This document shows positions 1 through 64,000 of a DNA stretch of 64,000 bases, in pieces. How positions within the stretch are numbered: the stretch's first letter is position 1; each line of letters starts with the position of its first letter. The notes under the pieces are model-generated. The model was not told the origin of the DNA. It searched no databases and was given only the letters and a program-made list of their open reading frames with translations. The stretch is from Paenibacillus sp. RC334 (GTDB taxonomy: Bacteria > Bacillota > Bacilli > Paenibacillales > Paenibacillaceae), in the NCBI RefSeq assembly GCF_030034735.1, contig NZ_CP125370.1, positions 2,418,001-2,482,000 of the forward strand, in the 5' to 3' direction. Both the position numbers and the translations under genes were made by a program.

Positions 1-1
1 A

Positions 2-1270
2 TGGACCTATGAAGCGAGAAAGCGTGAGGGCCAGCTGCCATTACTGCCGGAGCACAGCTCTGTCGTCCTTGACGAAGGGCATCTGCTGGAGACAGCGGCG
101 CAGAATGCACTCACTTATAAGCTTAAGCACGCTCAATTTGAGGCCATTATTACCCGTCTGCTGGAGGGAGAAGTGCGAGAATCGCTGGCAATGACGATTG
201 AAGATGCGATATCCCAAAGTGAAGCCTTGTTCGCTGCGCTCGATAAGAACAGTCAGCCTGTACAAGGTTCTAATCGCAAGGAGTTTATCTTGAATGAGTC
301 GCTGATTCGAGAGGTAAACCGCTTTGGCGAACTGATCGGCACGATTGAAGAAGAGCTTGTATTTGAAAGCGGGTTATTTTCTCTGGATGAGTACCAGGTC
401 AAAATCGTGGAAGAGCATCTGGAAATGATTCAGACGGCGTTGGCCTTGTTTAAGCGCCCGGAACTCCTGATTTCGTGGGTAATGGAGGATCAGGATGGAT
501 TAACGCTTGTGGTTATGCCCAAGATGGTAAAAGAGATTCTCAAAGAACGGGTATTTGCACAGCATATACCGATTGTATTCTCATCAGCTACACTTTCCGT
601 GGAGAGCTCCTTTGATTATATGGCGCAAAGCCTCGGTATAGAAAATCCGCTCACGTTTTCCGTTGCTTCACCGTATGATTACAACGATCAGATGCAAGCG
701 GCATTATATCCGTTGCAGGCGGGGCATGATCCAATCCAGAGAGCGTTGGCCCTGCTGGAGAAATCGCAAGGTAGAGCGCTTATCCTGTTTCCTTCACAGG
801 AGGAACTGGATGCATTCAGAACGGGTCTCGCAGCTTACCATGAAGCGTCTGCTTTTCGTTTTCTATATGAAGGATCGGCTGAAATCAGCCATCTGATCTC
901 ATCTTTCCAGAATGATGAGGAAAGCGTCTTGTGTGCTGTAACGTTATGGGAAGGACTGGATATTCCAGGCCCATCCCTGTCGCACGTCATCATCTGGTCG
1001 CTGCCTTTTCCTCCAAATGATCCGGTTTTTACGGCACTGCGCAAGGATGCGACAGATCCGTTTATGGAGATAGATATGCCTCACATGGCGCTCAGACTCA
1101 GACAAGGCATCGGGCGATTAATTCGCTCGCGTAATGATCGGGGCTGGATCTCCATCATGGGCCAGGATCTGAACCGCGAAGAAGTACGTACACAGGTTTT
1201 ACAACTACTGCCTGCGGGTGTAGAATGCACTGTAATCGAAGGAAATCCGGAGGGAATGAAGACATGTTAA
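2..1270 (+). CDS. dinG: DinG-family ATP-dependent DNA helicase, C-terminal part
   Basis: This superfamily 2 helicase of the DinG/XPD type unwinds DNA with ATP hydrolysis. The reading frame is open to the left edge, so only the last 422 residues are present. Visible motifs are the DEGH box (motif II) near residue 27 of the fragment, the S-A-T-L-S box (motif III) near residue 200, LWEGLDIPG (motif V) and QGIGRLIRS (motif VI) near the end. The Walker A site and any N-terminal exonuclease domain lie outside the window. The stop codon overlaps the start of the next gene, which suggests coupled translation. Family assignment is firm; the exact subfamily and substrate cannot be decided from the fragment. 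Confidence 0.85.
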   Translation, partial: WTYEARKREGQLPLLPEHSSVVLDEGHLLETAAQNALTYKLKHAQFEAIITRLLEGEVRESLAMTIEDAISQSEALFAALDKNSQPVQGSNRKEFILNESLIREVNRFGELIGTIEEELVFESGLFSLDEYQVKIVEEHLEMIQTALALFKRPELLISWVMEDQDGLTLVVMPKMVKEILKERVFAQHIPIVFSSATLSVESSFDYMAQSLGIENPLTFSVASPYDYNDQMQAALYPLQAGHDPIQRALALLEKSQGRALILFPSQEELDAFRTGLAAYHEASAFRFLYEGSAEISHLISSFQNDEESVLCAVTLWEGLDIPGPSLSHVIIWSLPFPPNDPVFTALRKDATDPFMEIDMPHMALRLRQGIGRLIRSRNDRGWISIMGQDLNREEVRTQVLQLLPAGVECTVIEGNPEGMKTC

Positions 1271-1563
1271 ATTTTACATCGTACACGGTAGATCAGATTA
1301 AAGATGCTTTTGGTATTTTGAGTGGGCAGCGTTATGAATTTATGATTGATGTAGAGGTTGAAGAGGACGACGAGCTCTACACTGAAAACGGACTGTATAT
1401 CCGTACACTATATTTAGTAGACGAAGAGAAAACAGGAATATTGAAGTATGAGCTGATTGAAAAAGTAACGAACCGTTACATTGAGCTTGAACTGGAAGAG
1501 GATGAGTTGCAGGCTGTCGAGCGCTTCTGTAAAGAGCATGTGCAGGACGGAGCCGTAAAGTAA
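1264..1563 (+). CDS. DUF6509-like small acidic protein
   Basis: This is a 99-residue acidic cytoplasmic protein of unknown function. The ATG at 1264 is preferred over an earlier in-frame ATG at 1225 because GGAGGGA lies just upstream and the start overlaps the helicase stop by a few bases. The sequence begins MLNFTSYTVDQIKDAFG, is rich in Glu and Asp (a V-E-E-D-D-E stretch near residue 30) and has no membrane segment. I recall similar proteins in Bacillus and Paenibacillus annotated as DUF6509 and sometimes wrongly as pullulanase. An intrinsic terminator follows, so it is the last gene of the helicase operon. The family name is from memory and moderately secure; the function is unknown. Confidence 0.7.
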   Translation: MLNFTSYTVDQIKDAFGILSGQRYEFMIDVEVEEDDELYTENGLYIRTLYLVDEEKTGILKYELIEKVTNRYIELELEEDELQAVERFCKEHVQDGAVK

Positions 1564-1610
1564 CGTAATAGACCGCTTGGCTATGATAGCCACCTTATAA
1601 CGAAGTATGT

Positions 1611-1648
1611 AAAGGAGTTCTGATGTATGGATCAGGCTCCTTTTTTTC
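1611..1648 (+). terminator. Intrinsic terminator after the helicase operon
   Basis: The stem pairs AAAGGAG with CTCCTTT and has an inner CTGAT/ATCAG stem. A run of seven T follows on the plus strand. It closes the helicase/DUF6509 unit. Confidence 0.75.
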
Positions 1649-1676
1649 ATGCTCATTCAAGGAATATTCATCTGTC

Positions 1677-2039
1677 TCAGCGCAGTCTGTCCCACACATT
1701 CACCATAAACAGTACAACTCCGGCCGCCAGTAGTACCCACCCCATGATGATCAAAACTCCAATATCAGGCACCCCGTACTTTTTGCCTGCAATCGCTAAC
1801 ACCAGCACCGGCAAGCCGATATTATGCAGCCAAAAATGTACGCGTGCCAGCACAGTAACCGAAAGTGCAGGAAAGGCCACATAGATCAAACCTATCATTC
1901 CGAGAGCTGTCCAACCGAGCAAATGAATATAAGACTGAATTCTGGACAGGCTGTAATCGCCCGACACGCCAATGATCACACTAAGCAGCGCACCGAGAGC
2001 AAAATACACAGCAGCTATTTTAATGAATTGCTTTCCCAT
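1677..2039 (-). CDS. Small four-helix membrane protein with heme-copper oxidase I-like motif
   Basis: This is a 120-residue integral membrane protein with four hydrophobic segments (about 5-25, 38-60, 68-85 and 92-113). The motif YIHLLGWTALGMIGLIY resembles the short cytochrome c oxidase subunit I-like proteins of Bacilli, in which a His-Leu-Leu-Gly-Trp stretch is conserved. It is far shorter than a true oxidase subunit I and cannot form the whole heme-copper centre. The start at 2039 is supported by AGGGAGGA a few bases upstream on the minus strand. It converges on the helicase operon and diverges from mccA. Its role is unknown; heme or quinone binding is only a guess. Confidence 0.6.
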   Translation of the reverse strand: MGKQFIKIAAVYFALGALLSVIIGVSGDYSLSRIQSYIHLLGWTALGMIGLIYVAFPALSVTVLARVHFWLHNIGLPVLVLAIAGKKYGVPDIGVLIIMGWVLLAAGVVLFMVNVWDRLR

Positions 2040-2134
2040 ATGAAATCCTCCCTATAATTGTAGGCATTGTGTAACACACCATCTATCATATCGGGGAAGA
2101 AGGCTAGGGGTGTGGGTGCTGTGAAGGATGCCAT

Positions 2135-2163
2135 TTGACAAATGATTGAAATAAACATAAAAT
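2135..2163 (+). promoter_or_regulatory. SigA promoter of mccAB
   Basis: TTGACA at 2135-2140 and TAAAAT at 2158-2163 are separated by exactly 17 bases. The start codon of mccA is about 125 bases downstream, leaving a leader of roughly 120 bases. The leader contains a GGTC/GACC pair (2231-2250) and the ribosome binding site AAAGGAG. I did not recognise an S-box, T-box or CymR site in it. Confidence 0.75.
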
Positions 2164-2291
2164 CTTATTGCACCAATACACACCGTATTACTATGCTTTT
2201 TCGGGGGATGACGGCGAGCTTCTCCGGCAATAGGTCGCTATTTTTTGACCATTGGTTTATTAGGATTCGCCATTAAAAGGAGCTTGAAATC

Positions 2292-4353
<2,062 letters not shown>

Positions 4354-4372
4354 GAATCGTTTGAAAAGGGGG

Positions 4373-4397
4373 GGTGGCTGAGGCCGCCTCTTTTTTT
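4373..4397 (+). terminator. Intrinsic terminator of mccAB
   Basis: A six-base GC stem (GGTGGC with GCCGCC) and a four-base loop are followed by TC and seven T. It ends 44 bases after the mccB stop. Confidence 0.85.
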
Positions 4398-4418
4398 CGG
4401 AAAATGTGGAACAAAGCA

Positions 4419-4446
4419 TTGCTTTTCCTTAATAACCGAGTATAAT
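4419..4446 (+). promoter_or_regulatory. SigA promoter of the 4484 gene
   Basis: TTGCTT at 4419-4424 and a perfect TATAAT at 4441-4446 with a 16-base spacer lie 37 bases before the start codon. Confidence 0.6.
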
Positions 4447-4483
4447 ACTTGGTAATAGGGTGCATCATAAGGAGAGAGACAAT

Positions 4484-4822
4484 ATGCAACTGATAAAAAC
4501 ACATAGCTACCTGCAAGTGGATGACTATTTGGATCTACTTAATTATGCGAAACAACTGAACGATATAGAGTGGCAGCAAGAGCTTAAAGAAGCCTTACAG
4601 CATCAATCGCTGGAGAATGGCAGAGAAACTAAAGATTCTGAAATTAATGCGTTATGGCGGCATTTTGACCAGATCAATGATAGATTATTGGAGTTGTTTG
4701 ATCTTCTACGGAATAGCAATAATTCGGTAGAGAGAAATTCTTGGAGCGAACAGATTTGGGAACTAAAACTGGAACGCATCAAACTGGAAAAGCAAATTCA
4801 AGCGAGCTATTCACATTATTGA
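4484..4822 (+). CDS. Conserved hypothetical coiled-coil protein
   Basis: This is a 112-residue, charged, alpha-helical protein that I do not recognise. The ATG at 4484 is chosen because GGAGAGA lies at the right distance; an earlier in-frame ATG at 4460 has no such site. The N-terminal part (VDDYLDLLNYAKQLNDIEW) looks amphipathic, and the C-terminal third (WELKLERIKLEKQIQ) has a heptad pattern that suggests a short coiled coil. There is no signal peptide or membrane segment. It has its own promoter and stands between the mccAB terminator and the terminator of the opposite methionine-rich gene, so it is monocistronic. No function can be assigned. Confidence 0.6.
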   Translation: MQLIKTHSYLQVDDYLDLLNYAKQLNDIEWQQELKEALQHQSLENGRETKDSEINALWRHFDQINDRLLELFDLLRNSNNSVERNSWSEQIWELKLERIKLEKQIQASYSHY

Positions 4823-4858
4823 GGGTTCAGCATACCAATAAATATAACAAAACTAGAT

Positions 4859-4890
4859 AAAAAAAGGCACGCAGCTGCAACTGCAATGCC
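4859..4890 (-). terminator. Intrinsic terminator of the methionine-rich gene
   Basis: On the minus strand the stem GGCA...TGCC with an inner GCAG/CTGC stem is followed by seven T. It lies about 50 bases beyond the stop codon of the 5150 gene. Confidence 0.65.
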
Positions 4891-4937
4891 AAGAATTCGC
4901 GAAAATCAGTTAAAAAATAATGCTCAATACAAAAAAA

Positions 4938-5150
4938 TTATTTTGAAGTTTGTTTCATGTCGCGCATCATTTTCATCATCATCGTCAACATTTCGTCGCA
5001 TTCTTGCATTTTAGTCATCATCACATCCATGTTCATGTCCATCATATTCATATCCGACATTTTTTCCATGCACATATTCATGCTTTTCATTTTAGCCATC
5101 ATGTCTTCCATACACATCATCATCATCATTTCCATACACATCTTCTCCAT
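4938..5150 (-). CDS. Methionine-rich small protein, possible soft-metal binder
   Basis: This 70-residue protein has 31 methionines (44%) and four cysteines (residues 5, 13, 27 and 51), with runs such as MEMMMMMCMEDMM. The rest is mostly Lys, Glu, Asp and Asn; there is no signal peptide and almost no other hydrophobic residue. The gene is credible because AGGAGGAGG lies at ideal distance before its ATG, a promoter with an operator-like inverted repeat precedes it, and a terminator follows. Opposite-strand reading gives a histidine-rich ORF with no ribosome binding site, which is a mirror artefact because the antisense of ATG is CAT. Met and Cys clusters in small proteins usually bind Cu(I) or Ag(I); that role here is inference. 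I know no named family it fits. Confidence 0.75.
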   Translation of the reverse strand: MEKMCMEMMMMMCMEDMMAKMKSMNMCMEKMSDMNMMDMNMDVMMTKMQECDEMLTMMMKMMRDMKQTSK

Positions 5151-5193
5151 TGTTTTTTCCTCCTCCTATTTTGAAAATAGTAACTTCTTCCTT

Positions 5194-5222
5194 AACATAC
5201 TATACCCAAGTATGGATAGCAA
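5194..5222 (-). promoter_or_regulatory. Promoter with inverted repeat for the methionine-rich gene
   Basis: On the minus strand TTGCTA (5217-5222) and TATGTT (5194-5199) are 17 bases apart. A CATAC-N9-GTATG inverted repeat (5196-5214) covers the spacer and -10 box, with TACCC in its centre. This placement suits a repressor or a MerR-type activator; the partial likeness to copper-responsive CsoR operators is weak. Confidence 0.5.
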
Positions 5223-5269
5223 TAATCATGACAGATAAGAATAGGCTTTTATGTATAGAAATTTTCAAT

Positions 5270-5317
5270 AACGAAGTTAAGCACTCTGCTTTCTTCGTTT
5301 TTCTGTTTTTTAAGAAT
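5270..5317 (+). terminator. Strong intrinsic terminator with no obvious upstream gene
   Basis: AACGAAG pairs with CTTCGTT and an inner AAGCA pairs with TGCTT; T-rich sequence follows. No plus-strand gene ends within 440 bases upstream, so it may end a small RNA or act as an attenuator in the leader of the 5449 gene. The rest of 5223-5448 shows only AT-rich sequence. Confidence 0.6.
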
Positions 5318-5448
5318 AGCCTCTTTTTTTTGGAAGAAGAAAGGAGTACGCAAAGGCGATAACGAATAGCTTTATATAGTTAAAATGAATGTTAACGGAG
5401 TATTATCGCGACGTCTCTGAGGAAACAAAAACCTGGAGGGGGAATGTT

Positions 5449-8199
5449 ATGAGGTTCACGCATCTGGAAAAAGCGACAACTGTGCTGTTGGATCATCCGG
5501 TTCGTCTGACGTCTGCTTATGCAGTCGGTCCGGTCAAGCTGCCGGAAAATTGCGGTGTGGGTAGGGCATGGTCCGATCATTTTACCCCTGAGGAATGGGA
5601 TTTGGAAAGGGCCTGTAATGAAGAAGGACTGGAGCTTTCGGCTGGAGGAAAGGCAGCGTGCCGCTTATTAACTGAGCTGGACCCCCGGAACGCGGAATTG
5701 AATTTAGGTGTCTTTCCGCCCCTGACTGAGCAAGAAAGGCTTTTGCTGGTTTCGAATCTCCGCTGCGCGGCAGCACAGGAAGTTATTTTCAGACCGTTTG
5801 AAGGAACAGGACAAATTTGGGTGGACGGCATATTGGTATATGCGGAATCCGGTCCTTTGCGCTTGTATCTGGACGAAGGTAATCATACGGTGGTGGTCGT
5901 TGCAGCCTTTATTCCCGATGAAGCTCGCTCTATTCGGATCAGTGGAACTCAGACGTGTGACAGCGCAGATGTCGCGGAGCTGCATCAGGAATTCGTAGAG
6001 CGCAATATACGTTTTCATATGGCATGGCTGGAGGTGGAGAAACCCGCTGGCAGGGAGGGAGAAGACAGTCCGGTCTTGTTTTATTTGCTGCGCAAGGATC
6101 GCATAGATCTTCCTGTAGATCAGCCGTTATGGGTCGAGGTAACGAATGATGAGGGAACATTGCTGGACCGGTTTCAGGCGGTTTGGGAGCAGGAGCAGCA
6201 ATATGCCTGGAATGAGGAAGTTGCCGGGAATACGGGAATGCTGCATTTTACGGTTACATATCAGGACCATGAGGCAAGAGAGCATTATTTTGTGTACTCG
6301 ATGCTTGTGCGGCCTTTGTCGGCGGTTGTGGAGGGTTTGCAAGAAGAGTACGACCAATATAATCAAGCTTATAATACAGATGCTTTTGGCTCTGCGAGGA
6401 AATTACAGGCAGAAGGCTTGCTGGCTGAGCTGAAAAGGTTAACGGCTTTGCCGGAAGATCCTTTTGAAATCTGGGATAATCGCATTGTGCGGGAATATAT
6501 CAAGCTACTAAAACGAATTTTCACACATGCGTACACGGAACGGCCTCAGCATCCATCTCGGGAAGATAACATCCTTTTGTGCCCTGACGGGATTGGCGAA
6601 GGCTTTTTTGTCTCCCGTTTGGACAACAGTCTGCAACGCTACACGATACAGCTTCCCCGAAACTATTCGGCGGATCGGCAGTATCCTCTCATTGTCCTGA
6701 TGCCGGGCAAACGGTATGAGCTGGGTCTGCCGGATTTTCAGAAACGGGGCTTTGGACAGGGCTGGGAAGAGGAAGCGATATTCGTCACTTTTTCGTGCCG
6801 TGGAGTTACGCTGGGCAGTTACATTGGTGAAGCCGCTTTTCTGGAGGCGCTGGATGCTATTCTGCAAGCGTACCGGGTGGATGAAGACCGAATCTATCTG
6901 ACGGGCTATTCTAACGGCGCATACGCTGCCTGGGCGATGGCACAGGCTTATCCTTCGCGTTTTGCGGCTATTGCCGTCATTGCTGGCGCACCGCATCCGA
7001 AGCATCTGATGAACCTGCTGAATATGCCCATATTCAATGTGGTTGGAGATCAGGATTACTTGTTTGCGCAAGCTTATACGGCTCCTGAAACCGACCTTTC
7101 ATCCGACCATTATAAAGGAGTAGTGGAACGGTGTGCCAACCATTGGGACACGCATGAACTGAGGCTTTTGGACGGTGTACTGAGTTGGCTTATGCAATGG
7201 AAGAGAGTGATGGTACCTCAGCGTATTGCCTACCGAACGGAGCGGGGGAGACATAACCGGGCTTATTGGCTGGAATTGACGCAAGTGGATGAAACCGAGG
7301 AATACTCCGAACTGTACGGTGAAATGAGCAAAACGGGTGAACTGGATGTTAGAGCCGTCCACGTCGATGAATTTATTATTCACCTCTCACATGAGATCGT
7401 ACCATTGGAGCTTGTCCATGTCCGTATTGGAGCGCGGGTTTTCGTGTTGGATTTACTAGAATATAACCGCTTTCGCTTTGTTAAAATAGAGTCGCGGAAA
7501 CGCCCCTCACCTGAATATCGATTGATTGCTGAACGGTGGAGCGAAACAGATGGAATTTCTGGAAAAGAAACGGATGACGAAACAGCAAGGTTCAGGTTAA
7601 AAAGCGCAGGTCGGAATCCTTCTGGCCATGGTATGGGAGTGCTGGACGTTTATATGGATCGTCTGCATATTGTCCTTCCATCCAGCTATGCTACACCCGA
7701 AGAAGAGCAGGCGGTAAAACGGACGGCAAAGGCTTTGGCCAGCCCTCGCACAGCGACCTGGAATCCGTATATCGGTGTTCATTACCCTGTTGTGGCTTCT
7801 CATGAGATTTCCGAGGAAGAACTGGCTGACAGTAACGTGATCTGTATCACCTCAGGCTTGTCCAGACATGAGCTGCTTCAGCGCCATCAAGCCCATTTAC
7901 AGATCAGCTGTACGGAAAAAGGGTATGTACTGGGCGGTGATTTCACGGCAGGCGAGTATTGTCTTTCGTATATCCAGCCTGCCCCGTGGTCCACACGCAA
8001 ACAAATGCTTGTTGTGGCGACGAATTCTCCCCGGATGCTAGGTAAAAACCTGTTTATGCGCAAGCTGATTATGCCCGGCTATTTTAACGGTCTGCATCCG
8101 TATTTGAATAAAGAGGTTATTGTGTATGACAGCAAGGGTGTGCGTGCTTTCAATTTTACTTCTAATAAATATGCGTTCCACAAGCTGCAAGGTCAATAA
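5449..8199 (+). CDS. Large alpha/beta-hydrolase (esterase-like) protein
   Basis: This is a 916-residue protein with no signal peptide. The ATG at 5449 is used because GGAGGGGG precedes it; an upstream ATG at 5389 has no such site. Residues about 1-180 look beta-rich and may form carbohydrate-binding-like modules. Residues about 400-580 form an alpha/beta-hydrolase domain of the polyhydroxybutyrate depolymerase / feruloyl esterase type. It has TIQLPRNYSADRQYPLIVL at its start and GYSNGAYAAW as the nucleophile elbow (Ser near residue 486). The candidate acid is in VVGDQDY, and the His is not securely placed. The last 330 residues match nothing I recognise. The gene stands alone and its substrate is unknown. 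The 936-residue alternative start is less likely. Confidence 0.7.
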   Translation: MRFTHLEKATTVLLDHPVRLTSAYAVGPVKLPENCGVGRAWSDHFTPEEWDLERACNEEGLELSAGGKAACRLLTELDPRNAELNLGVFPPLTEQERLLLVSNLRCAAAQEVIFRPFEGTGQIWVDGILVYAESGPLRLYLDEGNHTVVVVAAFIPDEARSIRISGTQTCDSADVAELHQEFVERNIRFHMAWLEVEKPAGREGEDSPVLFYLLRKDRIDLPVDQPLWVEVTNDEGTLLDRFQAVWEQEQQYAWNEEVAGNTGMLHFTVTYQDHEAREHYFVYSMLVRPLSAVVEGLQEEYDQYNQAYNTDAFGSARKLQAEGLLAELKRLTALPEDPFEIWDNRIVREYIKLLKRIFTHAYTERPQHPSREDNILLCPDGIGEGFFVSRLDNSLQRYTIQLPRNYSADRQYPLIVLMPGKRYELGLPDFQKRGFGQGWEEEAIFVTFSCRGVTLGSYIGEAAFLEALDAILQAYRVDEDRIYLTGYSNGAYAAWAMAQAYPSRFAAIAVIAGAPHPKHLMNLLNMPIFNVVGDQDYLFAQAYTAPETDLSSDHYKGVVERCANHWDTHELRLLDGVLSWLMQWKRVMVPQRIAYRTERGRHNRAYWLELTQVDETEEYSELYGEMSKTGELDVRAVHVDEFIIHLSHEIVPLELVHVRIGARVFVLDLLEYNRFRFVKIESRKRPSPEYRLIAERWSETDGISGKETDDETARFRLKSAGRNPSGHGMGVLDVYMDRLHIVLPSSYATPEEEQAVKRTAKALASPRTATWNPYIGVHYPVVASHEISEEELADSNVICITSGLSRHELLQRHQAHLQISCTEKGYVLGGDFTAGEYCLSYIQPAPWSTRKQMLVVATNSPRMLGKNLFMRKLIMPGYFNGLHPYLNKEVIVYDSKGVRAFNFTSNKYAFHKLQGQ

Positions 8200-8234
8200 A
8201 GAAGACAGCTAATTAGACACGATAATCCTAAAAT

Positions 8235-8666
8235 AAAAAAACGTCCGGAGTTGGGGAGGGGGACTGACCCCTGTCAAGTAGACGAATGAAAAAAAGCTAA
8301 GCTGCAAGCGCGTGCCGATACTCGATCGGGGCGCTTTTTGAGTTTATCCTGAAACCGCTGAGCTTCGCTCCGTTACCAGAATTGAATATCGCTTTTTAAG
8401 TAGTCCACCCCTGAGCTATCAAGTAATCTCGTTCTTCTTTGATACTGGAAAAGGAGGTACGTGTACGCCCCTTCATCGGGCTGGATGAACCCTTGCGCCA
8501 ATCGAGCGGTTCAGCATTTCGAACCTGCTTCACCCAAACTTTGAGTTGGTTAGCCATACGAAAATCCCCTCCAGGTTCACTCATACCCTCATGGTAACAC
8601 GCAAGGTTTTTTAAGAGTGTCTACTTGAAGGGGATGATACCAACCAGGCGATCCTGACGGTTTTTT
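8235..8666. terminator. Bidirectional terminator split by the IS remnant
   Basis: The left arm (A-run plus CGTCCGGA, 8235-8249) and right arm (TCCTGACGG plus T-run, 8652-8666) pair with one mismatch. They have an A-run and a T-run outside, as expected between the convergent 5449 and 8730 genes. The IS remnant occupies the loop. Confidence 0.45.
8265..8637 (-). mobile_element. Internally deleted IS3-family element (MITE-like remnant)
   Basis: Imperfect terminal inverted repeats TGACCCCTGTCAAGTAGAC (8265-8283) and its counterpart (8619-8637) share the inner CAAGTAGAC and a C-rich outer part. Inside, on the minus strand, 8396-8584 encodes what looks like the N-terminal part of an IS3 OrfA (VKQVRNAEPLDWRKGSSSP). 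About 8282-8350 encodes the extreme C-terminus of the OrfB integrase (KSAPIEYRHALAA then stop). Everything between, including the DDE catalytic core, is missing, so the 373-bp element cannot move by itself. No clear target duplication is visible. It lies in the loop of a likely bidirectional terminator (arms 8235-8249 and 8652-8666). The outer ends are uncertain by a few bases. Confidence 0.7.
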
Positions 8667-8729
8667 GCTGCTTTATTGCAGTGGTTTGTCATTGTAATGA
8701 CGTCATATATAGAAGGGCGTTAGGACAGA

Positions 8730-9647
8730 TCAGTTTTTATACTGCTCCATCAGATATACGATCTTGACCTCATCGGCCAAATCGCCAAAGGGTTCATAAG
8801 GATTCTCCTGAATGATATGATATAAACGCTGAACTCGTTCCTTCGGCAGTTTGCGCACATATCTGGAAATAAAACCGGAGTGCGTGACCACGTAGCGCTT
8901 TTTACGGACAGCCGCACTGGCAACACGGACGAGAATATCCTCGCCTCCTGCCATTTCCAGAATGCGACGTTCATAAAAGGTCACGTAACGGAACGTCCGA
9001 TCCTTAATTAGCTCGCGATTTAATCTGGCAATCTCTCCGATATATCTGACCATAAGCGGTTCAAAGCTTTTGATCAGGAGAGGGTCGAGCGTTAGCTCCA
9101 TATCCTTGCGGAGTACAAAAGATTGCAGCAGGGCGACCTGCTGGAGCCTTATCCGGTCATTGTGGATGAGTACGGCAATCTCACGCAGCATTTCATAGGA
9201 GACACGCTCGCTGAGCTGTCGCAGGGCAACCGCGTTTTTATGATTGATGTTCAGGCCCTCTTTAATCTGCTCAATGCGGCCTCTGAACAGGCGTATAAGC
9301 TGCCTGCGCTGCTCATAGGGACGAATACGCTGCTGTAAAAGCACCAAGGGTAGCAGGAGAAGTGCGCCAACGATACCACACAGGAGCATTTGCTGGGTGG
9401 AATGGCCGAAAAAGACGGCGGCGGTCAGCAGCACGATGCCGAAGGCTAGGTCGTTGCGAAAATAAAGCTTGGCTCTGTGGTGGGCATATTGCTCTACAGG
9501 AACCAGTGCATCCCGACCGCAAGACGTACATTTATCTTCCCATAGGGCAGTAAACTGTCCGCAACGCTTGCAGATCCGCAGCTTTTGGTACGCATGCTCG
9601 GTGTGGATAAACGGACGAAATTGTACAGGCTGTTTGGCACTACTCAT
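8730..9647 (-). CDS. Zinc-ribbon membrane protein beside the tubulin/GTPase operon
   Basis: This protein has about 305 residues. Residues 26-43 hold a Cys-x2-Cys-x10-Cys-x2-Cys zinc ribbon, followed by two membrane segments (about 67-83 and 86-104, ending in PLVLLQQRIRPYEQRR). The remaining 200 residues are basic, helical and probably cytoplasmic. The ATG at 9647 overlaps the stop of the upstream small gene; a GTG at 9656 is the alternative. I recognise no family. The zinc ribbon echoes the one in the GTPase at 19731, and the gene is transcribed away from that operon from a shared control region. A place in the same system is therefore plausible but not shown. Confidence 0.6.
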   Translation of the reverse strand: MSSAKQPVQFRPFIHTEHAYQKLRICKRCGQFTALWEDKCTSCGRDALVPVEQYAHHRAKLYFRNDLAFGIVLLTAAVFFGHSTQQMLLCGIVGALLLLPLVLLQQRIRPYEQRRQLIRLFRGRIEQIKEGLNINHKNAVALRQLSERVSYEMLREIAVLIHNDRIRLQQVALLQSFVLRKDMELTLDPLLIKSFEPLMVRYIGEIARLNRELIKDRTFRYVTFYERRILEMAGGEDILVRVASAAVRKKRYVVTHSGFISRYVRKLPKERVQRLYHIIQENPYEPFGDLADEVKIVYLMEQYKN

Positions 9648-9792
9648 TGCGATCACTTCTCAGGTTCAGCAGGGCTAGAAGCTCAGTGTTCATTTGCGTA
9701 ATCGAGGGAGCGCGTTTTTTATGTATAGAGTAAGTGATTAATTTGATGGCGACAAAAAGAAACAAAATCGCCAAACATCCGTATGAGATCAT
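9640..9792 (-). CDS. Small single-span membrane protein
   Basis: This 50-residue protein starts MISYGCLAILFLFVAIKLIT, a single hydrophobic helix, and continues with a basic, then mixed, cytoplasmic tail. The ATG at 9792 is preceded by AGAGGAA at good spacing; a longer frame beginning at 9861 lacks a clear site. The gene overlaps the start of the 8730 zinc-ribbon gene, so the two are translated together. It resembles small assembly or anchoring subunits, but no family is recognised and it would be missed by most gene callers if only long ORFs were kept. Confidence 0.55.
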   Translation of the reverse strand: MISYGCLAILFLFVAIKLITYSIHKKRAPSITQMNTELLALLNLRSDRNE

Positions 9793-9913
9793 AGTGTACT
9801 TCCTCTTTCTGCTCAGATTTTTACAGCGATAATTTGCAAGAGCGGGTTTCGCTTCTGTCATTTTTGTCGTATAAAGGAGAAGGCTGGTGCCCGATTGCCC
9901 TTGTTGGGGTATA

Positions 9914-9954
9914 ATTATATCATTACTGCAGGATATTGGTAAAATCCCGCAGTA
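9914..9954. promoter_or_regulatory. Divergent control region: inverted repeat over a minus-strand promoter
   Basis: An 11-base inverted repeat with one mismatch (TACTGCAGGAT at 9924-9934, ATCCCGCAGTA at 9944-9954) overlaps a minus-strand promoter with TTACCA (9937-9942) and a perfect TATAAT (9914-9919), spaced by 17. A TATAAT also occurs on the plus strand at 9953-9958 and another at 10024-10029, but neither has a good -35 box. The rest of 9793-10092 holds no gene. It may bind a regulator shared by the two divergent units. Confidence 0.5.
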
Positions 9955-10092
9955 TAATAGGCTTCTTGGCTGTAATCAGGCTATTCGGGCATCATTTTCA
10001 GCTGGCTCTCATGTAAAACTCATTATAATTTAATAGTAGGGGAGTACAACTGTAATTTAGAATGAGAACTAACCGGCAAAGGGGTACAAGCG

Positions 10093-11898
10093 ATGTATAG
10101 TAGAGACAGAAAATGGTTTTTAGTCATCGGAATCATATGTGCAATGATCATGACCTCAATTTCGGCATGGCAGCCGCAGACGGCGAATGCCGCTTCAACC
10201 TCCGCCTCCAAGGTGGATGCGGTGCTGGTTGTCGATGTGAGTAATTCCATGAATACCAGTGATCCAGGCAAAATTGGCAATGAAGCCATGAAAATGTTCA
10301 TTGATATGCTGTCGACGCAAAATGACAAGGTCGGCATTGTAGCGTATACGGATGTCGTACAGCGCGAGAAGGCTTTGCTTAATATTACGTCCGAAGCGGA
10401 CAAGCAGGAACTGAAGTCGTTCATTGACGGGCTGAACCGGGGGGCGTATACTGACACCTCCGTAGGTGTCAAGGAAGCGATCCGCATTTTGCAGGATGGC
10501 AAGACAGCGGGACACGCGCCTATGATCGTCATGCTGGCCGATGGTAACAACGATTTAAATAAAACGACGGGCAGAACTGAAAGCCAATCCGATCAGGATA
10601 TGGCGAAGGCTGTGGCCGAAGCTAAAAATAGTGGCGTTCCCATCTACACCATCGGTTTGAATGCAGATGGAAAACTGAATAAAAACAAGCTCGCAGACAT
10701 TGCGCAGCAAACGGGCGGTAAATCTTTTATTACAAGCTCGGCGGATGACCTGCCGAACATCTTGAGTGAAATTTTCGCCAGCAATTTGAAGCTGAAGGTT
10801 GTTCCCTTGCAGTCCATTACGGCTAACGGCAACTATCAGGACGTTACGGTAACTGTACCGAACGATAGCGTGCTGGAGGCTAACATTTCGATTATGTCCT
10901 CCAAGCCGGTGGATGCGAGACTGATAGACCCGTCGGGCAACACCAAGCCGATTCCTTCAAGTGATGTACTGCTGTCCAAGTCGAAAAGCTACTCCCTGAT
11001 TAAGTTGCTCAAGCCTGTGGCTGGCGACTGGAAGCTCCAGGTCAAGGGAGTCCAGCAGGATCAGATTGATATTAATCTGGTGTTTAACTATGATTTGGAA
11101 CTGAAACTGGACGCACCGCCTGCCAAAGCTTACAAAAAAGGTGACGCAGTCCAAATTCGTTCCTACCTGACGAGTAACAACCAGCAGCTTCAGGATCAGG
11201 AACTGTATGCAAATATGAATGCAGTTTTGAAGGTCAAGGACCTTGATTCCGGTACAACGAATGAGGTTCCATTGAAGAATGAGGGGGACGCCTTTACCGG
11301 CTCCTACACGATACCGGATGAGCATGACTATGAACTGACCGTTAGAGCAGAGGAAAAGAGCTTCTACCGTGAAACCCAGCCTGTGACCATCAGTGCCAAG
11401 GCTGCGGCGGGCAGTGGCACGAATAACGGTACTACTACGGCGCCGGCAGCACCTGCCGAGAAGTCCAAACTGCTACCCCTCATTCTGTTGGGGCTGGGAC
11501 TGATCGTTCTGCTGATTGCAGCCTACTTTATCTGGAAGGCTGTCAAAAAAGCCAACCGCGGCTTTGTCGGACAAATCGTTTTGGAGATTCGGGACGAGAA
11601 TACCGGCGAAAAAACGTATCCGCAATACAAGAAGCTGAACACCTTCCGGGGTAAATTCAATCTGCACCAGTTGCTGCAACTGGCACCGGAATTTGCCGAA
11701 ACCGATAAGGTGGTGTTCACGCCAGGCAATCAGGACCGTATCATGGTGCGCAGCACTCCGGAGATTGCGATTGAAAAATCCGGACGCGCTGTAGATACAG
11801 GCAGTGGTCTTGAACTGAAAAACGGCGATCGCCTGACGATTCCGCTGGCAAGCGTGGACAAAACCATTTTGCTGGAATTCATTTCAGTAAACAGCTAA
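10093..11898 (+). CDS. Exported vWA-domain membrane protein, first gene of the tubulin/GTPase operon
   Basis: This is a 601-residue protein. Residues 1-33 form a signal peptide ending TANA. A von Willebrand factor A domain follows (about 42-240), with an intact metal-ion site VVDVSNSMNTSD (Asp48, Ser50, Ser52). Next come a beta-rich extracytoplasmic part (about 250-440), a Thr/Ala/Pro linker, one membrane helix (about 458-482) and a 115-residue cytoplasmic tail. The vWA domain therefore faces outside and the tail could contact the cytoplasmic GTPases encoded downstream. It is 24 bases before the tubulin-like gene. vWA domains bind proteins in a metal-dependent way; the ligand is unknown. The start is preceded by AAAGGGG. 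Confidence 0.8.
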   Translation: MYSRDRKWFLVIGIICAMIMTSISAWQPQTANAASTSASKVDAVLVVDVSNSMNTSDPGKIGNEAMKMFIDMLSTQNDKVGIVAYTDVVQREKALLNITSEADKQELKSFIDGLNRGAYTDTSVGVKEAIRILQDGKTAGHAPMIVMLADGNNDLNKTTGRTESQSDQDMAKAVAEAKNSGVPIYTIGLNADGKLNKNKLADIAQQTGGKSFITSSADDLPNILSEIFASNLKLKVVPLQSITANGNYQDVTVTVPNDSVLEANISIMSSKPVDARLIDPSGNTKPIPSSDVLLSKSKSYSLIKLLKPVAGDWKLQVKGVQQDQIDINLVFNYDLELKLDAPPAKAYKKGDAVQIRSYLTSNNQQLQDQELYANMNAVLKVKDLDSGTTNEVPLKNEGDAFTGSYTIPDEHDYELTVRAEEKSFYRETQPVTISAKAAAGSGTNNGTTTAPAAPAEKSKLLPLILLGLGLIVLLIAAYFIWKAVKKANRGFVGQIVLEIRDENTGEKTYPQYKKLNTFRGKFNLHQLLQLAPEFAETDKVVFTPGNQDRIMVRSTPEIAIEKSGRAVDTGSGLELKNGDRLTIPLASVDKTILLEFISVNS

Positions 11899-11922
11899 AC
11901 GAACCCTTAGGAGGTCAAATCT

Positions 11923-14900
11923 ATGAAACCAGTAGTTAGAGAGCATATCCAGCAATTAGACGTATCACTCGGCGGAGGGATCGTAAGCGATAAAATCAGG
12001 GTTGATACCATTGATAATCCCATTTTGATTATCGGACTCGGAGGGACGGGTATTGATGCCCTCCTCCGCTTGAAATATCAAATTAACCGCAGATTCAAGC
12101 TGCCAGCAGATCCGGTTTCCAAGAAAAAGAGCGAGAAGCCGGACAACGTGGAATTTCTCGCTTTTGAAACGAATGAGCAGGATCGCAACAAAAAATATAA
12201 AGGGATCGGCTTGGACCCAATCAACGAGTTTGTACTGCTGTCCAATGCGGAAATCGGCGGATTGCTGCAAAACCGCAGCATTTTGGAGCCGTACATTACG
12301 GATTGGCTGTCACCCGAGCTGAGCATTACCGATGGCATGAACGGGGCGGCAGGGGTGCGTCAGGCTGGACGTTTGCTGCTGTTCACCAAAATCAATCAAG
12401 TCGTGCAAAGCATTGACAAGAAAATCAAAACCCTGTCTGAAGGCACCAATAAGAAGCTGATGGTGTTCCTGCTGTCCGGTTTGTCCGGCGGTACGGGGAG
12501 CGGCACCTTCCTCGATATCTCGTATATCGTCAGAGGGATTATTGAGCGCGATTACGGCTCCGCAGGTGTAGACCGTGTAAATACATTAGGATATCTGTTT
12601 ACGCCGGACATTAACCTGGCGAACAAAAGCCTGAGCGAGCATACACGCGAATATATTAAAAAGAACGGCTATGCCGCGCTCAAAGAGCTGGACTACTGGA
12701 TGAATGTGGACAGCCGCAGTGAACGGTTCAAACAGCAGTATGGCAACATTTTGACCGTGAATTCACCGTTGCCGCCGTTTAATCTGTGTCATCTCATTTC
12801 AGCGACGAATACAGAAGGCAAGCTGCTGGAAAATGCCTATGATTACTGCATGAATGTCACCGCCGAGAACATCACCAACTTTATGGCGAGCGAGGAAAAG
12901 CAGTCAGGCGAAGAGTTTGCCATTCATGACTATATCAGCAACATTCGTACCAATATTGCACAAATGAACAAGGCATATCCTGCCAACTACGATTACAATA
13001 TTATCGGGGCTTCCTCGGCGGTACTGCCAATGGAGGAAATGACAACATATCTGGCTTACCGGATGTTCGGCAAAATGTCCAAAATGTTCGAGCAATCACC
13101 GAATCAAGAGGATGTCGAGAAGTTTGCCCGCAAGCTGGGCGTCGATCTGGACAGCATGATCAAAAACTTCGAATCTCGTGTTCCTGAACCGCTGCCGGGC
13201 TTTGAAAACAGTGAACGATTAAGCTACAACAATGTAGTCAAAATGCAAGTTGTGAATATGGATACCGAGCTGGAGCAGACCTTCCTGACACGTGCGCGTG
13301 AGGAATATATCAAGGCGAAGAAGCAGCTTCCGGGTGAAATTACGGGGCAGTTTACCGACCAAATCCGTCGGATGTTCCTGCATCCCGAGCAAGGTCCGTT
13401 TTATGTATCCCGTATGATTTATACGGAAAAAGGCTTTAGCTTGCTGAAAATGCTGCTTTCGTACATTGAGACGCTGCGTGAATCACTGCATCGTATCCCT
13501 ACGGATATTGAATGGGCGCGTGAGCAGGCGGGCGAAAAGCTGGGCGATGCCAAGAGCGCGTTCGTGTCCAAGGATAAAAAGAAAAATGCGTACATTGAAG
13601 CGAAAATCAATGAATACTGGCTTCGGGCCGATGTGGAGCGTACAGAGCAGCTTATTGAATTTTATGAAGACCTGTATGATCTGCTGAATAAGGAAAACAG
13701 CCGCATTTATAATGTATTTACTGAAATTTTGAATGCACTGAGCGCGATTTTCGAGAAGAATGGCGATCTGCTGATCAACGGCGAAGAACAGTCCGATCAC
13801 AGAGGCAACAAAACGTACTATTGGAATCTGGTCAGCGTGCCGGATATTTCCGAAGTCGTAACCAAGCTGCTGGATAAGCGTGATGGTGATGATCTGATTC
13901 GTGATTTTGCCCAAGAGTTGCTGGAAAATTCGGATCAATGGGTGAAGGATCAGGATATCGACATCATTAGTTCCATCTCCAACTTCCTGACCGACAAGTT
14001 CGGTGATCTGATTACCCGTTCGATGGAGGATTTCCTCGTGATGAAATACGGGCAGGATGAGGCCATTGAAAAATTCGTGGAGCGCTATATTGCAAGCAAG
14101 CTGGATGAAGAAGCTGTGCCTGTGTTCCATCTGAGCAATAGCTCCGGTAACCTGTATTTCCCGTCATGGGGTTTTGTCTCAGTTCCGGTGCAGTCGCCTA
14201 ATATTCTGAAAGGCGTTCGCAATTATCAAAATAATGCCATTGGTAAATCACACTTTACCATTAAAGAGAGTGAAGTCCGTAACCGGATTTTCTGGCTCAA
14301 TACGCGCAATGGTGTGCCGTTGTTTGTTTATACGCCGCTCAAGGTGTATGAAGAAAGCTATGAAAAAACGATTCTCGACCGGGAAGGTATTGGCCGCCAT
14401 CTGGTGCAAACAGGCCAGAATAACTGGACGAATTTGCCGTCACCGATTCCTGAAAAATCGTGGGGAGAAACGTATGTCAATTCGCGTGTACAAGCTTACA
14501 ATGCCCGCATCCGTAACGACTTCGACCGTGCCAAGTCACTTGGCGTGATCCGTGAGAAGGATGTTGACCAGAATACGAGCAGCCGCTTTACTGTGCTGCG
14601 TTCACGTGCGCTGGATCTGAATGGCCTGCTGGCAGGCTACGATATGCGTTTGCAAGAATCCAAGCCGAATCTGGGTGAGGTGAAGAGAGCGTGGTCTGAG
14701 CTGAAACGCCTGCTGGCTGAAGGGCTGGAACAGACGGGAAGCAAGGACATCTTTGGCAGCATCAATGAAGAGATGGCGAAGGAAAACCTGATTCGTTCAC
14801 CGGAGTTAACGCAGGTGGTTCGTGAAGAACTGGCGAAATATACCCAAATTGAAGCGAAGGCCGCCGAGCTGGAAGCCTTGCTGGGCAAATATCAGGATGA

Positions 14901-15312
14901 GGAAAAATGGCTGGATCAGTTCATTCAGGCACTCTATACCGACACGATTACGAAGAAAGGCGCTTTATACGTCTATGACCGTGACGAAGAGGAAGAGGCT
15001 TGGGAGCCATTTGCCAATGTCATGAAGAGTCGTAATTACGTGGAGTTTGAAGTGTTTACGAATTTCCGTGGTCTGGAAGAGAAAAAATATGCAGCTCTGA
15101 TGCGTAAGGCGGATCGCCGTGATGCTGTACTGACTTCGTCCGAGGATATTACGCCGCTCTTGGCGAAGCTGGATGAACTGGCTGGAATCTACTTGGAAGC
15201 CCGGAATCAATTGGAATATGAAAAGGTGGAGCTGGCTAACGGAGCGGAGCTCTATGCGTTCTACGCTCAAATGTCCGGGAAACTAAACGATATCCGTAGA
15301 AAGTTGAAGTAA
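11923..15312 (+). CDS. Large tubulin-like (Tubulin_2-type) GTPase
   Basis: This 1129-residue cytoplasmic protein has a tubulin/FtsZ-type nucleotide-binding N-terminal third. ILIIGLGGTGIDALLRLK lies near residue 30, and the tubulin signature in LSGLSGGTGSGTFLDISY is near residue 185 (GGTGSG being the G-box). The remaining 700 residues are mostly charged and helical, with coiled-coil-like stretches near 880-960. This matches the Pfam family described as tubulin-like (Tubulin_2), whose members are much longer than FtsZ and poorly studied. AGGAGG precedes the ATG. Its neighbours are two vWA proteins, a P-loop GTPase and a GAP1-like protein. Nucleotide-dependent polymerisation is suggested by family only. 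No truncation is seen. Confidence 0.82.
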   Translation: MKPVVREHIQQLDVSLGGGIVSDKIRVDTIDNPILIIGLGGTGIDALLRLKYQINRRFKLPADPVSKKKSEKPDNVEFLAFETNEQDRNKKYKGIGLDPINEFVLLSNAEIGGLLQNRSILEPYITDWLSPELSITDGMNGAAGVRQAGRLLLFTKINQVVQSIDKKIKTLSEGTNKKLMVFLLSGLSGGTGSGTFLDISYIVRGIIERDYGSAGVDRVNTLGYLFTPDINLANKSLSEHTREYIKKNGYAALKELDYWMNVDSRSERFKQQYGNILTVNSPLPPFNLCHLISATNTEGKLLENAYDYCMNVTAENITNFMASEEKQSGEEFAIHDYISNIRTNIAQMNKAYPANYDYNIIGASSAVLPMEEMTTYLAYRMFGKMSKMFEQSPNQEDVEKFARKLGVDLDSMIKNFESRVPEPLPGFENSERLSYNNVVKMQVVNMDTELEQTFLTRAREEYIKAKKQLPGEITGQFTDQIRRMFLHPEQGPFYVSRMIYTEKGFSLLKMLLSYIETLRESLHRIPTDIEWAREQAGEKLGDAKSAFVSKDKKKNAYIEAKINEYWLRADVERTEQLIEFYEDLYDLLNKENSRIYNVFTEILNALSAIFEKNGDLLINGEEQSDHRGNKTYYWNLVSVPDISEVVTKLLDKRDGDDLIRDFAQELLENSDQWVKDQDIDIISSISNFLTDKFGDLITRSMEDFLVMKYGQDEAIEKFVERYIASKLDEEAVPVFHLSNSSGNLYFPSWGFVSVPVQSPNILKGVRNYQNNAIGKSHFTIKESEVRNRIFWLNTRNGVPLFVYTPLKVYEESYEKTILDREGIGRHLVQTGQNNWTNLPSPIPEKSWGETYVNSRVQAYNARIRNDFDRAKSLGVIREKDVDQNTSSRFTVLRSRALDLNGLLAGYDMRLQESKPNLGEVKRAWSELKRLLAEGLEQTGSKDIFGSINEEMAKENLIRSPELTQVVREELAKYTQIEAKAAELEALLGKYQDEEKWLDQFIQALYTDTITKKGALYVYDRDEEEEAWEPFANVMKSRNYVEFEVFTNFRGLEEKKYAALMRKADRRDAVLTSSEDITPLLAKLDELAGIYLEARNQLEYEKVELANGAELYAFYAQMSGKLNDIRRKLK

Positions 15313-15315
15313 AGT

Positions 15316-17682
15316 ATGAGAGAGCAGTTGTTACGTTATGCGGCTGACTATGCAGCCGCAGAGGATCAATTCATCGGTAGCGGGGATGGACGCAGCAGCA
15401 TCCATTTCCCGTCCGTGTTTCTTTTTATCGGTGACCGTATGGGTCCGGCAATCAACACGATTGCAGATATCAACCGGACCAAGTGGGATAACAGTACGGG
15501 GGTAACGTACATTCACATCCGGTCGCAGGAGGATCATGCAACTGTAGATCGTCCGGTGGGTGCCATTGTCCATGCGGTAGCAGTACCGGAGGAAAGTAGC
15601 CACAAAACCGGACGACGTGATTTGCATCAGGCTTTTTATACACATGAATCGCAGTTGATTGAGCTTAACACCGCGTTGCGCCGGGCTAGTGGGAACTTGG
15701 CGGATTACGGTCGTTTGTATTCCTCGTTCGAGCGTGTCCATTTGTCGATCCTGACGACAGCCGACGATCCCATGAATGTATTGGTTCCCGAGATTACGCT
15801 GTTGGCGGAATACATTTTTGCGCAGTCCTTTAAGTCGGTACAGATGGATCTGTACGTATTGGTCAGCGAAAGCGATCAGACAGCCCAATTTGGCTATAGC
15901 AGCGCAGCATCAGTTGCTTTTATGAGAGAACTGGACTATATCCAAAGTCCGGATTATACGTTCACGGCGCCACTGCATATGACTGAGGACAAACTGACCA
16001 TTCCAGTATCTCATGCTCCGTCGCCGTTGTTCGATCTCGTCTATGTGCTGTCCGACAAGAACGAACGCGGTGTAACGGTGCCGAATAGCCTGCGAGAGAG
16101 CTGTGACATCATTTGCCATATTCAGCTTCTCAAAAACCGTTATCAGGCGGAAGATTCCTATCGTTCACAGGATGGGGGGTATAACAATACGTCGTTTAAA
16201 AACAACATTATGACGGAATCCGGGCGGCAGGGCTATGTGTCGGCTGGATTTTCCCGGGTCAAGCGCCCTAATGAGTCGATTGCGCTTACGGTGCTGCATC
16301 ACTTTTATGTGAAACTGCTGGCGCGTATGAGAATAGAGCAGGAATGGGATATACGCGATAAGCTGGATTATTTCGGTTTGGATGCTGCCGAGCGCAGCCG
16401 TACACGAAATGACCTCGTTCCTGGTAATGAGGCCATTATGGACATGAGCGCTTTAATGACCAGCGGAGCCAGCTACGGCTCGTTAAAGCGAATGACACTG
16501 CGCGAGGCGGAGGAAGCCTTGTTCGGACAGGGCTGTGAAGCCTTTTTCCGCGATAATTGTGAACGGATCGTACACAAACGGTTGGGGGATTTTCAGGCGG
16601 AATTATGTCTGCAAACGGCTGTGAACGAATCGGTCAAGGAGCACCCCAAGATCGGTTTGTTCGAGCTTACGGACTGGACGGATGAGAATAAGACCGGGAA
16701 TGTGCTTACCGCCATTCGAGGACTGATTCGAGATACGTCCAATGACTTGCAGATCAGCGCTGCTGAGCTGGATGCCCTGTATAGTGGACGAGTGGAAGAC
16801 CAGCCCTTTCAACGATTGCCGCTGATGGATAAACATAATGTGCGCAGCTTGATCCGTTACCTGACCGAGACGGTCTATGGGCACAAGCTGAACATGCTGT
16901 GGATTCAAACGGATCTGGAGCTACTTCGCCGTTATGAGCTGGCTCTTGAAAAATGGCATATGCAGGCGAAGCATATTACCGTACAGCTTGCCAATCTGGA
17001 GCGTGATCTGCATCAGGCTGCAACGGACAGCGTCCGTCAGGCTGACAGCTATACAGGTCAAAACCTGTTTGAGTACTATGAGCGTGTGACGGAGGATGTC
17101 ATGCGTGAGCTGGAGACCAAGCGGGGGAAAGCTGTATTCTTTGATGCCCGGCATATGGGTCCTGTATCCGGTTTGCTGGATGGCGGTCCGTCAAAGCTGG
17201 TGGATCGACTCACACAGACTTGCCGCACTCTGATCCTTAGCGCACAGCCGTTTAACCAGACATTCGAGGAAGAATTGCTGCGGCGGGCGAATGTGGCTGC
17301 TGCCTATGAAAATCGGCTGGTCGTTCCGAAGGATGAGCTGTTTAAAAAACTGTACCAAAGGCTGGAGGAAAACGGCGGTATTAACGTACGTTTGCTGGAT
17401 TACACTCATGAGCATCGGTATGAGGAAAAATATTTCTTTGGTGACTACGAAGGCGAATTTCTTCCTTATGCGCTGGATGTGGATATTACCTCGCGCATTT
17501 ACAAGCTGGGGTTTGTGCATGAGCGTCGCAGCAGCGGGGTAGAAAAGCTTCATTTGATGGGTGGTTTCCATCTGGAGGATCTGATGGTCTACCGCAACGG
17601 CAAGACGTATTATGAGACATATATCGCGAATGGTTTCGTGTTTCACGGGATCAACGCGGATCGGCTGCCGGAACTGCGGTAG
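15316..17682 (+). CDS. Uncharacterised 788-residue partner of the tubulin-like protein
   Basis: I do not recognise this protein. It begins three bases after the tubulin-like gene, so it is almost certainly co-translated. It is soluble and has no signal peptide. Hydrophobic beta-strand-like stretches at about 30-42 (FPSVFLFIGDRMG), 135-160, 175-185 (MDLYVLVSES) and 240-255 (LFDLVYVLSDKN) alternate with helices in the manner of a Rossmann-type fold. There is no glycine-rich tubulin or P-loop motif. It may be a degenerate tubulin-like paralogue that pairs with the active one, as tubulin subunits do, but that is speculation. The C-terminal half is charged and helical. Confidence 0.6.
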   Translation: MREQLLRYAADYAAAEDQFIGSGDGRSSIHFPSVFLFIGDRMGPAINTIADINRTKWDNSTGVTYIHIRSQEDHATVDRPVGAIVHAVAVPEESSHKTGRRDLHQAFYTHESQLIELNTALRRASGNLADYGRLYSSFERVHLSILTTADDPMNVLVPEITLLAEYIFAQSFKSVQMDLYVLVSESDQTAQFGYSSAASVAFMRELDYIQSPDYTFTAPLHMTEDKLTIPVSHAPSPLFDLVYVLSDKNERGVTVPNSLRESCDIICHIQLLKNRYQAEDSYRSQDGGYNNTSFKNNIMTESGRQGYVSAGFSRVKRPNESIALTVLHHFYVKLLARMRIEQEWDIRDKLDYFGLDAAERSRTRNDLVPGNEAIMDMSALMTSGASYGSLKRMTLREAEEALFGQGCEAFFRDNCERIVHKRLGDFQAELCLQTAVNESVKEHPKIGLFELTDWTDENKTGNVLTAIRGLIRDTSNDLQISAAELDALYSGRVEDQPFQRLPLMDKHNVRSLIRYLTETVYGHKLNMLWIQTDLELLRRYELALEKWHMQAKHITVQLANLERDLHQAATDSVRQADSYTGQNLFEYYERVTEDVMRELETKRGKAVFFDARHMGPVSGLLDGGPSKLVDRLTQTCRTLILSAQPFNQTFEEELLRRANVAAAYENRLVVPKDELFKKLYQRLEENGGINVRLLDYTHEHRYEEKYFFGDYEGEFLPYALDVDITSRIYKLGFVHERRSSGVEKLHLMGGFHLEDLMVYRNGKTYYETYIANGFVFHGINADRLPELR

Positions 17683-17752
17683 CAACATGGTAATCCTACG
17701 AGGAATTTGCAAATTCCTCCTACTTTAATTATGGAAGGAAGCAACGATTCTT

Positions 17753-19042
17753 ATGAAGCAGCGTAAATTTAATGTTCTCCTGCTGCTGTTCGGCTTGCTG
17801 GGCGCCGTAGTGGGCTTCATCATTGGAGAGCTGATTCTTAACAAACTGATAGGCCACTGGCCGCATATCATCGTGATTGGGCTGTATTTTGGCATCATGG
17901 CGCTGTGTATTGGCCTGGGATGCCTTATCGGCGAATGGATTTCGCCACAACTGAACGGGCCGTCATGGCGGCAGCGGTACTCCGGGTTGTCCTGGAAGCT
18001 GCTGGTCCCTGCTACGCTGGTGATGCTGTTCGTGGCAGGGCTGCTGCTGGAGCTGGGCTACCAGGTAAACCCCGAAGGTCGCAAAAGTGTACAGGATCTC
18101 GTGCTCGTCATTGATAATTCCGGGAGTATGCAGCAAACAGATCCCGACAATGAACGTCTGACAGCCGCCAAGAGTCTAATTGGCCAAATGGATGGAGACA
18201 AGCGGGTAGCCATCGTTTCCTTTGAGTCCACTGCGCAGTTGGTTCAGCCGTTTACCCCGATTGGCACAGATGCGGAGAAGCAAGCCGTTTATGCCAAGAT
18301 CGACAGCATGCAGACCTTAATGACAGGCGGCACAGAAATCGGTCTTGCCTTGGATGAAACCATCAAAGAAATCGAAACTCAGGGTAATGCGGAAAAGGGC
18401 TCTCTCGTTATTATGCTGTCTGACGGCTTTAGTGATCTGGATAGCCAGACGGCATTGGCTCCTTATATCGCCCGGCAGATTCCGATTAATACAATCGGTC
18501 TGAAGCTCGCTGAATCCGATGGTATAGCATTATTGCAAAATATTGCCCAAATGACGGGTGGAACTTACTTCAATGTGGCGAATGCCCAAGGTCTTACTCA
18601 GGCGTTCGGTAAAATTTATGACAAAATCGGCGATCGTACTCTGGTAACGGAGCGAACAGGTGAGTATGCGGATAGTCTGTATTTTGCTATTTACCGTGTA
18701 ACCGCACTGGTGATTATTGGAGTACTGCTGGGATTGGCACTCGGACTGATGTTCGATAACCGTTTTCTGGCGCGGAATTTCGCGATTGGCGGGGTTCCTG
18801 CCGGATTGCTGGCTGGCTTTATTTTGGAAAAGGGCCTGTCCGGCTCGCCCATCGGTGATTTGATGATTCGTTTGGTGGCAGCGCTCGTATTGGCGGCTCT
18901 AATCGCGGTCTTCTCGCTTGTGCTGCCGATTGCGGAAAATACTCGCCGTTCTTCCGGCGGAGGAAACCCCGGTGTGTCATCAGGTCGCAGGACAAGAGCG
19001 CCGGAAGGCCCGCCGCGTAATCGACGCAGCAGTGGATTTTAG
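17753..19042 (+). CDS. Polytopic vWA-domain membrane protein
   Basis: This 429-residue protein has three N-terminal membrane segments (about 8-28, 38-60, 82-102). A vWA domain follows (about 115-300) with an intact metal site VIDNSGSMQQTD near residue 122. Three further membrane segments (about 318-340, 345-365, 370-395) and an Arg/Pro/Gly/Ser-rich tail complete it. The layout resembles BatA-like proteins, but the six-helix arrangement and its neighbours differ. It is the second vWA gene of the operon and follows the 788-residue gene by 70 bases. The AAGGAAG site is slightly distant from the ATG. The vWA domain lies between helices 3 and 4; which side it faces is unclear. Confidence 0.78.
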   Translation: MKQRKFNVLLLLFGLLGAVVGFIIGELILNKLIGHWPHIIVIGLYFGIMALCIGLGCLIGEWISPQLNGPSWRQRYSGLSWKLLVPATLVMLFVAGLLLELGYQVNPEGRKSVQDLVLVIDNSGSMQQTDPDNERLTAAKSLIGQMDGDKRVAIVSFESTAQLVQPFTPIGTDAEKQAVYAKIDSMQTLMTGGTEIGLALDETIKEIETQGNAEKGSLVIMLSDGFSDLDSQTALAPYIARQIPINTIGLKLAESDGIALLQNIAQMTGGTYFNVANAQGLTQAFGKIYDKIGDRTLVTERTGEYADSLYFAIYRVTALVIIGVLLGLALGLMFDNRFLARNFAIGGVPAGLLAGFILEKGLSGSPIGDLMIRLVAALVLAALIAVFSLVLPIAENTRRSSGGGNPGVSSGRRTRAPEGPPRNRRSSGF

Positions 19043-19060
19043 AACGGGAGGCTGGAACTT

Positions 19061-19714
19061 ATGCAGTATAGGGATGCACAGCCCGGTGATCCTGTTATTT
19101 CGGAGCTGAGCCACAAAATTGACGACAACCGGGTTGTGCTTCGCTGGCAGTGGCCGGAAGGAGTCGCCGTGGTATTTATTGCGAAACAATTAGCCGATCT
19201 GGGTGTGAACGGGCAGGAGGATGCCGAAGCGTTGCCGCCTTTTTCAAGCCTTAAGCTCTTCACACGTGAGGAGTACAAGGCTGCTGGCAGCTACCGTGAC
19301 CGGATCGATGGCATTGGACGCGTGCGGTATACCGTGTATCCGGCTGTGCGGGAGGACGGAGATACTTTTGTGATCCGTCAGCAGGATGGAGCTAATCGGC
19401 TGGAATTGAGCACGGGTAAAGCTAAAATCAGATATGCGGTCCACCACAAAAAAGGCTGGTTTCGCAGCCGCAAAACGGTGCAGATTCAGGTGACGGCTGA
19501 AGTTCCTGTTCCGCAGGAGGCGCTTTGCTATGTGAAAAAGCGTGGTGGCTATCCGGCGGATCGGGAGGACGGAACCTTGTACCCGTTCACGGCACCATTT
19601 CCTGCGGGACGGAATGTGTTGCCCGCTGTGGAAGTGGGCGGAGATGAATATGTGCGGCTGTTTTTTACGGACGGCCAGAAATATGGCACGGTATATGAAT
19701 TAGTCCCTGAATGA
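19061..19714 (+). CDS. Beta-rich hypothetical protein of the tubulin/GTPase operon
   Basis: This is a 217-residue soluble protein of unrecognised family. It shows alternating short hydrophobic and polar stretches, for example NRVVLRWQWPEGVAVVFIAK near residue 23 and KTVQIQVTAEVPVP near residue 140, as in beta-sandwich or immunoglobulin-like folds. There is no signal peptide or membrane helix. It lies 18 bases after the second vWA gene and 16 before the GTPase gene, with a GGGAGG site before the ATG. This position and size would suit an adaptor between the vWA protein and the GTPase; that is inference only. Confidence 0.6.
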   Translation: MQYRDAQPGDPVISELSHKIDDNRVVLRWQWPEGVAVVFIAKQLADLGVNGQEDAEALPPFSSLKLFTREEYKAAGSYRDRIDGIGRVRYTVYPAVREDGDTFVIRQQDGANRLELSTGKAKIRYAVHHKKGWFRSRKTVQIQVTAEVPVPQEALCYVKKRGGYPADREDGTLYPFTAPFPAGRNVLPAVEVGGDEYVRLFFTDGQKYGTVYELVPE

Positions 19715-19730
19715 AAGGAGGCCGCAACCG

Positions 19731-20996
19731 ATGAGTTTTCTTAGCAATTTATTCAGAAGAAAGCCGCAGGCAGCACCAAGGCCGTTATTTTATGATATTG
19801 TGTGCCCTTATTGCTTTAGTAAGTTTTCCCCGGAGGAAGTTGTATTCCGTGCTTCCCATCACCGTGAGGATGACGAGGATTACGCTTTGGGTGAGGATGA
19901 GCTGCTGAACAAATACCGGGAGCGCTTTGGTTTGGACGGTGTGCATGATATGGAGGCCATTCTTCATCCCCTTGATGTTCCTGAGGAACACCGTTTGTAC
20001 TCGGATCATGTACTGACAGGTCTGACGGATCGCTATGGTGAGCTAACACGTCGCAGATTGTGTCCGCATTGCCATAACGAGCTGCCTGTGACCGCAGGCA
20101 AGGTGCCGAGTAATATCATTTCGATTATTGGAGCTTCACAGGCAGGGAAATCCGTCTATATGACCTCCCTGATTCACACGTTGCAGCATGTTACGGCCGA
20201 TCATTTTGATGCGGCTTGCATGCCGTTGAATGCGGAGATCAGCCGCAAGTTCCGTACGATGTATGAGGAACCGCTGTTTGAGCGAGGGGATCTGCTGACC
20301 TCTACACAGAAAGAAAAGATGCAGGAGCCTTTTATCTTCCAGTTTGTGTTTAAGGATGAGGAAAAGCCGCCACTGACGCTGGTGTTTTTTGATGTCGCCG
20401 GTGAGGGGATGGTCGATCAGGACTATCTGGGTCTGCACGGACAGCATATTAAAAACTCGGCGGGTATTTTGTTTATGGTTGATCCGCTGCAAATCCGCTC
20501 TATTCGGGAGCGTATCAAGATCAACATCGGCGACAAGCCGGGCGAGTTTGTTTCGCAATATGATGAGCCGCGTGATGTCGTACTTACGATGTTCGGTGAT
20601 TTTATCGCATATCAGGAAAAAGGGAAGACGGACATTCCAACCGCCATTGTCCTGACCAAAAGCGACATGCTCACTGCGCTGGCAGATGAAGAAGGCACGT
20701 ACATCAAGACGAACAGCAATATTTTTAATCCAATGGAGCACCGGAAGTATATGGATTTGGATGAGTTCGCGAACATTGATGGCGAAGTGCGACGGTTCAT
20801 TGAAAAGGTGGATAAGCCGTTCAAGGGCACGATGGATGTGTATTTTACAGACACGGCCTATTTTGCGGTTTCCGCCTTGGGCAGCAATCCAGTAGATCAA
20901 AAGCTGCAAGGGCTGGTTAGTCCGATCCGTGTGGATGAGCCCTTCATTTGGCTGCTTTACAAGCTGAAGTACATTGAGGGGAGAGAATCACAGTGA
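19731..20996 (+). CDS. Zinc-ribbon P-loop GTPase (double-GTPase-like)
   Basis: This 421-residue soluble protein begins with a split zinc ribbon (CPYC near residue 25, CPHC near residue 111), followed by a TRAFAC-type GTPase domain. The Walker A box is IIGASQAGKSVYMTSL (near 131-146), the switch II / Walker B box is FFDVAGEGM near residue 219, and the guanine-specificity box is TKSD near residue 309. The zinc-ribbon-plus-GTPase arrangement matches the GTPases encoded beside GAP1-domain proteins in bacteria. AAAGGAGG precedes the ATG at 19731. The stop overlaps the GTG of the next gene, the presumed GTPase-activator-like partner, so the two are probably made in equal amounts. No membrane segment is present. 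Confidence 0.82.
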   Translation: MSFLSNLFRRKPQAAPRPLFYDIVCPYCFSKFSPEEVVFRASHHREDDEDYALGEDELLNKYRERFGLDGVHDMEAILHPLDVPEEHRLYSDHVLTGLTDRYGELTRRRLCPHCHNELPVTAGKVPSNIISIIGASQAGKSVYMTSLIHTLQHVTADHFDAACMPLNAEISRKFRTMYEEPLFERGDLLTSTQKEKMQEPFIFQFVFKDEEKPPLTLVFFDVAGEGMVDQDYLGLHGQHIKNSAGILFMVDPLQIRSIRERIKINIGDKPGEFVSQYDEPRDVVLTMFGDFIAYQEKGKTDIPTAIVLTKSDMLTALADEEGTYIKTNSNIFNPMEHRKYMDLDEFANIDGEVRRFIEKVDKPFKGTMDVYFTDTAYFAVSALGSNPVDQKLQGLVSPIRVDEPFIWLLYKLKYIEGRESQ

Positions 20997-23900
20997 GTAA
21001 TTCTACCTCTCATTTGATACAGCAGCAGATGTATACACGGGAACGGCGTGGTATTTTCCGTTCAACGGAAGGCTTCGATACGGTAGCCAATTCCAAGGGG
21101 CTGGACACTTCTTTTATTAAAAAGGTGCTGCATCCCTTGTGTGTGTATGATGCTCCTGCTGCTTTAACAGCGCGTGGTGAGAAGCAGGAGAGCGTCTACC
21201 CGGAAGCCATGCATCTGGTACGGACGGAGTCAGGGGATGTGGTGCTGGGACGCAGTATCTACAAGGCAGCGGATTTTACCGGGCTGCGGAGCGCCTTTTT
21301 TACGCATAATTATGTGATTCCAGCCGGGCATGGTGAATCTCCGTCTGATTATAAGCAGTGGCTGAACACAACTTTTGTCGATGCTTATGATATTGAGCAA
21401 GGAACGGAATTGCCGGAATTGGAGCGTCTGCCGGGTGGGAGCGTATTTCCATCTGTTGACCCGTCTGCGGTGCTGTCTCAATTGCAGCTCGGTGAAGAAA
21501 TGTTCAAGCAGATTTTATACGCAGTCATGATGTCGGCTACTGGCCGTAAAAAGATATATATAGCACTGAACGTTCCAGTAGAAGCGGTGGCATCTTCAGC
21601 CAAGCTGCTGCTGGGTGTGTTGTATGCGGCGCTGCCTTATGCATTTCGCAACAGGCTCGGATTTCTTACATATGCGAAGGAGCCACACAGCAGAAAAGGC
21701 ATTCATTTGATGTTTGTTGAGCCTTTCAGTTTGCGTCCCGGTGATCGGAATGTGGAAAAGGATTTTGTATTTGACCTGACTAACAGTGGTCGGGTACTCA
21801 ATGTGGATGCAGAGCAGGTGAGACAGCCGTATTTTGACTGGATTGCCCATACGTTGCTGACTGGCGGGACGCCGGATGATTTTTTCAAATTTGCCGAGCA
21901 AATGCTGACTGGCATGGAGGCCGGGCGCGATCTTGCGCTATCCAGCTATCACGAGCTAATTACACTGTACAGAATAGAGCAGGGAGAGCGCGGGCTATAT
22001 AACGAACGGCGAATTTCCGTGCTGAGAAGCTTGACCGACTATTTATCTTCTCCCGATGCGTTGCCACGTAAAATGCGGCTGAATGACTTGTTTCTGTCGT
22101 TTTTTGATCATGAATTTGATCGGGTGAAGGATGGATATATTCCTGACGTGGGTCTGATCGACTGCTTCAAGGATTACTATAAAGTTCACGCGCGTAGCAG
22201 CGAGAATCGGTTGGTGGAATATTTGATCCGCTCGCTAAATAACGCCTATACCGCAAGAAATACGGAAGCTGTCACTTATATTTATCATACGATTGAAGAA
22301 AATCCTTCATTGGGCAAGTCGTATTTTACGAAGGTGCTGGGTAATCCGGCGCTCACGAAGCTGCTGTTTATTCCCTACATGGATAGCCAGATGAAAAGAA
22401 CACCGGATGTGAAGGGGTTGCTGGCTGTCGTGTATGAATGGGGCAGTCGATATATTGAAGTATCGGCGAATGCCGATTTTCAGCTTTTGGCTGAGTCCGC
22501 ATTGATGGGCAAACTGCGTGCTGAAAGAAAGCCGGTAGAGGCTGTGGCTGCTATTCATCAACGGTTGCAACAATGGGAAAGTAGTTCTACGGGGGGCCAA
22601 CTTTCTCCACTGGAGCAATCCGGGTTAACGGAACGCTTGCAAGAAGCGTCGGATCGGTATTTGCTTACGGAAGTGGAGCTAAAGGAAATCTCACCTGATC
22701 AGGTCGTACAGATTCCGTTCTTTACCCGTCCTGATTTGGTGCAGTGGGTCGGGAAACTGCCAGCCCCGCTCAAGGGACAAGCGGTGCGCTTGATTGCAGC
22801 TTACGATTGGTTTAGCACGGAGAACCCGGAACCGTCAGTGCTGGAGGGTCTGGAGCCGGGCGAAGTGGAAAAGGTGCAGGACTGGGCTTACAGTTGGCTG
22901 CCCCAGCAGCTTGCGGAGGGCCATTTTGCCCGTCTGCTGCCTGCCTTCTATCGTTCCGATGGCACGGGCGAAGGAATACTGGATTTTGCTCGTCTGGTTA
23001 GCTCGATTCGCAAATGGGCGAAGGATAACGATACGATGTACCGTTTTATCCGCTGGTCGGAGGGACATGCCGAATTTGCTACGCCACGGGGCGGTTTTGA
23101 ACCAGCCTACCGACGTGCGTTGCTTTTGTTCTTCCAGAAGGAAGGACGCGAAGGGCTGCATAAAAAAACGCTGTGGCGTGAATATTTTGAGCCTGCCAAG
23201 CCTGTCTTTAAAAATTTCTATATGACAGCAAGGCGTGAGACGGATACACCTTTAGTCAAAACGCTTCGTCGCTTCCGCAAGGGTGGGGTGATTTCCGGGA
23301 TCGTGCTTGTCGTCATTGCAGGCACGCTAGGTGGCCTGAAAGCAGCGGGGGTAATCGGCTCGGAAGCCACGCCAGCACCTGTCACTACACCCAAGCCAGT
23401 GCAGCCGCCTGTAGTGGAGCCTACAGTACCCGTAAAGGAAGAGCCTACGGCGATTGTGACTCATGTGCCCAACACCAAGGCGACTACGAAAATGGTCAAG
23501 CTGCTGTTTGCTTTTCAAACATCGGCGGAGCAGGCGGCGTTTAAGCCTAAAAAGCTCGTCATTGTCGGTGCGGATCAAAAGGAGTATTCATACGAAAATT
23601 TTACGCTTGCTGAACAGAACGACAAGGAAGCAGCCAGTAAAGCTAACACTGGTCAGTCCGGTGACGCGAAAACCGGCAGTGCCACTACAGGAAGCACGCC
23701 AGCAGGGAGGGCTACTGGCTCAACGGTTGGTGGGGGTACATCCAGCAGAAACAGCGCTGATCAGGCCGGAACGGTGACAGGCCAATCGGGCGCAGGCACG
23801 ACATCGGGGACTCCTACAGGTGGGAGCGGCACAGCAACCGATGGAACCGGAACCGACACTGACGCGCCAACCGAGTATGACCTGAAGCAGTATCCTTATC

Positions 23901-24004
23901 GCTCACTGCTGACCATTTGGCAACGACTGGAGCTAGACGATGCTAGTACAGTTACGGTGGGTGGAGAAGAGTACCCGCTGGTTCAAGTGAAAACCGCTGA
24001 CTAA
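20993..24004 (+). CDS. GAP1-N2-like membrane protein, partner of the GTPase
   Basis: This 1003-residue protein starts at a GTG overlapping the GTPase stop by four bases, with GAGGGGAGAG upstream. The N-terminal 250 residues, beginning QQQMYTRERRGIFRSTEGFD, resemble the GAP1-N2 domain of GTPase-associated proteins. The middle 500 residues are helical. One membrane helix (about 767-788, GIVLVVIAGTLGGLKAAG) follows. After it come a Pro/Val/Thr-rich linker, a long Gly/Ser/Thr-rich low-complexity segment (about 880-960) and a short folded end. The N-terminus is thus cytoplasmic and the C-terminal part outside, as in the first vWA protein. The GAP activity is inferred from family names, not demonstrated. 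Confidence 0.75.
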   Translation: MSNSTSHLIQQQMYTRERRGIFRSTEGFDTVANSKGLDTSFIKKVLHPLCVYDAPAALTARGEKQESVYPEAMHLVRTESGDVVLGRSIYKAADFTGLRSAFFTHNYVIPAGHGESPSDYKQWLNTTFVDAYDIEQGTELPELERLPGGSVFPSVDPSAVLSQLQLGEEMFKQILYAVMMSATGRKKIYIALNVPVEAVASSAKLLLGVLYAALPYAFRNRLGFLTYAKEPHSRKGIHLMFVEPFSLRPGDRNVEKDFVFDLTNSGRVLNVDAEQVRQPYFDWIAHTLLTGGTPDDFFKFAEQMLTGMEAGRDLALSSYHELITLYRIEQGERGLYNERRISVLRSLTDYLSSPDALPRKMRLNDLFLSFFDHEFDRVKDGYIPDVGLIDCFKDYYKVHARSSENRLVEYLIRSLNNAYTARNTEAVTYIYHTIEENPSLGKSYFTKVLGNPALTKLLFIPYMDSQMKRTPDVKGLLAVVYEWGSRYIEVSANADFQLLAESALMGKLRAERKPVEAVAAIHQRLQQWESSSTGGQLSPLEQSGLTERLQEASDRYLLTEVELKEISPDQVVQIPFFTRPDLVQWVGKLPAPLKGQAVRLIAAYDWFSTENPEPSVLEGLEPGEVEKVQDWAYSWLPQQLAEGHFARLLPAFYRSDGTGEGILDFARLVSSIRKWAKDNDTMYRFIRWSEGHAEFATPRGGFEPAYRRALLLFFQKEGREGLHKKTLWREYFEPAKPVFKNFYMTARRETDTPLVKTLRRFRKGGVISGIVLVVIAGTLGGLKAAGVIGSEATPAPVTTPKPVQPPVVEPTVPVKEEPTAIVTHVPNTKATTKMVKLLFAFQTSAEQAAFKPKKLVIVGADQKEYSYENFTLAEQNDKEAASKANTGQSGDAKTGSATTGSTPAGRATGSTVGGGTSSRNSADQAGTVTGQSGAGTTSGTPTGGSGTATDGTGTDTDAPTEYDLKQYPYRSLLTIWQRLELDDASTVTVGGEEYPLVQVKTAD

Positions 24005-24043
24005 ATGTTTTTTCATGTACAAGCAAAATGAAATAGAAATGAA

Positions 24044-24080
24044 GTAAAAGGCGGGCTTCCTTACAGGGCTCGTCTTTTAC
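24044..24080 (+). terminator. Terminator of the tubulin/GTPase operon
   Basis: GTAAAAGGCGGGC pairs with GCTCGTCTTTTAC through G-T wobbles, 40 bases after the last stop codon. The T-rich part lies within the stem's right arm. Confidence 0.65.
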
Positions 24081-24108
24081 TGTAATCACTTTTAATTTTC
24101 CGAAGGTA

Positions 24109-24137
24109 TTGACACTAGATAGGCGACTGTTTAAGAT
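24109..24137 (+). promoter_or_regulatory. Promoter of the MarR gene
   Basis: TTGACA (24109-24114) and TAAGAT (24132-24137) are 17 bases apart. An imperfect repeat TTGGAATT / AATTCAA lies just downstream (24140-24165) and could be the MarR autoregulatory operator. Confidence 0.6.
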
Positions 24138-24189
24138 TAGTTGGAATTCAAACCATTAAAATTCAATGATTGTGGAGGTTAGTAACGAG

Positions 24190-24657
24190 ATGGGAAGTGG
24201 AGTATATCCCGTTTGTCTCCCCTGGGAGGAAGAGAGCACGATATATTTAATTAAATGGATTTTTACAACAGTCCGCAGCGAGATTGAGACGGCCTTGCGT
24301 CCTTTGGGGCTTACCTCCCCGCAATCGCAGACGCTTTATATACTGGCAATGTCGCCTGGAGTGACCACTACGGATTTGGAAAAGCTGCTGCTTATTGATA
24401 AATCAAGCGTCACCAGCCTGGTGAACGGGATCGTTAAGAAAAACTGGGCAGTACGCAAAAGTCACCCGCAAGATGCGCGTATGAAGCAGATTTATTTGAC
24501 TGAGGAAGGCTTGAAAATTCACAAGGTAGCTGAGCATACAGTTGAGCAGATTAAAAGCTCGGCAGGCGAAATGTTATCTGCGGGGGAGTTAGAGACTCTT
24601 CGAGGTCTGTTGAAAAAAATACTTCACAATTACCGTCCTGCGAACGCCCGCGTTTGA
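24190..24657 (+). CDS. MarR-family transcriptional regulator
   Basis: This is a 155-residue winged-helix regulator. The recognition part is TTTDLEKLLLIDKSSVTSLVNG (first half of the HTH near residues 58-80). The wing contains the usual D-x-R (PQDARMKQIYLTEEG). The ATG at 24190 is preferred because GGAGG lies 11 bases upstream; an ATG at 24166 has no site. It is followed 92 bases later by an MFS exporter gene in the same direction, the common arrangement of a MarR repressor with its drug pump. Control of that pump and of itself is likely; the inducing ligand is unknown. Confidence 0.85.
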   Translation: MGSGVYPVCLPWEEESTIYLIKWIFTTVRSEIETALRPLGLTSPQSQTLYILAMSPGVTTTDLEKLLLIDKSSVTSLVNGIVKKNWAVRKSHPQDARMKQIYLTEEGLKIHKVAEHTVEQIKSSAGEMLSAGELETLRGLLKKILHNYRPANARV

Positions 24658-24749
24658 ATGGATATATAGAGAAATTTGCCCGGATAGGGGTATTCAAAAG
24701 CTGAGTTATTGCAGCCTAGATAGATTTTACAGGAGAGGGAAGAGACAGA

Positions 24750-26132
24750 ATGATAAAAGAGCAAACTTATCCCAATGCGGATAAGCTTATGCGTGTGTTG
24801 GCCTTCACACTTGTTTTTTCAGTGATGAACGCCTTTATGTTTAATGTAGTTATGCCTGTGATTCGTGAGGAATTTCATATTAGTGCTTCCGATGTGAGCT
24901 GGCTGTTGACCGGCTATATGATTGTGTATGCGGTTGGCTCCGTGACTTATGGAAAGCTGGCGGATAAATACCGTCTCAAGGATTTACTGACGTTTGGGAT
25001 TATATTTTTTGCATTAGGTTCGCTTATTGGTCTGTTTGCCAATCAATTTTGGATGCTGATTGTAGCCCGTCTGCTTCAGGCCGCAGGGGCTGCTGTTATT
25101 CCGGCGACAGCTATGATCATTCCTGTCCGCTATTTCTCTGCTGAAAAAAGAGGACGCGCCTTGGGCATTACTGCAATCGGATTGGCACTGGGTACGGCGC
25201 TGGCTCCGATTATTTCCGGTTTGATTACAGGCTTTGCAAGCTGGCGCTTTTTGTTCGTTATTTCCATGCTGCCGCTTATCGCCTTGCCATTCTTTCGCAA
25301 ATATTTGGACGACCAGCGTGGAGAGAATCAAAAATTTGATTTTCTTGGTGGATTGCTGCTGGGCGGAACGGTGGCCTTTTTACTGCTTTCCATTTCGCAA
25401 AGCAATATTATATTTTTTCTGGTCGGTATTGTGCTGTTTGCTCTGTTTATATGGCGGATTACTACCGCTAAAGATCCATTCATTCAGCCCAAGCTGTTCA
25501 GAAACAAGCAATATTCCTACGGATTGTTTATAGCCTTTTTGGGAGCAGGGGTCAGCTTTGGGCTGCCGTACCTGGCGCCGCAGTTTCTGAACAGTCTCAA
25601 TCAGCTTACGCCTGCAACAATTGGATTGATTATGTTTCCGGCTGCTATTGCGTCGGCGTTGCTTGGTAAAAGCGGTGGGCGCTTGGCCGATAGCAAAGGA
25701 AATTCATTTCTAGTCTATACGGCAGTTACGCTTATGTTTATCTGCTTTGTCAGCTTGTCTACCTTTGTGGGCGCGTCTCCGTATCTCATTTTATTTTTGC
25801 TCATTTTCGGCAACGTAGGTCAAACCTTTATGCAGATTGCCATGTCTAACACGATTTCCCGTACCTTGTCGAGGGATCAGATTGGTGTTGGAATGGGGCT
25901 GCTGTCTCTGCTGAATTTTATTTCCGGTGCAGTGACGACCAGTATTTTGGGTAAAACGCTAGATACCTCGTCTACCTTTCATCTGAATCCTGTCGTATCC
26001 AACGTGCAGGTGTTCAATTTTAGCAATATATTTACGGTTCTTGCGCTGATTGCGCTCGCAACCATGGGACTTTACGCCTTGCAGTTTCGCCGGGGCTCAC
26101 GCCACAATACGACTGCTGCCCAGCAAGGATAA
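24750..26132 (+). CDS. MFS drug efflux transporter (DHA2 / TetL-like)
   Basis: This is a 460-residue polytopic membrane protein with about 12-14 hydrophobic helices. MFS signatures are visible: the motif A region GKLADKYRLKDLLTFG near residue 69, and an alternating Gly/Ala-rich helix (GRALGITAIGLALGTALAP) as in motif C antiporters near residue 132. It probably exports a drug or metabolite in exchange for protons. Similarity in layout to the TetA(L) group is from memory, and the substrate cannot be read from sequence. GGAGAGGGAAGAG precedes the ATG. The MarR gene upstream is the likely repressor. Confidence 0.82.
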   Translation: MIKEQTYPNADKLMRVLAFTLVFSVMNAFMFNVVMPVIREEFHISASDVSWLLTGYMIVYAVGSVTYGKLADKYRLKDLLTFGIIFFALGSLIGLFANQFWMLIVARLLQAAGAAVIPATAMIIPVRYFSAEKRGRALGITAIGLALGTALAPIISGLITGFASWRFLFVISMLPLIALPFFRKYLDDQRGENQKFDFLGGLLLGGTVAFLLLSISQSNIIFFLVGIVLFALFIWRITTAKDPFIQPKLFRNKQYSYGLFIAFLGAGVSFGLPYLAPQFLNSLNQLTPATIGLIMFPAAIASALLGKSGGRLADSKGNSFLVYTAVTLMFICFVSLSTFVGASPYLILFLLIFGNVGQTFMQIAMSNTISRTLSRDQIGVGMGLLSLLNFISGAVTTSILGKTLDTSSTFHLNPVVSNVQVFNFSNIFTVLALIALATMGLYALQFRRGSRHNTTAAQQG

Positions 26133-26212
26133 ACATTTTATGCAAACTCATGCCAAAACAAGGGTATAATATAGAAGGAAAAGTTCATCTACGGAAGGAT
26201 GGAGTGTCCGGC

Positions 26213-26782
26213 ATGACAAGAAACCTTCAATATATGCCCTATGGCTATGAGCCTCCAGTCGAGACGCATAAAGGGACTATGATCTATTATGATACGTTTG
26301 AACAGGTTACAGCTCGAGAGCTGGATATTTTTGCTGAAACGGGAGCTGCGTTATCCTTTAAAAAGCTGGTACTGTACCCTTTACATGAGGAAACAGTCAG
26401 AAGAATGTGGAAGCAGCCGGTTCGCTCTTATTATAAGCGGGTGGACGACCTTGGGGAGTGGCAGCGGGAGCAGGCTTTGAGTGCTGTCGTAATCGAGAGC
26501 TGGGAAGGTAAACGCAAAAAGTATACGCCGATTGAAGCAGCAATCCGTTTTCTGGCAGAAAAATATACTCCCCCGCTTTTTCTGTATATGAGTCCTGAAA
26601 CTGCAAATTTGTGTGCATCCTATGCATCGTTTGATGAATGGATCAGAAACGTCAGATTGGTGCTTTCGACCGAACCATCAGAACTTCATCCGAAGCTGGC
26701 ACAGTACCGTAATCGCTGGAATACAGTAGAAGAAGCGATAAACCGTCAGTCAAAGGTTGACAAAGAGCACCATGAATTATAG
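26213..26782 (+). CDS. Conserved hypothetical protein upstream of the zinc-starvation genes
   Basis: This is a 189-residue soluble protein I do not recognise. The start at 26213 is used because GGATGGAG lies at good distance; an ATG at 26150 would add 21 residues without a site. It contains KKLVLYPLHEETVRRM and a C-terminal ELHPKLAQYRNRWNTVEEA, suggesting a mixed alpha/beta fold. A Zur box begins nine bases after its stop, so it is upstream of, not inside, the zinc-controlled unit. It could belong with the MFS gene 80 bases before it, but no shared function is evident. Confidence 0.6.
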   Translation: MTRNLQYMPYGYEPPVETHKGTMIYYDTFEQVTARELDIFAETGAALSFKKLVLYPLHEETVRRMWKQPVRSYYKRVDDLGEWQREQALSAVVIESWEGKRKKYTPIEAAIRFLAEKYTPPLFLYMSPETANLCASYASFDEWIRNVRLVLSTEPSELHPKLAQYRNRWNTVEEAINRQSKVDKEHHEL

Positions 26783-26791
26783 AATAGAACT

Positions 26792-26810
26792 AATCGTAAA
26801 AATTACTATT
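26792..26810. promoter_or_regulatory. Zur box upstream of rpmG
   Basis: AATCGTAA-AAA-TTACTATT matches the Bacillus Zur consensus (AATCGTAA-N3-TTACGATT) in 15 of 16 arm positions. It lies 41 bases before the L33 start codon. Confidence 0.75.
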
Positions 26811-26850
26811 GTAATTGAATACCATGTATTCCATTTAAGGAGGAAGAGAA

Positions 26851-27000
26851 ATGCGCGTAATTGTTACCTTGGCATGCACCGAATCTGGTGACCGCAACTA
26901 TACAACAACCAAGAACAAAAGAAATCATCCGGAGCGTCTTGAAATGAAAAAATACTCTCCGCGTCTGAAAAAGTATACGATTCATCGTGAAACTAGATAA
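26851..27000 (+). CDS. rpmG: Ribosomal protein L33, cysteine-poor (zinc-independent) form
   Basis: This is a 49-residue 50S subunit protein ([17 protein letters not shown] start). Zinc-binding L33 carries two Cys pairs; here only one Cys remains (residue 9), so it is the C-minus form that replaces the zinc protein under zinc starvation and frees ribosomal zinc. An optimal AAGGAGGAAGAG precedes the ATG, and a Zur box lies 41 bases upstream, which fits derepression when zinc is short. It heads a unit with the 27094 gene and the type-B L31 gene. Confidence 0.92.
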
Positions 27001-27093
27001 TGTAGGTTTGCTACATAGCAGCCTGAATTGTTTTGCGTCCTGAACGAAGCCTGAAATCTAATGAATATAGGGCTTCATGAAAGGAGCCATGGC

Positions 27094-27561
27094 ATGGTCT
27101 CTCCACTTCATGATGAAGAAATCGTGTTAAGTTTGCAAAAGCCTGCGTTATGGAACCGGCGAAAACTTGAATTAGTCCAGTGGATAGAGCGTCCAAAGAT
27201 AAAGCTTACGCCTAAGCGAATAGCTTTTTTTCATGGCTGTACGATAGATGCGGAGCTGCACGGTACGCTTTGCCTTTTGAATCGAAAGCACGTGGCAACC
27301 GAGTTCTCCTGTGCTGGTGTCAGCATTTGGGACGAGCCGGAGGACCATTCACTATATGCTTATATAACGATGAAGGCTGACGAAAGATCCGGAGCGTTCA
27401 TGCAATGGGCGATGCGATATATGCGGCATCGTTTGCTTGTCGTTTACGAACCTGAGCGCAACCGTTACGATCTGTCGTCTTTTTTTCTGGGACATAACCG
27501 TTCCTTTTGCCAACTGATGGAGTATTGCGCCAGTACATTTGAGTTTGAACCAATAAAATGA
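27094..27561 (+). CDS. Uncharacterised protein between the zinc-free L33 and L31 genes
   Basis: This is a 155-residue soluble protein of no family I recognise. The ATG at 27094 follows AAAGGAG; an ATG at 27061 would add 11 residues. It has several His and Cys residues (FFHGCTID near 45, EFSCAGVS near 70, FCQLMEYCAST near the end) spaced along the chain rather than in a classical zinc finger. It sits between two Zur-type ribosomal proteins with short gaps (93 and 22 bases), so it is very probably a zinc-starvation gene. A role in zinc handling or ribosome adaptation is a guess from position. Confidence 0.65.
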   Translation: MVSPLHDEEIVLSLQKPALWNRRKLELVQWIERPKIKLTPKRIAFFHGCTIDAELHGTLCLLNRKHVATEFSCAGVSIWDEPEDHSLYAYITMKADERSGAFMQWAMRYMRHRLLVVYEPERNRYDLSSFFLGHNRSFCQLMEYCASTFEFEPIK

Positions 27562-27583
27562 TATGAAAGCTTAGGTGAATAAT

Positions 27584-27826
27584 ATGAAAAAAGATCTTCA
27601 TCCAACATTGAACAAAGTTATCTTTTTGGACCCTAGCTGTGGATTCTCTTTCCTGAGTGCTTCCACTAAGTATTCCCAAGAAACGATGGAATGGGAAGAC
27701 GGCAACACATACCCGGTTATCCGTGTAGATACCAGCTCCGCTTCTCACCCGTTCTTCACTGGTAAACAAAGAAACGTGGATATCGGTGGACGTGTGGATC
27801 GCTTTAACAAAAAATATAACCTTTAG
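27584..27826 (+). CDS. rpmE2: Ribosomal protein L31 type B (zinc-independent)
   Basis: This is an 80-residue 50S protein ([20 protein letters not shown] start). It lacks the Cys-x2-Cys zinc site of type-A L31, having one Cys at about residue 19. The tail [20 protein letters not shown] is typical of the family. It displaces the zinc-binding L31 from the ribosome when zinc is scarce, as YtiA does in B. subtilis. The ATG at 27584 has AGGTGA upstream; an in-frame GTG at 27575 is the alternative. It is last in the L33 unit and is followed by two hairpins. Confidence 0.92.
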
Positions 27827-27841
27827 AACAAGACGAGCGTT

Positions 27842-27917
27842 ATGTTCACGGATTATACAAATAATTCGTGAACATCGCTTTTAAAAAACACCTCCTGCAG
27901 ATGCAGGAGGTGTTTTT
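27842..27917. terminator. Two hairpins between the convergent L31 and COG0523 genes
   Basis: The first hairpin (27842-27875) pairs ATGTTCACG with CGTGAACAT and is followed by a short T run. The second (27884-27917) is a perfect 16-base inverted repeat centred on CTCCTGCA/TGCAGGAG with A and T runs outside, so it can terminate in both directions. Confidence 0.85.
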
Positions 27918-27938
27918 GTCTTAATCCAGACATGTCAT

Positions 27939-29045
27939 TTAAAGCGAAATGAAGCACTGCTCCCATTGATCAGCAATGGATGCTTTGTCCAGATGCTCCC
28001 CAATGAGCGTGACGTACCCCTGACTCACGGGGAGTGCAGTGGGTTGCCACTCCAAATGACTTCCTGAATATTGCAAAAGCATTGTACCTTCGTGTGGAAG
28101 CACGCAATAGCCTTTCGCCCGAAGCAGCGAGGAACCGAGCCCGGTCAGGAAGCTTTCCAATCGTTGCTTTTCCAATGGCTGTGGAGAATATTGATGCAGC
28201 GTTAAGCTCTCCAGACGGGAAAACGAATGGGGCTGGTTTGGATCGTAGCTGTGGCTATGATTGTGCGCAGAAATAACTTTGAATGCCGTACTTCTGGAGA
28301 TACTGCCGGGTCGTTCGATACTTTTGGCGGAAATAGGGGCGGACGATGCGGCTGCATCGGTTCGCTGAGCCTGTGCTGATTCAGGTTGAGGTACCTGTAC
28401 AGGTTTTGCGGCAACGGATACGGAAGCCAGAACAGGCTCCAGCAGTGGTTCAAGGTCAACCCGACTATATTCAGCGGTTTGCAGCTTGGCCGTATCGTTG
28501 AGCTTGCGAATACTCTTGATGACCTTCGTTACTTCACGGGTACTAGCCGCATCTGTCTTGTTCACCACAATGAAGTCTGCGTTGCGAAGTTGCCCGTGCA
28601 GGGTCCGAACCAGCTCTTTGTCAGCGGTGAAGCGGCTGTTGTATTCATGAAAAAGCTCAGCGTCCACAACACTGATGCTGTGAACCAGATAAAGCCGATC
28701 CGCCAGCAGCGGGGAGCGAAGCTCTTCCAGCACTTGCTCAGGGTTGGCTACCCCTGTGGTTTCCATGAAGATCAGATCCGGCTCCTGACTGAGCAGGGTG
28801 TGTAGAGCGCCTGCCAGCTCACTTCTTTTGCTGCAACAAATGCAGCCCTCCAGCAGTCCTTCCACCGATACGTCGGGCATTTCTTCAGAAATAATGGCGC
28901 CGTCTACATCATATTCACCCATTTCGTTCATTAATACAGCGGGACGGAGCGGAATTTGCCGGGTATGGGCCAGCAGGCGCAGAAGCAGTGTCGTTTTGCC
29001 GCTGCCAAGAAAACCGCTGATTAATATCACAGGAACCTTGTTCAT
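27939..29045 (-). CDS. COG0523 (CobW/YciC-type) GTPase, putative zinc chaperone
   Basis: This is a roughly 368-residue G3E P-loop GTPase with Walker A GFLGSGKTTLL at residues 10-20, the metal-binding GCICC motif near residue 68, ETTGVANP, and NKTD as the guanine box. A low-complexity Ala/Pro/Ser linker and a short His stretch (HNHSHSYDPNQPH) precede the C-terminal CobW domain. COG0523 proteins deliver metal to client proteins; Zur-controlled members act in zinc starvation. AAGGAGG suits the ATG at 29045, with an ATG one codon earlier also possible. It is the last gene of a minus-strand unit with the YcgQ- and YcgR-like genes. Confidence 0.85.
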   Translation of the reverse strand: MNKVPVILISGFLGSGKTTLLLRLLAHTRQIPLRPAVLMNEMGEYDVDGAIISEEMPDVSVEGLLEGCICCSKRSELAGALHTLLSQEPDLIFMETTGVANPEQVLEELRSPLLADRLYLVHSISVVDAELFHEYNSRFTADKELVRTLHGQLRNADFIVVNKTDAASTREVTKVIKSIRKLNDTAKLQTAEYSRVDLEPLLEPVLASVSVAAKPVQVPQPESAQAQRTDAAASSAPISAKSIERPGSISRSTAFKVISAHNHSHSYDPNQPHSFSRLESLTLHQYSPQPLEKQRLESFLTGLGSSLLRAKGYCVLPHEGTMLLQYSGSHLEWQPTALPVSQGYVTLIGEHLDKASIADQWEQCFISL

Positions 29046-29066
29046 CATTATTCCTCCTTGTTAGGG

Positions 29067-30044
29067 TTAGTGTGTTGCATTCAATCGATCAAAGGTGGCT
29101 ACCGAATCTGCCTGGGTATAAACATAAGGGGATTCCGGCTGTGCCACAGTGGTTATTTTCTCGGATCGAATTTCGAGTACGGGGGTATTGCCTTTCTGTG
29201 TGGCATGTAATGTGCCTTCAATGGTCACCCACGTATCCTTGTCAAAGGACGGGACCTTCTTGGATTGGACGATGATTCCGAATGGCATGGCATCGGCAGT
29301 ACAGCACATGACAAGGAACCTTCCCACCGCAAATAGACCTTTGCCCGGCAGGCTGCCGTCTTTGTAGACAAAGCCAGTCACCTGCACCTTTTTTCCTTCA
29401 AAAGCGTGCTTATACAATTCGATGGCTCCAATGGTTTCGGAAAAAATCTCCGGTTTGATTTGTATGATCGGTTGCTGATATAGACGTTTCGCCAGCTCGG
29501 CAAATTCTACGTTGTACTTATCAGGCGGAACGAACAGCTTATCCAGTGTTTCCTGACTCCATTTTCCCCCTGGAGGGGGCGAAGATGGCGCAAGAGAGGT
29601 GGTCGATAAAATGGAGGAGGTCGGTGCTTTCGTGGTCTGTATATCTGTTTTGCGCCGGATCTCCGGGTTGGGATACGTGAAGGACATGCCTTTTTTGGCT
29701 GCCATATCACTGCCAAGTGCCTGATTGGGCAGCAGCGAACCGAATAGCAGCGGAATGAGCAGCATTCCATATACAAGCGTTTTTTTGAACCAGCTTTGCG
29801 GCAACGGATGCTCGCAATCACATAAATCCTCACCTTCTCGCTCTCCGGCTATGCCGTGCCATGCCATGGCCAGAGCGATAAACAGCAGGGGCACGGGACA
29901 AAGCAGGAGCAGCTTTTGCATTTGCGGAGCCAAGTAGTAATGAAGGGAATTCGAGCGGCTCAAGGTGATGATATACACAGCCAATCCAAACATGAGCAAG
30001 GAGCGCATGCCATACTGCCAGCGGATGCTAAAGGTTGAATTCAC
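29067..30044 (-). CDS. YcgQ-like membrane protein (TIGR03943 type)
   Basis: The protein has about 325 residues. It has membrane segments near 15-35, 42-65 and 88-108, then a large extracytoplasmic part containing a KKVQVTGFVYKDG-type OB-fold region near residue 235. This is typical of the TIGR03943 family encoded beside YcgR permeases. Paired with the upstream gene it is thought to form a two-part permease induced by zinc limitation in Bacilli. A GTG start at 30044 is preferred because GGGGAGGT lies 10 bases upstream; an ATG at 30071 would overlap the previous gene. The transported substrate is unproven. Confidence 0.75.
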   Translation of the reverse strand: MNSTFSIRWQYGMRSLLMFGLAVYIITLSRSNSLHYYLAPQMQKLLLLCPVPLLFIALAMAWHGIAGEREGEDLCDCEHPLPQSWFKKTLVYGMLLIPLLFGSLLPNQALGSDMAAKKGMSFTYPNPEIRRKTDIQTTKAPTSSILSTTSLAPSSPPPGGKWSQETLDKLFVPPDKYNVEFAELAKRLYQQPIIQIKPEIFSETIGAIELYKHAFEGKKVQVTGFVYKDGSLPGKGLFAVGRFLVMCCTADAMPFGIIVQSKKVPSFDKDTWVTIEGTLHATQKGNTPVLEIRSEKITTVAQPESPYVYTQADSVATFDRLNATH

Positions 30045-30052
30045 GTTCGTAT

Positions 30053-31054
30053 TCACCTCCCCAATAACCATTCAGCAGCCATAGAACCCACCAGGACGAA
30101 CGAAACAATGAGCAAGCACAGAACGGCGACAAATTTGGTGCGGAAGGTGCTTAGCAGCATAAGCGTACCTTTGAAATCCAGCATCGGGCCGAGTACAAGA
30201 AAGGATGCCAGCGGGCCCAGTGTAAAGGTATGCGAAAAAGCAGTAGCCACAAAGGCATCGGAGGTGGAACACAGGGACAGTACGTAGGCAAAACCCATCA
30301 TAAAGGCGTACGAACCAGCCGTTTCACCGCTTAACGAAAGCATTTCATCCCGTGGGATGAAGGTCTGGATGGAGGCTGTCAGCAACGCGCCGATAATGAG
30401 ATATTTGCTCATATCCAAAAATTCGTCGCCAGCATGTACAAAAAAGTCCCGCCATGTGCGATTGTGGCGATGAGTCTGGTTGTTCTGCTTTGGCTGGTTA
30501 AAAGAGAGCAACGAACGTTTGAGCGGATGCACACGCACAAAGGCATACACGATCAGCCCAATGATCGCGGAAACGACTAAGGCCAGCCCCATTCGAACGG
30601 CAGTGACCTCGGGATGGGAAGGGAAAGCCATCATCGTCGCAGCCAGCACCACGGGATTGATAATCGGCCCGCTTAAAATAAAGGTGATGCCCATATAGGC
30701 AGGCATTCCTTTGAGCATCAATTGGCGAACGACAGGGATCATGCCGCATTCACAGATGGGAAACAGCAGACCCAGCAAAGAGGCCAGCAGGACACCCGGC
30801 ACAGGATGCGCAGGCGCTATTTTGCGAATCCATGTTTCCGGTACGAGCCATTGTAAAAGGGATGAGACAAGTACACCGATTAGGAGAAACGGGACAGCTT
30901 CCAGAAAGATGCCCATAAATACCGTTTTTAACGGTTGTAGTTGACTCATATCTAACGAACGAAGCCATCGGGGAGATAGCGTAACAAGCACAGGGATGAG
31001 AAAGGCAAACGGAATCATAAAAGGCAGCATCTTCAACAGCGTACTGGTTTTCAT
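30053..31054 (-). CDS. YcgR/YraQ-type permease
   Basis: This 333-residue protein has eight or more membrane helices. The segment LLGLLFPICECGMIPVVRQL near residue 112, with its Pro-x-Cys-x-Cys-Gly motif, and a second half with SLCSTSDAFVA near residue 262 are signatures of the permease family formerly DUF318. A cytoplasmic His-rich loop (NQTHRHNRTWRD) separates the halves. AAGGAG precedes the ATG. It is first in the minus-strand unit and faces the 31312 operon across a Zur box. In B. subtilis the homologous ycgRQ pair is zinc-regulated. Confidence 0.82.
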   Translation of the reverse strand: MKTSTLLKMLPFMIPFAFLIPVLVTLSPRWLRSLDMSQLQPLKTVFMGIFLEAVPFLLIGVLVSSLLQWLVPETWIRKIAPAHPVPGVLLASLLGLLFPICECGMIPVVRQLMLKGMPAYMGITFILSGPIINPVVLAATMMAFPSHPEVTAVRMGLALVVSAIIGLIVYAFVRVHPLKRSLLSFNQPKQNNQTHRHNRTWRDFFVHAGDEFLDMSKYLIIGALLTASIQTFIPRDEMLSLSGETAGSYAFMMGFAYVLSLCSTSDAFVATAFSHTFTLGPLASFLVLGPMLDFKGTLMLLSTFRTKFVAVLCLLIVSFVLVGSMAAEWLLGR

Positions 31055-31169
31055 TCCACGGCTCCTTGGAAATAAGGGTTCTTATCTACATCCTATGCGT
31101 GTAATGGGACAAACATGCCCGCTGGTAGCGTCTGGAGTACTCCTTTATGGACAAGTTCAAGCGTGGTCA

Positions 31170-31199
31170 TCTATATAATTGTGTTCTTTAATTGGACAA
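31170..31199 (-). promoter_or_regulatory. Probable promoter of the ycgRQ-like unit
   Basis: On the minus strand TTGTCC (31194-31199) and TATAGA (31170-31175) are 18 bases apart. The Zur box lies 14 bases upstream of the -35 element. Confidence 0.45.
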
Positions 31200-31212
31200 T
31201 GTGACTGTGTTA

Positions 31213-31231
31213 ATTAGTAAATATTACGATT
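31213..31231. promoter_or_regulatory. Zur box between divergent zinc-starvation units
   Basis: ATTAGTAA-ATA-TTACGATT has a perfect right arm and six of eight matches in the left arm. It lies between the ycgR-like gene and the 31312 gene and could control both. Confidence 0.65.
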
Positions 31232-31247
31232 AAACTTCAACAAACGA

Positions 31248-31276
31248 TTGCAAGAAGGAAATTTTTACGGTACGAT
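31248..31276 (+). promoter_or_regulatory. Probable promoter of the 31312 operon
   Basis: TTGCAA (31248-31253) and TACGAT (31271-31276) are separated by 17 bases, 17 bases downstream of the Zur box and 36 bases before the start codon. Confidence 0.5.
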
Positions 31277-31311
31277 CCTTATTAAAACGTTGTAAAGACA
31301 AGGAGGATTTT

Positions 31312-32376
31312 ATGATACCGATTGTTGTTTTATCCGGATTTCTGGGCAGCGGTAAAACAACTCTTCTTCAGCATGCGCTGGCTTACTATAAAGGGCAGGG
31401 ACTCAAGCCGGCTATTTTGATGAATGAGTTGGGCGATGTTAATTTGGACGGCAGTCTTGTGAACGGCCAGGCTCCCACGAAGGAAATGCTTAGTGGCTGC
31501 ATATGCTGTACCATTCGCGGAGATTTGGGCGTTGAGCTGATGAACCTTGCCGAGGAATATAACCCGGACGTGATTATTGTAGAATGTACCGGAGTGGCTA
31601 ATCCGATGGAAATTGTAGATGCCGTGACAGATGCCTCTATCTATTCCTCTATGATCTTACAATCTGTTATTACGGTGGTGGATGCGCGTCAATTTTTGGA
31701 TTTTGCCTCAGGTCACGAGAGAAACAAGTCGTATCGCCTGATGCAGGATCAGCTTCGATGCGCTTCCAAGCTGATTATTAACAAGACCGATTTATTGGCT
31801 GCGGGGGAGTTGCAGAAGGTACAGGCCCTCGTAAAAGAATTAAATCCGTATGCGCTGACGGTGAGCACGCAACGGAGCGACGTGGACGCGGATACTTTTT
31901 TCTCCATTCAGGGAGAGGATCGTATGGACGTTTCGCGGCAAAAGGAGTCCATAGCCGATAGCGGAAATGATCATTATCATTCGGAAAATCATCTACACGC
32001 TCATGATCATGGAGACCATGCAGACCATCACCATCATGACCATGACCACGAACATGGAGAGCATTATCATTCCTACGACCATGTAGTTGTTCACACGCAT
32101 TTCTTTGGACAACCTGTGCCACGCTCCGAGTTTGAACAGTTGTTTCGCAGTTTGCCAGCTGAAATTTACCGAGCCAAAGGAATTGTGCGTTTTCTGGAAT
32201 CAGAGGGTCAGATGATGTTCCAGTTTGCCTACCGGGAGTTGGAAATCATTCCGATTCGCCCGCAGAAGCCGGTGAATGATGTAGCTGTCGTCATGGGCGA
32301 AAATTTCTCTGCTTCCGAGATCGAAGAACGGTTGAGAAAGCTGGAAGCGGCCGAAGAACCGTTGACTGGTTTATGA
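31312..32376 (+). CDS. yciC: COG0523 GTPase with histidine-rich insert (YciC-like)
   Basis: This is a 354-residue P-loop GTPase of the G3E/CobW group. It has Walker A GFLGSGKTTLL at residues 9-19, the metal site SGCICCTIRGD near residue 62, ECTGVANP near 91 and NKTD near 159. Residues about 220-265 form a loop with roughly 20 His, alternating with Asp and Glu (DHADHHHHDHDHEHGEHYH), a typical zinc-buffering stretch. It resembles B. subtilis YciC, a Zur-regulated zinc metallochaperone. The AAGGAGG site precedes the ATG, and a Zur box is about 80 bases upstream. Its stop overlaps the start of an ABC permease, so chaperone and importer are co-produced. Confidence 0.87.
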   Translation: MIPIVVLSGFLGSGKTTLLQHALAYYKGQGLKPAILMNELGDVNLDGSLVNGQAPTKEMLSGCICCTIRGDLGVELMNLAEEYNPDVIIVECTGVANPMEIVDAVTDASIYSSMILQSVITVVDARQFLDFASGHERNKSYRLMQDQLRCASKLIINKTDLLAAGELQKVQALVKELNPYALTVSTQRSDVDADTFFSIQGEDRMDVSRQKESIADSGNDHYHSENHLHAHDHGDHADHHHHDHDHEHGEHYHSYDHVVVHTHFFGQPVPRSEFEQLFRSLPAEIYRAKGIVRFLESEGQMMFQFAYRELEIIPIRPQKPVNDVAVVMGENFSASEIEERLRKLEAAEEPLTGL

Positions 32377-33485
32377 CCCCAGGAACTAGCGGCATTTATC
32401 CGTCAAAACATAATTCTCGCGCTAACGTAGCTGGAAAGCCTGCTTGGGGATTTACCACGATTTTGCTGCTGCTGACTGGAGGGTTGATGCTGTCGGTCAC
32501 ACTCGCCGTCATGCTTGGTCCCGTAGCAGTTGCACCGGGAACAGTATGGCGAATTGCGCTGTCCCATCTTCCCTGGCTGGATCAATGGATACCCGTGACA
32601 TGGACGAAGCCGGAGCAATATATCGTTTGGGAAATCCGATTTCCGCGCGTGTTGCTAGGTGTCGTCGTAGGAGCAGGACTTGCTGTTACAGGTGCGGCTA
32701 TTCAGGCCTTAATTCGTAATTCGTTAGCTGATCCCTATATTTTAGGAGTCTCGTCCGGGGCTTCGGTGACAGCGACGCTGGTGATTGTGTTTGGAGCTTT
32801 CGGATTCCTGGGCCGACTTGCGCTGCCTTTATCTGCTTTTATAGGTTCGCTTGCTGCGATGCTCATGGTATTCGCATTGGCTCGTGTGGCTGGACGCATA
32901 TCGACGACCCGCTTGCTCCTGGCAGGGGTGGCGGTGTCCATGATGCTGTCGGCTGTGACCAACTTTATCGTCACTATGGCCCCGAATGAAAAAGGCATTC
33001 GTGACGCGATGTATTGGATGATGGGAAGTCTGGCAGGCGCTCAATGGGATACGCTTCTCATTCCAAGCCTCATTATAGCGGCTGGAACGGTTGTCCTGCT
33101 TACCCGATATCGATCGCTGAATGCTTTACTAACGGGTGAAGAGGCCGCCGTAACGCTCGGTGTGAACGTACAGGCGTTTCGTGTATTGCTGGTTGTCGTG
33201 GCTTCACTTTTAACCGGGGCAGTCGTATCGGTCAGTGGCTCGATTGGCTTTGTCGGGCTTATGATTCCGCATATCGTCAGGCTGATGGTGGGATCGGATC
33301 ATCGACGTGTCCTGCCCGTCAGCTTGTTGGCGGGAGCTATCTTTGTCGTGTGGGCAGACGGATGTGCTCGGCTCGTGCTGGCTCCACAGGAACTGCCGAT
33401 TGGTATTGTGACGGCTGTGTGCGGAGGACCCTTCTTTGTATGGCTGCTGCGGCGCAGTTCTTATTCGTTTGGAGGCGAAAAATGA
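32373..33485 (+). CDS. FecCD-family ABC importer permease
   Basis: This 370-residue protein has about ten membrane helices and conserved FecCD/BtuC features: EIRFPRVLLGVVVGAGLAVTGA near residue 91, NSLADPYILGVSSGAS near 114, and GSIGFVGLMIPHIVRL near 291 (coupling region to the ATPase). Such permeases import siderophores, cobalamin or heme. Here the gene overlaps the COG0523 GTPase stop by four bases (ATGA) and lies in a Zur-type operon. The substrate is therefore more likely a zinc complex than an iron siderophore; that is inference. It is likely a homodimer, since only one permease gene is present. Confidence 0.83.
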   Translation: MTPGTSGIYPSKHNSRANVAGKPAWGFTTILLLLTGGLMLSVTLAVMLGPVAVAPGTVWRIALSHLPWLDQWIPVTWTKPEQYIVWEIRFPRVLLGVVVGAGLAVTGAAIQALIRNSLADPYILGVSSGASVTATLVIVFGAFGFLGRLALPLSAFIGSLAAMLMVFALARVAGRISTTRLLLAGVAVSMMLSAVTNFIVTMAPNEKGIRDAMYWMMGSLAGAQWDTLLIPSLIIAAGTVVLLTRYRSLNALLTGEEAAVTLGVNVQAFRVLLVVVASLLTGAVVSVSGSIGFVGLMIPHIVRLMVGSDHRRVLPVSLLAGAIFVVWADGCARLVLAPQELPIGIVTAVCGGPFFVWLLRRSSYSFGGEK

Positions 33486-34270
33486 ATATAGAAGTCGAAC
33501 ACGTGACCTTCAGTATTCACGATAAACGGCTGATCGACGGCATCTGCCTCCAGGTAAAAACGGGGGAACTGGTCGGACTGATCGGTCCGAACGGCAGCGG
33601 CAAATCGACGTTGCTCAAAAACATGTACCGTGTGCTAAAGCCTGACAGCGGTTTGGTTACGCTGGATGGCCGGGATATGCTAGAGATGAAGTACAAGGAA
33701 ACGGCCCGGCAAATGGCTGTGGTGAGTCAGGATGCACCGCAAGCGTTTGATTTTTCAGTACGAGACATCGTCCTGATGGGTCGCCATCCACATAAGAAAC
33801 TGCTGGAAGCAGACACTGCCGTCGATCATGAGCTGGTCGAGCAGGCGCTGGAGCGGGTAGGCATGGATGCTCAGGCGGATCAGGGCTTTGCCACCTTGTC
33901 CGGTGGTGAAAAGCAACGGGTACTGATTGCCAGAGCGTTGGCCGGACAGGCCAAATTTCTCATTTTGGATGAGCCGACGAATCATCTGGATATCCGGTAT
34001 CAGCTGCAAATTCTGGATTTGGTCAAAGCGCTACAGGTAACCACACTGGCTGCGCTGCATGATTTGAATTTGGCGGCATTTTATTGTGACCTAATTTATG
34101 TATTAAAAGAGGGCAAGGTGGTAGCCTCTGGCATAACGGATGAGGTGCTTCAGCCCGACCTGCTGCGCGGTGTATTCGGGGTAGAGACAGAAATCTGCAT
34201 TCATCCGAAAACCGGGAAGCCGAGTATTACCTTTTTACCGGATTCCCTCAGGAGCGGAGACAATCTATGA
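33482..34270 (+). CDS. ABC transporter ATP-binding protein (FecE/BtuD type)
   Basis: This is a 262-residue ATPase with Walker A GPNGSGKST near residue 36, the Q-loop in VVSQDAPQAF, the signature LSGGEKQR near 140, Walker B LILDEPTNH near 160 and the H-loop ALHDLNLA. The start at 33482 overlaps the permease stop (ATGA); longer frames upstream lie inside the permease gene. It energises import by the permease encoded just before it. All catalytic motifs are intact. It is peripheral on the cytoplasmic side of the membrane. Confidence 0.88.
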   Translation: MNIEVEHVTFSIHDKRLIDGICLQVKTGELVGLIGPNGSGKSTLLKNMYRVLKPDSGLVTLDGRDMLEMKYKETARQMAVVSQDAPQAFDFSVRDIVLMGRHPHKKLLEADTAVDHELVEQALERVGMDAQADQGFATLSGGEKQRVLIARALAGQAKFLILDEPTNHLDIRYQLQILDLVKALQVTTLAALHDLNLAAFYCDLIYVLKEGKVVASGITDEVLQPDLLRGVFGVETEICIHPKTGKPSITFLPDSLRSGDNL

Positions 34271-34330
34271 CGTTAACAGAATGCAGCTATTGTCATTTTA
34301 CCTATGATGAATGAAAAAGGAGCAGAGCAT

Positions 34331-35350
34331 ATGAAAAAACATAGAAAATCCGCAATATCGCTTGTCATGCTCGCATTGGCGGTGCTGTTGTTGTCAGCCT
34401 GCGGAGCCGGGAATACGGCTCATAAATCCGGTTCATCCGCAACTGAACAGCAGCCTGCTGCATCGCAATCGGCGACAAAGGAAGCATCCGTGGAGCTTGA
34501 AAATATGGGTGTTAAAATGGTATTTCCCGAAGCGCCCAAACGTGCGATTACACTAAATCAGCACGCGACGGAGGTTATGCTGGCGCTTGGACTGGAGTCC
34601 TCCATGGTGGGCACGGCCTACTTGGACGATAGCATTTTACCGGAATATAAAGCTCAATATGATAAAATCCCGGTGTTGGCCAAGCAGTACCCGTCCAAAG
34701 AGGTATTTATGGCTGCTGCGCCGGATTTTGCCTATGCGGGCTGGAAGAGTGCCTTTAACGACAAAAATCTCGGCTCTCGTGAGGAGCTTGCCAAACAGGA
34801 CGTGACGACCTATGTACAGGAATCATCAAACAAGCCGGGTCCCACATTAGAAGACGTATATCAGGACATACTAAATATTGGACGTATTTTCCGGGTGGAG
34901 GATCGTGCGAAAAAGCTGGTAAGCAGTATCCGTGAACAAGTGGAATCCATTCAGACTCAGATCGGTACTGTAGAAAAAGCGCCAAAGGTATTTGTATATG
35001 ACAGCGGCGAAGATAAGCCCTTTACGGCTGCCAACAACTATTTGACCTCGCTGATTAAAAGTGTGAAAGCTAAAAATATTTTTGATGATGTAGACAAAAG
35101 CTTTGCCGAGGTAAGCTGGGAAGAAGTTGTGAAGCGCAATCCTGACGTCATTGTGATTCTGGATTATGGAGATACCTCGCTGGCGGATAAAGAGAAGCTG
35201 CTGCTGAGCAAGCCGGCGCTCGCTGGTGTAGAAGCGATCAAAAACAAACGATTTGTAGTGCTGCCTCTGTCCGCAGCAGCTGAAGGCGTGCGTGCGCCGA
35301 TCGCGCTGAAAACCTTGGCTTCCGGCCTGTACCCGGACAAAGTAAAGTAA
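34331..35350 (+). CDS. ABC substrate-binding lipoprotein (FecB type), possible zinc-complex binder
   Basis: This 339-residue lipoprotein has a basic N-terminus, a hydrophobic stretch and the lipobox LLSAC (Cys near residue 24), then a Ser/Gln/Ala-rich linker and a two-lobe periplasmic-binding fold. Typical FecB elements are PKRAITLNQHATEVMLALG near residue 70 and VSWEEVVKRNPDVIVIL near 265. The ATG at 34331 follows AAGGAG; an ATG at 34304 is less well placed. It completes a GTPase-permease-ATPase-binder operon. There is no His-rich loop like that of ZnuA, so it probably does not bind free zinc; a zincophore complex, cobalamin or a siderophore are the alternatives. Confidence 0.8.
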   Translation: MKKHRKSAISLVMLALAVLLLSACGAGNTAHKSGSSATEQQPAASQSATKEASVELENMGVKMVFPEAPKRAITLNQHATEVMLALGLESSMVGTAYLDDSILPEYKAQYDKIPVLAKQYPSKEVFMAAAPDFAYAGWKSAFNDKNLGSREELAKQDVTTYVQESSNKPGPTLEDVYQDILNIGRIFRVEDRAKKLVSSIREQVESIQTQIGTVEKAPKVFVYDSGEDKPFTAANNYLTSLIKSVKAKNIFDDVDKSFAEVSWEEVVKRNPDVIVILDYGDTSLADKEKLLLSKPALAGVEAIKNKRFVVLPLSAAAEGVRAPIALKTLASGLYPDKVK

Positions 35351-35452
35351 ACGAGCAAAAGACCTGCAAAACATTGACGAACCTTTCCTAAACTGTTAAA
35401 CTTGCTAATGCGTAAAGGTTACGTTTATCAAACGCTTGTTTTTTTATTATCT

Positions 35453-35471
35453 AATCGTAATAATTACGGTA
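35453..35471. promoter_or_regulatory. Zur box upstream of znuCBA
   Basis: AATCGTAA-TAA-TTACGGTA matches the Zur consensus in 14 of 16 arm positions. A candidate promoter TTGACG-N17-TAAACT lies upstream (about 35375-35403). Confidence 0.75.
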
Positions 35472-35566
35472 GATGGTTTAATGAGAATAAACGACCTGGA
35501 GAATCTGCGCGGAGGCATGTCGTTCAGATGGCTCCAGGCTTTTTAAAGGAAAGGGAGATTTGCGTC

Positions 35567-36274
35567 ATGTTATTAGCCTCACTGGAACAAGTTACATTTG
35601 GCTACGGGGACGTTCCTAACCTGGTGGATGCCAATGTTGAAATTTTTTCTGGCGAATTTGTGGCCATTACCGGGCCAAATGGGGCTTCCAAATCGACAAT
35701 GCTCAAATTGTTGCTCGGTTTGCTTCAACCTTGGAAGGGCAAGGTGTTTATGTCCGACCGCACAGGTGAGGGCAAGAAGCTTGTTGTTGGATTCGTATCG
35801 CAGCAAATTGCTGCTTTTAATGGCGGATTTCCAAGCACCATCCTGGAGTTTGTCCGTTCCGGAAGATACACTCATGGCTCATGGTTGCGCCGTATGCGGC
35901 CCGAGGATCATGATCTGACAGAGCAAGCGCTTCGTCAGGTAGGCATGTGGGATTTGCGTCATCGTAAAATCGGCGAGCTGTCCGGTGGACAGAAGCAGCG
36001 CATCTGTGTGGCACGAGCGCTCGCTCAGGAATCGGATTTGCTCATTTTGGATGAGCCCACGACCGGAATGGATCAGGAAAGCCGCCATCACTTCTACGAT
36101 CTGATGAATCAGCAGGTTAAGGAATATGGAAGAACCGTAGTCATGGTTACCCATGGACTATCGGAAGTGCAACATTATCTGGATCGTATTATTGAACTTG
36201 AGAGGAAGGAAGATGGCGGATGGAAATGCTGCACTACGACTTCATGCAGCGGGCATTTTGTGCCGGTGGGGTAA
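35567..36274 (+). CDS. znuC: Zinc ABC transporter ATP-binding protein ZnuC
   Basis: This 235-residue ATPase of the Mn/Zn importer group energises zinc uptake through ZnuB. The start at 35567 follows AAAGGGAG; the frame extends upstream to 35402 through the regulatory region. Walker A reads GPNGASKST, with Ser in place of the usual Gly before the Lys; I recall the same in AdcC/ZnuC proteins of Bacilli, so it is probably not a defect. The signature is LSGGQKQR, Walker B is LILDEPTTG and the H-loop is VMVTHGL. The last 18 residues, read in the region shared with znuB, contain several Cys. A Zur box lies about 100 bases upstream. Confidence 0.88.
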   Translation: MLLASLEQVTFGYGDVPNLVDANVEIFSGEFVAITGPNGASKSTMLKLLLGLLQPWKGKVFMSDRTGEGKKLVVGFVSQQIAAFNGGFPSTILEFVRSGRYTHGSWLRRMRPEDHDLTEQALRQVGMWDLRHRKIGELSGGQKQRICVARALAQESDLLILDEPTTGMDQESRHHFYDLMNQQVKEYGRTVVMVTHGLSEVQHYLDRIIELERKEDGGWKCCTTTSCSGHFVPVG

Positions 36275-37068
36275 TTGCACTGCTGGCCTCGGTGCTTGGA
36301 GTGTACCTGATGCTGCGGCGTCAGGCTCTGATGGCGGACATGCTATCGCATGTATCACTGGCAGGGGTGGCAGCGGGTGCCTATTTGGGCATTAATCCGA
36401 CAATAACCGGTTTTATTGTAGCTATAATCGGAGCGATTATCGTTGAATACGTCCGCAGGTCTTATAAAACGTACAGCGAGATTTCTGTGGCAATTATTAT
36501 GGTAGGCGGCCTGTCGACGGCTGTGATTCTAATGAACCTGAATCAGAGTATTAATAAAGGCTTTTCCGCTTATTTGTTCGGTTCAGTGGTGGCGGTCAAT
36601 CAGACAGAGCTTATGTTGATGATCGCAGTCGCTGTGATCGGGGGTATTTTCTTTTTCGTATTTCGGCGTCCTTTGTATCAGATTACCTTTGATGAAGAAA
36701 CGGCGAAGACAAACGGCCTTCCTGTCAAATCTATTTCATTTGCGTTTAGCATTTTGACAGGGATGATTGTAGCTGCTGCAATGCCGATTGTCGGTGTGTT
36801 GCTTGTCTCCTCACTGATTGTGCTACCGGCTGCATTGGCGATTCGAATTGCACCTAGCTTTGCCGCAGCCATCTGGATATCTATGGTGACCGCATTGATC
36901 GGGGTATTTTCGGGTTTAACTGCGTCGTATGAACTGAGTACACCCCCAGGGGGGACGATTGCCATGGTGCTGTTATTATTCCTGATCGTGGGAATCGGTA
37001 TTCAAAAGCTGGTCCGCAAACTGGGTAAGCAGCAGGCTTCCCGGCAGAAGAATGCAGCACGCCAGTGA
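36220..37068 (+). CDS. znuB: Zinc ABC transporter permease ZnuB
   Basis: This 282-residue membrane protein has about eight helices and is of the ABC-3 (manganese/zinc) permease family. The N-terminus MEMLHYDFMQRAFCAGGVIA and the segment LRRQALMADMLSHVSLAGVA near residue 28 are typical. It forms the zinc channel across the membrane with ZnuC. The start lies 55 bases inside the end of znuC; GAGGAAGGAA precedes it, and an internal ATG six bases later is an alternative. The length is normal. Confidence 0.87.
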   Translation: MEMLHYDFMQRAFCAGGVIALLASVLGVYLMLRRQALMADMLSHVSLAGVAAGAYLGINPTITGFIVAIIGAIIVEYVRRSYKTYSEISVAIIMVGGLSTAVILMNLNQSINKGFSAYLFGSVVAVNQTELMLMIAVAVIGGIFFFVFRRPLYQITFDEETAKTNGLPVKSISFAFSILTGMIVAAAMPIVGVLLVSSLIVLPAALAIRIAPSFAAAIWISMVTALIGVFSGLTASYELSTPPGGTIAMVLLLFLIVGIGIQKLVRKLGKQQASRQKNAARQ

Positions 37069-37118
37069 ATGAAACAGTTCGTTTTCTGAAAAACCAAACA
37101 AATAAAGGAGTTATGAAC

Positions 37119-38114
37119 ATGAATACATGGTTCAAAAAATCATTCGTATTGTCTGCGGGACTGGCACTTATTTTGTCCGGCTGCGGAGCCAAATCTGATA
37201 ATACAGCTACCAACACTCCCCAAACCGAGCCGAATCAGGCACAAACGACGGACAGCGGCAAAAAGCTGAAAGTGGTTACCACTTTTTATCCGATGTATGA
37301 GTTTACAAAGCAGGTCGCTGGAGATCATGCTGATGTAACCGCGCTGATTCCTGCTGGTGCGGAGCCGCATGACTGGGAGCCAAGCGCCAAAGATATGGCA
37401 CAGGTGAAGGATGCCGACGTTTTTGTATATAACGGTATCGTCGAAGGCTGGGCAGAGCAGGCTTTGAGCAGTGCGTCTAACGACAAGCGTGTTGTGGTTG
37501 AAGCAAGTAAAGGGCTGAACCTGATGGAAGGTACTGCTGAGGAGGAAGAAGGAGAAGCACACGCTGAGGAAGGTCATAGTCACGATCATGTGCTGGATCC
37601 TCACGTATGGCTTGATCCGGTATTGGCCCAAAAGGAAGTAGAGTCCATTAAAGCGGGTCTTATCTCTGCAGATTCTGCGAACAAAGCAGATTATGAAAAA
37701 AATGCTGATGCTTACATCGCTAAATTGAAAGAGCTGGATACCGAGTTTAAAACAGGTCTGAAAGATGTAAAACGCAAAGACTTTATTACCCAGCATACTG
37801 CTTTTGGTTACTTGGCTAAGCAATACGGCCTGACCCAAGTGGCGATTTCCGGACTATCTCCGGAGCAAGAGCCTACACCGGACAAGCTGGCGGGCATTAT
37901 CAAATTTGCCAAAGAGAATAATGTGAAAACGATTTTCTTTGAAACCCTTGTTGATCCAAAGGTCGCTGAGACCGTAGCTACTGAAATCGGTGCAAAAACC
38001 GATGTACTGAACCCACTCGAAGGACTGACGGATGAAGACAAACAGAAGAACCTCGATTACCTTGGCGTTATGAAAAACAACCTGGAGGCTTTGAAAAAGG
38101 CCCTGAATGAATAA
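37119..38114 (+). CDS. znuA: Zinc-binding lipoprotein ZnuA
   Basis: This is a 331-residue cluster A-I substrate-binding lipoprotein. The lipobox LILSGC places Cys near residue 21. The acidic/His-rich metal loop EEEGEAHAEEGHSHDHVLDP (about residues 146-165) precedes the conserved DPHVWLDP. Metal-ligand histidines are visible in AGAEPHDWEPS near 85, in DPHVW, and in FITQHTAFGYLAKQ near 223. It captures zinc outside the cell and passes it to ZnuBC. The ATG at 37119 is chosen because AAGGAG is eight bases upstream; upstream ATGs are too close or have no site. A terminator follows, ending the zinc island. Confidence 0.9.
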   Translation: MNTWFKKSFVLSAGLALILSGCGAKSDNTATNTPQTEPNQAQTTDSGKKLKVVTTFYPMYEFTKQVAGDHADVTALIPAGAEPHDWEPSAKDMAQVKDADVFVYNGIVEGWAEQALSSASNDKRVVVEASKGLNLMEGTAEEEEGEAHAEEGHSHDHVLDPHVWLDPVLAQKEVESIKAGLISADSANKADYEKNADAYIAKLKELDTEFKTGLKDVKRKDFITQHTAFGYLAKQYGLTQVAISGLSPEQEPTPDKLAGIIKFAKENNVKTIFFETLVDPKVAETVATEIGAKTDVLNPLEGLTDEDKQKNLDYLGVMKNNLEALKKALNE

Positions 38115-38120
38115 GACTGT

Positions 38121-38156
38121 AAACTGACATTGGAACGACTCCAGTGTCAGTTTTTT
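38121..38156 (+). terminator. Terminator of znuCBA
   Basis: CTGACATTGG pairs with CCAGTGTCAG (one wobble) and six T follow, seven bases after the znuA stop. Confidence 0.85.
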
Positions 38157-38161
38157 ATGTC

Positions 38162-38261
38162 TATATAAGCTGAACTCAAAAGTTACCTATCGTGCCACTG
38201 CGCATCTGGATGGTGCTTCCCATCGCCACCGCTTCGCTTGTACAGCACCATTCCAGCTACT
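38162..38261 (+). repeat. Hairpin repeat, copy 1
   Basis: TATATAAGCTGAA, a TTACCTATCGTGCC core, GGATGGTGCTTCCCATC and ACAGCACCATTCC occur here. The element folds on itself (GATGG/CCATC and GGATGGTGCT/AGCACCATTCC). An inverted copy lies at 39397-39480 and a shorter copy at 52534-52600. Confidence 0.75.
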
Positions 38262-38293
38262 TCGTTTTAATGTGCATCTTTCGAGTTTAAATT

Positions 38294-38340
38294 ATAAATA
38301 CACAATAATAAATAAATACACAATAATAAATAAATACCAA
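38294..38340 (+). repeat. AT-rich 18-base tandem repeat
   Basis: The unit ATAAATACACAATAATAA starts at 38294, 38312 and (partial) 38330. The region 38262-38514 has no credible gene: a 117-residue frame across it lacks a ribosome binding site and encodes repeat sequence. Confidence 0.7.
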
Positions 38341-38514
38341 ATAATGGACTATTACGATTTAATCGCGGAGTTAGCAGCCTGTCTGTATTTTTTACAAGCT
38401 TATCTAGACCTTGAATGTACTTTTGACAATCAGAGCCTTAGTAAAATCGTATTTTACAACTTTATTATTATATTTACTTATTACTATAAGCAGTTATCTC
38501 TACATGTAGAGCAT

Positions 38515-38561
38515 AAAAAAAACGATCTATCTCCATTAGACAGGAGTGTGATCGTTTTTTT
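38515..38561. terminator. Bidirectional terminator at the end of the XRE gene
   Basis: AAAAAAACGATC pairs with GATCGTTTTTTT, with an inner CTCC/GGAG stem. It overlaps the last bases of the 38787 gene on the minus strand. Confidence 0.75.
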
Positions 38562-38787
38562 CGTTGCGTGGGATATATTCCAGAACATCGCTCAGGCTAT
38601 GTCTCTGACCTGTAAGTTCTTCTAATGTGTCGAGAATATGACTTAATGTTTCCAAATCTATGCGTTTTGTCTTACCATCGCACATATCGTAAATTAAGTT
38701 CGGTCGAACTTTTGCTTCGCGAGCCAAGGCATTTTTTGTGATTCCTGCTTTGACCAATGTTTCTTCTAACTTTATGCTTATCGCCAA
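38536..38787 (-). CDS. Small XRE-family (Cro/CI-type) HTH regulator
   Basis: This is an 83-residue DNA-binding protein consisting of little more than one helix-turn-helix. GITKNALAREAKVRPNLIYD is the HTH core (about residues 15-34), followed by KRIDLETLSHILDTLEELTG. The start is a TTG at 38787 with GAGGTGA eight bases upstream. This compact class is common in Bacillota, often in mobile or toxin loci. Here it stands alone between two inverted copies of a hairpin repeat. It probably controls itself and perhaps the divergent 38959/39026 ORFs. The target is unknown. Confidence 0.8.
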   Translation of the reverse strand: MAISIKLEETLVKAGITKNALAREAKVRPNLIYDMCDGKTKRIDLETLSHILDTLEELTGQRHSLSDVLEYIPRNEKNDHTPV

Positions 38788-38958
38788 AAATAATCACCTC
38801 TTATCAATTATTTTACCCTGTTAGTAAGCATTATGAAATAATCATAATATTTATAAAAAATCTTTTTTTAACAAAAGGAATTATTAATTACATTTGCTCG
38901 GTTATAGGTTAAGTTTTGATCTGGTTAAATAAAATTTTTTAGAAAAGAGGAGAAGAAC

Positions 38959-39051
38959 ATGTCAGACATTGCTGTGCTTGAGAAGATTGTGATTGTTCAT
39001 GTATGGGAAGAGGAAGATCTTGATTATGAAACGAGTGAGGCTTCTTATTAA
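38959..39051 (+). CDS. Short 30-residue ORF overlapping the 39026 gene
   Basis: The ATG follows an excellent AGAGGAGAAG site. The peptide (MSDIAVLEKIVIVHVWEEED start) is acidic and partly hydrophobic. Its end overlaps the start of the next frame by 26 bases, so it could be a leader peptide coupling translation or a decayed gene fused out of frame to it. No family is recognised; it is below normal gene-caller length limits. Confidence 0.4.
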   Translation: MSDIAVLEKIVIVHVWEEEDLDYETSEASY

Positions 39052-39310
39052 GCCAGGCTATGCTGTGTATGTTCTAACTGGCGCTGTTCATTTGGCAAGA
39101 GTGGAGAGAATTTATCAAACGGGTTTGCATCGTTTTTACGTGGAGGATCGTAGCACTGCATCTATTCAATTAGCATCTTGTGTAACAGGAGATATACCTG
39201 TAAAGATACAAGAAATTGTTATGAAGCTATTGAGTAAAAATGCATTAGATTGGCTTACTTGTGATGTAATGCATGGTATGATAGGGGGTTTTGAATTTGA
39301 AACATTATAA
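39026..39310 (+). CDS. Hypothetical 94-residue protein in the repeat-flanked islet
   Basis: The frame starts MKRVRLLIKPGYAVYVLTGA, is mixed alpha/beta and has no membrane helix strong enough to call. AGAGGA lies about 11 bases before the ATG at 39026; an upstream ATG at 38993 lacks a site. It overlaps the 30-residue ORF and diverges from the XRE regulator. I recognise no family. It could be the effector gene of a small accessory locus or a decayed fragment. Confidence 0.45.
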   Translation: MKRVRLLIKPGYAVYVLTGAVHLARVERIYQTGLHRFYVEDRSTASIQLASCVTGDIPVKIQEIVMKLLSKNALDWLTCDVMHGMIGGFEFETL

Positions 39311-39752
39311 TATAGGCTACATATTCCAAAGTTAGAAATCCTAAAGAAATAGAAATTGTCAATCAAAACGGGTTCGTAAATTCACATGAAAAACGGAGTA
39401 GGCGGAATGGTGCTGTACAAGTGAAGCACCATCCGTTTGCGGAACGGCACGATAGGTAACTTTTAAGTCCTGCTTATATAGTGCAAAGGTTCCAGTGGAT
39501 ACCTAGTACTTTATGATCTTCACCCTACAGGAATAATTTACGTCATTATGAAAACCTGTTTTGAAAACTAATTCAATAGTATCTAGTTTAAAATTCCGTT
39601 TGTAATCCATTGGTAACGTTTTTATTTTTAACAGAATTTTTCTATTAACTTCGGATATTATTTCACCGATATTGAAACTGGATATGCATTTTGTTCAGCA
39701 GTCAGCATCTGAATGAAGAAGTATGATATATAAAACGACAGGAGAGATTACC
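39311..39752. other. Intergenic stretch with the inverted hairpin repeat
   Basis: It contains repeat copy 2 (39397-39480). The remainder is AT-rich with no ORF supported by a ribosome binding site, and I saw no clear promoter for the 39753 gene beyond an AT-rich region near 39650-39700. Confidence 0.5.
39397..39480 (-). repeat. Hairpin repeat, copy 2 (inverted)
   Basis: On the minus strand it reads TATATAAGCAGGACTTAAAA then GTTACCTATCGTGCC, a CGGATGGTGCTTC block and CTTGTACAGCACCATTCC. It is the inverted counterpart of copy 1, slightly shorter in the middle. Confidence 0.75.
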
Positions 39753-40115
39753 TTGGCAACAATTATAGTCGTCGACGATTCTTTATTTATGCGATCTGTG
39801 CTTAAGGATATTTTTTTGGATTTGGGTCACTCTGTTATTGCGGAGGCGGAAAATGGGTATGACGCTGTTTTGAAGTACTCGAACCTTCGTCCAGATTTAA
39901 TCACCATGGATATCAATATGCCCAAGATGGATGGACTTGAGGCTGTTGAAAAGATTATAGGGCTTGATCCTCATGCTAAAATTTTAATGTGTTCTGCTTT
40001 GGGTCAGCAAGAAGCGATTATCAAAGCATTTCAGGCAGGTGCAAAGGATTTCATTGTTAAACCATTTCAAATGGAGAGAGTTGTGAACGCAATCACAAAA
40101 ATATTTGGTAGTTGA
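39753..40115 (+). CDS. CheY-like single-domain response regulator
   Basis: This is a 120-residue receiver domain with no output domain. The acidic pair is in IIVVDDSLFMR (residues 4-14), the phospho-acceptor Asp is in DLITMDINMPKMDG near residue 52, Thr/Ser in LMCSALGQ near 82, and the Lys in FIVKPF near 104. The start is a TTG at 39753, with AGGAGAG seven bases upstream; an ATG at 39723 is poorly placed. It closely resembles chemotaxis CheY but lies far from any chemotaxis gene in the window, and no histidine kinase is adjacent. It presumably binds a motor or another partner when phosphorylated. Confidence 0.85.
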   Translation: MATIIVVDDSLFMRSVLKDIFLDLGHSVIAEAENGYDAVLKYSNLRPDLITMDINMPKMDGLEAVEKIIGLDPHAKILMCSALGQQEAIIKAFQAGAKDFIVKPFQMERVVNAITKIFGS

Positions 40116-40251
40116 TTGATCGGGTTAACCGTACCCATTCATGATGATGGCTGCAATCCATAAGTTGAACAAAAGAGCATCTCTATGACATAAGATTTTA
40201 ATTTACATAAATATGAAGCACTTTGAAATGAGTAAGAAGGTTGTGATTTAA

Positions 40252-40761
40252 ATGAATGTGGAGATGAATAGGATGAGTAATCGGGTTTTGTCTCAAAAGG
40301 TATTTATCGATGAACTGATCACCACGATTAGGAAGGGAGGGCTTGTCCCGGTAAGTTATGAACACCTCATTAGCGAGCAACGAGAAAGAATAGATGCTCT
40401 TAACAGTGAACTTACCGCGCGTATAGAGGGGGTGGAAACGGATTTAATTCCTAATGCGACATATTCCATCCCCTTTTCCAATGGTGACATTATTTTTCTT
40501 GCTCGTTACATTGTACTCATCGGGGACAACACCGAGGGTTACTTTGTTTTTTACAGAGCTGAAGAATGTGAAAGTCCGGAAGAGTATCATTTTATAACAA
40601 GCTCTTACCAGCTTCCGCATTTGTTGCCTGAATTATCTCTTATGCTAAAAGAACATAGCGCTAATGAGCCTGTTGATATCCTGACTTATTGGAATGGCCA
40701 AGCCTATCCATTGAAAAGCTTGAATAAAGAGGATATCAAGCTGTCCACCTACGAATTTTAA
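40252..40761 (+). CDS. Hypothetical 169-residue protein
   Basis: No family is recognised. The N-terminal half is helical and charged (LISEQRERIDALNSELTARI near residue 39). The rest looks beta-rich (SIPFSNGDIIFLARYIVLIG near 73). There is no signal peptide or membrane span. GAAGG precedes the ATG at 40252, and GGAGATGAATAGG could instead serve an ATG at 40273. It follows the CheY-like gene by 136 bases in the same direction and may be its partner, but nothing in the sequence proves that. Confidence 0.55.
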   Translation: MNVEMNRMSNRVLSQKVFIDELITTIRKGGLVPVSYEHLISEQRERIDALNSELTARIEGVETDLIPNATYSIPFSNGDIIFLARYIVLIGDNTEGYFVFYRAEECESPEEYHFITSSYQLPHLLPELSLMLKEHSANEPVDILTYWNGQAYPLKSLNKEDIKLSTYEF

Positions 40762-40924
40762 TCCCGCACCAGCGGTTTAATTCTGGAGAAGTAAGGAGCC
40801 GTTGCCGCTTTGCGACAATCATTCTGCCCTCTTCGCCATTTTCAGTAAGCCTCATTTGGAGGAAAGACATTCTAGTCAATCTACTCGATTGTGGGTCAAT
40901 GCACCTGTCAATCGGAACGTTAAA

Positions 40925-40961
40925 TGGCAAGCCCCTTATCACTTGGAGGCTTGCCACTTTT
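40925..40961 (+). terminator. Hairpin in the 40762-41036 gap
   Basis: TGGCAAGCC pairs with GGCTTGCCA and is followed by CTTTT. It could terminate the 40252 gene. The rest of this gap shows no supported gene. Confidence 0.5.
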
Positions 40962-41036
40962 CCAATGTTAAGAACTGTCCAACTTCGAGGGAGTGTTTAA
41001 ATATTGAATTAGTTGTGGACGTGCTGTGATTCGTTA

Positions 41037-41877
41037 TTATTTAGGTGAATATTCGTTTACTTCGAATGTCAAAATTTTATTGAATATTACATAGTCTTTG
41101 CGGTTGTTGAAAGGGCCCTTGTTATTGGTATGTCTATCAATGGCGAAGAAAGAAGCACCCCGTCCGGCATCTTTAGCGTCATACCACTGAATGAAAGAGG
41201 CTAGTTCCTTCTTGCTTATATCAAATTCTTTTTCAAGCCCGTTATCCATAGTCACAACCAGAATTGCACGGTCACCACTCGGCTGTGAGGGTTCGGACGG
41301 TTCAGAGGGCTCTGACGGTTCAGAAGGTTCAGAAGGTTCAGAAGGTTCAGAAGGTTCAGGAGTTGGCGCTACCTCGACAGGTTTAAAGGGAAGTAACGAC
41401 CCATCAGTATCAATTGCATATATAAATAAATAGTTGGGTGTATTATTTACAAATTCAACAGAGTGTTCTCCCTGAGGCAAGTTTAATTTTTCGTACATGA
41501 TTTTACGGGCTGCTACGTCACTTCCAGTCAAAGAAAAGTTATCAACCTTAACACCATCTATAATGACATCAATGCTGCTAGAACCAGACCACCAAGTGGT
41601 AGAAATTAATCTTAATTTAGTACCTTTAAAATTAAACTTTAGACTTGTTCCAGATTTTTGCCAGGGAGAAGTCCAGGTTATTGGGCCGGTATTATCACGA
41701 AACCAATTACCACCAAGATAGGTGATCTCGGGCGTATTCGCTTCATAACGAGACCATCCTTCTTCCGGTTTATTAAGGACATCCCCCGTAGCCGCGGCAT
41801 ATATGCTGTGGCTAGTACTAAAAAAAGAGAACCATCATCCAAACCATCGTGAATAAAGTTAGCTTTACAAATTTCAT
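41037..41877 (-). pseudogene. Secreted protein with Glu-Pro-Ser repeats, frameshifted in the signal peptide
   Basis: AAAGGAG precedes an ATG at 41877 and the frame reads MKFVKLTLFTMVWMMVLFF, a signal peptide core. It then hits a stop at a run of seven T (plus-strand A-run 41820-41826). With six T the frame continues into STSHSIYAAATGDVLNKPEE and runs open to 41037. The mature protein would have a carbohydrate-binding-like module (FNFKGTKLRLISTTWWSG, then IDVIIDGVKV), a Glu-Pro-Ser tandem linker (41280-41370) and a C-terminal 70-residue domain. The downstream frame also has a TTG at 41531. The intact product would be secreted. Whether the shift is real, a slippage switch or a sequencing error cannot be told here. 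Confidence 0.65.
41280..41365 (-). repeat. Nine-base tandem repeat coding for Glu-Pro-Ser
   Basis: Nine-base units, variants of TCAGAAGGT on the plus strand, repeat about eight times and encode (Glu-Pro-Ser)n in the secreted protein. The copy number is likely to vary between strains. Confidence 0.8.
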
Positions 41878-41883
41878 AATCAT

Positions 41884-42104
41884 TATACTCCTTTAAATTT
41901 TATTTTCTTACCAAGACTACAAAAAATGAAAAGTATTGTCTAAACATTAATGCCTATATTTATAAATAAATGCTTATAAAACCCATATATATTGGAGTTT
42001 GGAATATTCTACGTTCCAGGATATAGGCTTCAATGCTATGATGTTCTATTGCATATGGGCTGGAATTACGATTGGGAAGATCCACTTTTTGATGTCAAAG
42101 CGTG
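41884..42104. other. AT-rich intergenic stretch
   Basis: Apart from the promoter region of the minus-strand secreted-protein gene there is no gene or RNA I can support. Confidence 0.4.
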
Positions 42105-42151
42105 TTAAATAATCCCCTGAGAGCATCACATTCTCTTAGGGGATTATTTAA
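42105..42151. terminator. Large perfect hairpin before the SOS promoter
   Basis: A perfect 14-base inverted repeat, TTAAATAATCCCCT with AGGGGATTATTTAA, encloses a 19-base loop. It precedes the promoter at 42154 and may insulate it. Confidence 0.65.
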
Positions 42152-42153
42152 CA

Positions 42154-42183
42154 TTGATAATCAAACGCATGTTCGCATATAAT
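42154..42183 (+). promoter_or_regulatory. SOS-controlled promoter with LexA box
   Basis: TTGATA (42154-42159) and TATAAT (42178-42183) are 18 bases apart. Between them CAAACGCATGTTCG (42162-42175) matches the Bacillus LexA/DinR consensus CGAAC-N4-GTTCG in all but one position. Confidence 0.75.
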
Positions 42184-42216
42184 ACAAACAAACGTTCTGA
42201 TAAGGAGTGAAGGAGC

Positions 42217-42411
42217 ATGCTGGAAAAATACGTGGGACAGATCGTGGAAATCGTGTATATGGACCGGAAGGGCAAGCTGTCTCAGCGGCGCATTGAGGTG
42301 CATCGTGTGCGGAATGGTTTGATACGGGCCACCTGTTTACAGACAGGCCAGCCACGCGTTTTTCGATTAGATCAGGTACTGGCATGGCATCCGGTAACCA
42401 GAACAGCATAG
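42217..42411 (+). CDS. Small WYL-like protein of an SOS operon
   Basis: This is a 64-residue protein starting MLEKYVGQIVEIVYMDRKGK. The segments IVYMDRKGKLSQRRIEVHRV and PRVFRLDQVLAW resemble the core of WYL-domain proteins, here without any DNA-binding part. Such stubs accompany yolD and error-prone polymerase genes in Bacilli. AAGGAG precedes the ATG. It is the first gene behind a LexA-box promoter and is 12 bases before yolD. It probably binds a ligand or nucleic acid; the function is unknown. Confidence 0.65.
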   Translation: MLEKYVGQIVEIVYMDRKGKLSQRRIEVHRVRNGLIRATCLQTGQPRVFRLDQVLAWHPVTRTA

Positions 42412-42423
42412 GAGGCGTTTACG

Positions 42424-42759
42424 ATGGGGAAAAAGCTTGAAGGGAACGGCATATGGGAAAGCTCTCGCATGATCTTGCCTGAGCATCGGGATGCATATTT
42501 GCGACTGATGAAGGAGCAGGGGAGACGCGGCAAGCCGACACTGGACGATCAGGAAATGCAGCAGATTGAGCAGGCGATCATCGTTTCCTATAACGAGCGG
42601 AAGCCCATTACGCTGCGGGTATTCAATCCATTTGATGACGAGGAGCTGTGCGGGTTTGTGACGGTGATTAACACGAGTCGGCGGGAAGTGAAGCTGTCCC
42701 GTGGGGAAGAGGATTTTAGCTGGATTAAGCTGGAGGAAATTATAAAGGCAGATATATGA
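42424..42759 (+). CDS. YolD-like protein
   Basis: This is a 111-residue member of the YolD-like family. It has the typical start (GNGIWESSRMILPEHRDAYL), a charged middle (RGKPTLDDQEMQQIEQAI) and the ending FSWIKLEEIIKADI. Family members are encoded with Y-family polymerases (UvrX/YqjW) and are DNA-damage induced. Here the gene is SOS-controlled, but no polymerase gene follows; a cupin gene does. AGGAGG lies before the ATG. The role is thought to be modulation of translesion synthesis, which is family inference. Confidence 0.8.
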   Translation: MGKKLEGNGIWESSRMILPEHRDAYLRLMKEQGRRGKPTLDDQEMQQIEQAIIVSYNERKPITLRVFNPFDDEELCGFVTVINTSRREVKLSRGEEDFSWIKLEEIIKADI

Positions 42760-42796
42760 GCATTATGAATCAGTAATGGTAAAAGGAGGGGTTCAG

Positions 42797-43141
42797 TTGA
42801 AAATAAGTAAAAACAATGCCGAACATTATATATGGGGAGACCAATGTGATGGTTGGCGTTTGGTGAAAAATAAGGATTTGAGTATTATTCATGAGCGTAT
42901 GCCCGGGAATACACACGAGGTCAGACATTATCACCATCATGCACGCCAATTCTTCTTTATTTTATCAGGTACAGCCATACTTGAAGTGGATGGTGAACGA
43001 ATCGAATTATGGTCTCAGGAAGGCTGTGAGGTTCCTCCTTTGGTCCCTCATCAAATGTTTAACGAAACGAATGAGGATGTTGAGTTTTTGGTGATCTCTC
43101 AGCCTGCGAGCAGCGGTGATCGGGTCCTGACTGAAAAATAA
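42797..43141 (+). CDS. Single-domain cupin protein
   Basis: This is a 114-residue beta-barrel protein. The first cupin motif with metal-binding His is in EVRHYHHHARQFFFILSGTA (near residues 45-64), and the second is in VPPLVPHQMFNETNE near 88. The start is TTG at 42797, with AAAGGAGGGG seven bases upstream; the ATG at 42776 lies before that site. It binds a metal and may act on or sense a small molecule. It is 37 bases after yolD and may be read from the same promoter; the biological link is unclear. Confidence 0.8.
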   Translation: MKISKNNAEHYIWGDQCDGWRLVKNKDLSIIHERMPGNTHEVRHYHHHARQFFFILSGTAILEVDGERIELWSQEGCEVPPLVPHQMFNETNEDVEFLVISQPASSGDRVLTEK

Positions 43142-43222
43142 TATTTCGGCAGACCTAATCAAGCGAAGTTTGACAAGTATTCATTAGTACCGAAGAAATG
43201 CTAACTTTGGCTACACATATTC

Positions 43223-43549
43223 ATGCGAGCAAGGGGCTACGACATTTTATCCATTTGGTTGGGTTCAAAAGCCCTTTTGATGGATGAAAGGCAACAGAGC
43301 CCGACGATGATAGAGCTGGGAACGAATATGGCGAAGGAGCTTCGGGTCCATAAACCGTTGGGTTCGATTTCACCCGTTTGGCTATCCAACATACTGGGTA
43401 CTCCACTTGGTCGAAAGCTGGGTATTCCGAAGGAATCACTCGATTTTATCGTGGACGTGGACTACCCATTAGATGCAACGCGGCGGATTCACCATAAATC
43501 CGGACTGACTGGAGGCCGTTCGTGCCTTCGCGGTGGAGTGCCGAAATGA
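43223..43549 (+). pseudogene. Possible remnant of an oxidoreductase-like gene
   Basis: A 108-residue frame has no ribosome binding site at its first ATG. The middle (ELRVHKPLGSISPVWLSNIL, then ESLDFIVDVDYPLDATRRIH) looks like real protein sequence with the flavour of an extended SDR/epimerase C-terminus, but I cannot match it securely. The absence of an N-terminus suggests a decayed gene. The rest of 43142-43634 holds no other gene I can support. Confidence 0.3.
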
Positions 43550-43634
43550 AGAATCTATCCATCTGCACGATGCTATAGCGAAAATCTCATATGAAAAACC
43601 GCGCTCCTGATTCTGTCAGGAAGAAATACCAAAG

Positions 43635-43685
43635 AACTACAGTGAAAATGGTCGAAATGACGATTTTCATTGTGGTTTTTTATTC
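43635..43685 (+). terminator. Terminator upstream of the siderophore locus
   Basis: ACTACAGTGAAAAT pairs with ATTTTCATTGTGGT and is followed by a T run. It isolates the siderophore operon from upstream reading. Confidence 0.7.
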
Positions 43686-43759
43686 TATTTTAGGAATTAA
43701 AAACAGTTTTTGTCCAAATTCCGGTCTGAAATGTCCATGGAAACAGGATATTTATTCCA

Positions 43760-43796
43760 TATAATAAGGAGGTGAATTAATTGAAAATGATTATCA
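43760..43796 (+). promoter_or_regulatory. Fur-controlled promoter of the siderophore operon
   Basis: TATAAT at 43760-43765 (no good -35 box seen) is followed by TGAAAATGATTATCA at 43782-43796, which fits the 7-1-7 Fur box TGATAATNATTATCA in all but one defined position. Fur bound here would cover the early transcribed region. Confidence 0.65.
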
Positions 43797-43816
43797 ATAT
43801 CAAAGGAGCGATAGAG

Positions 43817-45190
43817 TTGCCAAAAGCTACTACTGCTATCTCGCAAAACACCCGTTATCTGGAGAGTCAGGCTGCACGGGAATCCAATGCCAGATCCTAC
43901 CCCCGTCGTATCCCCATTGCCATCGCCGAAGCAGAGGGCATCCATGTCAAGGATATGGATGGAAAAATTTATTACGATTGCCTGGCCGGGGCCGTAACTT
44001 TAGCACTCGGTCATAATCATCCGGTGGTCATTGAGGCGATCAGGGAGCTGCTGAATCACAAGCGTCCGTTGCATACGCTCGATTTGACTACTCCGGTGAA
44101 GGAGCAATTTGTAGAAGAACTGTTCGCCAGTCTGCCTCCTGAATTTGCCCGTCAGGCGAAAATTCAATTTTGTGGCCCGACCGGGGGAGATGCGGTGGAA
44201 GCTGCGATCAAGCTGGTCAAAACGGCTACGGGCCGCCGAAGCATTTTTTCCTTTCAGGGAGGTTATCATGGATCAACCCACGCTACGATGAGTCTCAGCG
44301 GTACTTTGGGGCAAAAAGAGCGAGTACAGGGCTTGATACCGGATGTTCATTTTATGCCCTATCCCTATGCGTATCGGTGCCCATTCGGAGTAGGTGGAGA
44401 GCAGACGCAGGCGCTTAGCAGTCGTTATATCGAAAATCTGCTGGATGATCCCGAGAGCGGGATCCTTACGCCATGTGCTTTTATTCTGGAGGTGGTTCAG
44501 GGGGAAGGCGGCTCTATTCCTGCGTCTGTGGAGTGGCTTCGGGAAATTCGCCGTATCACCAGGGAACGGGATATCCCGCTGATCATTGATGAAGTGCAGA
44601 CCGGGCTTGGACGAACGGGGAAGCTGTTTGCTTTTGAACATGCGGACATTATTCCCGATGTGCTGGTCTTGTCCAAAGCGATCGGCGGCAGTCTGCCGCT
44701 GTCGGTTGTGATTTACAACGAAGCGCTGGATGTATGGAATCCCGGCGCGCATATTGGTACTTTTCGTGGCAATCAAATGGCCATGGCTGCCGGGCTTGCC
44801 ACGCTGAAATATATCAAGGAGCACCGTATACCCGACCATGCTGCAGCCAGAGGCGAACAATTAATGGGACGTCTGAACGCCTTGAAGCAACAAACAGGCT
44901 GCATCGGAGATGTACGCGGCCGGGGGCTTATGATCGGGGTGGAAATTGTGGATGAACGACAGCCTGTAGATCAGTTAGGACATCATCCGGCCCATAAGCA
45001 GTTGGCCTCTCGAATACAGCAGGAATGCCTGAAACGTGGACTGATTTTGGAGGTGGGGGGAAGGCATTCCGCCGTGATGCGCTTTTTACCGCCGCTGATT
45101 GTGACGGAGCGCCAAATCGACGACATTTTCCTCATTTTTAATGAAGCGGTGCAAGTGGCCTATGTCGGGTTGCAGCACGGTCATGGTTAA
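43817..45190 (+). CDS. Diaminobutyrate--2-oxoglutarate aminotransferase for siderophore synthesis
   Basis: This is a roughly 457-residue class III PLP aminotransferase. The PLP lysine lies in LVLSKAIGGSLPLS, the conserved Asp is in LIIDEVQTGLGRTG, and GPTGGDAVEAAIKL binds the cofactor phosphate. It makes L-2,4-diaminobutyrate and 2-oxoglutarate from aspartate semialdehyde and glutamate. It is the first gene of the siderophore operon. A TTG at 43817 with AAAGGAG upstream is preferred because the Fur box then lies in the leader. A TTG at 43781 with a stronger AAGGAGGTG site is the alternative and adds 12 residues. Related enzymes serve rhizobactin 1021 and ectoine synthesis. Confidence 0.85.
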   Translation: MPKATTAISQNTRYLESQAARESNARSYPRRIPIAIAEAEGIHVKDMDGKIYYDCLAGAVTLALGHNHPVVIEAIRELLNHKRPLHTLDLTTPVKEQFVEELFASLPPEFARQAKIQFCGPTGGDAVEAAIKLVKTATGRRSIFSFQGGYHGSTHATMSLSGTLGQKERVQGLIPDVHFMPYPYAYRCPFGVGGEQTQALSSRYIENLLDDPESGILTPCAFILEVVQGEGGSIPASVEWLREIRRITRERDIPLIIDEVQTGLGRTGKLFAFEHADIIPDVLVLSKAIGGSLPLSVVIYNEALDVWNPGAHIGTFRGNQMAMAAGLATLKYIKEHRIPDHAAARGEQLMGRLNALKQQTGCIGDVRGRGLMIGVEIVDERQPVDQLGHHPAHKQLASRIQQECLKRGLILEVGGRHSAVMRFLPPLIVTERQIDDIFLIFNEAVQVAYVGLQHGHG

Positions 45191-45202
45191 GCAGGCCGAG
45201 GG

Positions 45203-46672
45203 ATGAACATACGTGCTGTGCCCGAGCGACGGAAGGTCGTCATCACGGTGATGCTCGGCACCTTTACGGTTTTGCTGAATAACAGTTCGCTCAACCCGGC
45301 GATTCCGTCCTTCATTAAAGTATTTCATACGAACGCTGCTACGGCGAGCTGGCTCATCACTATTTTTCTAATCACGATGGGTATGACGATGCCTTTAACC
45401 GGATATCTGGCAGATCGTTTTGGAAAAAAGAAAGTATATCTGAGCGGACTTGCGCTCTTTGTCACAGGTTCCCTGCTCGGCTCGTTATCGTGGGGGCTTA
45501 CCGCTGTCATCCTCTGTCGGGGACTGCAAGGGATGGCAGGCGGACTGATGATTCCGTTATCGCTGGCGCTGATTTTTGAAGCCTTTCCCAAGGAGGAACG
45601 CGGTAAGGTTACGGGAATCTGGGGGATTGCGATTATGGCGGCTCCGATGCTCGGACCTACGGTGGGAGGAATCGTGCTATCTCTAAGCAGCTGGCAGGTG
45701 CTTTTCCTCATAAATGTGCCAACCGGACTGCTGGGATTGCTGCTGGGGATGCGTTATTTAACAGCTGCATGTAGCAATCCGTCGCGCACCTTTGACAGCA
45801 GCGGATTTATAACGGTCACGTTGGGTGTGGGGTTGATTCTGTTTGCGCTGGGCAGAACAACGACCGCTGCGGATCTGATTGCCCCGCTACATATTCTACT
45901 GTTCCTTGCAGGCGCGGCTTTACTGGTTCTGTTTGTGCGAATGGAGCTGGTGAAGGAACAGCCATTGCTGAATGTGCACATTTTCAAAATACCGACCTAC
46001 AGCTTGAGCGTCATCGTGGCGAGTGTACAGGCGATTGCGATGTTCGGCAGCATTTTTCTGGTTCCGATGCTGGTTCAATATGTGTATGGCTATGACGCCA
46101 TGATGACAGGACTTGTGTTTTTGCCTTCCGCTATATGTACAGGGTGGTTTGTCACGATAGCAGGCAAGCAATTAGATCGCAAGGGGCCAAAAGGAATGAT
46201 CAGCACGGGACTTATCATCACATGTGCCGCTACGGCGATGCTCGGTATGCTCCAGATGAATTCACCGCTGTGGATGATCTTCGTCCTCATGATGCTGCGG
46301 GGAATTGGGCTGGGTCTGTCGAATATGCCTGCCACAACGGCCGGGCTGAATGCGATTCCCGATGAGCTGGTAGCCCAAGGCTCGGCAATGAACAATGTGA
46401 TGCGCAGACTGACCTCTTCGCTTGGAATGGTTGTGATTTCGATTTATTTTGAAGTTCGCAAGGCTCAGCTTCTGGCGGGGGGCTATTCGGTGGAAACAGG
46501 AACGCTGCAAGCGATCAGGGAGGGTTTTATCGGGATGAGTATATTGATTTTACTCACGATTCCCGCCGCTTTTTTCCTGAAGACGCCTGACTTCCTTCGT
46601 AAAAATGGAGCGCGTCGTACATCCAGTGATACCCCAGAAGCGAAAGCTTCTGCGGCTGCACCTAAGGTTTGA
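45203..46672 (+). CDS. MFS transporter (DHA2, 14-helix), likely siderophore exporter
   Basis: This 489-residue protein has 14 hydrophobic segments. The motif A region GYLADRFGKKKVYLSG near residue 67 and Gly/Pro-rich motif C (APMLGPTVGGIVLSL) near 150 identify a proton-driven drug/metabolite antiporter of the DHA2 type. Lying between the aminotransferase and the first synthetase gene, 12 bases after the former, it corresponds in position to SbnD of the staphyloferrin B locus and probably exports the finished siderophore. Substrate assignment is by context. The C-terminal 20 residues are cytoplasmic and Ala-rich. Confidence 0.82.
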   Translation: MNIRAVPERRKVVITVMLGTFTVLLNNSSLNPAIPSFIKVFHTNAATASWLITIFLITMGMTMPLTGYLADRFGKKKVYLSGLALFVTGSLLGSLSWGLTAVILCRGLQGMAGGLMIPLSLALIFEAFPKEERGKVTGIWGIAIMAAPMLGPTVGGIVLSLSSWQVLFLINVPTGLLGLLLGMRYLTAACSNPSRTFDSSGFITVTLGVGLILFALGRTTTAADLIAPLHILLFLAGAALLVLFVRMELVKEQPLLNVHIFKIPTYSLSVIVASVQAIAMFGSIFLVPMLVQYVYGYDAMMTGLVFLPSAICTGWFVTIAGKQLDRKGPKGMISTGLIITCAATAMLGMLQMNSPLWMIFVLMMLRGIGLGLSNMPATTAGLNAIPDELVAQGSAMNNVMRRLTSSLGMVVISIYFEVRKAQLLAGGYSVETGTLQAIREGFIGMSILILLTIPAAFFLKTPDFLRKNGARRTSSDTPEAKASAAAPKV

Positions 46673-46697
46673 ACAGGAAGGGAGAGAAAGAGTATAC

Positions 46698-48659
46698 ATG
46701 CTGATACAATCAACGGAGGTTCCCACTATCGCTGGAGAGCTGTCCAAAAGCAGGATCTGGGCGGAGCAAGCGACACTGCGGGCCTTGGTCAACAGCTATC
46801 TGCGGGAAACACAACAATTTGACCCGAGAATGAACACGGAAGCATCGGAAATAAGGGTGATTCTGCCCCAAATCGGGCTGAAAATCATGGGAACTCTACA
46901 CCATTTCTCTGCAACTGGCCAACATATGTATGGGAGTGCTTGGTACGAGGTGGAAGAAGGAGGGACGTACAGGCCCCTGGAGATGGATGGAGTTATACAA
47001 AGGCTGCTGGACGAGATGAGCTATCACGCCAAGCCCGAGCAAAGGGAAGCGGAACAGCAAAAGATGAAGCAGCGTATTCGTAACAGCATGCACAAAATGA
47101 CGCTCTTTATGGATCACCATACGAAGATCACAGGCGAGAGCAAGCCAAAGTCTTCCTCAAGTACAGAAGCCCACCTGACGTATGTACGCTCAGAGCAGTC
47201 TTTGCTGATCGGACACCCTTTTCATCCTTTTCCGAAAAGCACGGAAGGATTTGCTGATTATGAGCTTCCGTTATACAGTCCCGAGATGGGCGCGGCGTTT
47301 CCGCTGTATTATTTCGCGGTTCATGAGGATAACGTGCAGGAGGAATGGATTGGTGAAGAGCATCGCAGGGATGCCATTGACCCGTCTGTGCGGCTCCATG
47401 CTCGGCGTCAATGGGGAGAGGAGCTGGCGCGGTATCGTATTTTGCCGATGCATCCATGGCAGGCCGAGCAGGTGTTGCGTCAATCCTGTATTCAAGGTTT
47501 GATACGTCAGCGGGTGTTGATTCCTTTGGGTGCGCTAGGCCCTGTCGTTTATCCGACTTCTTCGATACGAACAGTATGGGATTTGAAAACCGGAAACGGC
47601 TATAAGCTACCGCTGCATGTGCGGATTACCAATCTTGTGCGTGACAATACACAGGAGCAGGCTCGGCGTACTTTGGATGCTGCGAAGGTCATTCATGAGC
47701 TTTCAGCCGACTGGTCGTCCCATATCCAATCCGAGTCCTTCAAGGTGCTGACAGAAACGGGATACAGCCGCGTATGCTTCCAGCCGAATGAGGATGCGAA
47801 ACGGACAGAGAGTCCTGAGTTTACTAAGGGTGCAGGGCTTTCACAGGTCACCACCAGTGATGCAAAGTATGACGCAGGACATGAGTATAGCCCGGCGGCA
47901 ACAGAACGAGGAGCAGCGACGGCTCAAGAGCTGGAGCAGCTGTCTGACCAGTTTACGGTTCTTTATCGTCCGATGGATTTGAACCCTGAATCCACCTATG
48001 TACTGGCTTCCTTGCTGGAGCCGTTGCCGGGTGAACAGGAGCCGCGGCTTATTGGAGTGATTCGGGACAATGCCCCGGGCAAAAACGGAAAACGGCCTGA
48101 CCTGTTAACTTGGCTGGAACGGTATCTGCACGTATCCATGGTGCCCATGCTGCGTTTGCTTGCGGTGAAGGGTATCGCATTCGAGGCCCATGTACAAAAT
48201 TCGCTTCTGTCCCTACAGGACGGATGGCCGGAATGCTACTATGTACGGGATTTGGAGGGCGTAAGTATTGTGCGTGAACAGGCCGAGGCAGCCGGGTGGA
48301 TCAGTTCATTGATTGCTGAGGACAGTCCCGTATTATACGGTGCAGAAGAGCCGTGGATGCGTACCCGTTATTATTTCTTCGTTAACCATTTGGGGGCATT
48401 GATTCATGCCCTTGCGGTTCATGAGCAGCACGGTGAGCAGGAGTATTGGAGGGTGGTTCGCAAGGTGCTGGAGCAATTACGGAAACAAGATGCTGGTTCT
48501 TGCCCCCGTCTAGCTGCCTATATCCAGGATTTATTGACCGCACCTACACTGCCTGCCAAAGCCAATTTCACAAGCTGCTTTCAATCCAGAGGGGATGCGC
48601 CTTCGTTTATCCCGATCCCTAATCCAATTCATTTTCGTGAGGTGACTTCATGTCTGTAA
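46698..48659 (+). CDS. NRPS-independent siderophore synthetase 1 (IucA/IucC family)
   Basis: This 653-residue enzyme activates a carboxylate such as citrate with ATP and couples it to an amine or alcohol. The family's ATP/citrate site appears as IGHPFHPFPKSTEGF near residue 171 and MHPWQAEQ near 252. The C-terminal part carries the FhuF-like IucA/IucC helical domain, with a DLEGVSIV segment near 518. The ATG at 46698 is chosen after the MFS stop at 46672; the longer frame from 46605 overlaps the MFS gene. Residues about 380-420 (TESPEFTKGAGLSQVTTSD) form a low-complexity insert. It overlaps the next synthetase gene by 10 bases. Which condensation step it performs is not decidable by eye. Confidence 0.87.
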   Translation: MLIQSTEVPTIAGELSKSRIWAEQATLRALVNSYLRETQQFDPRMNTEASEIRVILPQIGLKIMGTLHHFSATGQHMYGSAWYEVEEGGTYRPLEMDGVIQRLLDEMSYHAKPEQREAEQQKMKQRIRNSMHKMTLFMDHHTKITGESKPKSSSSTEAHLTYVRSEQSLLIGHPFHPFPKSTEGFADYELPLYSPEMGAAFPLYYFAVHEDNVQEEWIGEEHRRDAIDPSVRLHARRQWGEELARYRILPMHPWQAEQVLRQSCIQGLIRQRVLIPLGALGPVVYPTSSIRTVWDLKTGNGYKLPLHVRITNLVRDNTQEQARRTLDAAKVIHELSADWSSHIQSESFKVLTETGYSRVCFQPNEDAKRTESPEFTKGAGLSQVTTSDAKYDAGHEYSPAATERGAATAQELEQLSDQFTVLYRPMDLNPESTYVLASLLEPLPGEQEPRLIGVIRDNAPGKNGKRPDLLTWLERYLHVSMVPMLRLLAVKGIAFEAHVQNSLLSLQDGWPECYYVRDLEGVSIVREQAEAAGWISSLIAEDSPVLYGAEEPWMRTRYYFFVNHLGALIHALAVHEQHGEQEYWRVVRKVLEQLRKQDAGSCPRLAAYIQDLLTAPTLPAKANFTSCFQSRGDAPSFIPIPNPIHFREVTSCL

Positions 48660-50539
48660 CTAATATTTCGGACCATAATTTTTCTACAAGCAGCCTTTCT
48701 ACAGCTCCCGCCAGCAACGCTTCGACCACTCAACGCTTTATTCAGGCGCTCCGCTCGGATACCTTTACGCAGGTGGAGCAGCGTATCATCCGGCAACTGA
48801 TTCAGGCATTGCTGTATGAAGAAATTTTGCCCTATGACACGCATAGCGATTCCTTGAATAACGGCGACCCACATTTTATATTGTTCGGCAAAGACATTAC
48901 AGGTCGCGCCGTCCAATATCGTTCTGTCGGAAAACGGATGAACAGCTTTGGGCGCATTCGGCTCGTTCCTGTGCCGGTCATACGGGTCGGGACAGACGGA
49001 AGCGAGACGACAGCTACGCTGACGGATTTTGCAAATGAGGTCCTCAGTGCCGCACAGCAGGGTGAACGGCTTCAGCGCTTTATCGAGGAATTGGAGCAGA
49101 CCTTACTAAAGGATGTACAGGCGCAAAGCTCTTTTACCGCGCCATTTCTGGCGGATGACCAGCGTCGATATGATGAACTGGAAGGCAATTTGGGGGATGG
49201 ACATCCCTACCATCCATGCTACAAATCCAGAATCGGCTTTACGCTGGCAGATAATGAACTGTATGGTCCCGAGTTCAAGCAGCCGCTCCGTCCTGTTTGG
49301 CTGGCTATTGCCAAAAGCCATAGCCGGGCAGGGCAGTCGCAGGCGATTGAGTATGAAGCATTTATTCGCCAGGAGCTGGGAGAAAGCGAAGTCGCACGCT
49401 TCCAAGCCTTGTTAACCAGCTACGGTCAGCAACCGGAGGCCTTTCGCTTCATGCCTGTCCACCCGTGGCAATGGCAGCAGGTCATTTTGCCCCGGTTTCA
49501 TCAAGAACTGACGGATCAGCGGATCGTATGGCTCGGTGAAGCGAGCGATGTGTATCAGGCGCAGCAGTCGATCCGCACATTGTCCAACCGGACCACACCG
49601 GAGCGCTCGTATGTGAAGCTGTCGCTCAGCATTATGAACACCTCCACCAGCCGGATCATGGCTGGGCATACCGTGCTGAACGGAGCGCTCATCACGGACT
49701 GGCTGCATGGGTTGCTGGAACACGATGAATACGCTGCGCAACAGGGATTCTTTGTTTTGCGTGAGGTTTTGGGTATCACGTATGACTATGAGCAGCTTCC
49801 CGAATACCGTCAGGCGAAAACCTACGGCTCACTGGGGACGGTTTGGCGGGAAAGCATTCACGGGTATTTGCAGCCGGATGAGGATGCGATTCCTTTTAAC
49901 GGACTATGTTATGTGCAAAAAAATGGAGTGCCCTTCATTGATTCGTGGATACAGCAATTCGGCGTAGAGGAATGGACACGGCGTGTGCTGGAGGCCACGA
50001 TATCGCCGATTATTCATATGCTGTATGCGCATGGGATTGGTATGGAATCCCACGGCCAGAATATCATTTTGATCCACCGGAACGGGCAACCGACACGGGT
50101 GGCGCTTAAGGATTTTCATGATGGTGTCCGGTTTTCTGTGAACCATCTGACAGAGCCGGAGAAATGCCCCGATCTTCATCCTGAGCCGCCAACTCATGCC
50201 CGAATTAACCGCAACTCGTTTATTAAAACGAGTAACCCGGACGATGTACGCGACTTTTCTTACGATGCTTTTTTCTTTATTGCAGCCGCCGAGCTGGCGA
50301 TGTTCCTGGCCGAACATTATCAACTGGCCGAGCAGCGTTTTTGGGAAATGTCCGCACAGGTCATTCATGATTATCAGCGCCAGCATCCTCAGCATAAGAA
50401 GCGATTCCGTCTGTTTGATTTGTTTGCCCCGACCGTACAGATTGAAGAATTGATGAAAAGACGTCTGCTTGGGGATGAGGACCTTCATTTCAAGCCGGGA
50501 ATGAACCCGCTGTATGTGCACCGGGAGCCGACATGTTGA
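48650..50539 (+). CDS. NRPS-independent siderophore synthetase 2 (IucA/IucC family)
   Basis: This is a 629-residue paralogue of the synthetases at 46698 and 52686. It has the most canonical active-site sequence, GDGHPYHPCYKSRIGF near residue 182, with VHPWQWQQV near 268 and a LKDFHDGVRFS segment near 486. It begins 10 bases inside the previous gene, with GTGAGGTG upstream. It would form one of the amide bonds between citrate and the diamine units. Its stop overlaps the SbnG-like gene, so enzymes of successive steps are translationally coupled. Confidence 0.88.
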   Translation: MSVTNISDHNFSTSSLSTAPASNASTTQRFIQALRSDTFTQVEQRIIRQLIQALLYEEILPYDTHSDSLNNGDPHFILFGKDITGRAVQYRSVGKRMNSFGRIRLVPVPVIRVGTDGSETTATLTDFANEVLSAAQQGERLQRFIEELEQTLLKDVQAQSSFTAPFLADDQRRYDELEGNLGDGHPYHPCYKSRIGFTLADNELYGPEFKQPLRPVWLAIAKSHSRAGQSQAIEYEAFIRQELGESEVARFQALLTSYGQQPEAFRFMPVHPWQWQQVILPRFHQELTDQRIVWLGEASDVYQAQQSIRTLSNRTTPERSYVKLSLSIMNTSTSRIMAGHTVLNGALITDWLHGLLEHDEYAAQQGFFVLREVLGITYDYEQLPEYRQAKTYGSLGTVWRESIHGYLQPDEDAIPFNGLCYVQKNGVPFIDSWIQQFGVEEWTRRVLEATISPIIHMLYAHGIGMESHGQNIILIHRNGQPTRVALKDFHDGVRFSVNHLTEPEKCPDLHPEPPTHARINRNSFIKTSNPDDVRDFSYDAFFFIAAAELAMFLAEHYQLAEQRFWEMSAQVIHDYQRQHPQHKKRFRLFDLFAPTVQIEELMKRRLLGDEDLHFKPGMNPLYVHREPTC

Positions 50540-51294
50540 CTGTAAATCGGCTTCAGGAGAAGCTGCGGACAGGACAGGAGGTCGTTGGCCTCATCGCTTC
50601 CATTCCGGCGGCGCTTACGGTCGAAATGATCGGACATGCCGGATATGATTTTGTGATCATTGATATGGAGCATGTCATGGTCAATCCCGAGACGGTGGAG
50701 CATATGATCCGTGCTGCGGAAGCCGCACAAATCACGCCCTTGGTGCGTGTGCCTGAAGTCGATGCGAAGGAAATACTGCGCGTACTGGATAGCGGAGCGC
50801 AGGGGATCGTTGTTCCGCATGTGGAGAGCAGGGAGCAGATGGAGATGCTGGTTCAGGCTGCTAAATACAGCCCGGAGGGCAAGCGAAGCCTGAACAGCGG
50901 CAGACCTGCCGCATTTGGCAAAGGAAGTCTGGTGGACTACATGAAGCAGGCCAATGAACAGATTATGCTGGTGCCGATGATTGAGAGCGGATTGGGTGTG
51001 GAACGCATCGCGGATATTTTGTCTGTACCGGGTATGGGCATGGTGCTGGAGGGAGCAGCGGATTTGTCCCAATCGTACGGAGTGCCGTGGCAGACCGATG
51101 CAACGATTGTGCAGGAAGGGCTACAGCGCGTCTTTGAAGCTTCACAGCAAGCAGGTATTCCGTACTGTGCCATTCCACGCAGGGACAGGGAATACGGCGC
51201 ATGGGTAGAACAAGGGGTTCATGCCTTCGTACTGGGTGATGAGCGGGGAATTGCTTTTCGCGCCTTGCAAAAAAGAAGGTCTGACCTACAGTAG
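50533..51294 (+). CDS. SbnG-like citrate synthase (HpcH/HpaI aldolase family)
   Basis: This is a 253-residue TIM-barrel class II aldolase-like protein. Family elements include GYDFVIIDMEHV near residue 36, a metal-site Glu in MIESGLG and an Asp in LEGAADLSQ, and HVESREQMEMLV near 96. SbnG of Staphylococcus makes citrate from oxaloacetate and acetyl-CoA for staphyloferrin B, independent of the TCA cycle. Placement between the synthetase and decarboxylase genes is the same here, which supports the role over an aromatic-degradation aldolase. It overlaps the preceding gene by seven bases. Confidence 0.85.
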   Translation: MLTVNRLQEKLRTGQEVVGLIASIPAALTVEMIGHAGYDFVIIDMEHVMVNPETVEHMIRAAEAAQITPLVRVPEVDAKEILRVLDSGAQGIVVPHVESREQMEMLVQAAKYSPEGKRSLNSGRPAAFGKGSLVDYMKQANEQIMLVPMIESGLGVERIADILSVPGMGMVLEGAADLSQSYGVPWQTDATIVQEGLQRVFEASQQAGIPYCAIPRRDREYGAWVEQGVHAFVLGDERGIAFRALQKRRSDLQ

Positions 51295-51318
51295 CTCTCA
51301 ACATAAAGGAGGAAGAAC

Positions 51319-52545
51319 ATGAGGCAGCTTGTTACAGCATTATCTGGAGGACAGATCGCTCCGTATGTGGAAAAGCTTATCCAGCAAACACGGGAGCGAG
51401 AGCAGCAGCCGATATGCGCATATATATATGACTTGGGCGCACTGAGAGAACGGGCACAACGTTGTGTGAGCAGCTTGCCCGACGATTGCAGTTTGTTTTA
51501 CGCGGTCAAAGCTAATCCCGATCCTCAATTGATCGCCAGCCTGCTTCCCACCGTAAAGGGCTTTGAAGCTGCATCTATTGGAGAGATTCGGACCATTCGC
51601 GAAGTGTCAGCCGACGTGCCGATTATTTTTGGAGGTCCGGGGAAAAAGGACTCCGAAATTGAGGAAGCGCTAGAGCGGAAAGTGATGCTGATTCACGCCG
51701 AGAGTTTGCATGAGTTGCAGCGTATCGGCTGGATTGCCGAACGCAGACAACAGCGTGTATCTATTTTGCTGCGTATTAATTTGCGGCGTACCTTGCCGGA
51801 GGCGAGCATCACGATGTCTGGTCGGCCCACTCAGTTTGGTATCGACGAAATTCAGGTGCCGGAAGCGATCCGACTGGCCCAAAGCCTGCCGTATGTACAA
51901 TTGGAGGGCTTCCATATGCACTCTCTGTCCAATAATCTGGATGCCCGGCTGCATGCCCGCATGGTCGCTACGTATTTGCAGTGTGTGCAGGGCTGGATTC
52001 AGGAGCATGATCTATCCATCCGCTATCTGAACGCGGGCGGCGGCTTCGGCATTTCGTATACCGATCTGGAGCGCAGGTTCGAATGGGATGATTTCATGGA
52101 AGAATTGCATCAAGTGTGGGAGGAATACCGCATTCCCGACATCCAGCTCATTTTTGAGTCCGGGCGCTATATGGTGGCGCACTGCGGGTATTATGCGGCA
52201 GAAGTGATCGACCTCAAAACGAATCATGACCAGCATTACGCCATTATTCGTGGGGGAACCCATCACTTTCGATTGCCAGTGTCATGGCAGCATAATCAGC
52301 CGTTTGAGGTGGTTGCTGTTGACGATTGGCGTTATCCTTTTCCGCGCACAGAGCGGCGACAAACAGCAGTGACCATCGCGGGTGAGCTTTGTACCCCCAA
52401 GGATGTGCTGGCCCATGAAGTGTATGTGGAGCATTTGCGAATTGGGGATGTTCTGCTGTTTCATATTGCGGGAGCCTATGGCTGGACGATTTCCCATCAT
52501 GATTTTCTCAGCCATCCACATCCACATTTTTACTATATAAACTGA
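51319..52545 (+). CDS. SbnH-like PLP decarboxylase (fold type III)
   Basis: This 408-residue alanine-racemase-fold decarboxylase belongs to the diaminopimelate/ornithine group. The PLP lysine is in LFYAVKANPDPQ near residue 61, the glycine-rich phosphate loop is in LNAGGGFGISY near 236, and the catalytic Cys region reads AGELCTPKDVLA near 354. SbnH decarboxylates a citryl-diaminopropionate intermediate; here the substrate is probably a citryl-diaminobutyrate, giving a 1,3-diaminopropane unit. AAAGGAGG precedes the ATG. The stop codon falls at the beginning of a hairpin repeat. Confidence 0.85.
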   Translation: MRQLVTALSGGQIAPYVEKLIQQTREREQQPICAYIYDLGALRERAQRCVSSLPDDCSLFYAVKANPDPQLIASLLPTVKGFEAASIGEIRTIREVSADVPIIFGGPGKKDSEIEEALERKVMLIHAESLHELQRIGWIAERRQQRVSILLRINLRRTLPEASITMSGRPTQFGIDEIQVPEAIRLAQSLPYVQLEGFHMHSLSNNLDARLHARMVATYLQCVQGWIQEHDLSIRYLNAGGGFGISYTDLERRFEWDDFMEELHQVWEEYRIPDIQLIFESGRYMVAHCGYYAAEVIDLKTNHDQHYAIIRGGTHHFRLPVSWQHNQPFEVVAVDDWRYPFPRTERRQTAVTIAGELCTPKDVLAHEVYVEHLRIGDVLLFHIAGAYGWTISHHDFLSHPHPHFYYIN

Positions 52546-52600
52546 AATGAGAGTTACCTATAGCGCCACTACGCAGACGGATGGTGCTTCCCATCGTCCC
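52534..52600 (+). repeat. Hairpin repeat, copy 3
   Basis: TATATAAACTGAA, AGAGTTACCTATAGCGCC and CGGATGGTGCTTCCCATCG match copies 1 and 2. The right half with ACAGCACCATTCC is missing. It sits between the decarboxylase and third synthetase genes and includes the decarboxylase stop codon. Confidence 0.7.
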
Positions 52601-52685
52601 CAGCCCCTGGATTTCTAAAATAAAGCCGATGATCAGGGTCGAAATCAGTCAAAGCAGCACTAACATTAAGGAGGAATGAATCCAT

Positions 52686-54725
52686 ATGAAATACACAACA
52701 AGCACGACCCCGGTGCTTTCATCCGAAGAAACAACGCTTTTGCAGAAGAAAAAGCAGGCTGAAAACCATGTCATGCAGGATCTCATCAATACATTGCTGA
52801 CGGAAGGATTTTGGGAGCATGCCGATATTGAACTGCTGTCTATTTCGCAATGGCAAAGCTACTATACTACCGTCCATCCTGAATTAGGCGAGCTATTTTC
52901 TTTTGCCGATCCTGAAGCTATTGCGGATCCAAAAGGGGAAACCTCTCCAAACGGTCGTTATATAAGCCTTTACCGCTGGTGGGTGGATCGGGAACAGCAG
53001 CACAGTCTCATTTTTCCCGTACAAGCTGCAGTGGTTCAACCCTATCGCTATCTACAGTCGAGTGGTGTGTATGAAATTCGGCGGTGGTCAGAGGGTGGCG
53101 GGTTTAGTGCAGAATTGCTTCACCCCGTAACGCTGATGCAGCGTGTGATTGAGGGATGCCTGGATGAAGAATACCGTCAACAGGAGGGAGTGGGACGGTT
53201 TATCCAGCTACTAGAGCAATCCATTGAACAGACTACATGGTCGCTGGATAGCGGACTGACGGATGAAAATATACTGGAGAAATCGCCCTCAGAGGCTTTT
53301 CAACGATTGGAACAGTATTCTTCGCTGCGTGATCGTCCGTTTCACCCCGCATCCAAGGCCAAAACGGGCTTGAACGAGGAGGACTATCGCAAATATATCG
53401 CTGAATTTGGGCAAGACATCACGCTGAACTGGGTGGCGCTCCGAAAGGATGCGGTGATGACCGGAGTGGGAATCGCACAAGGGCCTCATTTTACGGACAC
53501 AGAAACAGTAGCAGATGCAGTCAAATCGGACACACAGCGTCCATACGATGGGCAGCAGCCGGACGACCTTCTTCTGTCCAGCTCCGAGCGTCAGCTAGTA
53601 GAGCAGGAGATGCAGGAACGCGGATTAGCTGCGGATTATATTGCAATCCCCGTTCATCCGTGGCAGCTCACGTATATGCTACCCCAGCATTTACATACCG
53701 AGCAGGTGGACAAAGTATGGATTCCACTGGAAGTGAAGGCCGGAGCTTTTCAGGCAACCTCGTCTGTGCGCTCCCTGTCTCCCAAGGATGGCGGGCAGAA
53801 TTATGTCAAGCTGCCGCTGGGCGTGTTTTCATTGGGGGCATCCCGCTATCTCCCTGCGGTAAAGCTGATTAACGGAGATCGCGGACAAGCCATGTTGCAG
53901 CAAGCCAAGACGCGTGACCCACAGCTTCAGGAACGCTTATTTTTATGCGATGAAGGCTCCTGGTGGGCCTATATGCCGGAAAATGGCAGCCTGTATGATG
54001 ATCCACCCCGGCACTTGGCAGCGATGGCGCGGATTTATCCGCACGAATTGATCCATGATCCTGCTGTTCGCCTGATTCCCATGTCTGCGTTGGCCGCAAG
54101 TCAGCACCATTTTTTCCAGGAATGGGCGGCTGAGCGCGGACTTCCAGACACGGCAAAATCGGTAAAACAACTGTTCGGTGAAGTGTGCTCGGCATTTTTT
54201 GAAATCATGCTGCGCTTGTATCGGATCGGGCTTATGCCTGAAATCCATGGACAAAACTGTGTGCTGGTTTGGAAAAATGGAAAGATCGAGCACATTTTGC
54301 TACGTGACCATGACTCGGTACGTCTGCATCTGCCCTGGCTGACAGAGCAGGGAATAGCCGATCCTGAATACCAAATCCGGCCAGGCTATTCCAACAGCCT
54401 ATATAATGAAACACCGAAGAAATTACTGTTCTACCTGCAAACCCTTGGCATTCAAGTCAATCTGTACGCCATTATAGATACTCTTTCCGATGTTTATGGT
54501 ATAGACGAGTTCACTTTATGGTCTGTATTAAGGCATCAATTGGAAGAAGCGATTCATCGCGTGCCTTTCAAGGCTGCCGTTCGTCAGGAAATCGAGCATA
54601 TTTTATTTGAAAAGCCGGACTGGCCACTCAAGCTACTGGTTAAGCCTTTGCTGGAGCAGTCTGGCGTACCCGGCAGCATGCCATCTGGTCAAAGCCGTAT
54701 ACAGAACCCGTTTCATCATTTATAA
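52686..54725 (+). CDS. NRPS-independent siderophore synthetase 3 (IucA/IucC family)
   Basis: This is a 679-residue third synthetase. The active-site segment RDRPFHPASKAKTGL (near residue 215) keeps the HP and Lys but replaces the usual Gly-His by Asp-Arg, so its acid substrate may differ from the other two; 2-oxoglutarate would suit a staphyloferrin B-like product. VHPWQLTYML near 322 and LLRDHDSVRL near 538 are further family motifs. AAGGAGG lies 11 bases before the ATG. It follows repeat copy 3 and is last in the biosynthetic set. The step assignment is inference. Confidence 0.86.
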   Translation: MKYTTSTTPVLSSEETTLLQKKKQAENHVMQDLINTLLTEGFWEHADIELLSISQWQSYYTTVHPELGELFSFADPEAIADPKGETSPNGRYISLYRWWVDREQQHSLIFPVQAAVVQPYRYLQSSGVYEIRRWSEGGGFSAELLHPVTLMQRVIEGCLDEEYRQQEGVGRFIQLLEQSIEQTTWSLDSGLTDENILEKSPSEAFQRLEQYSSLRDRPFHPASKAKTGLNEEDYRKYIAEFGQDITLNWVALRKDAVMTGVGIAQGPHFTDTETVADAVKSDTQRPYDGQQPDDLLLSSSERQLVEQEMQERGLAADYIAIPVHPWQLTYMLPQHLHTEQVDKVWIPLEVKAGAFQATSSVRSLSPKDGGQNYVKLPLGVFSLGASRYLPAVKLINGDRGQAMLQQAKTRDPQLQERLFLCDEGSWWAYMPENGSLYDDPPRHLAAMARIYPHELIHDPAVRLIPMSALAASQHHFFQEWAAERGLPDTAKSVKQLFGEVCSAFFEIMLRLYRIGLMPEIHGQNCVLVWKNGKIEHILLRDHDSVRLHLPWLTEQGIADPEYQIRPGYSNSLYNETPKKLLFYLQTLGIQVNLYAIIDTLSDVYGIDEFTLWSVLRHQLEEAIHRVPFKAAVRQEIEHILFEKPDWPLKLLVKPLLEQSGVPGSMPSGQSRIQNPFHHL

Positions 54726-54794
54726 GCTTGAGCGCAATTCCATTTTGCAAAATCCGACCCAGTCTATATATAATGAAAAGAGTTCTCATAGAAT

Positions 54795-54809
54795 CGAGAA
54801 TAATTATCG
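54795..54809. promoter_or_regulatory. Fur box before the AraC/Btr-like gene
   Basis: CGAGAATAATTATCG matches 11 of 14 defined positions of the Fur 7-1-7 consensus and lies 22 bases before the start codon. Confidence 0.6.
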
Positions 54810-54831
54810 ATATATAGAAAGGCTGGGAGCC

Positions 54832-56448
54832 ATGAATACGCAGGATCAATCCTTTACTTCATTTCTTTATAAACTGCAAGATATTCAGCATGTGTGCTCT
54901 GGTCGCTCTTCCTCCCGGCAAGAAACGTCTTTTCATACCTTGTTATTATTCAATGAAGGCGAAGGGGATATAGTCATTGATGGAATGACGTATCCTCTTT
55001 ACCGTCAAAAGGGCTTTATGCTCGCTCCCGGCGCAGCCATGAAGCTCCATATGTTGTCCGGCGCTCCAGCGGATTATTACATCATCCGTTTTCTTGCATT
55101 ACAGCCGTCCGGGGAGCCGGACCGTTACATACCCGCACCAGCGATTGGACCGCATGAATGGATCATTTCCCACTTTCGTTTTGTGATGGATATGGTCGAG
55201 GAGATCAAGAGGAAGCATCATTGTAATAGCGTGTGGGACCAAATGAAGGCCAACATTGTATTTCAGGAAATGCTGATGTCCTTGTTTCAGCATACGAGCC
55301 GTGATCAGAAGCCCGATGTGCAGCAGGCGGTGACGCTGACCCATCATTATATGGAGCAGCACTATGCCTCTGATATTACGCGGGACAAGCTGGCGGAGCT
55401 GGCAGGGATGAGCGCTGATTATTATTCACGTATGTTCAAAAAATTGATTGGCAAAAGCCCGATGGAATATTTGACGGACATTCGTATCAATCATGCGAAG
55501 CAGGCGCTGGTGCTTACCCGTGATTCCTTTCGTTCTATTGCTCACGGTGCCGGTTTTAGCGATGAATTCTATTTTAGCCGCAAATTTAAAGCTGCCACAG
55601 GACGCTCCCCCTCAGCCTACGTGAATACAATCCGTTATTCGGATAAAATCGCTTCGCTCAAGCATCTGTTAACCGGACATTTGGTGGCATTGGGCATTGA
55701 GCCGTATGCGGCGGTCATCAACAAGGCTTATCCTGTCACCGAGGGCTTCCGCAATACCATTTCGGTGGGTGAGGTTCAGCCCGACCTGGAGAAGCTGATG
55801 TCAGCCCGGCCTGATCTGATTTTAACCTGTGAGTTTAGAGATTTTGAGAAGTCGAAAAAGGAAAAAATGTACGAGCAGATTGCGCCCACCGTCACCGTGC
55901 CCTTTTTTCAAAACTGGCGCACTCATTTTCAGTCGATTGCCCGTATTGTCGGCAAGGATGCGGAAGCGGTGGAATGGCTGGAACGGTATGAAACGAAGGC
56001 TGCGACCATTTCTCGAAAGCTCAGGCAAAAGATCGGCGGGGAGACGGTGCTAATCGTCGGAGTGGGGAACCAGAAAATGTGTGTGTATGGACAGCGGAAT
56101 GTGGGAACGGTGCTATACGGGGATTTAAAGCTGGCTATGCCTGCGGGAGTGGAGGATATTGCCCATTACCGTGAGGTGACGGTGGACGATCTGGCTGAAT
56201 ATGATGCGGATCGCATCATACTGACGTGTTTCCGCCATTATGGAAATGCCTGTGAAGAACAAACGATTCAGCAGGAATGTCTGGCACTGTGGCGCTCTCC
56301 TGAATGGCAGAAGCTAAAGGCGGTGCAAAGCGGAGCCGTACACCATATGTGTGATAGCCGACACCTGTATACATGCTATACTTCGTTGTCCCACGACCTG
56401 TTATTGGACAAAACGGTCACGTTGTTATTGTCTGATTCGTCCAAATAA
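54832..56448 (+). CDS. Btr-like AraC regulator fused to a siderophore-binding domain
   Basis: This is a 538-residue cytoplasmic protein. Residues about 30-150 look like a cupin-type sensory part. Two AraC helix-turn-helix motifs follow (about 180-280; ITRDKLAELAGMSADYYSRM and FRSIAHGAGFSDEFYFSRKF). Residues about 285-538 form a periplasmic-binding-protein-like domain without signal peptide. B. subtilis Btr has the same order; it binds its siderophore and activates uptake genes. Here it probably senses the locally made siderophore and activates the importer downstream. The ATG at 54832 follows CTGGGAG; the frame extends upstream into the synthetase gene. A Fur box lies in its leader. Confidence 0.85.
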   Translation: MNTQDQSFTSFLYKLQDIQHVCSGRSSSRQETSFHTLLLFNEGEGDIVIDGMTYPLYRQKGFMLAPGAAMKLHMLSGAPADYYIIRFLALQPSGEPDRYIPAPAIGPHEWIISHFRFVMDMVEEIKRKHHCNSVWDQMKANIVFQEMLMSLFQHTSRDQKPDVQQAVTLTHHYMEQHYASDITRDKLAELAGMSADYYSRMFKKLIGKSPMEYLTDIRINHAKQALVLTRDSFRSIAHGAGFSDEFYFSRKFKAATGRSPSAYVNTIRYSDKIASLKHLLTGHLVALGIEPYAAVINKAYPVTEGFRNTISVGEVQPDLEKLMSARPDLILTCEFRDFEKSKKEKMYEQIAPTVTVPFFQNWRTHFQSIARIVGKDAEAVEWLERYETKAATISRKLRQKIGGETVLIVGVGNQKMCVYGQRNVGTVLYGDLKLAMPAGVEDIAHYREVTVDDLAEYDADRIILTCFRHYGNACEEQTIQQECLALWRSPEWQKLKAVQSGAVHHMCDSRHLYTCYTSLSHDLLLDKTVTLLLSDSSK

Positions 56449-56499
56449 AGGACGCTAACGTCCATGTTCATCATGGCCCCCCCTCCCTATAATTAATAA

Positions 56500-56514
56500 T
56501 GAGAATCAATATCA
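56500..56514. promoter_or_regulatory. Fur box before the siderophore-binding lipoprotein gene
   Basis: TGAGAATCAATATCA matches 12 of 14 defined positions of the Fur 7-1-7 consensus, 32 bases before the ATG. TATAAT at 56488-56493 just upstream is a likely -10 box. Confidence 0.75.
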
Positions 56515-56546
56515 TTATTGGCGATCTAAATAGGGGGAATAGAGAA

Positions 56547-57551
56547 ATGCAAGCATCAGGCAAGGGGAGTATATGGATTGCACTCATAGTTGTATTGCTG
56601 CTTTTATCAGGCTGTGGCACTGGAGGCGCGGGTAAGAGTGCGGATTCCGGTGGAGCGACTGGAACGGATAAAGGAACGACGGACACGCAGGGAGCGGCTT
56701 CAACCGATTCGGTGCGTACCATTGAGCATGTGTTGGGTAAAACCGAGATTAAGGGGACACCCAAGCGGGTCGTAACGCTGTATAACGGAGCCAACGATGT
56801 TATGATCGCCTATGGTATAAAGCCTGTGGGGATTGTGGAGTCCCATGGAACGGAGCCCGTGTATGACTATTTAAAAAAGGATCTCGCAGGGATTCCCACG
56901 GTCGGGTTGGAAACACAGCCGAGCCTGGAGGAGATTTATAACCTGAAACCGGATGTCATCATTGCAACCCGATTCCGTAACGAGGCGACGTACCAGCAAT
57001 TATCGGAAATTGCCCCTACCGTGGCCGTCAATGAAGTATATGAGTGGAAGGAAACCGTAAAACTGATCGGACAAGTGTTGAATCAGGAGGATAAAGGAAC
57101 ACAATTACTGGCGGATTGGGATCAGCGTGTAGCGAATTTCAGGACGAAAATGGGTGACCGTCTGCCGATCAAGGCCTCCATTGTTAATTTCCGCGCGGAC
57201 CATGCACGTATTTATTATATGGGCTATGCCGGGAAAATTCTGAAGGAGTTAGGCTTTACCCGCCCTCCTGCACAAGAAGGGGATCAGTGGGGAGTTAAAG
57301 TCAACAGCAAGGAAAGCATACCCGATATGAATGCAGAGACATTGTTCGTATTTAACTCCGGTAAGGATCCGGCTGCGATTGAAAAAAATGTTGAAGCCTG
57401 GACCCGTCATCCTCTATGGAAAAACCTTGATGCATACAAGAAAAATAGCATTTTTAAGGTCGACGAAGTGAACTGGAATTTGGCTGGAGGTTATCTGAGC
57501 GCGAATCGGATGCTGGATGATCTTTATAAAATGTATGATCTGAAATCATAA
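56547..57551 (+). CDS. Ferric-siderophore-binding lipoprotein
   Basis: This 334-residue lipoprotein has a hydrophobic N-terminus and the lipobox LLLLSGC (Cys near residue 23). A Gly/Thr/Ser-rich linker follows, then a FeuA/FecB-type binding fold (TPKRVVTLYNGANDVMIAYG near 70, LKPDVIIATRFRNEATYQQL near 132). It captures the iron-loaded siderophore outside the cell. The ATG at 56547 after AGGGGG is used; an ATG at 56499 would place the Fur box inside the gene. It heads the uptake operon with two permeases and an ATPase and should be induced by low iron. Confidence 0.85.
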   Translation: MQASGKGSIWIALIVVLLLLSGCGTGGAGKSADSGGATGTDKGTTDTQGAASTDSVRTIEHVLGKTEIKGTPKRVVTLYNGANDVMIAYGIKPVGIVESHGTEPVYDYLKKDLAGIPTVGLETQPSLEEIYNLKPDVIIATRFRNEATYQQLSEIAPTVAVNEVYEWKETVKLIGQVLNQEDKGTQLLADWDQRVANFRTKMGDRLPIKASIVNFRADHARIYYMGYAGKILKELGFTRPPAQEGDQWGVKVNSKESIPDMNAETLFVFNSGKDPAAIEKNVEAWTRHPLWKNLDAYKKNSIFKVDEVNWNLAGGYLSANRMLDDLYKMYDLKS

Positions 57552-57587
57552 ACCTACATGACAATAAGAACAACGGAAATATAGCAG

Positions 57588-57622
57588 AGGGGTGAGGGGT
57601 TATATCTCTCATCCTTCTTTTA
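57588..57622 (+). terminator. Hairpin between lipoprotein and permease genes
   Basis: GGGGTGAG pairs with CTCATCCT through wobbles and is followed by TCTTTT. It is probably a partial terminator that lets the binding protein be made in excess of the permeases. Confidence 0.5.
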
Positions 57623-57661
57623 TGTTGTACCAGGCTGTTGGAAGAGTGAGGCTATGCAACG

Positions 57662-58666
57662 ATGCTAACGACAAATTTAAGAAAATGGACTGGACTTGGT
57701 GTATGCCTGATTTTGTTGACAGGAGCTTTATTTCTTGGCCTACTGATGGGTAGAACGCTAATTAATCCAAATTTTATGATTTCTTCCTTATTTCATTATG
57801 ATGCTCAAAATGTAGAGCATGTGCTGATACATACCGAACGTTTGCCGCGCACGGTCATTGCTGCTGTTGTAGGCGCGAGCTTGGCGATGGCAGGAGCCTT
57901 CATGCAGGCACTTACCCGCAACCCGTTGGCTTCACCCAGTACGTTCGGTATCAATGCGGGTGCTTTGTTCTTCGTCTCTATCGCAGCGGTCGCGTTTTCG
58001 GTCGAGTCCATGATGTCTCTGATGAGTTTTGCCTTGATCGGCGCAGGACTGGCGGCTATTCTGGTGTACGTCATCGGATCATTAGGCAGGGATGGTTTGA
58101 CGCCAGTCAAGATTGTATTGTCCGGCTCTGCCATTCACGCTTTGTTTATGTCGATGATCCAAATTATTTTGGTGATGAATGAAACGGGAATGCAAAATGT
58201 GTTGTTCTGGATGGCAGGCTCTGTCAGCGGACGTTCGCTGGAGATGCTACAGCCTTTATTTCCTTTTATGCTAGCGGCTGGGATCTCGGCGATGTTTATG
58301 GGGAGAGCGGTGAATCTGCTCGTGACCGGGGAAGATGTAGCGAAGGGCTTGGGGCAAAATATCTTATGGGTAAAATGCGCGATGGGCCTGATTATTGTGG
58401 TGCTGGCTGGATGCTCTGTTGCTATTGCGGGGGCGATTGGCTTTGTCGGTCTGATCATTCCGCATGTGGCGCGTGCTTTGGTTGGTGCGGATTACCGCTG
58501 GATTACCCCTTTTTCGGCGGTACTGGGTGCTTTGCTATTGGTGTCGGCGGATACCGCAGCCAGAGTACTGATTTCGCCGCAGGAAATTCCGATTGGCGTC
58601 ATTACAGCTTTGATAGGGGTTCCCTTTTTCGTCTACATTGCCCGTAAAGGGGTGGCGTGGAAATGA
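57662..58666 (+). CDS. FecCD-family siderophore permease 1
   Basis: This 334-residue protein has nine to ten membrane helices. Family features are RLPRTVIAAVVGASLAMAGA near residue 60, NPLASPSTFGINAGA near 88 and AIGFVGLIIPHVARAL near 260. It forms the membrane channel of the ferric-siderophore importer together with permease 2. Start ATG at 57662 with GAGG upstream. Its stop overlaps the next gene's start (ATGA). Confidence 0.86.
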   Translation: MLTTNLRKWTGLGVCLILLTGALFLGLLMGRTLINPNFMISSLFHYDAQNVEHVLIHTERLPRTVIAAVVGASLAMAGAFMQALTRNPLASPSTFGINAGALFFVSIAAVAFSVESMMSLMSFALIGAGLAAILVYVIGSLGRDGLTPVKIVLSGSAIHALFMSMIQIILVMNETGMQNVLFWMAGSVSGRSLEMLQPLFPFMLAAGISAMFMGRAVNLLVTGEDVAKGLGQNILWVKCAMGLIIVVLAGCSVAIAGAIGFVGLIIPHVARALVGADYRWITPFSAVLGALLLVSADTAARVLISPQEIPIGVITALIGVPFFVYIARKGVAWK

Positions 58667-59754
58667 AGCGCGTGAATTTGAAGCATGGGACTGGCAGAGA
58701 CGGCATGAATGCGAAGCATTATGTGACGCTGCGCAGCAGGAGCGGCAGGTTTCATATCCAACTGGAAAAGAAAGCACTATGGATGATGTGTGGACTGGCT
58801 TTGGCGCTACTGATCATTGGCGTGATTAGTGTAGGCTGGGGAGATACGTATGTGCACCCTTGGGAAGTGCTTCGAGCGATATGGGGGCGTGGCTCAGGCG
58901 ATTATGATTTTATTCTGTACAGGCTGCGGTTTCCGCGAGCGCTTACGGGAGTGCTGGTTGGTGCGGCTCTGGGCATTGCGGGAGCGGTGCTTCAGGGCAT
59001 TATCCGTAATCCGCTGGCATCCCCGGACATTCTCGGGATTACAGGCGGAGCATCCGTAGCGGCAGTTACGTTCATTGCTTATGGGGGAGCTGTTTTGAGC
59101 ATTCAATGGCTACCTGTGGCGGCTGTCGCTGGAGCGCTGGTCGTATCGCTGCTTGTGTATATATTGGCCTGGAAGGATGGTGTGACACCAATCCGACTGG
59201 TGCTGGTGGGGATAGGTTTGGCTTCTGCTATGAGCTCGATTACGACGCTGATGCTGGTCATGAGCTCGTCCTTTACAGCCGGCAAGGCTTATATTTGGCT
59301 GACGGGCAGCGTGTATGGAGCATCGTGGAATAACGTATATACCATGCTGATCGCTGTTGTGATCTGCACACCTTTGGTTCTCTATTTTTCACGCAGCCTC
59401 AACACACAGGAGTTGGGGGATGATGTGGCTACCGGCTTGGGAGTGGAGGTGCAGCGGCATCGTGTGATGTTGCTGCTGCTCAGTGTGATTCTTGCTGGAA
59501 CTGCAGTAGCAGTTGCGGGAGCGATTGGTTTTGTGGGTTTAATCGCGCCGCATATTGCGCGCAGATTGGTAGGCCGCTCTATGGGTAGCCTGACGCTGGT
59601 GTCAGCACTGGTAGGGGGATTGCTGGTGTATCTCGCCGACTTGCTGGCCCGTACGGCTTTTTATCCGATTGATATTCCCGCAGGCATTTTTACAGCAGGG
59701 GTGGGCGCACCGTTTTTCCTGTATTTGCTGCTCCAGCGCCGAAATCGGCATTAA
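58663..59754 (+). CDS. FecCD-family siderophore permease 2
   Basis: This permease has about 363 residues. It has an unusually long, basic, Arg/Lys-rich cytoplasmic N-terminus (about 40 residues) before the first helix, then the FecCD pattern: YRLRFPRALTGVLVGAALGI near 90, NPLASPDILGITGGAS near 122, AIGFVGLIAPHIARRL near 292. The ATG at 58663 overlaps the stop of permease 1; a GTG two codons earlier is an alternative. It pairs with permease 1 as a heterodimer, as in FeuBC or FhuBG. Confidence 0.86.
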   Translation: MKRVNLKHGTGRDGMNAKHYVTLRSRSGRFHIQLEKKALWMMCGLALALLIIGVISVGWGDTYVHPWEVLRAIWGRGSGDYDFILYRLRFPRALTGVLVGAALGIAGAVLQGIIRNPLASPDILGITGGASVAAVTFIAYGGAVLSIQWLPVAAVAGALVVSLLVYILAWKDGVTPIRLVLVGIGLASAMSSITTLMLVMSSSFTAGKAYIWLTGSVYGASWNNVYTMLIAVVICTPLVLYFSRSLNTQELGDDVATGLGVEVQRHRVMLLLLSVILAGTAVAVAGAIGFVGLIAPHIARRLVGRSMGSLTLVSALVGGLLVYLADLLARTAFYPIDIPAGIFTAGVGAPFFLYLLLQRRNRH

Positions 59755-59774
59755 AGCCGAGCTGGAATTTTTTT

Positions 59775-59802
59775 GAACACTTATGGGTGTTTTTCTTTTT
59801 TT
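59775..59802 (+). terminator. Hairpin after permease 2
   Basis: AACAC pairs with GGTGTT around a five-base loop, followed by T-rich sequence. It may reduce reading into the ATPase gene. Confidence 0.5.
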
Positions 59803-59856
59803 AATGGAATATAGAAGATCTTAAGTTCGCAGTTTATAAAAGGGGAGGGAAGCTGC

Positions 59857-60672
59857 ATGGGTTTAGAGGTAAAGGACCTGATGATTAACTACGGGACAGA
59901 TCCGGTTATTCAAGAGCTGGACCTGCAAATTCCGGAGGGAAAGATAACGGTACTAGTAGGCAGCAATGGGTGTGGAAAATCGACGATTTTGCGTGCCATG
60001 GCGCGGCTATTGAAGCCTGCGGCGGGAGCTGTGCTGCTGGATGGACAGGCCATTGCCCAGTTACCCTCCAAGCAAATTGCCAAAAGGCTATCCATTTTGC
60101 CGCAGGGACCGTCAGCGCCGGAAGGACTGACAGTGTATCAGTTGGTCAAGCAGGGCAGATATCCATATCAGAGCTGGCTGAAGCAGTGGTCGGCAGAGGA
60201 TGAAGCACAGGTACAAAACGCGCTGCAAGCGACGCAATTGGAGGCTTTTGCGGATCGTCCGGTAGATTCCTTATCTGGCGGGCAGCGCCAGCGTGCGTGG
60301 ATTTCCATGACTTTGGCGCAGGGGACGGATATGATCCTGCTGGATGAGCCGACGACCTATTTGGACATGACGCATCAAATTGAGATTTTGGACCTGCTGT
60401 TTGATTTGAATGAACGAGAAGGGCGGACCATTGTCATGGTGCTGCATGATCTGAATCTGGCTTGTCGCTATGCGCACCATATGGTTGCGGTATACGATAA
60501 ACGTATTTATGCGCAGGGAAAGCCGGAAGAAATCATGACCGCAGAGACGGTGGAAAAGGTATTCCAACTGCGCTGCCAAGTCATTCCTGATCCCTTGTAC
60601 GGAACACCGATGTTTATTCCTCATGGAAAGGGGAGGAAAATGGGTGCTGTACGCCAAAGGATCTTCGTTTGA
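59857..60672 (+). CDS. Siderophore ABC transporter ATP-binding protein
   Basis: This is a 271-residue FecE/FhuC-type ATPase. Walker A is GSNGCGKST near residue 37, the Q-loop is in SILPQGPSAP, the signature is LSGGQRQRAW near 141, Walker B is ILLDEPTTY near 161 and the H-loop is VLHDLNLA. It drives uptake through the two FecCD permeases. AAAGGGGAGGGA precedes the ATG. The end of the gene contains the ribosome binding site and start of the FhuF-like gene, so the two overlap by 29 bases. Confidence 0.88.
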   Translation: MGLEVKDLMINYGTDPVIQELDLQIPEGKITVLVGSNGCGKSTILRAMARLLKPAAGAVLLDGQAIAQLPSKQIAKRLSILPQGPSAPEGLTVYQLVKQGRYPYQSWLKQWSAEDEAQVQNALQATQLEAFADRPVDSLSGGQRQRAWISMTLAQGTDMILLDEPTTYLDMTHQIEILDLLFDLNEREGRTIVMVLHDLNLACRYAHHMVAVYDKRIYAQGKPEEIMTAETVEKVFQLRCQVIPDPLYGTPMFIPHGKGRKMGAVRQRIFV

Positions 60673-61081
60673 GCCTGACGAATGGTCGTATCTGACGGAA
60701 AAATTGCGAATAAGCAGCCGTGGTGAACAAGCTCCAAACGGACGGTATGATCTACCTGCGGTCGATTTGCTGGATGCAACTCAATGCGCCATGTATCTGG
60801 ATCGGCTGGCAGGGCTGCATGATTTTTCTGCACGCAGGGTAACGGCCTCTGTTTTGGCGAAGCGGTACGGTTTTTTGATCGTGTCCCCGGCTCTGTATGC
60901 CATGTCGGTATATAACAAGATGCTGGAAGTCAAGATTGCACCTGTAACGGCATCGGTAACCGCTGCGCCCACTGCGGCTGTGAAAGCTGTACGTGTTCGC
61001 AAAACCTGCTGCTATTTTTATCAGATGAAGGAAAAGGGCAGCTATTGCCCTACCTGTCCGAAGATACATTGTACGAGCTAA
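60644..61081 (+). CDS. Short FhuF-like [2Fe-2S] ferric-siderophore reductase
   Basis: This is a 145-residue protein ending in a cysteine cluster, KTCCYFYQMKEKGSYCPTCP: Cys-Cys, ten residues, Cys-x2-Cys. That is the arrangement used by FhuF and related reductases to bind a [2Fe-2S] centre. It would reduce siderophore-bound Fe(III) inside the cell and release iron. It is about half the length of E. coli FhuF. The start is a GTG at 60644 with GGGGAGG seven bases upstream; the in-frame ATG at 60623 precedes that site. Its position after the importer genes supports the role. Confidence 0.78.
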   Translation: MLYAKGSSFEPDEWSYLTEKLRISSRGEQAPNGRYDLPAVDLLDATQCAMYLDRLAGLHDFSARRVTASVLAKRYGFLIVSPALYAMSVYNKMLEVKIAPVTASVTAAPTAAVKAVRVRKTCCYFYQMKEKGSYCPTCPKIHCTS

Positions 61082-61103
61082 GTATGAGCTACGATGTTTG
61101 GGC

Positions 61104-61152
61104 TATAGTGAGCTGAAAATTTTGCCTAAGCGCCATTCCGCCTGCTTTGATT
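61104..61152 (+). repeat. Possible degenerate hairpin repeat, copy 4
   Basis: TATAGTGAGCTGAA followed by TTGCCTAAGCGCCATTCCGCC resembles the first half of copy 3, but with several mismatches and no GGATGGTGCTTC block. Confidence 0.35.
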
Positions 61153-61203
61153 CCTAGATGTATAGTGTGAGTTTTGGTTAGATCACGAAAGGAGCTGGTT
61201 TGT

Positions 61204-61836
61204 ATGTTTCGGATTCAACCTCGGGTTCAGGGGGTAACGACGGACCTGCTGGAGCTTTATCAGCATGTTAGTGCTTCTACCCTTGGGCATTTCACGGATT
61301 TTGGATGTATGCAGGGAGCACAGCCGTTGTTCCGTCCCATTCGTTTGTTGGGGAATGCAGTTACGGTCAGGCTTCCCCATCTGGACTCCACCGCTGTGCG
61401 TCATGCACTGGAATTGGCACAAGCGGGTGATGTCCTTGTCGTCGATATGTCCGGTGACGATGCCAGAGCCTGTTGGGGAGAATTCAGAGCCTATGTAGCG
61501 ATGAAAAAACAACTTGCTGGTGTGATTGTTTCCGGTTGTGTCACAGATGTCGGTATCTTGAACCAGCTGCAATTTCCCGTCTTTTCCAAAGGAATTAGCG
61601 CCTTGACTACACGTACACTAGAACTGGAGGGAGAGGTGAATACCTCGATTAGCCTATTTGGGGTCAGCGTACATCCAGGTGATCTCATTTTGGGTGATGA
61701 CGATGGTGTATTTGTAGTGAAGCCGGAGGAAGCGTGGGAATTGGGGGGAAAAGCTGTGGAAAAACAGCGCAAGGAGGAGCTTACGCGCCAGCAGTTCGGA
61801 TACGATCAGCTTTTGAATGCCCGGCTGGAAAAGTAG
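61204..61836 (+). CDS. RraA-family protein
   Basis: This is a 210-residue protein of the RraA / 4-hydroxy-4-methyl-2-oxoglutarate aldolase family. QAGDVLVVDMSGDDARACWG near residue 77 and GVIVSGCVTDVGIL near 112 are the conserved blocks. The usual Arg-Asp after the second Gly (as in G-C-V-R-D) is Thr-Asp here, and this Arg binds substrate in the aldolases, so aldolase activity is doubtful. The ATG at 61204 follows AAAGGAG; an ATG at 61174 is worse. It lies 122 bases after the FhuF-like gene; a link with siderophore metabolism is suggested only by position. Confidence 0.75.
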   Translation: MFRIQPRVQGVTTDLLELYQHVSASTLGHFTDFGCMQGAQPLFRPIRLLGNAVTVRLPHLDSTAVRHALELAQAGDVLVVDMSGDDARACWGEFRAYVAMKKQLAGVIVSGCVTDVGILNQLQFPVFSKGISALTTRTLELEGEVNTSISLFGVSVHPGDLILGDDDGVFVVKPEEAWELGGKAVEKQRKEELTRQQFGYDQLLNARLEK

Positions 61837-61890
61837 ACATTGCACGCGCGTCAGGTGTCCGGTATAGTGTGGATAAAGATTTTACCATCC

Positions 61891-62222
61891 TTATACGCGT
61901 GCGTCACCCTCGTTGCAGCATAGTGGATATGATCCATCCTGCCACACTGGATGCTGCTCCAGTGAAGAATAGGTTTCATCGGTGATGTGAACTTGTAAGG
62001 CGTTGTCCAGCACCTTTGTTTTTCGAGCTTTATGCAAGCAGTCTGCGTAAGCGCCGACATAAGCGCCACGTCCTGCTTGTTTACCTGTCAGATCCATTTG
62101 GATACCCTGATCCTGAGTACGTACAGTCCGCACAAGCTCCTTTTTAGGAGCATTTTTTTACATACAACGCATTGACGCAGAGGGGCTTTTTTTGTTTTAT
62201 TGTCAATCTCATCGCATGACAT
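61891..62222 (-). pseudogene. YlxR-like (DUF448) gene, frameshifted
   Basis: Two overlapping minus-strand frames join into a YlxR-like sequence. The first has APLRQCVVCKKMLLK, the second ELVRTVRTQDQGIQMDLTGK then QAGRGAYVGAYADCLHKARK. The shift lies in an A5 run (plus-strand T5 at 62141-62145); one more A would restore KKELVRTVR. YlxR is an RNA-binding protein normally encoded between nusA and infB, so this is a stray paralogue. There is no ribosome binding site at the possible ATG (62222), which argues for a real pseudogene rather than only a sequencing slip. Confidence 0.6.
62136..62159 (+). terminator. Possible terminator of the siderophore/RraA region
   Basis: GCTCCT pairs with AGGAGC and is followed by seven T on the plus strand. 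It lies inside the YlxR-like remnant, about 300 bases after the rraA-like gene. Confidence 0.5.
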
Positions 62223-62247
62223 CTGGGAGAGAGCAGGAGGGAAAACG

Positions 62248-63187
62248 ATGAACCAACAGCAATTGGATGAATTTCTCAGAAGCCTGGATGCTGTAGAGGA
62301 AATACAGATTCGCACCGGGAAAAATGTGAACGATTTAGAACCCCTAGGGTTTCATATTACCGAAAGCGAAATAGGACATGAGATTCTTCGAATGCAGGGC
62401 AAATATTTTTTTGATAGCGGTTCCATTTATATGAGTAAGCACCATCGTTTTGCGGACATGCCCTTACACAATCATGATTTTATTGAAATGAATTATATGT
62501 ATTCCGGGCAATGCAGACAGGTTATTGACGGCAGGGAAATTAGGCTGGAGCAGGGGCAGATATGTATTTTGGATACGAATGTTCCGCACAGCATTTACGC
62601 GCTTGGGGAAAATGATATTTTGGTTAATTTGATTATGAAAATGGAAGCGTTCTCAACCACTTTTTTTTGGACGGTTCAGTAATACGGGTATTGTGGCTGA
62701 TTTTCTGGCTAACGCGGTATCCCGGGACAGACGACACAACCGTTATATTTTATTTCATTCCCAGCAGATGCTAAGTCATTATGTGCCTTTGCTGCTTACC
62801 GAGCTGATGCGGGTGTATCAGCTGGATATGAATTTTGAGCTGGATCATAAGCCGGGTAAAGCGAGCATTATTGATATTTTGCAATACATTGAGCAGCATT
62901 ATCGGGATTGCACGCTACCCCAATTGGGGGCGGCGTTTAGTTTTAACGCTAATTATCTGGGGAATTTGCTTAAAGAGCAGACAGGCAAAACCTTTCGGGA
63001 GCTTGTCCAAACCCAACGGATGCTGCACGCGGAGACGCTACTTCGCCATACGAACCACAGCATCAGCGAAATAGCGTATGAGGTGGGATACGAAAGCCTG
63101 AGCTTTTTTTATCGGAAATTTAAGGAGTACTCAGGCTATACGCCCAGTCAGTACCGCGAGTGTCAGGGGCGGGTGAATGAAGTTTGA
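62248..63187 (+). pseudogene. AraC-family regulator broken by a T-run frameshift
   Basis: The N-terminal part (62248-62682) starts at an ATG after GGAGGGA and carries a cupin-type sensing region (HNHDFIEMNYMYSGQCRQVI). It ends prematurely after a run of eight T (62661-62668). With seven T the frame continues as TTFFGRFSNTGIVADFLANA and joins the second part (to 63187). That part holds the double helix-turn-helix (LPQLGAAFSFNANYLGNLLK and ISEIAYEVGYESLSFFYRKF). The reconstructed protein has about 312 residues, normal for AraC regulators with an arabinose-type cupin. It may be inactive, slippage-dependent or a sequencing error. Confidence 0.75.
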
Positions 63188-63216
63188 GATTGACAACAAG
63201 GTTCGAATAAAAGGAA

Positions 63217-63264
63217 AAGAGCTGTCCCTTAGTAGCTAAAACTACCTTGGGGACAGCTCTTATT
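63217..63264. terminator. Bidirectional terminator between araC-like and hslO genes
   Basis: A perfect 12-base inverted repeat, AAGAGCTGTCCC and GGGACAGCTCTT, with short A and T runs outside, lies between the convergent genes. Confidence 0.8.
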
Positions 63265-63355
63265 TAGGAGATTTTGCTTAGCAAGGATTAGTCTCTTCCT
63301 TGGTTAGCAGCACTGCGAAGCAAGGCACCGATGTTGCAGGATAGACTTGTTGCAA

Positions 63356-64000
63356 TTATGAAGTAGCCGTTTCTAGCATGCCTTCAAGATCTTTTTTGGT
63401 CAGATGGTAATGCTCGTTGCAAAAATGGCAATGTGCTTCGGCCTGTCCATCGGTATGGATCATATCTGCGATTTCCTCACTACCTAAGCTGATAATGGCA
63501 TTAGAAACTCGTTCCTCAGAGCAGGGGCAATGGAATTGCACAGGCATGGTTTCCAATACTTTAATATTGTCTTCTCCCAAAATCTGTCCAAGTATCTGCT
63601 CCGGCGTCAGTCCTTGCATGACCATAGAGGAAATACTCGGAATGGCCTCAAGGCGTCTCTCAATAAAACTGATTACCTCTTCCTGCGTACCCGGCATTAG
63701 CTGAATAATAAATCCGCCAGCCGCCTGAATGGAGTTGTCAGGATTGACAATCACCCCGGCTCCAACAGAAGAAGGAATTTGTTCGGATTGGACCAGATAT
63801 GAGGTGAAGTCCTCACCCAGCTCACCTGATATAAGAGGGACTTGTCCGACAAAAGGCTGCTTTAATCCGATATCCTTGGATACAATCAGCGCTCCATCTG
63901 TTCCAACTGCTCTGGCGACGTCTAATTTCCCTATATGATTAAGGTCGAAATGGGTTTGCGGATTTTTTACATAACCTCTAACTTCCCCTTTGGCATTGGT
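63356..64000 (-). CDS. hslO: Redox-regulated chaperone Hsp33 (HslO), partial
   Basis: The frame is open to the right edge; about 214 C-terminal residues are present. Hsp33 is a zinc-holding chaperone that becomes active when its four cysteines are oxidised. They are all visible: Cys-x-Cys in [11 protein letters not shown] and Cys-x2-Cys in [12 protein letters not shown] near the end. Other family segments include [13 protein letters not shown] near the right edge and [12 protein letters not shown]. The gene is cytoplasmic, oriented leftward, and ends before the shared terminator. The N-terminal 80 or so residues lie outside the window. Confidence 0.93.

Follow-up and report, generated by a model that had tools for sequence, protein, structure and literature searches.

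The locus lies within a window of 64,000 nucleotides from Paenibacillus sp. RC334 (the whole stretch of DNA that was analysed) and takes up positions 8730-24004. It holds nine genes, seven on the plus strand and two divergent ones on the minus strand, all at the positions given in a preliminary description made from the DNA alone. The minus-strand genes encode a zinc-ribbon transmembrane protein (8730-9656; assigned from Pfam, hydropathy and sequence reading) and a 50-residue membrane peptide (9640-9792) that overlaps the start of the former. Beside them is a conserved block (9907-9945, no strand assigned) where divergent promoter-like hexamers overlap. The plus-strand series opens with V1 (10093-11898), a protein with a signal peptide, an extracytoplasmic vWA domain with a metal site, a beta-rich region, one transmembrane helix and a cytoplasmic tail. 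It continues with T1 (11923-15312), a tubulin-like GTPase; T2 (15316-17682), a second tubulin-like protein; V2 (17753-19042), with five or six transmembrane helices and a vWA domain predicted to lie outside; and a tandem fibronectin-type-III-like (FN3-like) protein predicted to be cytoplasmic (19061-19714). A zinc-ribbon DO-GTPase (19731-20996) and a GAP1 protein (20993-24004) close the series; their genes overlap by 4 bases, and the GAP1 protein has one transmembrane helix and a variable C-terminal part predicted to lie outside.

T1 (1129 residues) matches the Pfam family Tubulin_2 with an E-value of 8e-76, and the GGTGSG box for which the preliminary description had called it tubulin-like, part of the glycine-rich GTP loop of the Tubulin_2 domain, is kept in 30 of 30 genomes. 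Of 116 distinct loci, 102 encode a T1 of exactly 1129 residues. T2 (788 residues), which that description had left unnamed together with the 217-residue FN3-like protein, is a second tubulin-like protein by fold and by weak profile matches: its Tubulin_2 match (E 1.8e-4, 21.4 bits) falls below the Pfam cut-off of 27, and CetZ2 and TubZ are among its best matches in Foldseek. The T4 loop of T2, at about residues 147-154, is missing its glycines, and a string scan found a GGTG-like string in none of 30 T2 proteins. Judged from sequence, T1 keeps an intact GTP site and T2 has lost its GTP-binding loops. FtsZ, TubZ and CetZ belong to the same superfamily but are much shorter than T1 or T2, and T2 differs also in the loss of its loops. 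Weak extra FtsZ-like frames of ~360-470 residues were seen in genomes G458, G703, G008, G045, G006, G023, G016, G057, G066 and G071 and are perhaps TubZ-type; G703 also has a second full-length FtsZ, which 8% contamination may explain.

The DO-GTPase (421 residues) matches DO-GTPase2 in Pfam (E 7e-8, 32.9 bits against a cut-off of 27). Its P-loop (GxxxxGKS), its DxAGEG and KxD motifs and cysteines 25, 28, 111 and 114 are identical in 30 of 30 genomes, in agreement with its earlier reading as a P-loop GTPase with a zinc ribbon. It carries both the N-terminal zinc ribbon and the conserved glutamate near Walker B that mark the DO-GTPase of a GAP1-N2 system, but has one ribbon, formed by two cysteine pairs, where the text of PMC7159879 gives two as usual. 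The GAP1 protein (1003 residues), described earlier as a GAP1-N2-like membrane protein, does match GAP1-N2 (E 4.4e-46) and also GAP1-M (E 1.3e-27), both above cut-off; for the GAP1-C domain Pfam, which may have no model of it, gave nothing at E up to 1.

Both vWA proteins match the vWA domain in Pfam (V1, 601 residues, E 2.6e-16; V2, 429 residues, E 1.1e-19). The claim that their metal sites are intact stands: all 30 genomes agree in the residues checked in V1, and for V2 three residues are kept in all 30 and two in 29, one genome being gapped there. Hydropathy and the reading of charged residues likewise agree with the proposal that proteins of the set have an extracytoplasmic and a cytoplasmic part; the orientation of V1 was read from the sequence by eye, and that of V2 from charged residues by eye rather than with a trained predictor, its helices coming from hydropathy. 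In the Bacillota tubulin theme of PMC7159879 one vWA protein is fused to YtkA; a Pfam search of V1 at E-values up to 1 gave no YtkA match. The FN3-like protein (217 residues) has no Pfam match but is a tandem FN3-like protein, so that FN3 repeats, a criterion of GAP1-N2 systems, are present. In the zinc-ribbon membrane protein, three of the four cysteines are kept in 28 of 29 sequences (one gap) and one in 27 of 29. Among the matches listed it has 101 homologues, annotated as hypothetical or zinc-ribbon proteins, and those listed with an organism name come from Paenibacillus or Paenibacillaceae.

The two divergent genes may be under common control with the others. Loci of the window's clade share a conserved block of 39 bases (9907-9945 in the window). 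With 15 mismatches or fewer allowed, it is recognised in 54 of 130 loci and in none of the other 76; in the control, with one shuffle per gap, the best shuffles had at least 16 mismatches. Promoter-like hexamers in both directions overlap the block. Overall, the promoter hexamer scan did no better than shuffles (19 against 17.1 expected), so support for the block comes from its conservation and not from the scan. With hexamers facing both ways, such a block would tie expression of the two divergent genes to that of the operon.

The preliminary description had asked whether the genes occur together elsewhere, and they do, with the same gene order in three GTDB families (f1, f130 and f140), which excludes chance. 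Among 118 distinct loci, picked by similarity to T1 or GAP1, all eight large genes are found in identical order in 116, the other two being cut off, and the only gene that varies is an accessory gene, U, present in 57. Within the genus, GAP1-N2 is found in 66 of 75 genomes and Tubulin_2 in the same 66; the genomes with neither are G009, G014, G024, G031, G032, G039, G045, G048 and G065. FtsZ trees were built from 74 of the 75 genus genomes and seven outgroups, leaving out G005, whose FtsZ was broken as read. Eight of the nine system-free genomes form one clade (support 0.964 in the protein tree and 1.0 in the nucleotide tree), with G014 apart, and the 65 system-bearing genomes form one clade in the protein tree (0.972), with no gap in presence among them. 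The nucleotide tree is less resolved, with G014 beside G074 (0.618) and the 65 not a clade. To explain this pattern it is enough to assume one or two losses, or a gain by the ancestor of the 65. More widely, GAP1-N2 is found in 95 of 197 genomes of the family (10 of 19 genera) and in 33 of 250 genomes of the class, with 21 of these in f1, 11 in f140 and one in f130. In the phylum sample, GAP1-N2 is found in 8 of 299 genomes (one below the family cut-off) and Tubulin_2 in 11 of 299 (two below it): five genomes, all of f1, have both domains, three only GAP1-N2 and six only Tubulin_2. A scan found 287 relatives of T1, and of the best 80 of these 77 are labelled Paenibacillus and three Bacillus sp.

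Simple vertical descent may not account for everything. Two versions of the system occur in one genus (that of the window's clade and that of loci L104-L111), and they differ almost as much as those of other genera, which argues against such descent; the N termini of RpoB and FtsZ were trimmed for this comparison. The half of the genus with the other version also has other flanks. In general, flanks vary between clades and recur within each: the window's clade has the gene at 5389-8199 upstream (14 loci) and MarR and MFS genes downstream (13 and 14 loci), and other clades have a DEAD-box helicase (20 loci), an ABC-type ATPase named by eye (20 loci), an ABC1 kinase (14 loci), a sulfate permease (14 loci) or a spore germination gene (4). 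Elsewhere in the window, positions 27939-38114 encode an ABC-3 metal transporter with two CobW-type proteins nearby (one by Pfam, one by eye), probably a zinc-supply locus. A siderophore-type cluster lies at 43781-54725, with an aminotransferase, an MFS protein, three IucA/IucC synthetases, an HpcH/HpaI aldolase and a PLP decarboxylase; we take it to resemble staphyloferrin-B-type gene sets.

The comparative-genomics proposal to which the preliminary description referred does exist in print. Section 29 of Kaur et al. 2020 (PMC7159879) describes GAP1-N2 neighbourhoods of Bacillota in which two tubulin proteins stand with a pair of vWA proteins (one of them polytopic, its vWA outside), a DO-GTPase with zinc ribbons and a GAP1 protein with a polar C-terminal extension. 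The locus shares all of these and belongs to this already predicted Bacillota tubulin theme of GAP1-N2/DO-GTPase systems. Tubulin_2, DO-GTPase2, GAP1-N2, GAP1-M and vWA were all matched in our searches, and both proteins whose lack of a family match would have told against the idea, the GTPase and the 1003-residue protein, have one. The FN3 component, here a separate protein, is in that paper a part of GAP1-N2 systems generally. The divergent zinc-ribbon membrane protein, the 50-residue peptide and gene U are not named in section 29, nor is a second tubulin without GTP loops stated there, though the paper's figures or tables may show some of these. The paper stresses variability, whereas the Bacillota loci here are fixed except for gene U.

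The tubulin family was described in 2010 by Makarova and Koonin (PMC2875224), with vWA and GTPase neighbours and a proposed role in membrane remodelling, and a 2023 paper treats Tubulin_2 proteins as divergent FtsZ-like proteins (PMC9871819). As described in the former, FtsZl1-family tubulins stand beside vWA proteins and a distinct GTPase, as in our locus, and Brevibacillus brevis is included in the alignment. That account gives protein kinases as frequent partners and OmpA-like proteins in several genomes, but Pfam finds neither in the eight proteins here; its lineage-specific families A1-A2 and B1-B9 may include some parts of this locus. Among the literature matches listed, which leave subscription papers mostly outside, no experimental work on Bacillota systems of the GAP1-N2 or FtsZl1 kind was found.

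Kaur et al. propose an anti-phage or conflict system, in which FN3, GAP1 or vWA proteins would sense an invader, the DO-GTPase would be the switch and a tubulin assembly the effector. Membership in GAP1-N2 systems and the authors' arguments (PMC7159879) favour it, as do the signs of whole-set transfer between lineages and the coming and going of gene U. The outer part of the GAP1 protein is also the least conserved long stretch (dN/dS 0.235), but the protein overall has a dN/dS of 0.095, close to the 0.112 of the neighbouring MarR gene (operon genes were compared from 10 relatives, MarR from 9 and MFS from 7), and purifying selection on the system is strong. Exchange of variable components, the hallmark of a conflict system, was sought in this group and none was seen across the 118 loci, which makes the conflict reading less favoured. 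The fixed set of eight large genes and the unbroken presence in the 65 placed genomes also weigh against it. T1 has no match in plasmid and phage collections, and the flanks are ordinary: among ten flanking proteins PADLOC matched only the DEAD-box helicase and the ABC1 kinase, in what look like superfamily-level matches. For the eight proteins themselves PADLOC, which may hold no GAP1 models, gave nothing below E 0.04. We consider a conflict role unlikely, though a serious contender; of the earlier proposal of a conflict or signalling system, the conflict half is the part that these observations do not support.

We prefer a scaffold at the cell envelope that is anchored in the membrane and controlled by GTP, and give this reading a probability of about one half. 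Outside the cell, the vWA domains of V1 and V2 and the tail of the GAP1 protein would bind something in the wall or on an adjacent cell, and the bound state would be relayed to the DO-GTPase through the cytoplasmic tail of V1 and the GAP1 protein. The state of the GTPase would then govern assembly of T1 near the membrane, with T2 as a partner unable to bind GTP and the FN3-like and zinc-ribbon membrane proteins as adaptors or anchors. The outcome may be local envelope remodelling or the organisation of cell contacts. An outside-to-inside signalling role is plausible, and the components and how they are conserved fit such a scaffold as a stable inherited trait, whose transfer between lineages, if there was any, took in the whole set. 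More speculatively, and with considerable doubt, T1 and T2 might form a regulated, membrane-anchored polymer in Bacillota, with one member permanently nucleotide-free. Its switch would be the zinc-ribbon GTPase, reading the metal-dependent, adhesion-type domains on the cell's outer side, and the whole would be a bacterial counterpart of the integrin-to-cytoskeleton link and a stable trait of the genus.

The tubulins may also not polymerise at all. T1 would then be a GTP-dependent allosteric subunit in a fixed complex, with T2 as its structural partner and altered gene expression or enzyme activity as the output. The near-constant length of T1 is as expected of a tightly fitted complex, and the T6-H7 elements are not confidently placed in the family (PMC2875224), but the authors of that paper rate filaments by a novel mechanism as likelier than none, and the eight large proteins, GTPases aside, contain no DNA-binding or enzymatic output domain at cut-off; we regard this reading as improbable. 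It is very improbable that the system lacks a general role at the envelope and serves swarming Paenibacillus as a developmental or contact module, for growth on surfaces or the recognition of kin: GAP1-N2 systems are enriched in multicellular organisms (Kaur et al., PMC7159879) and CmoA, another Paenibacillus vWA protein, is required for colony movement (PMC5072692), but no regulatory link was found and CmoA, with a signal peptide, one vWA domain and eight IPT/TIG domains, differs too much in architecture to be kept as an experimental precedent.

Systems of this kind have been filed as conflict systems on comparative grounds only. If the locus is instead a conserved envelope scaffold, as we prefer, a whole branch of tubulins in Bacillota would have a cellular function that is still uncharacterised, and the fixed set of nine genes in Paenibacillus is a place to look for it.
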